A DNA stretch of 64,000 bases. Source: Bolinopsis microptera. Its lineage: Eukaryota; Ctenophora; Tentaculata; Lobata; Bolinopsidae. Positions 1 through 64,000 of this stretch are shown piece by piece. The notes beneath the pieces are model-generated. The model did no database searches. It was not told the DNA's origin and saw only the letters and a program-made list of their open reading frames with translations. The stretch lies in the NCBI RefSeq assembly GCF_026151205.1, contig NC_087077.1, positions 62,001-126,000 on the forward strand, written 5' to 3'. The translations under genes were made by a program, and so were the position numbers. Each line of letters begins with the position of its first letter. The first letter of the stretch is position 1.

Positions 1-720
1 GAAAAGTTTGTTGAAGCTGTAACTAAATTATTTGTTAAGTGTTCAGAAACAGGAGTCCTGCCTGACATTTGGAAGACAGCATCTGTTGTAGCATTGTTTA
101 AAAAAGGTGTTAAATCTGATCCCTTAAATTATAGAACTGTCTCATTAACTTGTATTTTGTGCAAAGTGTATGAAAAGCTGGTGAGGGCACATTTACTAAC
201 ATTTTTAGAAGTGGGCAATTCTCATAAAAAGCGTCACAAATCACTAATAGAAATTTTTTCCTCCAATTTCTATAAAAGTTATATCATGCGTTAGCTTATA
301 AAGATCTCTATTGGACACCATTGTAGTGTCAGCAGTTTGCAGACTTTTTAGCTGCTAAATTGACCAATCAGTGTTTAAATTGGGTGTCCGTCCGTGACGT
401 TTTTGTCACGTCCGTGACGGGTTACGGACAGGACAAAATAAGAATAGTCACGTCGGTGACTGGTCAGGGACAGGACAAAATAAGAATAGTCACGTCCGTG
501 ACTTGTCACGGACAGGACAGAATAAGAATAGTCACGTCCGTAATGCATCGCGGACAGGAAAATTCTTATTTTGTCCCGTCTGTATGCACTTTTAGAGTAG
601 CTGAAATCTAAAAACTGTATGTAATTTATGTATGTGATACATACTGATGAATACTTTTCACGTACACAGTAGGGTAGGATGGGGTAACTTGGAACATGGG
701 GTAACTTGGAACAGCCTAGG

Positions 721-1632
721 CAAGGGTCGACCGAGTCCTCGGCCTCGGCCTCGGTTTTACCGAGGAATGGCGCTTTTTCCTCGGCCTCGGCCTCGGTCAG
801 GAGGACAATTCCTCGGTTCGCCTCGGCCTCGGTCAAAAATAGATTCGAAATTCCTCGGCCTCGGCGAAATTTGACGATTTTACCGAGGATTTTTGTTGAA
901 ATTTTGGGAATTTTTCTACAGACTTACAGAGGTTAATGTAAACGAATTTGTAAAACTGAAAATAAAACGACCAATTGACCAGGACACAAAACTAAAAATA
1001 TCATAGTCTAAGATTCATCGTCTGATGAAATGACAATATCTGAGCACTCTGAATCAGAATAATCTTCTGTGCACAGCTCAGAAGGGGGACAGTCCTCTTT
1101 ATTTGGGGCTTCAAATTCATTTGGACAGGGGCCGAAGTAGTCCCCAAATGTTCCGATGTTCTTTTTGAGAAACAAGCACCCCTCAAAGTTTGTTGGCTTA
1201 AGGCTGAGGCGATTTAACTTCAGGATGTGCCCTGCTGTAGAAAACAATCTCTCTGGTGCTGCTGAGCTCGCCGGCGCAGATAGATATTTCCTTGAACACT
1301 CAGCAAGGTTCGGATAGCTCTGCTTATTAGCTTTCCAGTAAACTAATGGTTGAAATGATAAATCAACTCGAGAGTCTAACGTGTGTACACAGTATAGTAC
1401 ACAGTACAATCTGATTAGGTACAGTGCGCTTTTCCTAATAAACAATGCCCTTTTGGCTTTTTCCCAACAATTTTTCTGCTAAAATTCCTCGGCCTCGGTC
1501 AAAATTTGCACTCCTCGGCCTCGGCCTCGGCCTCGGTCAAAAAAAAGAAACCTCGGTTGTCCTCGGCCTCGGTCTTAACTAACTGTATTTTCCTCGGCCT
1601 CGGTCGAAAATCTTGCCCTCGGTCGACCCCTG
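721..1632. mobile_element. hAT-like DNA transposon with perfect 8-bp target duplication
   Basis: The ends are inverted repeats CA(A/G)GGGTCGACCGAG. The flanking 8 bp are identical: AGCCTAGG at 713-720 and at 1633-1640. An 8-bp duplication and a CAGGG-type terminus are diagnostic of the hAT superfamily. Both subterminal regions (728-870 and 1484-1622) are packed with the hexamer CCTCGG, in opposite orientations, a pattern like transposase binding sites. The 912-bp element retains only a C-terminal transposase fragment on the minus strand. It is inserted in AT-rich DNA that has its own GGGTAACTTGGAAC repeats. Confidence 0.9.
1008..1445 (-). pseudogene. hAT transposase dimerisation-domain fragment
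   Basis: The minus-strand frame contains YPNLAECSRKYLSAPASSAAPERLFSTAG followed, after a short gap, by LNRLSLKP, then LFLKKN. This matches the C-terminal hAT dimerisation domain (core: A-x-S-x-x-x-E-R-x-F-S-T-A-G). The N-terminal zinc finger and the DDE catalytic residues are absent, so this is a remnant, consistent with internal deletion of the parent element. The acidic tail (SELCTEDYSDSECSD) precedes the stop. Confidence 0.85.
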
Positions 1633-4122
1633 AGCCTAGGGTAACTTTTAACGGCACTGGGTAACTTTGAACACAAAATTTAATCGATTTTGGCAACCTT
1701 GAACACCATTCAATGAAAGGATGTAACTTATTAGAACAACTTACCTGGTTCAGTTTACGGTTCTGGGCTGGTTTGATCTTACAACACCTTCAGCTGAGGT
1801 ATTTCTTATACTTATGCTAATTATACCTAAAAATCCATTATCGTGTTACCTAATAATCAACGAGAATGCATGAAAATGTTGATAAATCTTCAGTTAATTT
1901 GTATTCCCAAATGATTATTGAGGTTTTAGTATACCTGATAGAATCAATTGGAACACTCTAATTGAGGTATCAAGGAAATTCTAATGCTTGAATTCAATTA
2001 GAAACTCTAAAAAAAGTGTCACAGACACGACAAAGTCACGCCCGTGATGCATCACAGACGTGACAGAATAAGACATTGTCACGTCCGTGACTCATTTTCA
2101 GGCGTCACGGACGCGTCACGGACGTCACGGACGTGACGACACCTTTAATTATTCTCCACAATTAATTTAATTGCAACAACATTTTAGGTACAAATTAATT
2201 CATATTTGTCACATAGATAAATTGGCCAAGGAGAATATTTTAGTTCTTGTCCCATTGAAATTGGACCATAAATAACGGTACTACATAGGATAGAATCAGG
2301 CGTCACGGACAGGACAAAGTGCTGACACCTCTGAAAAAAGCCTGTTTTTTGATTAATTATTTAAATTGATAATCAGTTTTTAAGTTATTCATGTTAAAAG
2401 TGATGACACAGTAAATTTCAAACGTTTATCAATCAATTGGTGCTTGAATCAACGTTTTGTTATTTACTGAAATGAAATGATATGAGATTGAAAATTCGAG
2501 GGAGTAAATGACGCTTTTTATGAGGATTGCCCAAGAACGAATTTCAAAGCATCAGCATGGATTTGTGAAGGGTAAATCTTGTCTATCTAATCTCTTAGAG
2601 ACATTTGATAATATTCTTGATATTTTAGACGAAGGTGCACCTGTCGATCTTTTGTATTTTGATTTTAGTAAGGCGTTTGACACAGTCCCCCACTTTAGAC
2701 TTCTATCTAAATTGGAGGGGTTTGGGGTCAAGGGAAAAGTTTTAGATGTTAAGTTTTAGGGATTGGCTAGTTAGAGGCGGTCCGTGTAGGCCTTACACTG
2801 TGCTTTCAGCAATACTCATAAAAGACTTTCTGACAGACAGAACCATGAGGGTTTGTGTAGAAGGACAATGGTCTGAGGTGAAACACGTGTTATCTGGTGT
2901 TCCCCAGGGGTCAGTATTGGGTCCTTTACTATTTATTCTTTATATAAACGATTTACCTGACATTGTTAAAAATAAGATTAAATTATTTGCAGATGATCTC
3001 AAGTTAGTTTGTAATGCAGCTAACCATGGAAGTGTATCTGATGATATTTTAGAACTCGAAATTTGGGAGAGTATTTGGCACTTAAACTTCAATCCTGCCA
3101 AGTGTAAAGTAGTTCATATTAATCTGAATAATAATCCTAACTTAAACTATATTATAAATGGAGTAGAACTAGAAGTATCTGCACAGGAAAAAGATTTGGG
3201 GGTTATTACCCATAGCTCCTTGCTTTGGAATGAACAGATAAAAGCATGTATTTCTAAAGCAAATCGTATGATCTGCTGGATTGTAAGGAATTTAGTTATT
3301 AGAGAACAGGTTGTAATGATAGCTATTTATAAAGCTTTGATAAGACCTCATCTTGAGTATTGTGTCCAATTGTGGAATCCAGTTGCGGCTCATGGAAGTT
3401 GGGGGACTGTTTTGGAGCTGGAGAGCGTCCAGAGGCGGTTTACCCGTCTTATTGATGAGGTGGGTACTCTTCCATACAGCCGTAGACTGGATATCCTCAA
3501 TTTGACAACGCTGGCAGAGCGGCGAATACGTGGGGACCTTATTGAAGCTTTTAAAGTAACTAGTGGTTTGACTGAATATGGATCGGGTTTGTTCAGAATG
3601 AGCAGATCTGGTCTTAATCTTGTTTCAACCAATAGATGTAGTAAGAGTGTAACTAAAGTGAAGAATCTCCAGTCTTCTTTTCTTCCGGAGCGAGTCATTC
3701 CTTATTGGAAAAAACTCCCTCCAGATGTCAAGAACTGCTCGATAGTTTTAAGTTTTAAAGTTAGATTAGAAGGACTTAAGAAAGAAATGATTTCTAAAAA
3801 CAGTGTAAATGATTTTTATTTTTGGAATGTTTCAAATGAAGTTTTAGGGAAAATTGAAGGGCCCAGTTATTTAAGCAATAAGGAGAGACATAATGAATAT
3901 CCTTGGTTTCATCCTTTTGTGGCAAAGAAGCGTTTTGTAAATCTTTATTCCACTGGGAAGTTTTAATGAATTATTTATATATAATGTATTAGATTTTATT
4001 AATTAATAAAATTGAATTTGATAAATTATTAATGTTGATGGAAAAATATATTTATTTAAATTATTTTTCTATTTAGTGCAATGATATTTTGTAGACACTT
4101 GTGATGATGTTATGTCATAATC

Positions 4123-4154
<32 letters not shown>

Positions 4155-4166
4155 TTTACTTTACTT
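4123..4166 (+). repeat. (TTAC)n 3' tail of the non-LTR element
   Basis: About ten TTAC tetranucleotides follow the RT stop codon by 160 bp. A short-unit tandem tail instead of poly(A) is usual for CR1/L2-type elements, so this probably marks the 3' end of the retrotransposon that begins left of the window. Confidence 0.7.
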
Positions 4167-4324
4167 AGCCTGGAGTCCCCAGGTAATGTTTGTGAACATA
4201 ATAGCCTGGAGTCCCCAGGTAATGTTTATGAACATAATAGACTGGAGTCCCCAGGAAATGTTTATGAACATAATAGACTGGAGTCCCCAGGTAATGTTTA
4301 TGAACATAATAGCCTGGAGTCCCC
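4167..4324 (+). repeat. 36-bp tandem repeat, about 4.4 copies
   Basis: The unit begins AGCCTGGAGTCCCCAGG and ends GAACATAAT. Its first 15 bp are a near-palindrome (CCTGG..CCAGG). A single diverged unit recurs at about 4705-4742 and a core copy at 60149-60165. Confidence 0.85.
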
Positions 4325-4784
4325 TATATAATTATTCTAAAAACTGTAGCCTCCTACTTACTTTGTCATTGTATCGTATTAGTGAAACGAACGTGGGGGT
4401 CACGACGTGATACAATTCATACTCGATACTCAGCTTTCAACGAATAATATTTATGCAATTGTTATTTTAAATATTAATACCGTCGGTTGTCAGTGAGTTC
4501 ATCTAAAGTTTTTAATTTTTCAGCAATTCGGTGCCCGCGTTCGCGTGAGTAAATTAATTAATTACCAATACCAACCAATCCAAAGAAAAATTGTGCATAG
4601 CAACAATCTTGTCAGCGACTAGCAAGCATGACAATACGCGCGGCGCGCGAAGTGACGACGTCCTCTTTACTGGGCCGCGCTAGGCCTGTCATTCCGCCAA
4701 ATCTTTATTGTTTATGAACATAATAGCCTGGGGTCCCCAGGTAACGTCCTCTAACTTTATGATAAATTATACACTTTAGTACCA

Positions 4785-4911
4785 TTAATTGACGATGTCA
4801 ATTCATGGCAGCTCGGCGCGGCACAGTAGCGTATCTCGCCGATCTAGCCAGTGTCGCTGTGAGAAGCCTTATTAAGTGCGCGGCGCGGCACAGTAACGCA
4901 TCGCGCTACAA
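4785..4911 (+). mobile_element. Short GC-rich element, copy 1 of 3
   Basis: This is a 127-bp insertion starting TTAATTGACGATGTCAATT and ending GCGCTACAA. It is flanked by identical 8-bp TAGTACCA at 4777-4784 and 4912-4919. It contains two direct copies of GGCGCGGCACAGTA. Two relatives are at 5736-5855 and 47338-47452, each with its own target duplication. There is no coding capacity. Confidence 0.8.
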
Positions 4912-5640
4912 TAGTACCAGTGACCAGGCTATAATTGATAATCTTCATAGCATAAAAATTTTGAAGCTGCGGCGAAATGATAAGCTATAGCAAACGCCGT
5001 GCTTAGTAAACCCCTTTATAAAATATTGCTTTATTTGTGATTTGACGGACATGTCATGTTACTCGTTTAAATTTTTTCGAAGTAGCGCGCTCAGCTTTCT
5101 TCTCGAGTGCTACGAAGTAGTGCGCGCTAGGCTAGTTCATTAACAATGGACAATTACTTTATTTAAACTCTTTGATATAATTTATAAACAACTCGAACTT
5201 AAAGTAATCCAAGATCAAGTAAATTTTACAAGTAAAATTAAATAAACCATAAAATAGCAAGCTGAGTTCAATTCACATTTCATGAAATAAAAATAACTGC
5301 CAGATCAAGTTTGCAAATTTCTTTTCCGTGTATGTAAAAATGTGGGTTTAATAATAAATGATCAATGTCTTGTTGTTATTTAGTTTGTTTCCTCCATATT
5401 TTATTGTTATTGCATTAAATTTAATGTTTCTTAAATTCCACTTTAATGGGTGTAATATTTGTTTGAAATATCTATTATATTGTAAACAGTCCCTACTTTA
5501 ATCACAAGTGCAACAAATATTATGCTGAGTTTTTTAAATACTGTTTGTCCTTTAAAAGGCTAAAAGGGTGATTTAAGTAAGGATGCAATTAAACAAATAC
5601 TATTTGTATTCCTTAATAGCAACCTTGATTGTCCTGGTTC
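4912..5640. other. AT-rich intergenic stretch with a GC-rich repeat relic
   Basis: No coding potential was recognised. Around 5075-5150, in inverse orientation, there is a relic of a family also seen at 24313-24395 and 45744-45885 (shared CGCGCTACTTCG and CGAGAAG motifs). Positions 4618-4700 hold another relic, related inversely to 24610-24655 (TTTGGCGGAATGACAG and GCGCGGCCCAGTAA). Confidence 0.5.
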
Positions 5641-6358
5641 CAGAGGCGGCTCGTGGGAGCTGGCTGGCAGTTTTGTTGGGGGTCCAATCGATGGACTGGG
5701 GGGAGGGGGGCTTGGGAGCCGGCTCAAGCTGATCCTTAATTGACGATGTCAATTCATGGCAGCTCGGCGCGGCACAGTAGCGCATCTCGCATCTCTGTCG
5801 CTGTGAGAAGCCTTATTAAGTGCGCGGCGCGGCACAGTAACGCATCGCGCTACAAGCTGATCCCTCCAAACTACCGATTACATTACACACAGGGCCTTGT
5901 AAATGTAATGTGTAACACTTTACAGGCGACAGCAAACAAAAACAAAAACTTATAACATGGGTGAAACAGGACACCACACGTGTACGATCTCAGCCGCGTA
6001 GTATCATATAGCAGTCAAATTGCAAAGGGTCCTGGACCCCCAAATCGAGGCAAATCATAATAGATTACCTGTAGTGGGATGCGCACGATGTGCTTTGTAA
6101 CGTTTACAATTAACTATGTGTTAAAACTGAGCGGCTGAGTAGTCCAGAGGTAGGATTGGACTCCCTACAACACAAAATTTCACGAAGATCATGCGTGCGC
6201 TTACATTAAAACGTATGATAGTGAATGAAGACCTTTATATTGCGATTTGTTATTTCCTAACACTATTACTAATTACTATTTCTATTTTAAGCACCAGCCA
6301 CCAGATAATAATTTTAAGGCGTCCACGGACGCCTGGACGCCCTCAATAGCCGCCTCTG
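5641..6358. mobile_element. Non-autonomous hAT-like element with 8-bp target duplication
   Basis: The ends are the inverted repeat CAGAGGCGGCT. The flanks are identical 8-bp CCTGGTTC at 5633-5640 and 6359-6366. This is the classic hAT signature. The 718-bp element has no transposase and contains the second GC-rich short element (5736-5855), so it is older than that insertion. Confidence 0.88.
5736..5855 (+). mobile_element. Short GC-rich element, copy 2 of 3 (nested in a hAT element)
   Basis: Same start (TTAATTGACG) and end (GCGCTACAA) as copy 1. It is flanked by 8-bp GCTGATCC at 5728-5735 and 5856-5863. It lacks a few internal bases after CATCTCGC compared with copy 1. Confidence 0.8.
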
Positions 6359-6366
6359 CCTGGTTC

Positions 6367-7078
6367 CAGTTTTAATCAGCTGCAGTGTCCAGTATGGCAA
6401 CAAGACCGGGATAATAAATTTTGACCAGGATGACCCGGGACCAGGATTTTTTGTCCAATTTGAAATCGGCCGGGATCAGTCAAATTTGATCGGGACCGGG
6501 ATTTTAGCTCTATTTGGTTACAAAATTTAGCGGAATCAACTATTAGTGCGAAAGTGATCCATGTTTAAGATGGCAATTTGTTTAAGATAAAAATGTGCTA
6601 TAATTACTTTTGAGAAGAGATCAAGAATTTTTTCCCGTCGCGCTGGTAAAAAGTCCAATCCTGGCTACGGCAGGGCCCTGGTACCAGGATCACGGTGGAT
6701 CTCTGGCACTACCAATTTAGTTTAAGCCATAAGTGCAAAGTTAGCTATAAAAATCAATCAAGATTTAAAACAATAGTGTTCAAGTAGCTCTTGATATGAA
6801 TCCTTAATTCCTTTCAATGACAATTAATTCCTGTTCATTTATGACATAGGGCATGGTTGCTCCATCAATACTGTCAAATATATCATTTAAGCTGCAAATT
6901 GACAGCCTGCCTATGTTGTGCAGATCATGCTGCAGACGTAGCCAGTTTAGTTTTACTCTATCAGATCAAGATGATTTATTAATATCTAGACAGGTCCAAG
7001 TTTCTCCTTCTGAAGTTGCAAACTTATTTTAAAATTCTGCTTTAGAAAAAATATTCGTTTTAGTGTGCTAGCCTCCTC
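6367..7078. other. Non-coding stretch with GACCGGGA-type repeats
   Basis: Positions 6395-6520 hold repeated GGGACCAGGAT / GACCGGGAT motifs and 6650-6705 hold related CCTGG motifs, probably an old DNA-transposon relic. I could not find matching ends or a target duplication. No gene was seen. Confidence 0.35.
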
Positions 7079-7396
7079 CAGTGGCGTAACGAAGGGCCCC
7101 GCTGACCCCGCTGTGTGGGGAGGGGGGGGGGGGGGGGGGGGCGCCATCTTAAGGGGCAAAATCGTTGTTTGAATGTGGGACAATTTTGAAAAACTTAACT
7201 GAGGTACTAGCAAAACTGTGTGTTTTGCTCTGGAAACACACATTTTTAGAGATTTTACCAGCTTATCCTCTAAAATGACCTAATTTGTTCAATTTTAGGG
7301 AGGGGCGCCAAAAGGGGAGGGGGCGCCAACAGGGGGGGGGGGGGGGGGGGGGGCGCATTTTTGGCAGGGGCGCCAACAGGCTACGTTACGCCACTG
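7079..7396. mobile_element. Small hAT-type MITE with CAGTGGCGTAACG ends and poly-G tracts
   Basis: The left end CAGTGGCGTAACGAAG and the right end, read inversely, CAGTGGCGTAACGTAG match over 16 bases but one. CAGTGGCGTA is a common hAT terminus. Two long G tracts (7122-7141 and 7336-7353) sit inside. The 8-bp flanks do not match clearly, so the target duplication has decayed or the ends are slightly off. Confidence 0.7.
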
Positions 7397-7720
7397 CCCT
7401 CTAAGAACTTGCCCTCTAAGTAATTTTAAGGAAACCTTATCCATGAAGTCCCTCTCTTACCTGATTTGTCTTTTGTCAAGGGTTATTATTTGATTTGATT
7501 TATTCTATATTCTGGCAGTACACCATTATCAGAAATAAGAATTGCAGTCTGCGCAGGGAATTGCTAGTCATAGATAATGCACGATACCTATTAAAATACA
7601 AGTTGAAATGAAATGATATTTGATTTGCTTATTTCAATATGCCAGCTTTTCATTTGTTGGTAGCAAGATCAAGTAAAATCTATATTCTTAAATTATCATT
7701 CTTCAGAGTTCCTTCCAAGG

Positions 7721-9214
7721 ATGACTTTTACTGATGAAGACATTGCAATCTTGAAGTCATCCTTGGCTGCACATGGCCAGGAACATCTTTTAGCTCACTG
7801 GGAAGACCTATCATCAGATCAAAAAGATGATCTTTATCGAGATATACAGTCGATTGATTTTACCAATCATCTGAAGAGCTTTAAAAGATGTATGCAAAAG
7901 GAACTCTCTGCACCTGGAAAAGAGGATTATCTCAAGCCACTACCCCCTGATGCATGTGAAAGTGTATTCATTTCAAATAAGATCAATGAAAAGTGGACTA
8001 ACCGAGGGCTGAAAGAGATAAGTGAAGGGAAAGTTGCTCTGCTTCTAATGGCTGGTGGTCAGGGTACACGTCTTGGTGTCCCTTATCCTAAGGGAATGTA
8101 CAATGTTGGATTGCAAAGTGGCAAGTGTTTATATCAATTACAGGCTGAGCGTGTACGTAAGCAAGAACAATTGGCAGCTGAAATGTACGGATCCTCCAAA
8201 GCTATTAGATGGTACATAATGACCAGTGAACATACAAAGAAAGCCACTGTTGACTACTTCAAATCTAATGGATGGTTTGGTTTGTCTGAAGAAAATATCA
8301 TCTTCTTTGAACAAGAAATGATACCTTGTTTATCTCTTGATGGAAAAGTGATAATGGACAGCAAGTTTTCGATCGCTAGAGCACCAGGTGGTAATGGTGA
8401 TCTGTATAGGTCCATGGGAAATGAAGGGGTGCTGCAGGACATGCTCAAAAAGGGTGTCAGGAGCGTACATTGTTATTGTGTTGATAACATTTTAAACAAA
8501 GTCCCTGATCCACTTTTCATTGGATGCTGCCTTGATCGACAATCGGATTGTGGTGCAAAAGTAGTGAGCAAAGCATACCCCACTGAAGCTGTTGGTGTTA
8601 TTTGTGAATGTAATGGGACCTGGAAAGTTGTAGAATATAGCGAAATTTCAAAGGAGACCGCTAATATGGTTGACAGTGAAGGAAAATTATTATTCTCTCA
8701 AGGAAACATATGCAATCATTATTTCACAACTAGTTTTCTAACAAAAGTGATTGAGGGAAAAGAATCCCAACTCATTCATCATGTTGCTAGAAAGAAAATT
8801 CCAACTATCAACAGTTCAGGAGAAAGAGTTCTGCCAACCGAGATCAATGGTATCAAGATGGAGAAGTTTGTGTTTGATGTATTCCAGTTCTCAGAGAAGT
8901 TCACCGTTCTCGAGGTAGCCAGAAACGAAGAATTTTCTCCTCTCAAGAATCCTCCTGGAGCCCCAAAATGCTCACCTCAGACATGCTTGGAGGACCTTTC
9001 CAATCAACACAAGAGATGGATCATCAGAGCTGGGGGAACTTTCAAAAATGAAGGACTATGTGAGATCTCACCCTTGGTGAGCTGTACTGGTGAAAACCTT
9101 GAAGATTTAGTCAAGGACAAATTTTTCAGTTTGCCTTTACATCTTGAAGTGACACACAAAAATGGTTACCACAACGGACACACCGGTACAAATGGGTTAC
9201 ACAGCAAGCTTTGA
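7721..9214 (+). CDS. UAP1: UDP-N-acetylhexosamine pyrophosphorylase, intronless
   Basis: It catalyses UTP + GlcNAc-1-phosphate to UDP-GlcNAc + PPi in the cytosol, the last step of the hexosamine pathway that feeds N-glycans, O-GlcNAc, GPI anchors and chitin. The 497-residue protein is full length (human about 505-522). The uridyltransferase signature AGGQGTRLG is at residues 111-119, followed by YPKGMYNVGL. The sugar-binding core includes APGGNGDLY, VHCYCVDN, YPTEAVGVI and the C-terminal KRWIIRAGG. The start at 7721 is the first ATG of the frame and gives the family's usual N-terminus. A possible 3' splice site (CATTCTTCAG) lies just upstream, so a non-coding 5' exon is possible. Unlike DKC1 and PGM3 in this window it has no introns. 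There is no obvious poly(A) scar. PGM3, the preceding enzyme, lies 2.9 kb downstream on the same strand. Confidence 0.97.
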   Translation: MTFTDEDIAILKSSLAAHGQEHLLAHWEDLSSDQKDDLYRDIQSIDFTNHLKSFKRCMQKELSAPGKEDYLKPLPPDACESVFISNKINEKWTNRGLKEISEGKVALLLMAGGQGTRLGVPYPKGMYNVGLQSGKCLYQLQAERVRKQEQLAAEMYGSSKAIRWYIMTSEHTKKATVDYFKSNGWFGLSEENIIFFEQEMIPCLSLDGKVIMDSKFSIARAPGGNGDLYRSMGNEGVLQDMLKKGVRSVHCYCVDNILNKVPDPLFIGCCLDRQSDCGAKVVSKAYPTEAVGVICECNGTWKVVEYSEISKETANMVDSEGKLLFSQGNICNHYFTTSFLTKVIEGKESQLIHHVARKKIPTINSSGERVLPTEINGIKMEKFVFDVFQFSEKFTVLEVARNEEFSPLKNPPGAPKCSPQTCLEDLSNQHKRWIIRAGGTFKNEGLCEISPLVSCTGENLEDLVKDKFFSLPLHLEVTHKNGYHNGHTGTNGLHSKL

Positions 9215-10490
9215 GAAGGAGCTCACTTGAATTGTAGTGTTATATAATAGTCGTTTTACCGATGATTGATTTTTTTCGGAACAAGCCTTAGGGTTAATAT
9301 AAGTCTTTGCAATGATTTTGTGTGGCAGCGATGAAACTGATGAACATTTTACTTAAACGATCACTCATTTTCCCAGATCAGTATGTTGCAACTAGTTAGA
9401 ATGCGTAATTCGTGTAGAATATCAAGGTAGCTAGAGGATTTAATAGCTGAGAATCATCACAATATGCTGTAGTGTTATGTTACATGTTCAACTTAAGGAG
9501 CTGACGAACCTTTAATCAATAATATTTGTAATTTAATGTTTAAATCTCCGATTGAATAAATATCAGATTCTTAGAACCTGTTGTAATAGTATGTATGATA
9601 TAAATTTGAAACAAAAGTTCATTTTGTTAATTAATAAACTTCACAAGCAGTCTTCACACCTTACACTTGCACTTAACAAATATCATTTGTCATGCATGGT
9701 TTATCTACTCGGATTGATTAGATTGGCCGGTATTCTACCCTCCCAAAGATTATTTATATCTAAATGAGAAAACAAATTTGCGTGAAACTATATTTGTTCA
9801 TTACTGTCGTGAAAGTTTGGCCTCACTTTTTTCTCTCTTCGTGCTCGGAAATTTCAGTTGAGTAGTGCATGATTACTCAGAAAATGGTTTCTTTTATGGG
9901 CATATAAATATGATCGTTTGTTGATTTTTTGCCATTGTTTAAGTAAATTCAAGAAATAATTGATTTTCAAAATATATAATTTTCATCTGGAGATTTTAAG
10001 ACCATGGTCACCAATAATTATTAAAGCTGCATTCAATTCGTTGTTAATTTAATCAAACAAGTAACTTTGCTATTGAATTGAGAATATGAAAAATCGTTAT
10101 ATTAAGTTACAGCGAGGTCATCGTTACAATTTGATTGATAATTAGACTGAAAAAATATAAATTATAATGGCTGCAATAATTGAAATCATAAAATAGAATC
10201 ATGATTGGTTTACAAACTCTATAATAATAAGTCTTAATACAGTATGTTAAAAGTTTCGTTAATAGTTCAAGATATTTCAAATTAATTTCGGCCAGTTTAT
10301 TAGACAGTATGATTTTATTTTAGCTAAACCGGTTTAATCTTTAAAAACTTTGCACGTGTATGCTGTGTTTCATAGTTGATTTCGTTCATAGTTCATTAAT
10401 CATTATATTATATTTCCGCAGACACTGTGTTTAATTGATTTAAGTGGTAAGAGTGAGTATATCACATGTGACCAGTTAAGCCTTATAACT
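9215..10490. other. UAP1 3' flank, AT-rich intergenic
   Basis: Possible polyadenylation signals are AATAAA at about 9556 and 9634. Otherwise it is AT-rich sequence with no recognisable gene or repeat. Confidence 0.5.
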
Positions 10491-11920
10491 TATAGTAGTA
10501 GTAGTAAATCTTTCAAAGTACGAAATATCTCTTTAAAAGAGCATCCTAGGCACCTTATAGATATCAAAACGCATAAAAAAGAAAACAAAAACATCAACCA
10601 TCTTCTAACTTCTTCCACTCCTCCCTATCTAAAGCTAAAAATCTAAGGTCTTCGAAATCAGTCAAATTCTTAAGTCTAATATCAAGATTTCTACTAGTCA
10701 AGTCTTTTCTAATAACATCTAATAAGTTTAAACATGGTCTACCCCGTCTCCCTTCCATAAAAATATCAGAATTTATAGCAAATAACATAGAGGTGTATGC
10801 TGGTGAGTCTTCCTGTCCTCTTAAGATATGTCCTAACATTCTCCATCGAAACTTAGAGACTCTCACAGACAAGGGAGTGACATAACAACGAGCATAGAGT
10901 GCCTCATTAGAAATAACCCCAGTAGGCCATCTGATGTTGAGGATTCTTCGGAGGTGTTTGCGATGAGCAATATCAAGTTCATTCAACGAAGCTAGTGGTG
11001 CAGCCCAGGAGTTGCAGTTGTAGAGTAGAATAGAGACTACTTGTGCCTCGTAGATTTTGATCTTCCTTTGGACTGAAATCTTGCTCTTCATCCAAACTTT
11101 CTGAAATTTACTAAAGGCAACATTACCAAGGAATATTCGATTCTTGATATCCTTAACAGTGCACATCAACGATCCTAAAGTTTTGTTAGAGCGCCACTCT
11201 TCATCACCTCTATACACTTTTCCAACAATCACCTTGCGTTTAACAGTGGGTTTAGGATCTGCTAAATAAAAATGGACAAATTCAGTCTTGGAAGAATTGA
11301 TATGAAGGTCCCACTGCTGGAATATATCTTTAGCGATAGGAAGCATTTCTTTGAGTGGAGCAAGTTCAGTGTTATTAAAGTCAATATCATCAGAGTATCC
11401 TGTTTCGAGTGGCATGAATTCTTCTGAGATAGGAGGATTAGGGATTGGATGATTCACTGGGTAAGGTGTTGATGATACTTGGGAGAGTACAGATCTGAGG
11501 TGAATAAGTGCAGCGGCTTCAACAACAGTAAATAGATTACCTGATAGTGCATCTCCTTGAAATGCTCCAGTTGTGCTTTGGAACTCAATTGATACAGTAT
11601 TATTGACTTTTACTTTCAACACTGTGTTTGATAGTAGGAGCCGTACCATCCTAATTTCATCACTAGTACAGCCAGCATCTTCAAGAACATTGAGTACTGT
11701 TTCTCTGCTGATGGTGTCAAAGGCACTTGACATGTCTATACTCATTCTGTGGTAGCTCCAATGCTTTCTAAGTACCACTGAGGTTAGCATACGTTGAGAC
11801 CAAATTATATCGCCACAACTTCTACCTCTCTTGTAAGCACTTTGTGTAGGACCGGTGTACTGATCTAGCTTGCCTTGGATACGTTTTAGGGTAATCATTG
11901 ACAGGTTATAAGGTTAAAAA
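10490..11920 (-). mobile_element. 5'-truncated non-LTR retrotransposon between UAP1 and PGM3
   Basis: A minus-strand ORF of 434 residues (10594-11898) encodes RT palm and thumb: SAYKRGRSCGDI, MSIDMSSAFDTISR, TGAFQGDALSGNLFTV, the catalytic YSDD (YADD/FADD position) and a C-terminal RWRMLGHILRG region. The endonuclease and N-terminal RT are missing, as expected from 5' truncation during target-primed reverse transcription. The 3' end is marked by an (ACT)n tail, seen on the plus strand as TAGTAGTAGTA at 10494-10506. The frame is intact over the retained part, so the insertion is fairly recent. A decayed relative lies at 20.1-23.3 kb. Confidence 0.88.
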
Positions 11921-12107
11921 TAAAGATACGCCCCAGTTTTCCAAATGAGAACCTATCATACTGTAATACCCCAAAAAGCAGTCAATAGAGTGAACTCTTG
12001 CACACTTCCATAAATCCAAAGGCATTTGGCGTGAAATTTAAAAGTCATATCACGACTTAAACCCACACCTCAAATTTAAAAGTTTAAACACTTCACCTGA
12101 TCAGATA

Positions 12108-15100
12108 ATGTCTGGAGACGGAGTGTCTCCTCTGGAGGTTACACTAGAGAGTGTCCGGGCCACTGCCTCCAACTACAACATCCCCCCAGATGTGAAGTAC
12201 GCGTACGGAACAGCTGGATTCCGGTGTAAAGCGGATATATTACCTCCTGCTGCTTATAGAATGGGATTACTCGCTGCCCTCAGGTTATTATAATACAATG
12301 TGCTCTCGATTATTTGTACTAGAAATTTGATCAAGAGCATTGGGAAAAACATTTGTGCAAGGCATTCACCCAAATTTTTCGAATAGATCTGCGAGGAATT
12401 CAAAGATATTCAGTTGGAGTAATTACTTTGCAGTTATCCAGATTTAATTATCAGAGCTAAATCAGTGAAGGCAACTATCGGAGTGATGGTGACAGCCTCC
12501 CACAACCCACCAGAAGATAATGGTCTGAAAGTGGTGGAACCCCAGGGTGAAATGCTGCTGCCTAGGTGGGAGCATTACTCTACTCAGCTGTCAAACACTG
12601 ACTCTGCTTCTCTTGTTGAGGTTAGCATGGGTGTGGGTGTGGGTGTGGGTGTGGGTGTGGGTGTGGGTGTGGGTGTGGGTGTGGGTGTGGGTGTGGGTGT
12701 GGGTGTGGGTGTGGGTGTGGGTGTGGGTGTGGGTGTGGGTGTGGGTGTGGGTGTGCTTTGTTTGTTTCTATCAATTTCGGTTCGTTAATCTGTAACGTAA
12801 GTGTGGTGATACTTGACTTTGTTCTACTTATTCATTACACTACGTCTGCTAGGATGTGGCACTCATTATTACATGGATTGAATTTCAGTCATTGGAGAAG
12901 AACTTCAAGTTCTTTTTGTTGATCAAATTAACAAAATAATGTTTGCAAAATTCTGCAGCCGATCAAATTTTCGTATTGGGCACGTATCAACATTCAACAA
13001 AGTTATAATATACACAATGTTACGTTATGTGTACATTGTACTCACCACATATAACTACTGTAAAGTGTAAATCCTTGAACATAATATGAACATTAAATAT
13101 AAAATAACAATTTTACCAAAACGTACACCAGGTGCTGCAGGACTTTTCTGATGAGGCGGAAGTGACCCTGACGAGCTCACGTGGGAGACTGGTAGTAGGA
13201 CGGGACACTCGGGAAAGTGGACCTGATATTGTGGCTGCTGTTACTGCTGGCGCTGAAAATTTACAATGTAAGGTAAGATTTTATGACCATTTCCTCCGTG
13301 GAATAAGATATTTTGAATCACGTTTAAGAATTTAAATTTGTAATCCAAAACAGTTGAAGTACTACGTGATTGAAATTTAGGTGCAGGTCCGAGTTTTTAA
13401 TCTCAATTATCTGAGTACCACTCCTCTTAGTGGGCGAGAAGGATGTAACACGTGGTTACTGACACGTGGTTACTGACACGTGGTTACTGACACGTGGTTA
13501 CTGACACGTGGTTACTGACACGTGTCTGATTACAGGTACATAACATCGGAGTGTGCACCACACCCCAGCTACATTGGATTGTCAAGCAAACCAACATCTC
13601 CAAACCTAACACTCTCCAGGACTACTACCGGACTTTTGCTGACAGCTTTATACATTTGTATGGAAAGGATGATGTGAAACACTCAATTAAGGTTCGGTTT
13701 GTTTAATAATGGGAAATAGTAAATTAAAGACGTTTAATTTCTCTATTAAATCAAATCTAACGGGTGATATTCTTAACAGCTAGGTTAAGACAATTATGGC
13801 AGCGCAGTTCGCGTACCAAGAAGAATACGAGTTTGCACTTAAACTAGTCCAAGAAGTATCCCAGACGTTCACTCCCGCGTTCCACACCAACAAGGATATC
13901 GAGACTAAATCATTCGGATCGGATCTTGTCACCAAAACAGACCAAGCAGTCGAGGCAGCAATATTCAGTGCGATAAGAACAAAATATCCCTCTGATAACA
14001 CAATCGGAGAGGAATCTTCGGAGGGAGCAATATTCGATAATCGCAGAACTTGGATCGTAGATCCAATAGATGGAACAACTAACTTTGTCCACAGTAACCC
14101 CGAGTGTTGCATATGTATAGGGTTCACCGTGGACAAGACCTCCAAGTTCGGTGTTATCTACTGCCCAATACTCAGGGATCTCTACACAGGTAGGCGGGGT
14201 TTTGGAGCGGCTCTGAACGGCCGCCCTATCAGAGTGTCTGAAACAACAGCCCTGAATAGAGCGCTGGTGTCCACCTACGTGATACCAAGTAAAGGTATGG
14301 GGTTGAGGGAGAGTATGGAGAGTATCCAGAGGGTGAGTGGGGAGAGAGAAGGGTGTTGTCATGGTCTCAGGCTGGGAGGGAGCAGCGCTATCATGATCTG
14401 CCAACTTGCTGCTGGTTAGTTTACACCTACTTTTACTTCTAGTTTAATTTCTATTGGGTTTTAAATTTTGTGGCATTAGCCAAAATCATATCCAGAGCTG
14501 AGGGAATATGACTATGATTTCAAAATCAGCCCCCAAAATTAAGTCTTTCTGTTGTACATTATTTTGTATCCCTAATTTAATTCTCGTTTCAGGAAATGTT
14601 GACGGATTCTGGTTAGAAGGGCTCCACATCTGGGACATGGCAGCAGCAGTGGTCATAGCAAGTGAAGCAGGAGGAGTAGTGATATCCACTCTACCCGGTG
14701 AAGAGTTTGATCTGACTCGGAGAAGAGTGGTAGTGGCCAGCACTGAACAGTTGGCTGGCGAGATAAGAGATAGGATTGTCAGGGCGCCAGATGACCTTTT
14801 TAAGAGAGAACATTGCTGAAATTAATAGTTTATTTATAATACGTTATCCATTAGATGCATAGAGCATAGAGCTGGTTTATTTTTGATTTAAATATGATTT
14901 TTAGATTTTGTACTCATTGATGTTATATTTTTATTCTATGGTGAATTCGTGTTTTCGGTTTATATTATACATCAGAAAATCGGTTTACATACATCGGAAA
15001 ATCAGACTTATCGTATCTTTGTTTGCATCCATTTTTGCAGAATTTTGAAGTTTGTGATTCAAAATAATTACCACCCGATGAGTATTTTAATTAACACCAT

Positions 15101-15479
15101 TTTGTAAATTGAAATATTATTTTCAATAAAAATCATCAAAATCACTCTGTTGACTACCGTGCTTGGTTTGCAGTGAAAAGGATGTAATTACTGCAAAATG
15201 TACAGAATCGGTCATAAATTTCAAAAATGTTCCGTCTTTCGAATTGATCACGTTCTCATAATAATAAATTTTAATATTAACGGTTTCAACACGTATTATA
15301 AATAATATAATATAGATTATTTAATTAGCCCGTTGTTTCAGGTAGACTGCGCTAACGGGGTGGGAGCTATTGCCCTGCGGACCATAGCACCTTTACTATC
15401 CGATCATATCGACATCACTATCTGTAATGATGGTTCTACTGGGAGACTCAACGAAAACTGTGGAGCTGACTTTGTTAAG
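12108..15479 (+). CDS. PGM3: Phosphoacetylglucosamine mutase, first five exons only
   Basis: PGM3/AGM1 converts GlcNAc-6-phosphate to GlcNAc-1-phosphate, the substrate of UAP1. Exons: 12108-12283, 12455-12620, 13132-13272, 13536-13691 and 15342-15479, all with GT..AG borders and consistent phase (259 codons). Visible signatures are YGTAGFR near residue 33, the active-site TASHNP with the phosphoserine near residue 74, [23 protein letters not shown] and CGADFVK. The metal-binding FDGDADR loop, the sugar-binding EANGHG segment and the C-terminal phosphate-binding domain, about half of the roughly 540-residue enzyme, are not found before the next gene. The gene is either truncated or its 3' half lies elsewhere. 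A complete IMPA1 gene sits inside intron 4. Intron 2 begins with a (GTGTGG)n run and intron 3 holds a CACGTG array. Confidence 0.88.
12629..12755 (+). repeat. (GTGTGG)n hexanucleotide array in PGM3 intron 2
   Basis: About 21 near-perfect copies start only 8 bases after the exon 2 splice donor (GAG|GTTAGC). The G-rich strand is the transcribed-sense strand, so the pre-mRNA could form G-quadruplexes next to the 5' splice site. Confidence 0.95.
13449..13524 (+). repeat. 14-bp CACGTGGTTACTGA array in PGM3 intron 3
   Basis: 5.4 tandem copies end 11 bases before exon 4. Each copy holds a CACGTG E-box, giving six in 76 bp. Confidence 0.9.
13796..14819 (+). CDS. IMPA1: Inositol monophosphatase, nested in PGM3 intron 4
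   Basis: It hydrolyses myo-inositol monophosphates to free inositol in a Mg-dependent, lithium-sensitive reaction that supports phosphoinositide recycling. Two exons (13796-14414 and 14593-14819) join in phase to 281 codons, close to the usual 277 residues. Metal-site motifs are all present: GEES at 71-74, [14 protein letters not shown] from 86 (Asp 89 and Asp 92), [14 protein letters not shown] at the intron border, and the C-terminal WDMAAA with Asp near 221. The gene lies wholly between PGM3 exons 4 and 5 on the same strand, 104 bp after exon 4, with a polyadenylation-compatible AT-rich 3' flank. This is a complete gene inside another gene's intron and not a fused exon, because it has its own ATG and stop. 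Confidence 0.96.
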
Positions 15480-16690
15480 GTATATTAATTAAAAGGGCTT
15501 AACTTTAGAGAGATTTAGGGATATTTAAAGAGTTTTACATTCTGGTGATATGATCCTAGTCCCATGGGACAGGAATAAATAAGAGCTATTAATTAGTTCG
15601 TTAAATGATAATTACTAGATATCTGGACCGGTCACGTGATTATCAGAAGGACTGCCTCGGCGCTCGATCTAAGTCAGGCCAAAATGCTATCAAATCTTGA
15701 AATCGTTTCATCTGTTTGATAAATATGTAGCTCAGTTTATATTTTTTAATTCATTTTTTTACGACTGTCTAAAAGTCTGATAAAACGAAAGCTCCCGAAT
15801 CCATTAAATGTGTTTTGACAGTTAACATATATCATAACTGTGTTACATTCTAGCCAGCTAGTAATAATTTAAATTATAATCATAACCATGAATGCAGATG
15901 AATGCTTACACGCAACAAAATTACATATATCTATGAACAATTTCATGGCTGAATGAACTTGAAAAATCTCAGTACTCGGAAATTTCAGAACTCAGAAATC
16001 TCAGAACTCAGAAATCTCAGAACTCAGAAATCTCAGATCTCAGACTAAGTTGCAGCTTTAAATGTCTTAAATAAAAGTATAAAACAAGGGGTAAAATTAT
16101 CTTCAGTCCTTTCCTTGTTTATCATTGAATGAAGGCCTTATCTTGATAGAAGTTTATCAGTTTCCCAAACAGCCTCTCAGTTTTTCTTTGATACATTTTC
16201 ATCTTCCCAATTCTTCCCATGATTAGTACTTCATGTTTTCACTGTTACAGATTTCTCTCCTCCAATCTGCCTACAGTACCTGACACTACTGTCACAAGCA
16301 GCAGAAGATTGTTTTATCTTCACTGCTTGTAACAGCTGGTTAATGACAATACTACTGGAAATCATCCCATTCTCAGATAAGGTTGTTAGTTTAAATAATT
16401 ATCTATTTAGGCTTCACCCTTAAATTATTGGCACCTGTTCTGTAGTCACCTAGATACAAACATTACCATAATTTGAGGGTGAAATAGCCATCTTATAAGA
16501 TACCAGATGAACAAATTAGTAATTTATTTTGATTCGATTTATAACAAGTTATAAGTTTATAGCTGTATAGCTGTCAACTGTCATGACGTTATAATCTGAT
16601 CATCTGAAAACTTAAATAGAAAAGACACGAGTTTTCTGCTAAGACCAGTGGATAACTTTCGTCAACTTTTTATATACTATACCAAATATA
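15480..16690. other. Region after PGM3 exon 5: no confident exons, one tandem repeat
   Basis: I searched for the missing PGM3 motifs and found none. A possible exon at 16252-16380 (acceptor TTACAG, donor AAG|GTTGTT) keeps one frame open containing LTLLSQAAEDCF, faintly like the LxNQAxGD segment of PGM3, but this is weak. Positions 15966-16044 are a 16-bp tandem (CAGAACTCAGAAATCT), about 4-5 copies. Confidence 0.4.
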
Positions 16691-16724
16691 CCTTAAACAA
16701 AAGTACATTTAATTATATACTTAC

Positions 16725-19712
16725 TGAAGCACTTTTCAAACCCGTAACCAGACTTGTGGCCCACTGGACACTTTTCACAAATACTCCTACTTGAGTCATG
16801 ATACGTCTTTGGTGGACAAATCTTACAGAATTCTATCTCCGTGATGAGTTTGTCGATCGATAAACACTTGACTTTTCCAACTTTACACTTCCATTCGCTG
16901 CACTCTGTCATGTTAACAGAACCTGCTTTACACTTCCATGTTATTTCACCAGTTTCTCCATCCGCCCACATATCTTGGGCTAGTGTAATGTCCAGGTCTG
17001 GTGGCAGTTGTTCTTTTACTCTGCAACTGTTTGTGTCATCACATTCAAATGATGTGTCATGAAACTGCATGCTATCAACCTTTACACAGGTTGCAGTAGT
17101 GGTCGTGTCTGAGTTGGGACCAGATGGTGTGTATCCTGGAGCACATGTCACCCTCACAGCGTCTCCTAACTTTACTTTATCTACAGGCTTCCCTCCGACT
17201 GTGAAAGTGAGTTTGGGGTCCCTTGAACAGCCATAAACAGTGATCTGGACATCAGTGTCAGAATATGGCGAGCTAGGTCTAGGTATAGGTCTAGACATGA
17301 CTCTACAAGTGAAAGTTGTGTCTTCTGTAGCTCCTTTAACCTCCAGAGTAGCTGTCTGCCTATCACCATCCAAGGTTCCAGAGTTTGGAATGTAGTTACT
17401 GTTAGAGTCCGCATAAATTACAGTACCTGAAGGTTCCAGCCAATAAACGAAAACTCGGTTTGTTATTCCCGCTATTTCACAGGTTATAATGGCGTCTGTA
17501 CCGGATTTAACCTCAGCGCTGAAGGTTGTTACCTCGTACACATTCAGTTGAACATCTGTTTCAGAACTTGTTGAGTTGGGATACTTTCCTGAAGTTACTC
17601 TGCAGGTGTAGGTTTTATCCTGATCTACATCGTGTCCCTCCACCTCTAGAGTCATAAACTGCGTCTGCTCGTTATCACGTTCTACCGTTGTTGGGTCAAT
17701 ACTGTTGCCTCCGCTTGTCAGCCATTCCACCGTCATTAAAATTAATATTCCTCTTGATCTTATCCAACACTCAATCGTTGCATTCGTACCCGCTTTTGTT
17801 TCAAAATGCATCGGGTAAACGTCTGAAATTAAAAAAAAGCGAATTAATTTGTCCATTTTTTAAGAATTGAACAGTAAAACTTGTGTGTATAATTTCAGTT
17901 TCACTTACCATACACCTCCAGCTGAGCTAGCTCTTGCTGTTGATCCTCTGGATCTTTACCGGTGACCGTACAAGTGTATGTTTTATCCTCAGTTACCACA
18001 TCCCCACTGATAACTAGTTTTGTTGTCTGTTTTCCTGAATCTGTTATCTTCCCAAATTCTTGAGTATAATCATCTCCAAAGTCTGTCGATCCTGACCAAG
18101 TGATTGTGACGGGATCTTGGATTCCAGTTACAGTGCAAGTTAGAATGCTCGCTGTGCTAACATGAACTTCTAGATTGGTTACTTCCACATCTGAAATAAT
18201 ACCATTTTGATATTTTAATTTAGTTATTTAACCTAATTCGTTATAAACTTAATAAATTCAATTTACTTAATTAACTTGTAAGCTATTAAAAAATCTGATC
18301 TATCAGTGAAGAGCTCAAACATTGAGTTCCTCACCGGCCCGCCTCTTTACTCCTACCAATAGAACTTGCTGCATAGCTCTACTCTACTCTACTCTACTCT
18401 ACTCTACTCTACTCTACTCTACTCTACTCTACTCTACTCTACTCTACTCTACTCTACTCTACTCTACTCTACTCTACTCTACTCTACTCTACTCCACTCC
18501 ACTCCACTCTACTCTACTCTACTCTACTCTACTCTACTCTACTCTACTCTACTCTACTCTACTCTACTCTACTCTACTCTACTCTACTCTACTCTACTCT
18601 ACTCTACTCTACTCTATTCTACTGATACTCTACTCTACTGATACTCTACTCTACTCTACTCTACTCTACTCTACTCTACTCTACTCTACTGATACTCTAC
18701 TCTACTCTACTGATACTCTACTCTACTCTACTCTACTCTACTCTACTCTACTCTACTCTACTCTACTCTACTCTATTCTACTCTACTATACTCTACTGAT
18801 ACTCTACTCTACTCTACTCTACTCTACTCTACTCTACTCTACTCCACTCTACTCTACTCTACTCTACTCTACTCTACTCTACTCTACTCTACTCTACTCT
18901 ACTCTACTCTACTCTACTCTACTTTACTCTACTCTACTCTACTTACCCCATCTACAAGCCTGAGGACTGGTTCCTTGTCCTGCTAGCACTGTTTTACCAC
19001 CCGTACACGCATCACACTGGGTTACTTCTCCTCCCTCACTGTATTCTCCTGCAGCACAGCTCTCACATTGGCTTGTTCCTGTGCTCCAGTACTGACCGGG
19101 GGAACATGTTCCTGCCAGGGTATACTAGTTACTGTTTATAAATACTCTTCTCTATTATTATTTAATACATTTGATTTATTTTATTTTATATTTAAGGTAT
19201 TACTGATAGTTGGTTATATATCCGGTTGGATATATTATTATATATATATCCAACTATCAGTATTTCAATCATGAGACTAATAAACAGCGAACTACCCCAT
19301 CATTTTATATTTAAGGTATTGTTTGATGCTAGGATCTTTTTTGTTATTTTTTACTAAATGTGTGTGATCATCTAATAGTGTAGGTACTGTCACACTGTGA
19401 CAGTACCTACACAATTAGATCTAAAAATAAGTATTTGTAGCAATTCCAGTTCTTCAGCAGGAAGATGGGAAGATAATTGTAATATTATTTTTTAACTTAC
19501 CAATTTCATGCAGTATCCTATACTCCAATGCTACAGTGGTTTTTAGAAACGTGAACATCGGGTCGAAGTTGATAAAATTCGCACAATATTTAGGATAGAA
19601 GTATTTGAACACTTCCTTTCCGTTACAGGTCATGGTAAGGAAACCATCCGATTTCTTCAAGGTCCATATCTGTATGTCATCTGCTGGGATCTGGTAGCTT
19701 CCGCCACCCTCT
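16725..19712 (-). CDS. Ig / CCP / cysteine-rich extracellular protein, partial
   Basis: Exons on the minus strand, with donors reading GTAAGT: 19712(approximate)-19501, 19124-18947, 18190-17909 and 17822-16725. In order they encode: a YQIPADDIQIWTLKKSDG...MTCNGKEV module, resembling extracellular CNG-type modules of invertebrate receptors; a cysteine-rich GCC2/GCC3-like (TNFR/ephrin-receptor-like) repeat, CSPGQYW..CESCAAGEYSEGG..CDAC; one Ig-like domain (ILTCTVTG...DKTYTCTVTG); two more Ig-like domains in the long exon (NATIECWI..TYTCRVTSG and IITCEIAG..TFTCRVMSR); a CCP/sushi-like domain (VRVTCAPGYTPSG); and a final cysteine-rich unit, CPPKTYHDSSRSICEKC. Neither signal peptide nor transmembrane segment is in view, so both ends are missing. 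The role is probably adhesion or immune-type recognition; no specific function can be claimed. Confidence 0.72.
18378..18945 (+). repeat. (CTACT)n pentanucleotide array, about 113 copies
   Basis: A 568-bp run with interspersed variants (CCACT, TGATA). It lies in the intron of the minus-strand receptor gene and abuts the exon at 18947. The last variant unit, ACTTAC, is the GTAAGT splice donor when read on the minus strand. All long frames here are repeat artefacts. Confidence 0.97.
19201..19262. repeat. Inverted repeat, 13-bp arms
   Basis: TACTGATAGTTGG at 19201-19213 pairs perfectly with 19250-19262. The 36-base middle is AT-rich and partly self-complementary. It lies in an intron of the minus-strand receptor gene. 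Confidence 0.8.
19371..19419. repeat. Near-perfect 49-bp palindrome
   Basis: The 17-bp arms at 19378-19394 and 19396-19412 (GTGTAGGTACTGTCACA and complement) are perfect around one central base. Continuing outward to 19371 and 19419 adds seven more pairs with one mismatch. It lies in a receptor-gene intron. Confidence 0.92.
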
Positions 19713-20099
19713 CAGCATTCTCACCTGGAATCTCGTGTTTGAACCAACTTTGATCAGTCTGTTCAAACACTATGTAGGAAGTGGCTTATGCCCGAACTTT
19801 TGGATGCTAAGGCCCAAACTGGCTCACGAAACTGGTACCTACTGCTTTTTGATTCCTTTCTACATTATTGTCCCACTCCTTTGAAAATTTTGCTAGCACA
19901 TTCCATCATTTCTTAAATTGTTGACTATTATCCATTATTGAGACGTTTTTAATATTTAATTTAAGAGGGTTTTTTATAGACTTTCAATCAGTGTGAACCG
20001 ATAACTAAATACCAGATTATATATATTTTTAAAGTGAGATACATGTTCATGGAGCTCAAAGATCGATTAGTAAGTTTTGCAAATGTGGAAAAAAAATTT

Positions 20100-23000
20100 C
20101 AGGAGAGTGTTTGAAGAAAATCGTTGGGGATCCCATCGGTCCAACAGCTTATTCCGTTCTTGAGTTCTGGCCGCAAGCTCAACTGCAACGACTGTAATGG
20201 GGTTTTTTTGAGGGGCCTAGGGTACCTGTGACCGGTTCTAATGGGGTTCACTGTCAGGTCCAGTGGTAGGTGTTCTTCGAAGTACTGGCTAATGATTTCA
20301 GCCTTGTCTCGTTCATTATCTACAGTTGGTTGTCAGTGTTGAAACAGACACAGAGCCTGCACCCTTTTCAGTTTGCCTGAGTTACGAGCAAGCTTTCAAA
20401 AACATTCTCCGGTCCTTCGTCTATGGTGGCTATAGAGTTAGCTAGGCTGATTTGCTAACTCAACTCCTCAATGTTTTCAACCTTTTAGTATGTCGTTTGA
20501 GAGCCTGTTTGATTTTAGCTCTGAGAGCTGTTCCTGTCTCGTAGTATCGTTGTTGTTCCAGTTGTTGTAAAAGTTGTTTCCTTTCTTCAGACAGTATCTA
20601 ATTCTGCGGACACGTGTACGGCCGAGTCCAAGGAATGATTCCTCTTTCGCTGGGCTTGCGAAAACCCAAGTGGAAACAGCAGCTTCTTTTAACTTCACCA
20701 AAAAGTAAATCAAATTGCTGTTCCTGTTGTTGGAGGTAAACAGGAGCTGATACAGTTTGCTCAAGTTTCTGACGGAGTTCTTGCTGATATTTGTTGTTTG
20801 CGGCCTGTTTGCATCCATCAAGTTGTTGGGTTAATAAGTCTTCTGAAATGCTCTGCCTCGACCCGTACAAAATGAAGCGCTGCGAAAATCTGCCTTGGCA
20901 TAACAACAAGTTTGTGTCACTGCGTGCTTTTATGTACCTGCATATGACCTGGCAGTCAGTTAGCAGTGCCTTGCTTCTGGACAGCAGAGTATGAAGTCAA
21001 TCTGTTGGAATAAAGGTTTACTCTCTGCTTCCTGGTTGCTCGATCCCGAATCCAACCAGTCCGTGTGGTAATGTTCTGCTTGCTATGGGAGAATGAAGTG
21101 TTGGCAGCAAACAGGCCATTAGCATGAGAAAGTGGTAGCAACCTTTCACCGTTTTCATTCCTCCTCCCTACACAATGACAACAATATTCCATGTAAACCA
21201 TTTTCTACATCAACAGGCTTCTTTTTGCCAAGAATGGCATTAAAGTCGCCTAACATCCATACTCAAATCTAGCAGGTACACTGATAGCCTCGAGTAGCTC
21301 ATCGTAAATTGATTGCTAATCGGGGATTCTGAACTGACTTGGATTCGTAAGGGCTGTAAACAATTAACAAGTTCTGATACGACCAGTGTTGATCCACCCT
21401 TTAGCCTTAAATTAAAGTCCATAATAAAACAACTCTGTCACTGATCTGATGATGAGATACTATACATTCCAAAAAACGCTTGTTAAACATAAAAACCCAA
21501 GTCCATGCCCCCCCGTGTCTATCGTGTCCTCTAACATACAAAAACAATCCGATGATGTCCAGGGAGAGTTGTTTCTCAGCAATGTATTCAACGTGTCTTG
21601 GTCTCCGAATGCTAAAAATGTCAAAGTTATATCGTCGATGTCCTCTGCAACAAGTGTTGCCTTGTATTTGGTCGATAGACCGCAAACATTCCATGTCCCA
21701 AAATTGAAAGTGTCGTAGCCATGAATAAAAGAGTAGCGTAGACTAGGAATCCTGCGATCTTCCTCGAGGCTTAAACGACTGACTTTTACAGTCATGCGAC
21801 CCGTTACAGTCACTACACATCACTAAACCTATACCTTCTTTCACAGAGGGGATACCTTACTCCGCTCCAAAACCTGGAAAGCCCCTAGGGGCCCCCCTAA
21901 GAGTTTGCGCCCACTTTGCTACTAAACGGTACTAGAAAGATATTGTCCCATGATAGTCTTGAAGCGCATCCAAAGGCAAGATAACTCAATACACTGGTCC
22001 CATGGCAGAATGCCTATAAACCAGCCATAGTTGTGCAAATATCGATTGGACCCATCGAATACTAGTGTCATTTGTCAAAGAAAAACGCTGGTCTCTTCAT
22101 AAGATGGTCATTGACATTCCTCTGCTCTGCTTGATACCATAAAGAGGTCGGTATACTTGACATTTAGCTGATGCTGTGGTTGTAGTGAGACGACATTCGA
22201 CTGGTAAGGTTTTTGCACCGCTCGCAAAATACTAAACAGAAGATCAAAGTGAAACTCAACAATATCGGGAGAGTTAATTGTCACGATTGGAGCATTCAAG
22301 GCGACAGTTTTGTCTGGAAACTTGTACACCTCCTATATCTGGCAGCAGCACTTTTACACCTGCGGCTGTTTAATGTCCTATCTAAGACCTAACCCTCCCA
22401 TAGCTGAGAATCTGATCCCCACGATGGGAGTAGCAGATGAGCTGATTTTAACTGATGAGGGAATAAAAGCCCACTTGGAGTCTTTGTTGCCAAGTATGTA
22501 AAGGAGATATTGAAGAAGTGGAATCTTTTTGTCAATGAGTCAAAACCGAGTTCACCCACTTCTATCTGGCCGGCAAGAACTAGGTTTGGATGACAAAGGA
22601 GAAGCCACTCAGATAGGTAGAGAACCTTGGAGGTCGCTAACTCTTTAAGGCTCAAAGTTGTGTAGCATTCGAAGATGGTCAAGAGACGTGTCACTTGCTA
22701 ACATTGCTTTTTCAGAATACAAAAAAGTCAGGGAACAAGTAGAAGTATACCCTTGAAGATTCGACTCAAGATTAAGGAAGCACAAGTATGTTTTTCAATA
22801 CTGATGTATATTGCAACAGTTGGGCAACATCTAAACAACTCCTTCAAAAACTTTTGTCTGCCACAGAATCATCATTCCGTACGATCATTGCCTGACCTAT
22901 CCCTAATGTCATACGAAATGTGACTCTATAATACAAACGCTGCGAAGTTGTTTCACTAAGTGATCGTGCTGCTCGTGCACGTGGATAAATGCTCGGTCAC

Positions 23001-23340
23001 ATCCTCCGCATGGATAATAACTCACCTGCCCAGCTTGCCTTTACATTTTGCTGTAGAGAGTCAAATTTAGATGAGAGGTAGAGTCGGACGACACCAGTCA
23101 AACTATGTTAAAAACTATTTGGAAACATTAAGTGACAGAAACTTAGACTTTAAATACAAGAACGATTTATCCATTTAAGACCTTTGCAATACAGATAGAA
23201 AAGCAATGGGAGCGAGAGTTAACAATGATTTAAGTTAATTACTGTGTATATTTTCTCTTGGTTACTTATCAGGTCCCATCAAGATGATCTTTATGTTCTA
23301 TTTTTGATTTGAATAAAGTTATATAATAATAATAAAGTGA
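20100..23340. mobile_element. Decayed non-LTR retrotransposon with inverted 5' half
   Basis: On the minus strand, 21813 down to about 20100 encodes a broken apurinic-type endonuclease: FNFGTWNVCGLSTKYKA at the N-terminal end, GRRNENGERLLPLSHANGLF further on, then the start of the RT. On the plus strand, about 22310-23240 encodes the RT C-terminal half: NPPIAENLIPTMGVADE, WNLFVNESKTEF, MLGHILRMDN, LSDRNLDFKYKN. It is related to the element at 10.6-11.9 kb. A (TAA)n tail ends it at 23322-23337. Many stops and frameshifts show that it is old. The 5' half is inverted with its 5' end at the junction, which is the arrangement expected from twin priming. Confidence 0.75.
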
Positions 23341-25084
23341 TATTTAATAAATGATTAAAAGAACCAATTTTAAAGTTGCCATAGTAAAGCCTTAGGTCCA
23401 AAAATATACACCATTAGCTCACTAAAAACAACTCTAAGCAGTAGGCTGTCACTCTATTAATGCACCACAACCGCTCCCTCCACTGCACTAAAAGTTTACA
23501 AAAATGCTACAATCCTAATTTTTATCGTGATCGAGACCGTGTCCCCATACAAACATATTACTAGGGTTGCCGTTTGTGTGGGAGCAAAGCGAACAGCACG
23601 CACACCCTCCTTCCCCGTCAACCTATATCTAATCCTATTAAAGAGTGACAATCTACTACACATTGAATTAGGATTCCGTTAAATATCAAATTTGATTTAC
23701 TGTAAACTTGTTTACTCAGTAATAAATGGCATAAAATTTGAAATTTTTGTTTTACTGAATTTTTTGTTAACGACAATCTCCGTGTCATTATCCATGAGTC
23801 CATCTAAATTTATGAACTATTGCATGGATTGATAATCAACTATATTCAATGACTAAGGTTGAATATCAAGGCGTTTATACTTAAAATATTCGGTTATAAT
23901 AAATATAATAATTCTTGACGAGATCCCAAATCAAACGATCAAAATCTACTAAAAAAGCTTTTTTTTATTTTTACCAAATATAGATGTTCTCGTAAATCGC
24001 GCTCAATCATTTTTCTGAAATAGCGCGCGGCGTTTAACATTTAAATTGCCAACTTTAAATTCATTGCATCATCCTCACACTCAAATTTTAAATTGTATCT
24101 ATTTTTAAAGTTTTAAAAAATATTTGCGTTATATTATAATCAATTATAAATACCAAACCATTAATTTTTAATTTACATTATCATATGTTTGATATCCATA
24201 CTTGTATGCCCGCCGCGCACTGAGTGCGCCCCGTTGTATCGTGGCTGTAGCGTGGTTTTCACACATACTAAGTAACCGACAATGGGGGTGCACGACGTTG
24301 ATATTGAACCATTGTTAATGGTCTGGCCCGGCGCTCTCGCTACTTCGTACACTTATCGAGAAGAAAGCGGCGCGGCGCTAACTTCGAAGAATTTAGACAT
24401 AACTACATCAGTCAAGACCGTGATACACATTTTTGATAATTTTCTTTTTTGCATTTTATTGATTTGTTTCACATGTCCAATCCTTCGCAGATCGGTGAGG
24501 TACAAGTGTGCATTTCGCCGATCTTGGTTTGCAAGAAGAATTATTTAGATGCGCTGGCGCGACCCGAGTAGTGCCATTAACCGGAGACCACAGGCTATTA
24601 TTTTCATTAACAATATCATTTGGCGGAATGACAGCTGAGCGCGGCCCAGTAATTGATTTTTGCAATTTTTGGCAATTCTTACATACTGTATATCGCCGGC
24701 GCGAAAATGTTTCGCATCTAATCTGTTCCGATTACATACGAAAAGATGTTTCATAGAATCGAGCGCCTACACCTGAGGCTTACTTATAATACCAAATCCT
24801 TAAGTCCCATTGCCTGATCCTGGAACAGCTGTGTTATTCCAGCCGAAGTCACGATTCGACAGATCTGGCAGCTTGGTACCAAATAAATGCCATATATAGT
24901 ATGTCCCTGCAATATGTCTTATTTTTCATTGCAACATATCATATCTAGTCCAGTAAAATGAAGTGCCAGTCCTTTCTCCGCAGCACAGGAACAGTATAGA
25001 ATAGTAGTAAGATGGCCATTTCTTTGTCAAGGCTATGAAGAATGTGCTTTTTAGAATTGAATGAAGCACGCGAGAAAGTGCATT
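23341..25084. other. AT-rich intergenic with GC-rich repeat relics
   Basis: No gene was recognised. Positions 24180-24760 hold CpG-rich repeat pieces: 24313-24395 resembles 45744-45885 and, inversely, 5075-5150. Positions 24610-24655 (TTTGGCGGAATGACAG) resemble the inverse of 4640-4700. The ORFs in this stretch are repeat artefacts. Confidence 0.5.
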
Positions 25085-25440
25085 GCTAAAGCTAATAATA
25101 TCATAGTGGAACTTGAGTGGCAAAAGAGTGACTAAAAGGTATATTCCTTTTACAAAGATACTCGAAAAGATCCAGGGTGATATCAGATCGTAGACTGCCA
25201 GACCGTAAAGTAATACCACCCACCTTGGCCGGTCCCTGGAATCTTGTTTGGATAGACATTTATGCAACTTGGTCGTTTACACTCCAAGTCCCTTTGTTAA
25301 AAGAAGTAGTAATTTTTTATGTCTGAGTAACTTCATTCAATAATAACACAATCAGATCATATCAGACTAAACTATCAATACATTATCAAATATTAATATC
25401 ATTCGTTCTTAATAACCATTTATAAATTAAGATGTTCTCA
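25085..25440 (-). repeat. About 350-bp dispersed repeat, left copy of an inverted pair
   Basis: Read inversely, this matches 29395-29760 with many small differences. Shared blocks include TTACTTCTTTTAA..CAAAGGGAC and TCACCC.GGAT.CTTTCGA. The retrotransposon relic at 26.5-29.1 kb lies between the two copies. I see no coding sequence. Confidence 0.65.
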
Positions 25441-25741
25441 TTACAAGTGTTAAAAACGCCCAAAATCGATCTGAGAGTTTGTTTTCAGTCTGTAGTACAC
25501 TCACGATAGTAAATAGTAAGTGTGTGCCCGCTGCAATAAGATTAGGTTCCTGCAATTTAAAATTGTTTGGAGTCCAAGTAAACTTTCAAGTCAGCAGCCT
25601 GGTGAATGTATTAATAGTGCTTTTGGTTCTCGATTTTATCAAGTTAATGGAAGCATCTAGCAATTGCTTTGACGTGAGCATTTTTTAAAAGACATTGTTC
25701 CAAAGCTGCTGCATTAAAACAAAAAGGATAATATTTATTTT

Positions 25742-26575
25742 TATTGAAATACATTTTTGTTGCACATACAGACTGAATGTAATAATTTAATATAAATGTA
25801 ATGACCAAGCTCCTGTGCATGGATGCTCCCGGGAAGAATCCAGTTCCTTTAGCGGGGCACCCATACCTAAAGGCCAAATAGAGAATTATAATAATCATAT
25901 TCCTAGGAAATAATCAGAAATCGCATACCAATCAAATAATAATGAAATATATGAAGTAGTAACCATATTTACTATGCAAAATGGCCCAACCACATAGTGT
26001 AAGACTTTATATATTCAAGATTCAAATTCCATATCATCATTAAACCTCAATAGTCCCAATATAATAGCCCAGCAAAATAAATAACTTCTTATAACCTTAC
26101 TGTCATACTACAAAATTAATTGAACAGATTGGAAATCTGTTAACCAGAGAATAAATTCTAAACCTAATGCAATGAAATAATTTAGATGCAATAATGAATG
26201 CCTAATGTGTAAGATTTATGTCAATGTCCTTGTAAAACAGTCTGAACAAGATAAATGAGTAACTAATAAAGAAGAAAAAAAAAACAGGAAGTTGTCGTCT
26301 GTTGAAAAATAAATAAAATATCTAAATATAACTTAGACTAATATAAAATAACTTCAGTCAATGTGTCGTCAATAACTGTACAAATATCAAATGTTAAAAC
26401 TGGGTGATTACAGTCACCAAAAAAAAATCTAAGTAAATAAGTTAATAAATTAAATGTGGTCTATAAAACTCATTAGGTAATAATAGGTCAATAAATTAAA
26501 CGTGTTTTATAAAACTATAAAACTACCACTGTGCGAAACACCCTTCTCCCAGTTAAAGCATGTCAGTCATGTGCA
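25742..26575 (+). repeat. About 830-bp dispersed repeat, copy 1
   Basis: It matches 39818-40640 in the same orientation almost throughout, from TTGAAATA(C/A)ATTTT through AAGAATCCAGTTC.TTTAGCGGGGCACCC to AATCAATCAGAAT, with scattered indels. No protein is encoded. The right end runs directly into the endonuclease relic at 26.58 kb. Confidence 0.8.
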
Positions 26576-29080
26576 AAATCAATCAGAATTCTTGGTGATT
26601 TCAATGTAAACATGTTGAAGGACCCATCTCCATCAGAGGACAAATTCCAAGAAATAACATTCAACAACGGCTTCATACCAACCATATCAGTACCAACTCA
26701 CCAAATGCCTGGCTGTTCCAGGACCTGTATTTACAATAACCATACCAATGTAGGTAATCACACCCTTAATTTCTGGTGTGGATATCTGACAAATCTCCCA
26801 CATCACCCTATATTCACTCTTTATGAACTTTCCCCGACTCCTGTGCCAAACCTGACCCTCAGACAAAATTACTATACACTACGACTATAGTAATGCTAAA
26901 CTTAGAAAATGCTCTCTGTTCTTGATAGAAAACGATGTAAATAGGTTCCCACCACAGCTGTAACACATAGATTCTTTCAATGCAGTTTATTTCAAGAAAT
27001 GATAGATTTTTCCTTATGCAAACTCTAACTCCTAGAACCACAAACGTACCAGCATAACCAACCCTTGGATTACCCAGGCCAATTAATTCCATCGATAAGA
27101 AAGCTAGTTGTATTTCGAATGAAGAAGACTTGTACATTACAACTACTGACGGGGACCCAAACAACACATCTACTACAAGAATTCGTCAAGTATCTCAAAA
27201 GGTCAATAAATATGGCAAAGGCTATGTGCTAATACTCAAAAATTCGAGAAGTAAAAGCATGAATTCGAAAAAGACTGGGAAGTTATAAATGAACTCTGTG
27301 GTAAAAATGTCTAGATGTAAGGACGATTTTGTCATATTGGCCAAGAAGTTACTTGCAGACGAATAATTGCTTAACAAATTTTGTTGAAAATTTTCCATCT
27401 CAAGACTTGCAAGTAATCTAAATAAAAATGTATTGTCAAACAATATATTTCTCTGAACCATTCTCAGTAAATCATTTGCCAGTCATGACTAATTCATATC
27501 TGACTCCATAAACCTAGAAGAACAACTAATGAAGACGAGATTTGACGAGGTCATCGAGATTTCCAAAATGGCAAGGCATGACATACTATAAAATCGTTGT
27601 AAAAAAATCTGCAAAGCTCATTGCGGTACCCGTTGGCCAAGGCTTCGTACACTCAACGCAATGTATACAAAGTGGGAACATTTCCAAGTATATTTAAAAC
27701 TGGTAAAGTATTCCTATTTACAAGAAAGACCAAAGGAATGAATGAATTGAAAATTATCGGCCTGTATCATATTACCTTTATTTTGGAAAAATCTTTGAGA
27801 AGATCATTTACAAAACAAACGCCTTTATAATTTCTTTCAAATCTAAGGTGTGACTACAACCTCTCACAGTTTTTGATTTAGAAAAGGCCATTCTACACTG
27901 CATGCTCTACACAATCAATAACTTCCGTTACAAAGTCTCTGGCTATCAATAAACATGTATTGGGCATATCCATTGACTTGAGCAAAGCCTTTGACACCCT
28001 TGATCACAATATTCTTCTAAGCAAGTAAATTCCTACGGTATTATGGGGTATTTCTCCACTACCTACTTAAAAGCTATTTGACAACAGAAAGCAGTAATGT
28101 GTTATGTATAACGAGTACCATCAGTAAACAATGGCCGTGAAATTGGAGTACCACAAGGGTCAATCTTGGGCCACTACTCATCGACTGTAATGATCGATAT
28201 AGTAAACTGTTTTTCATACAGTGAGGTGAAATTTGTACTTTAATGCTGATGACACTAATATCTTCATATCAGGACCATCTAGAGAAGCAACAAATAAAAA
28301 GAGAAGCCAACTTAGTACAAAAACATGTCTCGATTTACAATGAATGTAATCTATCTTCATATCAACATGTCCAAATGCTGCTACATACATTTTAAACCAA
28401 TGCCTCTGAATATGATGACACCTAGTGGCGCGGACCTAGACCATTTGCTAACCTGCTAGATGAAATAGATCAATATCATCGATGGTAAGTACACAAAGAT
28501 CAAGGAGACCAAATTCTTAGGTGTTGTTATAGATATAAGCTAAACGGATTGCCCCCAAATGCACTACATATCCGCAAAAAGCTGCGGACCATGACTGGTG
28601 CAATCTGTAAGAAATCCGGCACTCTATACCTTCAGAACTATACTTGAAAATATATAAGGCCTTTTTGACATCACATCTCAGTTATGGATAAAGTGTTTGG
28701 GGTGTTTGTCCATTCAGGAACGGTCCAATACAGTCTTTTTATCACTCAGAAGCACTGTATAAGGATCCCGTTTGGTGATCTCGACTCATATCTAGATAAA
28801 CCAATCAACATGTGCAAGAACTAGACCATAGGTATCATCAGATTAGCCAATAACCAATTTGAAAAGGAGTCATACAAAACCCATTTTTTAATAGACTAAA
28901 AATTCTACAGTTCAAAACTTGTTCAGAGTACCATTGCATTTCAGAATTCTCTACTAAGATTATTCAAGTACCACTGCCCTTATACTCCCCTTAGGAGGCC
29001 ATCAACAGTCAACCCGTACAACGATTAAAAAACGGTTATTTCTGTCTAATAAATCAAATACTTTTTTGTTCACTGCAGCC
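26530..29080 (+). pseudogene. Decayed non-LTR retrotransposon (endonuclease and RT relic)
   Basis: Recognisable pieces in order are the endonuclease C-terminal ILGDFNVNMLKD and FIPTISVPTHQMPGCSRTCI (26580-26740), an RT piece, GISIDLSKAFDTLDHNILL (27965-28020), GVPQGSILG (about 28145) and the catalytic-region NADDTNIFIS (about 28240). Frames change repeatedly and stops are frequent. No intact ORF above 120 residues remains. It is a different family from the 10.6-kb element, closer in motif style to the 40.7-kb copy. Confidence 0.75.
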
Positions 29081-29394
29081 ATAGCTTTATGTACACTGTC
29101 TCTAAAAAAAATTCTAACCTCAAGGTCATTGCCTAGAAATCTTCCATTAACTTTGATAAAATTGAGAACCTATGCACTATTATTACAAGTACAGGCAGCT
29201 GATTTATAAGAAACTTGGAATCCAACAATTTTTAAATTGCATAATCTATTCTTATCGCACGCAGCAACCACTTAACACACTTAATATTTCTATCATGATT
29301 GTATTTCGACTGAAAAGCTCTCAGATCAATTTTTGGGGGGCGTTTTTAAAAAACCACTTGGTTGTAAGTTTTTTAATTTTTTAATATCCTTAAC

Positions 29395-29760
29395 TTAACT
29401 TACTTTTTATTCAGGATCGATAACAAAATAATATTTGATTATTTATTCGAATTTAGTCTGATATTGATATTTGACAGATTGATATTGTATTATTGATGAA
29501 GTTAACTCCAGACGTACATAATTATTACTTCTTTTAAACAAAGGGACTGGAGTAATAAACGACCAATTAGCATACATTTCAACACCCAAGAATTCTGAGC
29601 AAAAGGTGGGTGCGTAAACTGTATGGTCTGTACTCGCCGATCCTGTGATCACCCAGGATTCTTTCGACGTTTTTGGTAAAAGGTGATATACCTTCAGTCA
29701 TCTCTTGCTACTTTTATTCTCTACTTTTAAAGTTTTTGTGAATGTTGGATATCCGTTACC
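29395..29760 (+). repeat. About 350-bp dispersed repeat, right copy of an inverted pair
   Basis: Inverse partner of 25085-25440. Homology includes the segments around GAAGTTAACTCCAGACGTAC and AAAGGTGATATACCTTCAGTC. Confidence 0.65.
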
Positions 29761-29799
29761 GTGTCCCCATCAAAGGGATATTTACCTGATTATAAATAT

Positions 29800-30170
29800 C
29801 GAATTCTACCGGATTATTTCCCCCCCACCCCGATTAAAAAAATTTTGGCAAATTGAAAAAACCTCACCCCCAGCTCAAACAAGTATTTTGAATCTCCGGA
29901 CGTTGTGGGGAAAGGGAAAAAACTGGTGTCTAAAGGGAAAGGGGGGACCCCCCCCCTTACGTTTCCAAACTTAAATCTAAATGTGTGATGACAAGTTGCC
30001 CTGGGTGGTCCTGCTATCCCTCTTGTTTTTGGGGGTATGTTTTTTATATGGTCAAAAGTTTTAGCTGCCCTTGGTAAATTTTAAATCTTTTCCTTTCTCG
30101 AAAAACCCTTTCCCCCTTTAGCACTTCGGATTCCCCGGCAATTTTTTAAATTTCTGACATTCCAGAGTTT
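29800..30170. other. Homopolymer-rich, low-confidence consensus
   Basis: Runs of C, G, A and T (for example C9 near 29820 and C10 near 29950) are dense and no gene or repeat is readable. This looks like poorly polished long-read consensus leading into the tandem array that follows. Confidence 0.4.
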
Positions 30171-31592
30171 TTCGAATTGACGTTTGGAAAACTCCGTCAG
30201 TAATGGATTTACATCAGGTTGGGAGAACTCCTACGTAACTGGATTTACATCGGGTTGCGGAGAAGCCCAGGCCCCTCAAAACCCGTACAGTAAACTAAAT
30301 TTTACATCGGGTTTGCGGAAAAGCCGGCCCTCTAAACTTGTACAGTAACGAGATTTAATCAGGTTCCCGGAAAAGCCCAGGTCCGTACAGTAATGAGTTT
30401 AAATAGGTTCGGAAAACCCCCAGGCCCCTTAAACTCTTTAGAGTAACTGAGTTTAATCAGGTTGCGGAAAAGCCCAGGTCTCTAAATCTGTACAGTAACT
30501 AGATTTAATCAGGTTGGGAAACCCCAGGTCCGTACGTAATGGTTTTTCATCGGGTTTGCGGAAAAACCCCAGGCCCCTCTAAACCCCGTCAGTAATGGTT
30601 TAAACATCAGGTTGCGGAAAAGCCAGGTCCTCTAAACCCGTACAGTAACTAGTTTTAAATCGGTTTGCGGAGACCCCGGCTCCTCTGAACTCCGTACATA
30701 ACTGAGATTTAATAGGTTGGGGAGAAGCCAGGTCCCTAACTCTGTACAGTAACTGAGATTTACCCAGGTTGGGAGAAGCCAGGCCCCTCTAAATCCGACA
30801 GTAACTGAGTTTTAAATAGGTTGCGGAGAGCCCAGGTCCTTAAACTTTCAGTAATGAGATTTACATCGGTTGGGGAGCCGGCTCCCCCTAAATCCGAAAG
30901 TAACTGAGATTTAATCGGGTTTGGGAGAAGCCCAGGCCCCTCAAACTCCGTACGAAAATGAGATTTACATCGGGTTTTGCGGAAAAGCCAGGCTCCTTGA
31001 ACTCCGTCAGTAACTGAGATTTACGCAGGTTTTCGGAGAACCCCAGGCTCCTTGAACCCCGTACAGTACTGAGTTTCTAGGTTGCGGAAACCCCAGGCTC
31101 CTCAAAAAATCCTTTTACGTAACTGAGATTTACTCAGGTTGGGAGAAGCCAGGCTCCTCAAAAACCCCGTACAGTAACTGAGATTTAAATGGTTGCGGAG
31201 AAGCCCAGGCTCTAAACTCCGTACGTAACTGAGATTTCGTCAGGTTGCGGAGAAGCCAGCTCCTCTGAACCCCGTACAGTAACTGAGATTTAATCGGGGT
31301 TGCGGAGAAGCCAGGCCCCTCAAATCCGTACGAAAACTGAGATTTACTCAGGTTGCGGAGAACCCCAGGCCCCTTAAAAACTTGTACGTAACTGGTTTAA
31401 TCGGGTTTTCGGAAAAGCAGGCCCCTCTAAACTCGTACAGTAATGGATTTACATGGGTTTGCGGAGAAGCCCAGGCTCCTTGAACTCCGTCGTAACGGTT
31501 TTACATCGGTTTGCGGAGAACCCCCAGGTCCTCTAAACTCGTAAGTAACTGGTTTAAATAGGTTGGGGAGAAGCCCAGGCTCCTCTAAACGG
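30170..31592 (+). repeat. About 57-bp tandem array, roughly 25 copies
   Basis: The unit contains GGAGAAGCCCAGGCTCCTC, then GTACAGTAACTGAGATTTA, then AGGTTGC. Copies differ mainly by one-base indels in homopolymers, more like sequencing noise than divergence. The array runs up to the CCP exon at 31598, and the exon's splice acceptor (GGGACAG) falls where each unit has GTACAG. Confidence 0.9.
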
Positions 31593-31597
31593 GACAG

Positions 31598-34500
31598 TGG
31601 AATTTCAAAATGGAACCCATGCTACTTATAACTGTGACGAGGGTTTCTCTTTACTGGGTAGGAGGATGGTGACATGTCTTGAGTCAGGGAGTTGGGAGGA
31701 AAGGACGTGGTGTTCACCTGGTAGGTCCCCGTACAGCAACCAAATCTGGCAGTGTAGACCTTCAGTCTCTTCTAAGCACAAACTTACTCAAACTTATATA
31801 GTGATCAAAAGAGTGCAAACAAAATGCTGTCAAATATTAATAACAAATAACATACAACTCATAACACTGACGCTCAAAACCCGTCCAGATGAGGGAGGAG
31901 GAACTCTAGCTGTCTCCAGACCAGTGTTTGATGCTACCCGGCTGGTCCGGTGGGCTGGGCAGATGGCGGTTCAGAGCCCGATGTCCAGGTGGTCATGTCG
32001 TCTGGACGTGTAGGTGTCTTCAAACGTAAGTATTGTTGCGTTAGATTGCTGAAATATATTGGGTTAGCATTTCAGAGTTCCGAAGGATTTGATTAGAGGT
32101 TTATTGTACTTTCATCGCAATCTGCGTGTTTGATTGCAGGGCAGATTTTCCCGGGAACTGTGAGGGTAGTGAGATTAGTGTTAATGGAAAAGACTGTTAT
32201 TTCACAAACTCTCCCAACAATAACCTCGTTAAAATGACGGTAAGTGCTCTGTCTTCATCTGTACGTAACGAAACTGAAAGTCTTACTTCTCAGATAAATT
32301 CTTCATCATTGTGAAGTTAATGTCAGTATTTATTCCTTCATTCTCCAACTAAAAGGGGAACTGAAAGCTAACTTTAAGATAATACAATCCGAGAGGTCAA
32401 ACAGCAATTTTATTATAGGGATATGCAGTTTGTGTGAAAAACAAGACAGTACCAGATCACTGCGACTATTTCTCTGAGATCCCGGAACTAATCCACACGA
32501 GATCCACAGCTTCAAACCACCCCAGCATCTCCTGTGCAGTTTCATCTCACCCTTCTCCTGTTTCCTGTACTGTGGCTGTTATTGAGGGAGACAGCTTAAC
32601 TCACTGGTATGCTACAATTTAATGTTTTGCTTTCTTTACACTTTAAATCTTAAAGCAGCCGTACCGTCGCCTAATACCAACAATACATGTTCTATTTTGG
32701 AAGTCTTGACGATATTATCCATGAAACATGACAGGAGGGAATCAGAAGATGTCACTAAAGGCACAAGTGAGGCGGTGATAACTGAAGATGGGGTTTGCTC
32801 TGTGAAGTGTTTTGATGAGAGTTTAGGATCCTGTGTTCTTAGTCTCATATGTGCTGCATCTGGTGATACGTTAGTGGTCGCTTAGTACCGTGTTCTCTCA
32901 GAGATCGTTAAAAATACGAATTTATAAAGTAAATTAGTTTTTGAGAAATCAGTTATTTATAGAGTAGTATCCACCACATAAGTAGAGTTTTAATTAACAC
33001 TTTATTATCGTAGGTCTCCGCACATAATGGCAAACTGTCCCACGTGCAAAGAAATGATCTGCCCTCCGTTTAGGGATTGCAGGATCATTGATAACCTACC
33101 AACATGTACCATGGGTATGTTGCAAACCTTAAATTTCCTTACTCCTTACTCCTTACTCCTTACTCTTTACTCCTTACTTCTTACTTCTTACTCCTTACTC
33201 CTTACTCCTTACTCCTTACTCCTTACTCCTTACTCCTTACTCCTTACTCATTACTCCTTACTCCTTACTCCTTACTCCTTACTCATTACTCATTACTCCT
33301 TACTCATTACTCCTTGCATCTTAAAAATAACATTTGAGATGATTTATTGATAAACTGTTTAAATTCTTTTGCAGCGTGTGAAGGTTTCCTGGTGCCAGAC
33401 GGACACGTGAATATCACGGGAACGACAGCTGAGGTCACGTGTGACAACAAATACTCGTACTCTGTGAACAGTAAACACATGTGTACACTAGACGGCAGGT
33501 TCGGGCCTATTTGATTTTTAATCTTCCTGCGATCTTGACTGAGTTAGCATAAGTTTCTTGGGTTGTTATTCAAAATATTTGGATATCAATCGACAGAAAA
33601 TCTTTTTATATGGACATCAAGCCTTAATATTTGTCGCTTTGTCGCTTTCAGTCTCCGCAACCTTGACCCGGTGCTATTTGATTTGTATCACTCAGTAATC
33701 AATGCTATCTGTTTCAGATGGGAACCACTTCCGGGAAAATGTGTACTGCAAGATTGTGAGACATACACAATGCGAAGAAAACGAATACTGTAGGCTGGTA
33801 ACCCCTGATCCTCCTCCTTATATACACAGTGACGACCCTTTTCCACAACCCCATCTCACCTCAATGCTTCAAAAGTAGACTTGTCTGACTGATTCAAGCT
33901 CGTTGCTTGGTATATAACTGAACTGCAAATCAAGCTGTCGTAATTTTAGTTGAGTTTTTATTGTGGTTCATCGTGGAGACGTTTTAATTCTCACACCCTT
34001 TATTGATTTTCTTAGAGTGTCCTGAGTTCACGATTCTGATGGATTTGTAGAAAACGACAACAGTAGCGCCTACATCGTCTGCAAAAACGTCAAACTACCG
34101 CTTGAGAGGTATTTGCAAAGACGTTTCTTTTAAAGCTAGGCATAAAGATATATTTATTGATGTCCCAACATTAATAACGAGAAGGTAGGACAAGATAAAA
34201 ATGGAATCGTAAGCTTTTAATTGAACGCCACGCAACTTACCCAGATATTTTGTAGGATCCAGGTCTCTTGAATGTCTTCCAACTGGTCTATGGAGTGATA
34301 TAATCCCATCATGTGATCCTACTTTTTGTAGCGTTATGAACTGTGAAACTGGCCAATTCTGTCTTGAAATGGAATATTTCGCCATTTGCAGGTTAGTAAA
34401 AACCTACTCCTTCCCTCCTTCAATATATCATTGATCTCATCTCCTTGATCCCACAGCCCCGATCATCTCTAACCGAATTATCTAATAAACCCAGATCAAG

Positions 34501-35060
34501 ATGTCCAGCTCTCACCATACAGCATGGTACAGTTGATGATCGCAATCTCACCGCACTCATCACATGCGACATCGGCTATTTCCCTGATTATAGTGACAAT
34601 AGTGAACATGTTGCCGGAGATATTGTTATCTCTTGTACCCAGAAAGGAATATGGAACACGAATATTCCTCACTGTCGGCCAAGTACGTATGACAACATGA
34701 TACGAGAAGTACACAAAATACACATTTTCGTTCATTGAGCACCATAAACAGTGTATTGTGGAGTCAAAGCGAAACAAAACATACTCCTGATACTGTTAAC
34801 CTAGCTTAAAACACCTGCAGAGTGCCCGGAACTAGCGCAGCTCGAAGAAGGAACAGGAACCCAGCACATAACCCTCTCCTCCATCACAACAACATGTCAC
34901 GTGACCCATATTCTGGTCGGCTCAGCGGTCCGGGAGTGTGGGGAGGACGGACAGTGGAGCGGGGACCCGGCTTCTTGTCAACCTGGTTCCTGTGATCTAG
35001 TGACGTGTCCGGCGTATTTCAAGTGTGGTTCTGGAGATGGATTTGCTAAATGTGTTCAGT
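31598..35060 (+). CDS. CCP/sushi-domain extracellular protein, multi-exon, partial
   Basis: Probable exons: 31598-31720, 32140-32239, 32419-32606, 32659-32862, 33014-33114, 33375-33498, 33718-about 33800, about 34018-34108, 34263-34391, 34495-34682 and 34821-35060; all but the two approximate ends have GT..AG borders. CCP modules are recognised by the Cys-Gly/Trp-Pro-Cys pattern: NGTHATYNCDEGF..CLESGSWEERTWC; ACEGFLVPDGHV..CTLDGRWEPLPGKC; FVENDNSSAYIVC..LECLPTGLWSDIIPSC; RCPALTIQHGTVDD..KGIWNTNIPHC; and CPELAQLEEG..CGEDGQWSGDPASC. They end with CPAYFKCGSGDGFAKC. CCP modules bind proteins or glycans on complement regulators, selectins and adhesion molecules. Two frame breaks (near 33740 and 34035) interrupt otherwise clean CCPs. 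No signal peptide or membrane anchor is visible, so the ends are open. Confidence 0.72.
33125..33318 (+). repeat. (TTACTCC)n heptanucleotide array
   Basis: About 27 copies, some with TTACTCA variants, lie in an intron of the CCP gene. The long frames across it are artefacts. Confidence 0.95.
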
Positions 35061-35149
35061 GTAAGTGGATAATTCTAACATTGAATCCTTCAATCTGAAT
35101 ATGTTTCAGGCTTAATTAGTTTCTTGGGACGCCTTTTCTTGCTTTATTC

Positions 35150-36616
35150 GTAAGACCGAGATTGGAGAAAATATATTGTTTAAAGCACCGGGCCTATTTA
35201 AATATCTCCAATTGTTACCTTTGGATGTCATTTGCGATAAATATTCGGAAGATTTATTTCATGATTGCGTGTCGAAATTGATGCAAGCAGTGAAATTTAT
35301 TCTGAAATGGTGAATTCGATTTCAGTTATAGAGTCGGACTTTGAGGACTTCTTATCAGCTTGTCTTCAACGCATTAAATACGAAGAGGATTGTGATAAAG
35401 AAATTTCAGAGATTGAAGACCTCCTACCCGATTCTTTCATCCAAAGTTTTGCTAACTCGATATTAAAGGTAAATTATTGACCTGAATCTATTATAATTGT
35501 CTCGTTATGTTTGCATCGGAATATCAGTTTTCTCGACCAATCAGGAGGTCTCAGTAATATAACTCTCGAATGAGTCTCTTATCTATTTTAGGTAAAACTG
35601 GATGGCAATACTCAGCCCTACTTTATCAGCAAGAAGTTTTTAAGGAAGATTACCCCAAGAGAAAATAAATTCTCGGAACAGTTCATGAAAAGTACAAAAA
35701 TCTGCTACATTTTCTTTTTTGAGTACAGCTCTATTAAAGCACGATTTTTGACCCAATAAGTTGATTGCTAAGCTTGAAGAATGTAGCTATTATCCTGAAA
35801 GGAAATAAAGAATAATCACTTCTGGATAATAACGACAATTTGTCTCATCTCTTTAGCGATAATAAAGATAGTAGAGTACTTCACAGAACATATTGAAACC
35901 TTGTTATACCGAGAGAACAGGGAGGTAAAACTGATCAGTTTATTATTTTAAGTTTAAAAACACGTTTATTATACCCTCCTTAATTATCGTAGGGCGTTTT
36001 TTGTATAGTTGTCGAGTTCACAAGTCAGCTCAACTCAAACTCTGTTAAATTAATTTGCTAGTATTATTGACTGTCCCGCATCATGATCAGGTTCTTGTCG
36101 CGAAGTGTATGCTGATGATAAACTCAAATATCAGAGCTGTTCAACACAAGAACACCGAAGAAAGACCTACAAGAACCAGAAAAGAAGCACGGCAGGTTAG
36201 TTTAGTTTTAGATTGTACTTAATCAGCTTGCTAATCTCGTCGCTCTGGTCTATTTTCAATTTTACTATTTCTCTGACGTTTTTAAGGAAGAAATAGTACG
36301 AGGCCGCACACAGGATTTGGCGTGCTCTTTTTCTGCCGTGGTTGTTTTACAGTCGCTTCGTTTCGGCTTCGCTATAATATTCAAAGTTTTGCAATACTTA
36401 TTAATATTAACTAACTTTATCGCTCTCCACAAGTTTTCCAAAATTTTACTTCAGGCCTGGCTAGATGCCAGCAAGAAGCATAGAAATAACCCCGGAAAAA
36501 AGGAAACAAAGAATCCTGCTTACTCTGGTATACATTCTGGAATTATGTTAACCCTCAAGCAGGTGGCTCAAAGATTAATGCAAAATTTGATCGCATCGGA
36601 AAAAGATGAATTGTAG
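35150..36616 (+). CDS. Unidentified gene, last five exons
   Basis: Exons: about 35150-35468, 35592-35691, 35857-35924, 36091-36195 and 36455-36616. The last four join in phase with consensus splice sites and end in TAG. The product is alpha-helical in character with no cysteine pattern: LFKAPGLFKYLQLLPLDVI, then SVIESDFEDFLSACLQRIKYEE, IVEYFTEHIETLLYRENRE, a basic stretch ERPTRTRKEARQAWLDASKKH and a helical end, TLKQVAQRLMQNLIASEKDEL. The first exon reads in two frames that meet near 35300, so one base is probably lost or gained there. I do not recognise the family. It is distinct in composition from the CCP gene just upstream and is probably a separate intracellular protein whose 5' exons are not seen. 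Confidence 0.55.
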
Positions 36617-39600
36617 CTTTTAGGGTATCAACGTTTATTAATGATTAAACAATTTTGCTTTTACATTTTAAAAGATTACCTCACCGTTTATTTGATGAAA
36701 ACATTTTTAGATCGTGTATCTTTGAAAATTTTAAACTTTATTAATATAATTTATTAATATATGATATAAATGATAAACATAATTGTGTCTCACTAATTTT
36801 TTCCCTGCTCTTGCCGAAGGCAAAAAGATCGTAGGAAATAAGTAATCGGGTTTGGATATGTGAGGTGGCCCGACGGTCCTACGTTGACGACAAAAGTCTG
36901 CTCCTTCGCAATATAGACCACTCCCCTACAATTATGAGTATAGGAAACGTCTGTTATGCTGCGCGCGACGCTCGGCATGTGTTAGTTAATTGCAGTATCC
37001 AACGCGAATTTCAATTGTCAAACGATGCTGTTCAAATTAAATTAGCCCAAAGTTTGTGCGCGGCGTACTAAATATTCGATTATCCTGCACGCGCGCAATA
37101 ACAAATTACGATGAAAATATTGCAACTTTTTAACAACAAAATAATCCAATTTTTATTAATCGATAAAATTATCTTTTCGTTTAGTTGCAAATGTTAACGG
37201 TTTAAGCAGGGAAAATTAATCGTGCGTGGTGTAACCGCGGCAAAATTCTTGTTATTCAATCATCGATGCAAATGTGTTATTAATATTTATAAATTATATA
37301 ATTATAATCGATTTTATTGATGGTTGACTGGTTCAGATTAAACATTACTTTACAATTTACATCACACATAAGTCATACTCATAATGTTCCACGAATAATG
37401 TTCTACCATTTAGCAAATAAAAAGTCATTTTCTTTTGGCTTTGCTGATTTACGCTTTTTAGTTTTCATAGTTACATTTTCTTTTCATCACAGTTTTCTAA
37501 TTCTCCTGATATTTAGCTTCCAGTACCTCGATGCACTTGTGACTTGTGTTATATTATTGACACTGACCTCGCTGATTGGTCACTGGTCAAAAATTCAATA
37601 AAAACTGTGAAATTTCGATCATGAAACAAAAAAGCTTCAATCCAAAAACTTGCAGCGCGATGCATTACCAATTACTGGGCCGTAGTGAAGTCATTCCCAA
37701 TCTCATTTTCAAATCCCGGGATTCGGGAATACCGACCGAAATAAATCCTGGGATTCCCGAAAATCGGGAAAAATTTCCCGGATTCCCGAAAATCGGGAAT
37801 TTCACGGAAATCGGAATTCCCGAACATTGAAAGTTTGTTAAAACAAATGGTGCGAATCTTGGAGTACAGTTCGACTACGAGTTTCATAAAAGTGTACTTG
37901 AGTTGCAGGTTTATAACCTACAAGGCCAAGGACGCGCGCTGAGTTGGAATCGACGACATAATATTTGAAACAAATATTTTACGAGTGTCACCCGTTATAT
38001 TAATATTTGAGTAGTATAGAGTGTCAATTCACAATTGCAATTTTGATAAGAATCGCGATCGTTAAAGATTAGTTCAAAACTTTCAGTTTATCCATTCAAA
38101 TGAAAATGCACATTTTTTGTCAAAAATAACCTCAAGAACTTTTACATCGTCACCTGAATTCGCAGTAGACTCGGACATTTAGCTTTGTTTGCAAAAAGTA
38201 ATAAAGTCTCAATGATCAATTGTGAATCGACGTGTAAACGAAACCAACTCGCGCGCAGCAAAGCAACCACACTCCACAGAACTAAAAACAAAGTGGTCGT
38301 TAATACATGTTTCGTATCCCAAAATCAGAGATAATATGGATATACCAGGAAGGCACACCTCTGCGCGGCGTAAATAAATTTACAAGTTCGCGCGAAAAAT
38401 TGTCTTATTTTCCTGGCGCTTTGTTCTCACGACTTAATAAATGATAAAGTCATTTAAATAATAAAAATAGTACAAAGATACCAAGTAAACTCACTTGCTC
38501 TAACCAGAGCCCTCTCGCTTGCAGTAGCGCGCGACCGCCGTGAAACAAGCGCGTCACGCAGTACGCGTAGGCACATGGCTATGTGAATAAACTCACAAAT
38601 ATTGCAACTTAGTTACAAACAATGCATTTAACTGTTTTGGTTAAATTACTCCCATATTTGGTCGAATAGGATAATGGGGGCGCAAAATATGCGTCCCTCG
38701 GCCAAAAAGTCTGATTTCCTTCATTGTATGCCCCTTTTTCCGCCTTCGACGGCGCGCGCTTCGCGCGGGAAAAGTGGCATGCAACGTATGTCACAGTGGT
38801 CGGATCAGGCAGCTAGCAGTGCTACTGCTAGATGCGCGCATATTTTACAACAGTACAACACGTGCAACGTAACATAAAATAAAAGCACGTGTGGCGATGA
38901 GTTAATCTATTGTTTGGCTAAAATTTTGTTTGGCTGAAATTTCGTTCGGCTTAAATTTTGCTTGGCTGACCTGATTACATGTAATGAATAAAGTTAAGTA
39001 AAGTTATCAGAAAAGCTAAAACTCTCGTTCTAACACAAGGGCGGTCGTACATACATACATATATACATACATGATACATACAGACAGAAATAATCTTTCG
39101 AATTATACATTACTAGAAAAGCTGTGGTCACAGGGAGGAAGGCCAAGGTAATAGTACTCTTGGATAGAAATGTTTTTATCGCATAAAAAATATCCATCCC
39201 AACTGAGGATACAGCCGATTTAAATATAAAACACTTTAAACACAACGTAATTACCACAAAACTGAACAAAATGCTGTTCCAACAATCATTGTAGGTGTGC
39301 ATTCCAACACCGTTGCTATGCAACCTTTGACTTTCACCTAACTTCTTATTTCTCATCAAATTTGCACGTGTGTGGTGGTACGAAGAGAAAGTTTCGAATC
39401 ATAATAGAGATAATTATAATGGTACTAATATTATTAAATCTAAAATAGCTAATAATTTAATTAATTATTAACAGGCCCCTTGTGGGCAATAACATACACT
39501 TTATAAATTATATAAACAAATTCAAGTCTATTTTCCGATTTTGCTAATTGTCTCTTTAGATCTGTTTCGGTCTTTCGTGGGAGTACCCACATCTGCTGGT

Positions 39601-39817
39601 TGAGAATGCTCAACATAACATTCATGATGCTTGACTGCTTTATTGACCCGGGCAGGCACCGGGGGCAGACATCTCAACACCAGTGCGTTGGGACATAGTG
39701 TTGGTCTGTTTCAGGATGTGTTAGATCCCAGAGAAGCCGCCATCTCCTCTACTGCTTTAGCTCAGCGGCAGCATGAGCCCTGGTTTCCTGCCACATTGGT
39801 ACCTCTGAAAGTTGATT
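36617..39817. other. Repeat-rich intergenic region
   Basis: No gene was recognised. Contents: 36840-37075 CpG-rich relic; 37690-37830 repeats of the palindrome TTCCCGAAAATCGGGAA; 37895-38000 a relic of the TTAA-CGGGTGATA family (inverse end CACCCGTTATATT); 38523-38625 a repeat shared with 46925-47050 (GAAACAAGCGCGTCACGCAG); 38910-38970 an imperfect 19-20-bp tandem of TTTGGCTGAAATTTCG; 39047-39083 an ACAT microsatellite. The ORF at 39631-39819 has no recognised family. Confidence 0.5.
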
Positions 39818-40640
39818 GAAATAAATTTTCGTGCACATACAGAATGAATGGTTAATAATTTAATATATATGTAGACCAAGGTCTGTGCACGGGATGCTTC
39901 CTGGAAGAATCCAGTTCTTTTAGCGGGGCACCCTACCTAAAGCCAAATTGAGATATAATAATCATATTCCTAAGAAATAATCAGAAATCGAATACCAATC
40001 AAATAATATGATATATATGAGTAGTAACCATATTTACTATGCAAAATGCCCCAACCACATAGTGTAAATTTATATAGAATTCAAATTCCATATCATCATT
40101 AAACCTCAATACCTAGTCAATATAATAGCCCAAGCAAAATTAAATAACTTCTTATATACCTTACTGTCATACTACAAATTAATTAAACATTTGAAATCTG
40201 TTGACCAGAGAATAAATTTCTAAGCCTAATGCAAGTGAAATAATTTAGATGCAATAATGAATGCCTAATGTGAGTATCATTTGTCAATGTCCTTGTAAAA
40301 AAGTCTGTACAAGAGATATGAGTAACTAATATATAAGAAAAAACAGGAAGTTGTCGTCTGTTGTAAAATAAATAAAATATCTAGAATATAAATTAGAATA
40401 TAAAATAACATTCAGTCAATGTGTCGTCAATAAACTGTACAATTATCAAATGTTAAAACTGGGTGATACAGTCACCAAAAATAAATACTAAGTATGATAA
40501 GTTAATAAATTAAATGTGGTCTATAAAACTACCACTAAGTATAATAGGTCAATAAATTAAAAGTGGTTTATAAAACTACCACTGTGGGAACCCCTTCTCC
40601 AGTTAAAACATGTCAGTCATGTGAAAAATCAATCAGAATG
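39818..40640 (+). repeat. About 830-bp dispersed repeat, copy 2
   Basis: Same-orientation partner of 25742-26575. Its right end (AATCAATCAGAAT) abuts the 3' end of the minus-strand retrotransposon at 40.65-42.7 kb. Confidence 0.8.
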
Positions 40641-40649
40641 GTAAGGTGG

Positions 40650-42700
40650 TAAAAAAGGGAATATCTTTTCGATACATCAATTATATATGCCTCAGATTTA
40701 AAAGAATTAGAAGTTACTTAGTTATCGTCGACTATGATTGCAGTGTAAAATTTGTCATATGAATTGTCGACGGTATAATTAGGGTCTGTTGTTATAGATG
40801 AGAGTAGCTGTTTCTTATACGAATCACTAAAGCTTTTAACATCGGGCAGATTTCGTAGATCTGTTGGAACATTATTCCAACATTTTGCCCCCAAGTATTG
40901 AAAGTTTTTATGTGATGTTGATCTATTGACATAAAGGTTGCAGCTTTCGCCGCTCCTACTACCTCCTGATATGTAACTAAATTTGTTCATAAAGTTTGTA
41001 GGACAATTGTCATGGATGATTCTAAACATATAATTTGACAGATGGAGTTGTCGTCTAAGATGGAGTGGTAACCATTTCATGTCTCTATAAACATTAAGGC
41101 TGCTCTCTGTTTTTGGAACGTTGAGAGCTATTTTGGCTACCTTTTTGTACAGAGTGTCAAGTTCAGCAAGTTTTGTCTTGCCAGCTCTACAATAGATTGT
41201 GTCTAAATAATCGAATTGTGGCAACATGAGTGCATTGGCAAACATTTTCCTATATTTAATGGGTAGCAGTGCTTTACTTCTATACATGGCACCAATTCTC
41301 TTCATGACCTTCCTAATAATATAATCTACATGGCTTTTGAAGTTTAATTTACTATCTAGAATGAGGCCAAGATATTTTGTCTCTTTGCACTCCTTGATTG
41401 TGAAAGTTACCTCATTACAATCAATGGTTATTTCATCATGTTGGTCAACAGAATCAAACAATAGGAATTCAGTCTTCTTTTCATTGAGTGATAATTTATT
41501 AACACTGAGCCATTTAAAGATTGTCATAAGTTCTATTTTCATGTTTATAAATGTGCTTCTGCAGGTTTGATCAAAGAATAGTGCACCATCATCTGCAAAT
41601 AGAAAGGGCTTAGATAGGTTACAGGCATAAATGATGTCATTTATGAAGATACTAAATAATATAGGCCCAATGATGCTTCCTTGTGGTACACCACTCAGAA
41701 CTTCTAAAAATGAGCTTAGTTTGCCATTAATCCTTGTGCATTGATATCTACAAGATAAGAAGTTCTTAAACCAGGTTAAAGCAATGCCACCAATTCCATA
41801 ATATGCCAATTTTTGAAGCAATATTTCATGATTCACTGTGTCAAAGGCCTTCTTAAGATCAAGAAAGATGATTCCTGGTTTATAAGACTTAGATTTACTC
41901 ATATATATTTCGTCCATCAGATCGTACATCAGATAAGTTGTGGAGTGATTTTTCCGAAAGCCATATTGATGCCGGATGAAAAGTTTGTTCTCTTCCATGT
42001 AATCAGTGAGTTGCTTGCCGACAAAGTATTCTATAAGTTTTCCTACAAGTGGAAGGATGGATATTGGCCTGTAATTATTAGGATCATCTTTCATTCCTGC
42101 CTTATGGATGGGAGTTACTCTAGCTTTTTTACAAAGGGTTGGTACAACACCTGTATTAAGGCTCAGATTGACAATGTGGGTCAGTACAGTGGCTCAACTA
42201 TGTGTGGTACAGCTTGCTTAAGTAAAAATAGAGGCACATTGTCATATGAGGCCTTGTCATTCTTGAGCGTTTCAACATACATTAGGATATCAGTTTCATT
42301 TATTTCTTGGAATCTATCAAATGAGATATTAGAAGTTCTAGGAGGTAAAAAATCAGTAAAACTAACTCTTTCAATATTGGGGGCCTGATTTTGTAATCTT
42401 GATCCAACATTTGCAAAATGAAAGTTAAATAGCTCAGGATCATTCTCATTGATAGTTTGACAATTAGTTGTACCAGGGGTCATATTTGATGCCAGTTTGA
42501 TAGTTTTCCATATCCCTTTAAGATCATTCTTGGCACTTTTAACTTGTAGATCATCGATTACATTAGCCTTTTTGCAGGTTTTAGCTAATTTATTTCTAAT
42601 ATTTCTCTGAATCTTGTAGCAATCCCAGGCCTCATTACACTTTATACATTTGCTACATGTACCACATTCATTGCAATTTCCATTGTACAGAAAGGTGGTG
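40650..42700 (-). mobile_element. Nearly intact non-LTR retrotransposon RT region
   Basis: The minus-strand ORF 42094-40718 (458 residues) carries NNYRPISILPLVGKLIE, QYGFRKNHSTT, FLDLKKAFDTVNHEIL, LSGVPQGSIIGPILF, the catalytic FADDGALF, NKLSLNEKKTEF and a complete thumb and C-terminal domain ending near VDDN. Upstream, 42483-42181 encodes the linker that leads into RT (FHFANVGSRLQ..DILMYVETLKNDKASYDNVP). One frameshift near 42183 separates the two. Sequence before it (to about 42700) stays in frame with CNECGTCSKCIKCNEAWDCYK. The endonuclease is missing, so it is 5'-truncated. A single lesion over about 2 kb makes this the youngest-looking RT copy in the window. Confidence 0.9.
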
Positions 42701-42853
42701 GTTTTCGGGGTCCAGGATCCTCCCTCTTTATTCTTTACAGTGTTATCATTTCTCTGAGATGTTTGCAGAGTTTTTGTTTTCTAGTCTATTTAGTTGGCTA
42801 AGTCCTGGAGAGAAAAGACAATTTTTTTTTGTTGAGAAAAGACAATTTTGTTA

Positions 42854-43619
42854 CAGGGTGGGCTAAAAGTCAGTACCCATACGTTGGCCTTTATAGCTCA
42901 GTCACTGAGTGCCCAATTTAAATACTTCTTTCTGGTATGACTTAGTACCACCACTGGTTCGAGGAATTTGTCAACTCGAAAAATATTCGCGTTCATTTTT
43001 TTCAAATGGAGGTTCAGTTTCACATTTATTTGATCGTTTGGATAGTCGGATCAAGCTAAATGTTATTGAATTGTGTTTGGCCATTCGAATTACGTTTGTC
43101 CTGAAAGAATTAGAATGTAGCTTCTCAGATGACCGAGATATGAAGCATAACGAGTTTATTCATAACGTGTGATCAGGTGATTGGTTTACCTAATCACGTG
43201 ATAAGGTGCCCCCGTTAACTACCCCGTTAAACATTATGGGAATTGTTAAGGGTGCCCAATTAAGGTGTCGTGTCACGGTGTCACATAATCACCCAGTCAA
43301 TATTGTTAACGAGATACAGAAAATGCTTGATAACTTCGTCATTTCTAATCCATTTTGCCTCATGTTTTCAGATCATATGCAACATTTGATAATCTACCGT
43401 CTCTGAAAAAATTAGGCGTTCAGCATGTTCAGAGAAAACAATATAGGTGTTTTAATATTGAATGGGCGTGGTCTAAAATATTCGAATTTTCAAATTTTGA
43501 CGACTGAATCCTCGAACCAGTAAGTACAGTATGCCATTTGCAAAGCAACAGCTCTCAAATATAAAACACAGCGGAGCTATTAAGGCCAACATATGGGTAC
43601 TGACTTTTGGCCCACCCTG
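42854..43619. mobile_element. Mariner-like MITE with long inverted repeats and TA duplication
   Basis: The inverted repeats are at least 48 bp, differing at only a few positions (start CAGGGTGGGC(T/C)AAAAGTC, then AGTACCCATA). They are flanked by TA at 42852-42853 and 43620-43621, the Tc1/mariner hallmark. The 766-bp body has no recognisable transposase. Just inside each inverted repeat there is an A-box-like TAGCTC and a B-box-like GGTTCGAGG (42894 and 42956 on the left; 43583 and 43518 inversely on the right). Confidence 0.85.
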
Positions 43620-43639
43620 TATTTATCACCAATTCAATA

Positions 43640-44465
43640 CATAATCAATAAATATATATCCGAATAAATTTGATTTAAAATTAAATTATACAAGTATGCT
43701 AGCAGCTAGCGCGCTTGTATTTGATAAATATTCACGCTGTTAAAATGGGTTTTACCACACCGCCACTCACATTAGCACAGTTGGTGAGCGGACCCAGGCG
43801 CTGTTAAGCTTTTATGAGCCCTGGTTGACTGCTCTGAGAGTGGCGACAGGTCTGACATTAATTTTATCTTAGTTTAACCTATATTCCAATAAAATTTTAG
43901 TTTTGAGTTATAATTACGTATATGATTTTTATGCGATATTTAAGTTACAGCTGCTCGCAATACATTATTGCTTAAAAATTGTTAAATATGCTCGCTATAC
44001 GCTTAATTTTAGATACCGTATGTATATATACATATCAGCTCATAATACCAAATAACAATAATAAATAAATTAAAAGCATGAAGAGGTCCAAAACCAATTC
44101 AAGCATGACACCAGGTTGATTACATTGACATCGGAAGCTGCAAGCTTATTAACGTTTGATTCCACGTTGATCCGTTATTATGCAGTCACCTTCAGGCGGT
44201 GTCGACGGATCATGCGAAAAGGGTTTTTTACAGGCTGTGCCCTTACCATAATTAAACTGAACCATTGCCTGATACGATGTAAACATGAGTGTTGGATAGG
44301 TGAGCCGCGCAAGCGCTCGCGCGCAAGAGAGATTAATTTTGTTCCCAAAGAAATTCGACTCTCCTAATGAATGCTTCTTGTGTGCTGCTTTTTGTTGATA
44401 TTAGAACTTCTTCTAGAGTTCTAGATAGGAATATGAGTCAGTTGGTAAGATAGCTTTACGAAATT
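43640..44465. other. AT-rich intergenic stretch, nothing recognised
   Basis: Contains a GC-richer block at 43750-43855 (GGTGAGCGGACCCAGGCGC) of unknown nature. The short ORF at 44116-44367 resembles no family. Confidence 0.4.
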
Positions 44466-44864
44466 GTGTACGATTCCTTTCAAATTCTGATGATACTTTT
44501 GTATTTCAGGGCAGCTAACAACAATAGTATAATACTAAATATTTGTATTCCATCTTTAGTTCATTATAGTTTTGTAATTTATTTAATTATACTAACAATA
44601 TTTCTTAATTATAGGTACAGTATAATGAAAGCTTCTGTACTGGATCGATACAAAACAGCATGTGCCACAATGGGAATAGCTCAAAATTCATTCATTTGCA
44701 AGGGATTGGAGAAGCAGATTCTTCATGTAAGGGTAGGCAAAATTCAGCCAGAAGAATGGACACCTATCATTAAATGTTTGGAGAACAATTCATCTATCAC
44801 AGAGGTTATTATAGAAGCCACAGTTCCCACCCACTGTGCATATGTGAAAAGATCATCATTCTGA
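44466..44864 (+). CDS. Possible first coding exon(s) of a leucine-rich-repeat type protein
   Basis: From the ATG at about 44625 (after a plausible acceptor AATTATAG) the frame reads MKASVLDRYKTACATMGI, then ICKGLEKQILHVRVGKI and WTPIIKCLENNSSITEVII. The layout, a short helical N-terminus then a segment ending in LxNNSSITEV, is like the N-terminus of LRR proteins of the LRRC34/LRRC45/CEP78 style. The frame closes at 44864, but a possible donor (AGAG|GTTATT) lies at 44802. No later LRR exons were recognised, so this is a gene fragment or pseudogene at best. Confidence 0.3.
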   Translation: MYDSFQILMILLYFRAANNNSIILNICIPSLVHYSFVIYLIILTIFLNYRYSIMKASVLDRYKTACATMGIAQNSFICKGLEKQILHVRVGKIQPEEWTPIIKCLENNSSITEVIIEATVPTHCAYVKRSSF

Positions 44865-45413
44865 ATGAATGGTATTCCTTGCTTGCCATTTTATTACACA
44901 CATTACATCAGTTATTCAATAGCTAGAGCTTCCGCTTTGCTCTGTCGAGTTTTTATCTCACAGTTTTAGTAAATTTCTATACTATACGTAAAATCGGCAT
45001 GATAACCAAGCTCGCTAATTTACAACATTTTTCATAAAAGTTGAATTTGTTATAATTTGAAATATTGTCGTTTTACTTTTTTAGTTTCACGAGGCACCCA
45101 ACTTTTGAGTTAACTTTAATTGAAATTCAAATCCTTAACTCGAACTGAAACCAAACTTAACTAAACTTCACTGAAACATGAAACCAAATAAATATAAAGT
45201 CTAACGGATTTTCTGTAGAATTGCGAGCGTGGACTTGGAGCGTGCTAAATCACTCTACACTCGATCTTCGAGATTTTTTTTTTAAAGTTGATTTTGAAAC
45301 CAACTCGAACCGAAGTATTTTCGGACGCTGACTCTGCATTCCAATTCATCCCCATGACATTTTAAATAGGGTTAAACTTAAAATGCTCCCCTGGTGAGAT
45401 ATCGACGAAAAAC
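44865..45413. other. AT-rich intergenic stretch
   Basis: No gene, repeat or regulatory feature was recognised. Confidence 0.5.
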
Positions 45414-45900
45414 TTAACGGGTGATAAACGTAACATATTGGTTTCAAATATCAGGACCGTCGACGAGTCCAACTCGGTGTGCGTCCTGGTAGGTTATAAC
45501 ATATAAACCTACAACGAAAAACTGTCATAGCTCGATCACGTGATATGACCGTTTATTGTTTAAGGAAGTTGGTCTAATTTATCGTTAGGGTTTCGGCATA
45601 TGCTTTTTGTCAGGGATGGGATCAGATTGCATGGAGGGTTAGGGTTTCCGGTTTCGAATAGTGGTTCATATCAGGGTGCAGGGCCACCTAGAGAATTGGT
45701 TGAACTCAGTGCAGTGCAGTGCGCGTGTATCGCGTTGTCCACAATTGTTAATGTTGATGAACTAGCCCGGCGCACGCTACTTCATATCACTTGCCTCTGG
45801 CCAAGTTAACATTTCGGGCCTAGTTAACATGAACTTAACATTTCGAGAAGGAATCGGCGCGCGCTACTTCGACAAAATCTAGACGAGTAACATCCGTTAA
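45414..45900. mobile_element. TTAA-flanked GC-rich element, copy A
   Basis: Starts TTAA-CGGGTGATAAACG and ends CATCCG-TTAA with a degenerate inverted match. The interior contains the block GAGTCCAACTCGG..GCGTCCTGGTAGG shared with copy B, and the GCGCGCTACTTCGA block shared with 24.3 and 5.1 kb. Confidence 0.5.
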
Positions 45901-46574
45901 GTGTTAAGTGTTAAGGTTACCTGGCGCCCCAATATATGTGCGCGGCGTTATTTTCAAGCTTTCTGAGTACGTGAGTACAATTAAATAGATTAGCAAGCTC
46001 TAGAAGTAGATACGTAAGTGTAATAAACATTATTTGATACGCGGTCAGAAGTGAATCGCGCTACAACATATCAAATGTATAATCAGAATGGTGATTGATT
46101 AAATTGTATTACATCGCGACCCCCAAAGCTAAGTTGTTTCACTAACCCTCTGTAGAGTTTCAACGATACAGGGGAACTGCGCACTCGTACGCAGCGGGTC
46201 ATACAACGTATGACAAGTGATTGACGGATATAATATGTATGATGATATTCATTAAATTTTGTTTGCATGTGGCGCGAATCTAAGAAGCAACTTCAAAATG
46301 ATTACACTATTTGATTTTTAATTAGCAGAATTTAATAAATTGTGAATAGTTGGAGCAAAAAGGCTTTACGGGCTTTTTCTATTCTATACACTAAAGACTT
46401 GTATAACGTCGCGTCGTGACCCTCATTATAGTGGCGTTTTTACGATACAGAGGGAGCCGCGCACTCGTGCGCGGCAGGTCATACAACGTATGACATGAAT
46501 AATAGGTCATACAACGTATGACAACTAAAAACAACATACAAATACATTTTTTAAATATTTTTGATTGTAGAATT
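45901..46574. other. Spacer between TTAA elements
   Basis: Holds two inexact copies of a CGATACAG(A/G)GG..CTGCGCACTCGT(A/G)CGC..GTCATACAACGTATGACA block at 46160-46212 and 46443-46522. No gene was seen. Confidence 0.5.
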
Positions 46575-46900
46575 TTAACGGGTGATAGACGTAAAATATT
46601 TATTTCAAATATTAGAACTCTTGGCGCAAACTTTTCAGCCAATCAGCATCAAAGGCACTTTCTGCCACAATTGACTCGTAATTCGACCTACCAGGATCAC
46701 CGTCGACGAGTGATAGAGTCCAACTCGGCGCGCGTCTTGGTAGGCTACAAATATGAAATATAATTATTCTTTTAATCTTTTTTAACCTGAGAAATGAAAC
46801 GTACATATTTAATTTTGCATTACGTTTATAATTGTAGGTTTACAACCTACCAGGACGCGCGCCGAGTTGGAACAGATATTTTACGAGTATCACCCGTTAA
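46575..46900. mobile_element. TTAA-flanked GC-rich element, copy B with clear inverted repeats
   Basis: TTAA at 46575-46578 and 46897-46900 bracket inverted repeats CGGGTGATA(GA/CT)CGTAAAATAT, 19 of 21 identical. Deeper inverted blocks (TCCAACTCGGCGCGCGTC(T/C)TGG) also match. The left arm has about 115 extra bases. A TTAA target is used by piggyBac and Kolobok-type elements. No transposase. Confidence 0.65.
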
Positions 46901-46924
46901 CATACGAGAAGTATTATTTGATGC

Positions 46925-47050
46925 GCGCGCGACCCAGTAGTGCATCGCGCTACAACATACAGCATAGCGCTAAAACGCGAAACAAGCGCGTCACGCAGTA
47001 CACGTATATACACATGGCTATGTTCTATGTGAACTCAAAATTTAGCAAAC
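46925..47050 (+). repeat. GC-rich dispersed repeat, relative of 38523-38625
   Basis: Shared blocks are GAAACAAGCGCGTCACGCAG and CACATGGCTATGT. It also contains GACCCAGTAGTGCATCGCGC, resembling the end of the 120-bp short elements. Confidence 0.6.
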
Positions 47051-47337
47051 AATATTTTAAAAATTTGTTGAGTAAGTTAATTTTTCGCTTATCGAAAAAT
47101 TTTGTATAAGCATTATATTTAAGTCGCTAAACATCAAAAATTAAGAAAGTTAAAAAATTAAGCCAATTCCTTAATCATTAATTTTCTTATGATAAAAAAA
47201 TATATTCACAATTTTAGACTTTCGCGCGCATTTAAATTTTGGTACTTTGATGCCATGTGCAAATTTTCCTATATACATATATATTTTACATATATATTTT
47301 GTAATATGAACTAATTTAAATGTTTTTAATACGATTG

Positions 47338-47452
47338 TTAATTGACGATGTCAATTCATCTCAGCTCGGCGCGGCACAGTAGTGCATCTCGCCGATCTAG
47401 AGAGAAGCCTCATTGAGTGCGCGGCGCGGCACAGTAATGCATCGCGCTACAA
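47338..47452 (+). mobile_element. Short GC-rich element, copy 3 of 3
   Basis: Starts TTAATTGACGATGTCAATT and ends GCGCTACAA. It is flanked by ATACGATTG at 47329-47337 and 47453-47461 (9 bp, or 8 bp plus a chance match). It is shortened in the middle compared with copy 1. Confidence 0.8.
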
Positions 47453-49419
47453 ATACGATTGTGGACAAAAATTATTTAAAAAATTAACAAATGTTTTAGG
47501 CGCGCCGCGCATATTATATGTTTGCTAATTTACACCTTTGTATGAAAATCGAGCGCTAAAAACTACTGTTAAATTTTCACAAGATAACCTTCATATCAGG
47601 AAGTTAGCTTTAGCCTAAACTCTTTACGCTTTTATCTTATTAAATTTTGTTTTTACTTAAATTTTGTTTTAATTAATTAAACACACGTGTTCGGACACGA
47701 CGTTGTCAATTTTCTGCTAGCTACTACTTTTACATCCCTTGAATGTCTTCATCACAACACAAAAGCTCCGGTCGCCGTGTCCATGCTATCACAAGAGTCT
47801 CCAGGAGTCCAACATCACAGAATCATTTCGGCCTTGTTATGTGCGTTTTTTGTAGTCTAAAATCTAACTAACTCAATTCTGTATGCCCTATTTTTTAACT
47901 TGTGAAAAACAAATCTGAGAGCACCTTGATAATAAATTTTCATGTGAATTTATTTTCTTGAACAAATCCAAGAGTCCTTTAAGTTTGTCCTCTAAGGGAT
48001 GGTGTTGAAGGGTACATCCTGCAGTACAGGATCACAGTGGTCCGCAAAGGGGGGTCAGGCTATAATAGACCCCTTCTAGGTCATTTTGTTGTCTCAGGAT
48101 ATGTTTCCTGGAGTATTTTCGCCCAAAAAGACGTTTAAAAGCACTTAGAAGACCTCAAAATATACCAGGAGGGCTAAAAATGAGAAATCAAAAAATTGAT
48201 TTTTTCCAAAAATACCCTGAAAATTTTAGAATTTGGCCGCTAAATTTGTTTAAAAGGCCTGACTCAAAATTCTACTCCACAACTTAAAGTCCTCAGGCAA
48301 TTCTACGTTGATTCTGAAAATTTCATTAAAAAATATTGAAACCCTATTGAGTTATATTATTTTGAGCGACATCAGTTTCGCGAATGTCGCGAACTGAGAT
48401 ATGGGCAATTTTGTTCATTTTTTGCCATTATTTGAACACAGAATCCACAGTTAGGTAGATATTGAGCTGATATTCATAGAGAATGTGCAGTATAGGCTTA
48501 CCTAACATATAACATTTGTCTCATCCAAAAATATTTATAATTGGCCAAATTATGGGCTAAAATCTATAAAAATCTATCAAAATTGGCGCGTATGCCCAAA
48601 TATGGTCATATAGTATTTTGCTCATAACTCAGCCAATTTTTATCAAATTATGATAAAACTTTATATTTGTGTTCAAGAGACTAGAAGCTACAAGTAAAGC
48701 ACCCCAAAGCATGGTTTTGAGCTTGTTAAGGTGATTTTGCATAATTGGGATAATTGGGACCAAATATGGGCGTGGCTGATTTAAAAAAAAGTCCCAGCTT
48801 GTCCCAGGTTGAATTTTTTATGGCTAGTTAGATAATTATCTGAACTTTAGGATGCCATAGGTGGTTTAGGTGCACTCGAGCGCACTACCTAACATTTTTT
48901 TATTTTAAAACCAAAATTTTAGTTAAAAAGTGGGTCTAAAATTTGAGGGTAAATGAAAAATCAACCAAAATAGATATCAACATGAATTTTTTTTCATTAG
49001 ACAGGTATTCAACACGTACAACAGCAACAACAAGAGTAAGTGAATGCAAATATAGACTGCTTTATGAATATCCAGTCAGATGTAGGCCAATTTTTACTTC
49101 AATTATAGCCTGGTGGGGGGGGTGTCACGTCCGTCTATGTCCGCCTGTCTCATAGAATCCAAAAAGGACAGGACATAGGCGGACATAGACGGACATAGGC
49201 GGACATAGACGGACATAGGCGGACATAGGCGGACATAGACGGACATAGGCGGACATAGGCAGACATTAATGGACACCTAAATTGCTAAATAAAATGTTCA
49301 ATTTTTGCTGTTATAGGGGGATCATGTTTTTTGTCCGTTCGGTACCCTATATTTTCAAAACGGACAAAAAATAGAGCGGACAAAAATGGACAAACACAGA
49401 CAAAAATGGAAATAACATT

Positions 49420-50110
49420 TAGATGCTTCCTCCTCCTACTCTTCCTCCTCCTCCCCCTGGGTCTTCCTGATCTTCCTCAGTCCTCTTCCTCCTCCCCTCC
49501 TCAGTCCTCCTACTCCTCCTCCTCGTCCTCAGTCCTCCTCATCAGTCCTCAACAGTCCTTCTCCTCCCCAGTCCTCCTCCTCCTCCTGAGTCCTCCTCAT
49601 GGGTCCTCCTCCTGGGTGCTCCTCCTCCTCTTCATCCTTCTCCTCTTCCTCCTCAGTCCTCAGTCCTCCTCAGTCCTCCTCCTCATCCTTCTCCTCAGTC
49701 CTCCATCCTCCTCCTCAGTCCTCCCCCAGTCCCCCTCCTCCTCCTCCTATTCAGTCCTCCTCCTCCTCCTTCTCAGTCCTCCTCAGTCCTCCTCCTCCTC
49801 CTGAGTCCTCCTCCTCCTCCTCCTCCTCCTCTTCCCTCTCAGTCATCCTCCTCAGCCACCCTCCTCAGTCCTCCTCAGTCCTCCTCCTCAGTCCTCCTCC
49901 TCCTGGGTCCTCCTCCTCCTCTTCATCCTCCTCCTCTTCCTCCTCGGTCCTCAGTCCTCCTCCTTCTGGGTCCTCCTCCTCATCCTTCTCATCAGTCCTC
50001 CTCCTCCCCAGTCCTCTCCCAGTCCCCCTTCTTCTCCTCCTCCTAATCAGTCCTCCTCCTCCTCCTCCTCCTCCTCCTCAGTTCTCCTCAGTCCTCCTTC
50101 TCTCTCTCTC
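49420..50110 (+). repeat. TCC-rich array, left
   Basis: (TCC)n with scattered AGTCC and TGGGTCC units over about 690 bp. The long frames rich in Ser, Pro and Leu are artefacts. A second array lies at 52265-52915. Confidence 0.95.
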
Positions 50111-50436
50111 TGTTTTGGTCAACGGTTTCTGGCCTCCTAGTGAAGAGGGAGGCCTTCTCGCCGTGCCCACAGAGTGTGACTCCTGCTAGCCACACTCCAG
50201 GACTCCCTAAGTATATACAAAAACATAGAATAATAGATATCAACGCAACAGACCTCTGGAGTCTCGAAGCTGTTACTACCTTGCTCAGAGCAAACCCACT
50301 TCAGATGTTCTTCTTTGGCGGGCAGGCGAGGGACTTCCGAGCATGGTTCACACCTGAATATGTGTCACTATCTGAGATAGTCCTGTGTGGGTCTAGTGTA
50401 TGATTGTTTATGAACCTTGGTGTATGTCCTAGATGC

Positions 50437-51236
50437 TTATCCAAATAGATCGTCTCTGTCAAACCTTGTTGACTGTTCCACGAATTTGATAATGTGGTCG
50501 AGTTTACTATTGATGAGTTCCTCAATTGTTAGGATGGGTTTACCAAATATCTTCATTCTAGTTGTCATCAGCTGGATGTATTCACATAGGAAGTGTTGTG
50601 ATGTTTCTGCTTCCCCTGGGCAGTGTTCACAGTCTTGTGTTTCGAAATTGGAGTTGTTTGCTACCGTCTGGAAGTATGCTAGTGGGCTGTGTCCTGATAG
50701 TAGCCATGTTAGCCATCTGATGTGAGTACCTGTGATGTTAATTTTCTTGTACCTGTATTTGTTGAGGAAAAATGTTAGTGGGGTTTTTCCTTTATCACTG
50801 AGTGCCACCTGTTTATACTTCTTGATATGGAGATTGAAGAGGTAATCTTGTATTTGGGTGTTGATTATGCCTTCCGAGAGTGGCCGTGGGAGGAAGGGTT
50901 CAGGTCCAATGGGGGTGCTGCTGGATCCCTCCCTTGCTAGTTCGTCAGCTAGTTCATTACCGTGTACTCCTTCATGTCCTGGGACCCACCTAAGTTCTAC
51001 TTTGTGGGAGGTACCTAATGTGTTAAGTTGGTCAGCAATGTCCAGCACTAGTCTGGAGCTGATGCTGGTGCTGGTAAGTGCTAGGAGTGAGGCCTGGGAA
51101 TCTGAGTAAAGATTTATGAATGATGTTGTACCTATATTTTCAATGATCCAAATACTAGCCATGTGGAGAGCAAAGAGCTCGCATTGGTAAACTGTTGCTA
51201 GTTTACCAAGTTGATAACTGACTCTGTGGTAATCCT
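50437..51236 (-). pseudogene. RNase H domain fragment of a non-LTR retrotransposon
   Basis: On the minus strand the frame reads GKLATVYQCELFALHMASIW, then LYSDSQASLLAL (catalytic Asp region), LRWVPGHEGVHGNELADELA (RNase H C-terminal motif), and a zinc-knuckle-like CEHCPGEAETSQHFLCEY tail. The RT and the first RNase H strand are gone. Sequence down to about 50215 is its 3' untranslated part. The 241-residue frame is unbroken. Confidence 0.85.
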
Positions 51237-52260
51237 AAGTTATCATTAGTCCAGATACTTGCCATGTATAACGCGAATAGCGGGTACGATTTCCTCAATG
51301 AACCTGAAGAAGGAATATCTGTCCTGAATTGATACCATGTAACGTCGAGCTTAAAAATGAATCAAAAGTTCGAGTAAATCGTTAAACGTTGTATGTCCTA
51401 TTTGCATCCCCTAAGCATTGCAATGATGTTTATTCCTGGTCCGGTTAGCTTTGCGTCTCAGAACTAAAGAGGTCCACTATGCTTTAATGAGCTAAGCTGT
51501 CCACCAGGGTACTGTAGATCTAAGGGTTCCCCGTGTAATGGGGCAGGCTGTGATAAGGCATCTCTGCAGGATGTCCGAGATGAACTGATTCGAGTGTTGA
51601 GAACTTCCGCTGTAGAAACTGAATAGAACCAGTAAGGATGTCAGTCAAACTCTGCTGCTACTAGATGATTGTAGAGCGTCCAGTCACACTTCAATAAAGA
51701 GTGTGGCAAAACTAACCCGGTCCCCTGAAAAGTGGTTACTGGAGGAAGAAGTGCCAGGAATTCTCGTTATCAGTGTGTCCTCGTAGTCAGAGTTGAAATC
51801 CCTAATTCTGTCTTATTACGAGCCTGTGTCTAGCGTGTGTCAGCCCTTACGCATTAGCTGTCTTAACTGAAAAGACCTGAAAAGTGGTTACTGGAGGGAG
51901 AAGTGCCAAGACTACTCATTATCAGTGTGTCCTTGTAGTCAGGATGAGCGAATTGGAATCCCTAGCTCTGTGGTGGGTTACTTCGATGGGACCTGAAAGC
52001 TGAAAGAGAATTTCCTGGTGATTTAATAGCTCTTAGAGCTAGGTATCTGTGTCTAACGTATCGTCATTTGTGTGTGTACTATTTTGTAACCTGATATCTG
52101 AAAGAGAAATTTCCTGGTGCTTGGTAGCTGTTATTGTTGACTTCCTGGTTCCCATGGGAACTTTGAGTTGGCAAGTCCCAACCTTAGTACTCAACAAGAG
52201 AGCACACCACCCGTTAGTGCCAACCAGGCCACACCACGTGGAGGTTCGGAGAGGATTTCG
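51237..52260. other. Non-coding stretch with an imperfect 160-bp duplication
   Basis: GAAAAGTGGTTACTGGAGG and the following 60 bases occur at about 51725 and again at about 51888. CTGAAAGAGAA(A)TTTCCTGGTG occurs twice near 51998 and 52096. No gene was seen. Confidence 0.5.
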
Positions 52261-52264
52261 TGAC

Positions 52265-52915
52265 CCGTCCTCCTTCTCATTTCTCCTAAGTCCTCCTCCT
52301 GAGTCCTCCTCCTGAGTCCTCCTCCTCTTCCTTCTGAGTCCTCCTCATGAGTCCTCCTCCTCCTCCCTCTCAGTCATCCTCCTCATTCATCCTCCTCAGC
52401 CATCCTCCCCAGCCATCCTCCTCAGCCATCCTCCTCAGTACTCCTCAGTCCTCCTCCTTCTCAGTCATCGTCAGTCCTCCTCCTCAGTCCTCCTCAGTCC
52501 TCCTCCTCCTCCTTGGTCCTCCTCCTCCTCCTCCTCCTGGGTCTTCCTGGGTCTTCCTGATCCTCCCCAGTCCTCTTCCTCCTCCCCTCCTCAATCCTCC
52601 TCCTACTCCTCCTCCTCGTCCTCAGTCCTCCTCATCAGTCCTCAACAGTTCTCCTCCTCCCCAGTCCTCCTCCTCCTCCTGGGGCCTTTTCCTGGGTCCT
52701 CCTCTTGGGTCCTCCTCCTCCTGGGTCCTCCTCCTCCTGGGTCCTCCTTCTCCTCCTCAGTCCTTCTCCTCCTCCTCCTCAGTCCTCTTCCTCCTCTTCC
52801 TCCTCCTCCTCCTCCTCCTCCCTCTCAGTCATCCTCCTCAGTCATCCTCCTCAGCCATCCTTCTCAGCCATCCTCCTCAGTACTCTTCAGTACTCTTCAG
52901 TACTCTTCAGTCCTC
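52265..52915 (+). repeat. TCC-rich array, right
   Basis: Same composition as the array at 49420-50110, in the same orientation. Confidence 0.95.
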
Positions 52916-53289
52916 AAAATGTTTGTCCGCTAATGTCCACCAATGTCCGCTAATGTCCACCAATGTCCATCCAAGTCCGCCAATGTCCGTCCGGGTCCGC
53001 CAATGTCCGTCCGAGTCCGCCAATGTCCGTCCGAGTCCGCCAATGTCCGTCCGAGTCCGCCAATGTCCGTCCGTGTCCGCCAATGTCCCAAAAAACACGT
53101 CCGTTGTCTCATAGAATCCAAAAAGGACAGGACATAGGCGGACATAGACGGACATGACACCCCCCCCCCTGGTGGACCACTGTGAGGATACTGTGCTGTT
53201 GATCTTACTCTGATTCCCCTCTGTGCAATGAGTGTGCTTCGTAGTAAATCAAACCTGAATCGTGTTCTGATGTAATTTGTGACCTGACT

Positions 53290-54060
53290 CTAAGCTTTTT
53301 TTGTGTGGTCAGCTATCATTTCAGAGATAAAATCTACGCCCAATCTACAAATACAGTGCAGAGCTGTGGGACTAGTGGTAAAAGGGATCCTTTCTCTGAC
53401 TGAAATACTTTCCTCATGCAAACATTTCTTCTCCTTCTCATGGTCACTGCAGATCTTATCTAATGACTTTAAGGTGTTTGAGCCGTAGTTAGGACTTGTC
53501 AAAGAATGTTCTTTCAAAGGGCACATACAGTCCAACAGCTGCACCGACGGGCTTCATCCTCGGTGTTGGTCGTCTTTGTAAATGAAGTTGGTTAAACAGA
53601 CATGAGTGCAGTTCTATCTTTGTTGTACACTTTGCTTTTTGGAGGAAGAACACATTGTGTACATAGCATAGACTTATGATGTCTTGGAACTCCTGCCTGT
53701 TTAGAATATAGTTGAGGTCCTTCAGTGGTAGTGTTGAGAGCCATGTTGAGGCTCCCTTCTCTCTTGCTTGGTCTACGTGGTTCTTAAGTTGATGATCTGA
53801 CTTACTACAGATCATCTAGGACCTTTGAGGGAGAATCTTCTCTTCTGTTTCCTCAGTTCTTTATTTTCTTTCATCTTGCCCAAATCCAGCTTGATAACGT
53901 CTGGGTCTTGTTGGTTGATCAAATTCACGAGGTGATGTTCTGACAGGATTGATGATGCCTAGGCCGCTACGAAGATATCTCTCGTGCTCGTTGACTGGGC
54001 TACCAAGGAGGGCTGGTGCAGTGTATACTGTCTTCACATTTCTTTTCGTATACAAGTTGA
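53290..54060 (-). pseudogene. Transposon-type ORF fragment (REKGASTWLSTLP family)
   Basis: Three broken minus-strand frames carry, in order, ERYLRSGLGIINPV (about 53960), REKGASTWLSTLPLKDL (about 53740), FERTFFDKS (about 53500) and a C-terminal CICRLGVDFISEM. I recall ORFs with KGASNWLTSLP and FERTFFDVRVFNP as recurrent, transposon-associated proteins in cnidarian and other invertebrate genomes; this is from memory and unverified. The frames shift between pieces, so it is a relic. Confidence 0.55.
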
Positions 54061-54414
54061 ATCTGTTTCATTGGCCAAATTTGGAAGCTGAAATAAGCAC
54101 TAATTTTGGTGAAGGCATCTCTTAGAAGAATATTGTTGCTTAAAACGTATATTGAAATTTAGATTGTTTTGTAGTGGTTTAAAATATAGTGTAGTAAATA
54201 ATAAATATAGTGTAGTAATATAAGTTCCAAAACGAAGAATACAATCAAACTTCAAACCCCACATTGCTGGGATCCCAGTCAATTTTCATGACTTTTCTAA
54301 TCGAAAATATTTCCTAAGTACCATTCTTTAACCACTGTAACTACCATAAAAACATGCAGTCGTTCACTTGTGTATCCATTCCATTTGATTCCACTATTCA
54401 GTTAGGCCCCAGTT

Positions 54415-57400
54415 ATGTTGGCTACAGAGACCAAAGTGGTCGAAGTTGGCAAGAAGCCAAAGGTAAAGAAAGAAAAAGTTGCTGAGAACGCTAATGTAGA
54501 TGCAGATTTTGTCATAAAACCCTCGACCAAAACTCCAGCACTCGATACGAGCGAGTGGCCAATACTTTTAAAGAACTACGACAGATTGAATGTAAGGACT
54601 GGACATTACACTCCGCTGACAGAGGGATATTCTCCTACTAAACGTCCTTTGGGTAAGAAATTGCATGAAACCTTAACACTGCTTAGAAATATACAGTAAA
54701 CATGACTGCTAACAATTTAAGTTTTTTCCCTATGATCTACCCATGGAAGATGTTTTTTGTTCAGTAAACTGCTTAAAACAGATTTATTAAAACATTTAAA
54801 TATAACACTCTATTCTTGCGTGTAACACGACATATTACAGATCTTCACGTTAGAACTGGGTACATTAATTTGGACAAACCAGCCAACCCATCCTCTCACG
54901 AAGTAGTAGCTTGGATAAAACGTATACTCAGGGTGGAGAAAACTGGACACAGTGGTACTCTGGATCCCAAAGTTACCGGTAAATAATAAATATCTCCTTT
55001 ATTCTCACTAACGTTAACTTGGACTACAAGTACGATCAGTTTCCATTCTACAATCAGAATCTCATTATCAAATGATTTTATTTTCCTGGAAAGCGACTGC
55101 TTAATTAAATCTGATTTAAGTTTGTTGTGCTTGTTTTTGATATTCACCCTAACGGCTAACATATGTGTAGTGTGAACTTGGAAACGTTTTGTTGCATATT
55201 ATAAGTATGATACTGATACTATTCCCAGGTTGTTTGATCGTTTGTATCGAACGAGCCACCCGATTGGTGAAATCTCAACAGAATGCAGGAAAGGAATATA
55301 TCGGTATTGTCAGACTTCATGACGGAATTGATGATGAAATAGACCTCCACAAGACTTTAGAGAAGCTTAAAGGTAAGCCGTGAAGATTTCTATTCGATAA
55401 CACTTTTTAAAACATCAGATTGTCTGATGAAACCTCTTAGTTATCAAGGTTACCTTTCTTATTTTACGACCACATCTTGCAACCTCCATCTCACCTAGGT
55501 GCTCAATTCCAACGACCTCCACTGATATCTGCTGTGAAGAGACAGCTGAGAATACGAACCATTTACGAGAATAAGCTGCTGGAATACGACCCAGAACAGA
55601 AACTTGGTCAGTTCAGATTTAAGTTTATTTATAACTCTATGACTTGTACCATCCCCATTCCCAAGGAGCCAGTGCAGCGCATGGAATTTCAAAAATATTG
55701 CACCCACTCAATTGCGATTAGTGAGGTTAACACGTGCGTTTTGTTCAGGAATTTTCTGGATGAAATGTGAAGCTGGAACTTACGTCCGAACTTTCTGTGT
55801 ACATATCGGATTACTACTGGGAGTTGGAGCACACATGCAGGTATTTGATAATTAACTTTGTAATTAGATAATTATCTTTCGAAGTAATCGAAGGAATGTT
55901 GAAATTTGGCATATACAATCGTGCATTCTCTATTGTATTTCTGAATTAAGAATTTGTTTACAGCATTTCTGAATAATCATTTTATTTCAAAGACTTTAAA
56001 GTTTATATTCATTTTATGTTTTTCTGAGATTCCGAGATTTCATTTCCATTTCAACCTCAGGAGCTGAGAAGATGCAGGAGTGGAATTCAGCACGAATCAG
56101 ATGGACTAGTCACTATGCATGATGTTATGGATGCTCAGTACCTCTATGACAACACAAAGGATGAGTCATATCTGAGGAGGTGTATCAAACCACTGGAGTG
56201 CTTGTTGGTGAACCACAAGAGGGTGGTTGTTAAGGACAGTGCTATCAATGCTATCTGCTACGGAGCTAGACTCACTCTTCCAGGTTAGATTTTACTGTTC
56301 TACGGTTTACAGTGAACCATAAGTAGTATCATTTCATATTTTTTGTAGACATTTACATTTTAATTGATTAGTGCTTCTGTCTCCGCCCTCTGTAATGTTA
56401 CATCTACACCTTGTCACGTTTCTGCAACTGTTTAAAATGTTCTAACTTATCATGTTTCAGGAGTATTGCGGTTCGAGAGTGGTATTGAAATAGGAGAAGA
56501 AGTAGTTCTCATGACTACAAAAGGAGAAGCTATTGCTATTGGACATGCTCTCATGACCTCCAGTACCATGGCAACATGTGACCATGGCTTTGTAGTAAAA
56601 CTGAAACGAGTCATCATGGACAGGGACGTGTATCCAAGAAAGTGGGGTCTAGGCCCAATGGCTTCAGTAAAGAAGGGCCTTGTTAAGGTCGGAAAACTGG
56701 ACAAACACGGAAAACCTAACGATAACACTCCCGCTGAGTGGCTCAAATTTATCAAAAGTATGTTCACTTGTTGTTTTTATCACTTAAATCGAGAAATGTT
56801 ATTATATCGCCACTAAAGATTCATTATACGTATTCTAAAAGTAAGGAAATATCCTAGATTTAGACGGCACCAGTTTTCTCTTATCTCCTGCTCAATATAC
56901 TACCATCCACAGGTGATACTCCAGAAACGATAACACCCATTGCTCCCTCAAACACCGTGGTAACCGGAGAGGGAGAGTCCAAGAAACGGGCGAGGAGTGA
57001 GTCTAATGACTCAGCAGTCAAGATGGAGACCTCTGAGACTCCTGAAACTCCAGCAACTGAAAAGAAGAAGAAGAAGAAGGTTTTTACTCTTTGAATTTGA
57101 TCTTAGATAAATCATGGTTGGTTGGATCTATCCGTATCTCTAAACATTCTAAACACTCTGAAGTCTGAACATTATTCTTGTAAATAATGATAGATTGGTT
57201 TCCACATTAGTAGGTTTGCTTAGACATAAGTTGCTTTAACATGTTAAAATTAGTGTTTTGGACGCTAATTAGTGCCACGTTCCCGCAGAAATTGTACCAT
57301 TAGTGTTGAACCTGCACAGTTATTGCTGTGGTAGATAATACAAATGGCATATGAAATCAATTCAAAATGAGGTCCACTCCAAATATCACGGCTATTCAAA

Positions 57401-57876
57401 ATGCCGAAGATAAAATATCTGACCGTGCATTTTTAGTCGATAGCCGACAAAAAACCATCACAAAACTTCAGAAGAAGATAAAGGTGGAAGAAGGGTCAGA
57501 GGTTGAAGTTAAGATTGAAGAAGGAGCTGAAACTACTGAACCTGAAACTCCCAAGAAGAAGAAGAAGAAGAGGAAAAGTGGTAATAATCCTAAAAATATT
57601 GTTTTTATTTGTAATGAATTGTAAGGTCTTGTTAGTTATACCTATAATAGCTAGGTTTTCATGCAAAAATTATTGAAAATAACAGATTTTATTGTTCATG
57701 TTGTTCAAGTGATCGAACTTATTTAACTTTTCTTTGTTTCAGAAGCAGTTGTAGCTGAATCATCTTCGACTGAAGCGCCAGAAACGCCCGCTCCAGAAAC
57801 TCCAGCGACGGAAAAGAAGAAGAAGAAGAAAAAGAAGAAGGATGTCGAAAATGGAGATAGCTCAGCAGCAGCTTGA
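54415..57876 (+). CDS. DKC1: Dyskerin, H/ACA RNP pseudouridine synthase
   Basis: Catalytic subunit of H/ACA snoRNPs and scaRNPs (with NOP10, NHP2, GAR1) that converts uridine to pseudouridine in rRNA and snRNA and stabilises telomerase RNA, in nucleoli and Cajal bodies. Ten exons: 54415-54652, 54841-54978, 55229-55372, 55499-55606, 55749-55840, 56061-56283, 56461-56757, 56913-57079, 57472-57580 and 57743-57876. All have GT..AG borders, and the sum is exactly 550 codons (549 residues; human 514). The DKCLD region includes [12 protein letters not shown] and [11 protein letters not shown]. The catalytic aspartate is in [11 protein letters not shown] (about residue 121). [35 protein letters not shown] and a PUA domain with [15 protein letters not shown]-type turn, [13 protein letters not shown] and YPRKWGLGP follow. 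The tail alternates TPETPA-like acidic units with lysine runs, as in nuclear-localising tails of the family. Confidence 0.97.
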
Positions 57877-59226
57877 TTGTTTTTATCCGGGTTTTAACGT
57901 TTTTATCTTAATTTATTGATTTGAACTGCGAAATTAATTTATTGCTAAGTGTTAGGGATGGGCCCAAGTTAAAAGACTTTAAAACTGACTGAGCTTTTTC
58001 CACTATAATTACTATTAGGCCTATTACTATTAGAAACAGTTGTATGCGATATATATTACCGAACGGATATTTTATTATATTCTTTTAATTCGGATTAGTT
58101 TTCCTTTTTAACATGAATGCGAATTTGGGTTCGAGCAGACGAATGCCACCGCCATATCGTGAGCTTTCGACATCTGGCAAAATTATAGCTAAAAAAGTGG
58201 TCCTAACCTAAATCATCTGCTACTGAGGCCGATAGATCACGTCCTCCATAAGAATTGTAAAAGCAAAGCCGAGAAGCTCTGGTTTTACAATTCTCTAGTG
58301 TAGTACATATTTTTCTTACACTGCCTCGTTTTCTACAATTCAAATTAAAATGCATGTGATGTTTTCGGAGGAATTGTCTCTGATGTAGACTGAATTGATA
58401 TTTTTGGGCGGTCGCAAAATAAAATGGCTAAATCGTAGGCAGCTGGGAAAGTTTCTTATGGAGAGCAGGGTTCTCCCCGGACTTTTTTAATGCGCGCACA
58501 CGTGTCCAGGCCCGGCCCTCAGTCGTGCCGTCCTATATCTGTGTCCACGAACAAATGCATGGGTATGCTAAACAGTGAACAGTTCTCGAATTGATGATAA
58601 ATGATGTCTTCAAGCCCAGTTAGTTGGTATGTTATTCTGAGAAACTGGCAGGAATGGACAAATTGAACCTATCTGAACGTTACCTGCCACCAGTTAACCT
58701 TCTCAACCGTACGTGAAGCACGACAGTACATATTGAACGCTCTGTGGCTCTAACTCACCTCCTCATTACATTATACTATGTAGTTATGGTATGTCATATA
58801 ATAGGTATGTGTAGTTCTCCTAGCGTGTAATCTTAAGTGGGCTTATGTTTCACCTAACCATATATTTCCTAACAATATATTTACGGACTGAATATACATT
58901 TCCGGACTGAAAAGTCCCACAGTTCACATGTCTTTTACTTTAACAGCGATGATAGAAAGTAAAAGAGCGATACTTATCTTTGTGAATTATCATCTTTAAA
59001 TATACAAGTAGACACTTTATCAGCAATAATCGTAAACAATTCAAAATTCTACATCGAGACTACTATAATTTCTGTTACCACACCAAAATCATGAGATCAA
59101 ATATCATTGAAACAAATGTGAAATGGAAAACTGTCACAAAGTCAGCGAGTTTAAATTTGTGCTCTCTAATAAAACCGACATAAAGCTAGATACAAAATCC
59201 CATATTCTAAATCACAACAATAACTA
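57877..59226. other. Intergenic region between convergent DKC1 and ATAD5
   Basis: No gene was recognised. It contains a 12-bp-arm hairpin at 58251-58294 (AGAATTGTAAAA and complement, 20-base loop). Confidence 0.55.
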
Positions 59227-60438
59227 TCAAGATCCCAACCAATATTCTGCTAGCAATTCTCGGTTTTTAATACCAATATCATTATCCAAATAATGTTTAA
59301 ACCTCCGTTTAGCACCACTTTCCTCTTTTATCTTATCAACTTTACAAATCCCTCTCAACGCACTGAACTCGTCCATTACTGACCGAGAAACAAGATTCAC
59401 GTGGGACACAGCCTCGTGAATGCCTCTTTGAACCTCCTTGATTTGAGCAAACCTTTTGCATTCCTTCAACTTGAGAGAGTTCACCCGAGTATTTAGGAGA
59501 GAATTACTGTCAACATTGAGGAAATTAAGAAGTCCGTCTTCAACGGAGACCCTGTGCATGAAACAGTCGTCTCCGCAGTCCGTTAAAAGGCTTATATCCT
59601 CTAATAAAGAGGAGCTAGTCCGCACTGGAAAAACGTCTAATTCAGAGGAATGTGTTTTTGGAGAGAGCATATCTAGATACACGAAAGTGTCACTGCAAAC
59701 AACTTGCTCCAGGAGACTGTTCCTTTCTCCCTTCGGCTGTTTCTTTTTCAGAAGTTTACCCAAGTTCAGATAAACAAACTGTAGGTTTAGTGCCTGGGTT
59801 TGTTCAAGGAACAGTTTTTGTGGGGCTAGAGAACGTTTAACTCCAAAGAAATGTCGGGCTATGTCTATCTCAGTTAATTTTCTTTTTGAGGAGGAAATGT
59901 TTAGAAACTCCAGGTTGACTAGCAGTCGCCGTAAATCCGAGTTGAAGTACTGACTGTATTGTTGGAGTTGGTATGGTGCAATGTGGTTATTGCAGGACAG
60001 TGACAGGCACCCCATATTCAACATAACACTCTGAAATAAAGTAGAAATATTAACCTAATCATTTAAGTTGGGTAAGGATTACTGGGTGGCGCTCAGCCTG
60101 TTATTCCGCCGAATCGATCTATTCGGCGAACAGAGATGAACATTGTAGCCTGGGGTCCCCAGGTAAGGTAGCGATCAATCAAAGTTGTACATTTTGCGTG
60201 AAAATAAACCGCGTTATTGAAAAATGGTGAAATATTAGAATGCATTTCAGTCCCGTTAATTTAAAACCATCCCTACCTCTGTTTTTGGCGGGTTGAATTT
60301 CAGAACCAAAAACTCCGAATCTGTTGGCAAGGCTATGTTCGGATTGTTAGAAGTTAGGATAATCGGTCGTTTGGCAACTTGTGTCAGAGCTACAATTGCA
60401 GCAAGGAATCCTCTATCTTCTTCAAATGCTATGTCAAT
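59227..60438 (-). CDS. ATAD5: ATAD5/Elg1 PCNA-unloader large subunit, last two exons
   Basis: ATAD5 with RFC2-5 forms the clamp unloader that removes PCNA after replication. Minus-strand exons: 60438-60277 and 60030-59227, with acceptors TTTCAG and a GTAGGG donor, ending in TGA. The first encodes the Walker B to sensor-1 part of the AAA+ domain (IAFEEDRGFLAAI, then AKRPIILTSNNP). The second encodes the lid (SQYFNSDLRRLLVNLEFL), an ARHFFGVKRSLAP segment and the conserved C-terminus with KVDKIKEESGAKRRFKHYL, which matches the ATAD5 C-terminal signature. The Walker A exon and the long N-terminal region are not found between 60.5 kb and the window end, so upstream exons are far away or missing. 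Confidence 0.85.
60149..60165. repeat. Single copy of the CCTGGGGTCCCCAGG palindrome
   Basis: Sits in the intron between the last two ATAD5 exons. Identical core to the unit at 4727-4742 and near-identical to the 36-bp array at 4167. Confidence 0.7.
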
Positions 60439-60758
60439 CTGAAACAGGTTCAAGTTTAAATCAATTTTGAAGACGTAGTTTTTTAGGACTGAATTCACGA
60501 TTCTACGAGATTGTGCCGCTGCTTGCTTTTTTGTCTTAATTATGAAAGAAACACTGAGATGTACAGCATCTTGAATAATAGTGTGGGTTATGAAGAGAGA
60601 GGTGGTTGATCGTCTAGGTTTGAGATAGGTTGATTAGGTTCAGGACTTTAGTTCCAACAGACTATCTGTCTGTTCCCACAATGGAACTTGTAGGTTGCGT
60701 TGTGTTTTAGTTAGAGTGAGTTGACCAAATAATACGACTTGAAATCGGGTTGGTTGTA

Positions 60759-60834
60759 GCTATGTATCAATGTATCAATGTATAAATGTATCAATGTATC
60801 AATGTATCAATGTATTAATGTATCAATGTATTAA
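60759..60834 (+). repeat. (TATCAATG)n octanucleotide array
   Basis: About nine copies with TATAAATG and TATTAATG variants, upstream (minus sense) of the visible ATAD5 exons. Confidence 0.9.
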
Positions 60835-62287
60835 CAATTAGGAACGATGATAGGTTTTACTATGTCTTTGGGATGCAGTCAGGAAGTCAAGAAGTGGGGA
60901 ATTATAGGTGTGCCCAGGGTTTAAAAAGGGTATCACTCGTGTTGGTCATTGGGCCGACACGTGTGATCCACGAGATGAGTTTCGAGTTCCTGATTGGGGG
61001 GTCGAACGGGCTGGGCTCCAGGAAACGATTATCTTAAATGAGCATGAGCTGGACAAACGAGATCAACCAATCAGGGTTTTCCGTTTATCCATTACTCCAT
61101 TATTGCACCGTTTCCGGTACTTTAATTATCGCATCATAGACCGTTATTTCATTATTTCACAATCTATTACAAATACCCGCAATGTTATTCAGCCAAAGCT
61201 TGTTCACTTCTGGTGTCACAAATCATATAAGTGGGATGCTTTAATTATCGTCATGACCTCTAAGTGGGTTCACGCCATTACTTTTGGCTGGCAAGTGCCG
61301 TTTGTGACCACTTGAGCTGGCAACCTGCCAATACAGGTAGACAGCTGGAAAATAGCCAACAAGGTATGGAATTATTGTAAGGCTTATAGCAAGGAGAGAA
61401 GTGGACCCACAATCTTCCCCCCTCAGGAAAAAAATTCCAAATTTTGTCAGGAACCTACCATCGTTTTACAATCAATATCGGAAATGAAATTAAATTAAAT
61501 TTACACATGTTGAAAGAAATAATTTAATGTTATGAGTAAATATCTTGAATGAAGTCCATTACCCTTTTAATTTGTTTATAAAGTGGACGAATAGTTAAAT
61601 CACACGAAGAATTAGTTTTGAAAATAACAATATATTTTTTGACTTTATCTTTTTATCTTAAGACACAAGAATAAATATTTGTATATAGTTTGTCACAATC
61701 AATATGTAACTAGAAACATCGGTAACTGAAGATTCTTTCTGCATTGTAATCATAATTAATTTTAACAAAGTTTGTTTCTCGTTACAATTGTGTGTGACCA
61801 CTTATAAATTCACATATAAATCAATTTAATATATATTTTCCATTACTTTACGTTTTTCAATTTTGAACGACACCTTGAAGGTTTAAAATAGTGCGTTGGT
61901 TGGTGATTCAAATTTGTGGTTAATCTTGGTTAAACCATTTTAGTGCTTTGTTCCTATTGAAGATAAATTTGTAATCAATGTAAGTCATTAGTTCACTTGG
62001 CAAATGTTCGTAACTCTTAGTATTATATAGGCACGATAGTTCAATATAAATTTCCAGGATTATTGTTAGTTCTTTTAGCAAATGAAATTTTTTAGGAGCC
62101 TTTTTTGCATATTACACTGTTTTGTAACAGTCGTTTGAAGAATCTTTTATTATGTTGTTCTAGGTAAGCTGATATTACACACATCAATGGTTTTTTGACA
62201 AGGCATTTCTGATATAACTGCTGGAAAATGAACTTTGATGTTTGGATGAAACTTTGTGGAGATTTTGTTTTGGCTGCAAGGGTCAGT
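60835..62287. other. No recognised gene
   Basis: The 135-residue plus frame at 60908-61315 has no recognisable family. The rest is AT-rich. ATAD5 upstream exons were looked for and not seen. Confidence 0.45.
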
Positions 62288-62542
62288 TCATTTTTTAGTT
62301 TTATGAGGCGAGGAAGGGATGGGGCATGTACGATTTTCGGGTAACATCGAATTGTGAGTTGCGATGCTAGATTCGCTTATTTGCACCCATTTGTTGAGGA
62401 AATACGGGTCCAGCAGATGTCGTAATTTACGGCTCACAGCTCTTAATTGGAGGATGTCGTCAAAGTGTAACAATAGCGCTATATTGAACAAGACTTCCTG
62501 GGGGAGAAAAGAAAACATGGCGAATTGAAGCAACGAATGCAA
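62288..62542 (-). CDS. F-box-like protein exon
   Basis: The minus-strand frame reads FSFLPQEVLFNIALLLHFDD, then ILQLRAVSRKLRHLLDPYFLNKW, which fits the F-box pattern (LPxEVL..IL..L...D...LR.VS+.L+.L+....LW). F-box proteins recruit substrates to SCF ubiquitin ligases. A good acceptor (TTTTCTCCCCCAG) lies just before the EVLF codons at about 62503, so the coding exon may start there and the in-frame ATGs may be intronic. The frame ends at 62288, 40 residues after the F-box. No substrate-binding repeats are seen, so the gene is partial or very short. Confidence 0.5.
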   Translation of the reverse strand: MHSLLQFAMFSFLPQEVLFNIALLLHFDDILQLRAVSRKLRHLLDPYFLNKWVQISESSIATHNSMLPENRTCPIPSSPHKTKK

Positions 62543-63832
62543 TAAGTGGTGTGAGAGTAGGCCGGCCTCCAGGAAAACTGATTCTTGTGCCCGGAGTTGA
62601 TGGCATTTTTCTATGGTAGTGAGCTAATTTGGATCCTGGTGTTGTGTGTAAAGAAGTGTCATGGTTCAAAAGATTTAAAACCTGTCGTGATGCCGTGTTG
62701 TTTTAGAACTTGTGACACTCCCATTGTGGAGGAACTGCCCCCGATGGATTGTGGATCCCGAGGGGGATAGTTCATGGAACGAGAGACGGGAGTCTGGCGT
62801 ACTGCATGCACCATTGGCATTACATGAGTGCAGTGCGTCAGTACAGCAGGTTCAAGGGACACGACAGCCTGGTATGTTGGTTTCGTTCTTTTTTCTTATA
62901 GTCTTGATTTCATTTTTGGATCATTGTGTGTTACAGTTTTGATAAATGAATTTTTCTTTGTTGAAGGTCATGTTTTATTATTGCTGTGATTATGTGCAAT
63001 TTCCAATTTTCAGCCCCTATGTGGCAAGGCAGAAACACCATAGATCAATATATGATCATGAGCAAGCGTAAAAGATGTTTCCCGATAGGATAAAATGAGG
63101 TAATTATCTAGCTGTTTTTATGCTGAAGTTATAGGTACGAAATTGTAAAATAGTACAACTGATTTCGTTAAAAGGCTCAAAAAAACAGATATGGGCGTAT
63201 CTTGATTTTGTTGATGTTAACCAGTGAATTCAGTCTGTTTTTTGTAATGGTGTCGTTCAAAATTCGGAATTTCACGGTTTTAAAATACTTAATTGATGCA
63301 GCTCCAAGTCTGATATCGAGAGGCTCGGACACTGGGTACTTTTTAAGAGCTGTTTGAAATTGGTGCCTTTGCTTATTTAAAAATCGGTTTCTCCTTGATT
63401 TTGATAAATAATTTAAAATTCGACATTAAACCGTTTCAGTAATTTTAATAAATACTTTAACACACACCGCATTATTTAAAAGTTGCAAAAGTAGCGGTAC
63501 CGTTTCTGGAGGTACAAGTGTTCTGTATTTGTTTTTTTGGAAGAACTGAAATAATATGAATATGATCCACAGTTTCTTGATATTTTGGATTTCGAGCTTT
63601 GTAATGCTTCATAGAGTTTTACATAGTCCTTATTGTTTTTTAAAGCTTTTAGCGCAGCGTGTAACCTGTTTGATGTGTGTCGCTCGAAAATAAATTGTAG
63701 AGCGTGTCTTTTCGGTATCAGATTTAGAATGGTTAGGTAGATGATTATTAGATGCACTGTTTGTGTTTTGATGTCCAGTTGAGAAAAGTGTCCATTTGTT
63801 GAGTCTCTGGTGGCCATTGTAGCCATTATAAT
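62543..63832. other. No recognised gene; one unclassified minus ORF
   Basis: The minus ORF at 63826-63476 (116 residues, starting MATMATRDSTNGHFSQ) is basic and helix-prone but matches no family I know. The rest is AT-rich. Confidence 0.35.
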
Positions 63833-64000
63833 AGGGACGTTAAAAACGTCGACATTGAAGTCATTTGAGGGACGTTGTGATTAACGTCGACATTGAAGTC
63901 ATTTTTGGGGGACGTTATGAAACGTCGACATTAAAGTCAGTTTTGGGGGACGTTATGAAACGTCGACATTAAAGTCAGTTTTGGGGGACGTTATGAAACG
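63833..64000 (+). repeat. 38-bp tandem array running off the window
   Basis: The unit starts GGACGTTATGAAACGTCGAC and ends AGTCAGTTTTGGG. About 4.4 copies are visible; the last are nearly identical and the array continues past 64000. Confidence 0.93.

Follow-up and report, generated by a model that had tools for sequence, protein, structure and literature searches.

The 64,000-nucleotide stretch of Bolinopsis microptera DNA analysed here (the window) is probably, at a confidence of roughly 0.7, a haplotype-like second copy of a UAP1-PGM3 locus found intact elsewhere on its scaffold, C6, in other words an unpurged alternate haplotype carrying either an inversion of ~353 kb or a misjoin. This corrects the original prediction, which had presented neighbouring genes for consecutive steps of the hexosamine pathway: the neighbour pair is real, and the PGM3 of the window is a half gene in an apparent leftover haplotype. 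The gene-bearing part of the window comprises:

7721-9214, plus strand: UAP1 (UDP-N-acetylhexosamine pyrophosphorylase), an intact single-exon coding sequence of 497 aa
10495-11905, minus strand: non-LTR retrotransposon fragment (RVT_1) between UAP1 and PGM3, absent from the intact C6 copy
12108-12283, plus strand: PGM3 exon 1, starting at ATG
12455-12620, plus strand: PGM3 exon 2, with the catalytic-serine loop TASHNP
13132-13272, plus strand: PGM3 exon 3
13536-13691, plus strand: PGM3 exon 4
13796-14819, plus strand: IMPA (inositol monophosphatase), complete, two exons (13796-14414 and 14593-14819), 281 aa
15342-15479, plus strand: PGM3 exon 5, the last found in the window, with a GT donor at its end
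16696-19124, minus strand: ORFs of an Ig-domain gene (Pfam Ig in 16696-17859 and 17904-18227)

The UAP1 reading frame runs for 497 codons without a stop or an intron, matches Pfam UDPGP (E 1.8e-50) and contains the motif GGQGTRLG, which we take to be nucleotide-binding; its product aligns with AGX1, AGX2 and other UAPs across almost their entire length. The full-length match and the motif, both present, confirm 7721-9214 as a UAP1/AGX pyrophosphorylase by family, with the corresponding activity predicted. As the original prediction had it, PGM3 follows on the same strand, its exons beginning at 12108, 2893 bp past the UAP1 stop, and the retrotransposon said to separate the two genes is borne out by a reverse-transcriptase ORF at 10597-11913 (minus strand; RVT_1, E 6.3e-13). 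A DUF6451 match in the same region falls below the cut-off. What did not hold was PGM3 as a whole gene: only its first half lies in the window, as five in-phase exons bounded by GT donors and AG acceptors (12108-15479, 259 aa) that correspond to residues 11-263 of the 549-aa A. fumigatus AGM1 (4bju).

The C-terminal half was found on neither strand of the 64 kb by phmmer --max, run with a human PGM3 sequence, a fungal C-terminal half and a two-sequence profile as probes on the full set of 2759 stop-to-stop segments 15 aa or longer, or by a motif scan of all six frames; nor were the metal-binding (DGDAD), sugar-binding or phosphate-binding loops found there. As a positive control, the same phmmer method and probe recovered four C-terminal exons at the second locus, with E values from 1.6e-33 to 1.3e-4. 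A short diverged exon could escape such a search, because tblastn missed exon 1, which phmmer recovered, and the weakest N-terminal exon in the window scored E 0.038 with phmmer. Across the genome, the N-terminal half gave 11 matches (five in the window, five at C6:2.875-2.8785 Mb and a weak one on C7) and the C-terminal half two, both at C6:2.8673-2.8682 Mb. A complete window gene with distant exons was rejected, given that the C-terminal half occurs at one place in the genome and that this place is elsewhere (C6:2.867-2.869 Mb). Excerpts of PMC3763426 assign the metal loop of AfAGM1, with the Mg ligands Asp284, 286, and 288, to domain 2 (188-305), the sugar loop to domain 3 (306-442) and the phosphate loop to domain 4 (443-542). 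The window fragment, which includes the catalytic serine loop of domain 1, stops at AfAGM1 residue 263, i.e. short of the metal-binding loop; since the phosphoserine loop is kept and the metal, sugar, and phosphate loops are missing, the half gene should not, judging from its sequence, encode an active mutase.

The second locus (C6:2.867-2.882 Mb) lies 2.8 million bases from the window and contains a complete UAP1 and a complete PGM3, head to tail, in the same order and strand relation as in the window and 1.48 kb apart. Its PGM3 (C6:2878506-2867313) is a predicted model of nine exons and 541 aa with four domains, in which exon 4 was taken from the alignment of the two copies; the four C-terminal exons were identified by phmmer, and the product aligns with 2dka over 22-530. 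IMPA, which the original prediction did not mention, lies on the same strand within PGM3 intron 4 in both copies, with 4 of 281 residues differing, and no exact direct repeats were found flanking it. The Ig-domain gene sits on the opposite strand in intron 5 of the intact PGM3; the corresponding ORFs of the window lie in the sequence that forms this intron in the intact copy and are cut by the edge of the homology. Beside them, a Cys-rich ORF (18939-19124) was read by eye. Scans for tRNA and Rfam families gave no matches. An assembly join between UAP1 and PGM3, which had been named as grounds for dismissing the pair, was rejected: the same order recurs in a complete, gap-free second copy, and there are no N letters either in the window or in the 130 kb examined around the intact copy. 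The adjacency is thus real; it counts once, since both copies appear to be versions of a single locus.

The relationship between the versions is best seen from the blocks of the window that match the remainder of the scaffold:

4220-19153, inverted: homologous to C6:2885793-2871685, in blastn pieces of 89-98% identity with gaps between them
19154-31649, no orientation: repeat-rich junction block, of which 19154-29200 was searched and matched multicopy repeats besides itself
31650-60582, forward: homologous block, in two sampled stretches of 92-98% identity with gaps

In the forward block, window 31650-36300 matches C6:2518448-2525241 and window 56000-60582 matches C6:2609870-2614833, both in forward orientation, with a further forward match from C6:2636114 onward; it is from these two sampled stretches that window 31650-64000 is taken to be homologous to C6:2.52-2.61 Mb, and the scaffold was followed to 176 kb. 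This block contains sushi- and PUA-domain ORFs, and dyskerin and ATAD5 are the names we presume for ORFs within it. Past 19153, C6:2.80-2.93 Mb was matched only by short pieces of at most ~700 bp, and no copy of 19154-29200 at C6:2.5 or 2.87 Mb appeared among the candidates scored (40 of 1000 and 40 of 3330). On the other side of the window, 5.7 kb upstream, lies a 100-N scaffold gap (C6:56221-56320), and the contig before it, the first of C6, is a palindrome that also matches C6:2.80-2.82 Mb.

Between the two C6 copies we counted 232 substitutions and 31 gap events, unevenly spread: divergence is mosaic, from 0 to 7.4% per 500-bp bin (11.2% in a bin with a CTCTA array), and non-coding stretches at 99.4-99.8% identity adjoin stretches at 94%. 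UAP1 differs by 7 nucleotides, changing 2 of 497 residues. The window copy has the ~1.4-kb retrotransposon insertion, for which the intact copy offers an empty site where two blastn pieces overlap by 5 bp; an exact check at the assumed borders found no target-site duplication. A low-divergence second copy close to a contig or scaffold break, as expected of an alternate haplotype, is thus what we find, and the two copies are probably alleles rather than paralogues. A real segmental duplication, in which over 100 kb from C6:2.5-2.9 Mb was duplicated, with part of it inverted, and placed nearer the end of the scaffold, would leave two UAP1, two IMPA and one PGM3 pseudogene, and would agree with the intact state of both UAP1 genes, with the few residue changes in UAP1 and IMPA and with the insertion carried by one copy only. 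We nevertheless regard it as unlikely, given that the block adjoins a scaffold gap and a palindromic contig, that the divergence is mosaic, as between recombining alleles, and that the matching pieces can all be traced to a single region of this scaffold.

In the alternate-haplotype reading, a contig of the other haplotype would have remained in the assembly close to where C6 begins. The window version runs backward from 2.888 to 2.872 Mb, passes through the repeat block and continues forward from ~2.518 Mb, the pattern expected from an inversion of ~353 kb that breaks PGM3 in intron 5, or from a contig misjoin at that place; the break leaves UAP1 and IMPA complete and PGM3 cut after exon 5. 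A plain haplotig would not normally show this inverted order, which requires one of these two events. Within the haplotype reading, we give a little under even odds to a misjoin inside the repeat block instead of a natural breakpoint: the junction falls in multicopy repeats, the first C6 contig is palindromic and the assembly contains noisy, apparently unpolished sequence (the C7 copy of UAP1, below), but repeat copies longer than 1 kb share, among the matches listed, 88-90% identity, a divergence that accurate reads would tell apart, and the sampled pieces agree with a simple inversion having two breakpoints. The two copies, their gene order, the absent half of PGM3, the scaffold gap and the orientations of the sampled stretches were observed directly; that the junction is an inversion is our inference. 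A more specific proposal, which we hold as rather doubtful, is that the animal was heterozygous for a natural ~353 kb inversion with a breakpoint in the PGM3 intron, acting as a balanced recessive lethal with UAP1 intact. Such an inversion would destroy a copy of an essential gene, and the inverted chromosome would persist only when paired with a normal one. Loss of agm1 in mice is lethal before implantation, according to work cited in PMC3763426.

Genome-wide, UAP1 gave five matches, comprising the window copy, the near-identical copy at C6:2881480-2879990 (minus strand) and three overlapping matches on C7. At C7:17.64 Mb, the sequence shows, across 4.66 kb, 234 indel events and 206 substitutions (38 of them transitions), as against 31 gap events and 232 substitutions between the C6 copies, and its homology spans both UAP1 flanks and the first 435 bp of the retrotransposon, extending upstream of UAP1 as far as the compared sequence goes. 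An old processed pseudogene was rejected in view of the shared flanks and retrotransposon and the excess of indels over substitutions; the C7 match resembles the window version as it would appear in long reads that had not been polished. The absence of an intron-bearing UAP1 among the five matches, together with an unbroken frame of 497 codons beside the nine-exon intact PGM3, may indicate that UAP1 reached its place beside PGM3 by retroposition of an mRNA and that the intron-bearing parent was lost, which would be compatible with the haplotype reading. We put this forward tentatively, as less probable than its converse: no A run of at least 8 was found downstream of UAP1 in 9215-10700, nor did 7100-7720 and 9215-10600 share any exact direct repeat of 10-12 bp, though both marks might have been lost with age, and intron loss in place would look identical.

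The original prediction had also suggested co-regulation or an unusual local history. The latter turned out apt in another sense, in that the locus has a haplotype-like duplicate with a halved PGM3 and a 1.4-kb insertion. UAP1 and PGM3 do catalyse consecutive steps in UDP-GlcNAc synthesis and adjoin, as genes of a cluster would, and their conserved order, shared strand and close spacing (1.48 kb in the intact copy) would suit a selected, co-regulated metabolic cluster, itself compatible with the haplotype reading. Such a cluster is, in our view, very improbable; the linkage itself is genuine. A probe for GNPNAT1, the preceding enzyme, found one locus, on scaffold C2; IMPA, nested in PGM3, is not a pathway enzyme; the two genes are not transcribed divergently, which gives no sign of a promoter in common; and human UAP1 (1q23) and PGM3 (6q14) lie on different chromosomes. 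Chance alone would place ~0.03-0.27 pairs of consecutive-step genes side by side in each genome (regardless of strand, with assumed gene and pair numbers), so that a scan across many genomes should meet a few, and the present pair is not far above chance. Searches of titles and abstract openings for UAP1/PGM3 linkage and for gene clusters in general led nowhere, which does not imply that the linkage is absent from print, and a search on trans-splicing gave no match.

Together, these results describe a locus that is mostly ordinary, apart from one inversion lead. With half of PGM3 in an apparent leftover haplotype, gene counts (two UAP1, two IMPA) and claims of linkage drawn from this stretch may be misleading. 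Should the inversion prove natural, it would provide a well-delimited example of an essential metabolic gene broken by a polymorphic inversion. Compared with known enzymes, the UAP1 product resembles AGX1 (PDB 1jv1) and 8yp3 over nearly its full length and retains GGQGTRLG, but it has APGGNGD where the PDB homologues have APDGNGG (in the best five of nine matches aligned), and its coding region differs in being intronless. The window PGM3 shares the TASHNP serine loop with PGM3/AGM1 structures (2dka, 4bju) over 11-263 of 4bju, whereas the metal-, sugar-, and phosphate-binding loops occur in the intact C6 copy only. The pair resembles eukaryotic metabolic gene clusters in that genes for consecutive steps adjoin, but it consists of two genes only, and the other pathway gene that was placed lies elsewhere. 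The closest parallel is with the haplotypic (false) duplications of long-read assemblies (e.g. PMC7203741 and PMC9516828), which share with the window a divergence of a few per cent, a scaffold gap, and insertion differences, whereas the window copy is inverted and joins places ~353 kb apart.

UAP1 and PGM3 (phosphoacetylglucosamine mutase, AGM1, acting one step before UAP1) are indeed neighbors in the window, on the same strand and with 2893 bp between the UAP1 stop and the first PGM3-like exon. The adjacency in the original prediction of a possibly co-regulated cluster thus holds, and it recurs in an intact second copy on the same scaffold (C6:2.867-2.882 Mb); the window PGM3, on the other hand, is half a gene. 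The features concerned are:

7721-9214, plus strand: UAP1, a single open frame of 497 codons
between UAP1 and the PGM3 exons, minus strand: reverse-transcriptase ORF
13796-14819, plus strand: complete inositol monophosphatase gene (IMPA), nested in PGM3 intron 4 and starting 104 bp past exon 4, likewise in the second copy

Almost the whole UAP1 product aligns to UAPs with solved structures, and it also matches Pfam UDPGP. It reads APGGNGD against APDGNGG in five PDB alignments among the matches listed; UDP-glucose pyrophosphorylases carry a GD in this position. Candidate 3' splice acceptors (CAG) precede the ATGs of UAP1 (7704-7706, 14 nt before), PGM3 (12102-12104, 3 nt before), and IMPA (13777-13779, 16 nt before), a pattern expected of spliced-leader trans-splicing and possibly reflecting it in these three cases.

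The window PGM3 comprises five exons (259 aa) in consistent phase, bounded by GT donors and AG acceptors, and aligns to residues 11-263 of the 549-aa Aspergillus fumigatus AGM1; it therefore lacks the metal-, sugar-, and phosphate-binding loops that PMC3763426 places in domains 2-4. A perfect (TGGGTG)21 array (12628-12755) begins at base 8 of its intron 2. The window was probed with a human PGM3 sequence by tblastn, which overlooked exon 1, and by unfiltered phmmer against 2759 stop-to-stop segments, of which those with E<0.05 were exactly the five N-terminal exons. Searches of the window for the C-terminal half, made with that portion of a fungal protein and with a two-sequence profile, gave nothing significant (best profile E 0.42), and a motif scan found DGDAD, EANGHG, and SGTE all absent, with a lone, unrelated FDGD. 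The human C-terminal half is a good probe, because it scores 299 bits against the A. fumigatus protein and the same phmmer search recovers four C-terminal exons at the second locus (E 1.6e-33, 7.7e-24, 2.6e-5, and 1.3e-4).

Across the assembly (264.65 Mb, 232 contigs), in which the window occupies C6:62001-126000, UAP1 gave five matches, namely the window, a near-identical minus-strand copy at C6:2881480-2879990, and three overlapping ones on scaffold C7. The N-terminal half of PGM3 gave 11 (five each in the window and at C6:2.875-2.8785 Mb, plus a weak one on C7), and the C-terminal half two, both at C6:2.8673-2.8682 Mb. In the second copy, UAP1 sits 1480 bp upstream of a complete PGM3 of nine exons and 541 aa, with an intron 5 of 5739 bp; this PGM3 matches the Candida AGM1 2dka over 22-530. 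The 1411-bp retrotransposon insertion is missing from this copy. At the corresponding empty site, the two blastn pieces share 5 bp; an exact check at the assumed retrotransposon borders found no target-site duplication.

Identity between the copies is 99.53% in both UAP1 coding sequence and 3' flank, 99.42% in the intron 5 stretch 15480-16690, and ~94.4% in introns 2 and 3, and 500-bp bins of the aligned block differ by 0 to 7.4% (11.2% in the CTCTA-array bin), with low divergence in coding and non-coding stretches alike. Amino-acid changes number two in UAP1 (7 nt), two in PGM3 exons 1-5 (8 nt), and four in IMPA. Because this divergence is mosaic, two haplotypes of a heterozygous animal would fit better than a duplication of a single age. 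A further copy, C7:17637985-17642691, covers at least window 6271-10929 (UAP1, flanks, and part of the retrotransposon). Relative to the window, this copy has 206 substitutions, only 38 of them transitions, against 234 indel events, and these indel-rich differences resemble unpolished long reads. It also extends over the initial 435 bp of the retrotransposon, so the window copy is not alone in having the insertion. On both grounds we take it to be the window version in unpolished form rather than a gene copy.

Window 4220-19153 aligns inverted to C6:2885793-2871685 (pieces of 89-98%), and the match continues leftward beyond the window to C6:56962. Homology ends at 19153, within PGM3 intron 5 of the intact copy and beside nested Ig-domain ORFs; a 567-bp CTCTA array (18377-18943) lies close to this edge. 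Beyond it, only short pieces (at most ~700 bp) match C6:2.80-2.93 Mb, and 19154-29200 has, besides itself, repeat matches only within the set of candidates that were scored (40 of 1000 and 40 of 3330). Forward homology follows, from 31650-36300 to C6:2518448-2525241 (97 and 92%), from 56000-60582 to C6:2609870-2614833 (97 and 98%), and from C6:171.1-172.9 kb to C6:2636114-2637897 (77 and 94%). This order, backward through 2.888-2.872 Mb and then forward through 2.518-2.638 Mb, looks in the alignments like one end of a ~353-kb inversion. Directly before the forward homology, 30197-31598 shows ~1.4 kb of tandem self-similarity (70-79%). The 698-bp piece at 42852-43549, probably a mobile element, matches C6:2822222-2821524 at 97% and is absent from the first C6 contig. 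That contig (C6:1-56220), followed by a 100-N gap (C6:56221-56320), also matches C6:2.80-2.82 Mb, with 88-98% identity in the longer of the forward pieces, and forms a large palindrome (5-19513 against 41734-22030 reversed, 84-91%).

Together, these data present a true neighboring pair viewed through a haplotype-like copy with a halved PGM3, and the main interest is whether the PGM3-splitting inversion is natural, more than the pair itself. The intact copy bears out the UAP1-PGM3 adjacency. Retroposition of UAP1 may have created it, given that an intronless UAP1 adjoins a nine-exon PGM3, although a search around UAP1 found neither a poly-A run nor a direct repeat. For GNPNAT1, one step before PGM3, a human probe matched in two stretches (46 and 37%) at a single, putative locus on scaffold C2. 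Assuming 15,000-30,000 genes and 500-2000 consecutive-step pairs, chance would yield 0.03-0.27 adjacent consecutive-step pairs per genome on either strand and half that on the same strand; in humans, UAP1 and PGM3 are unlinked.
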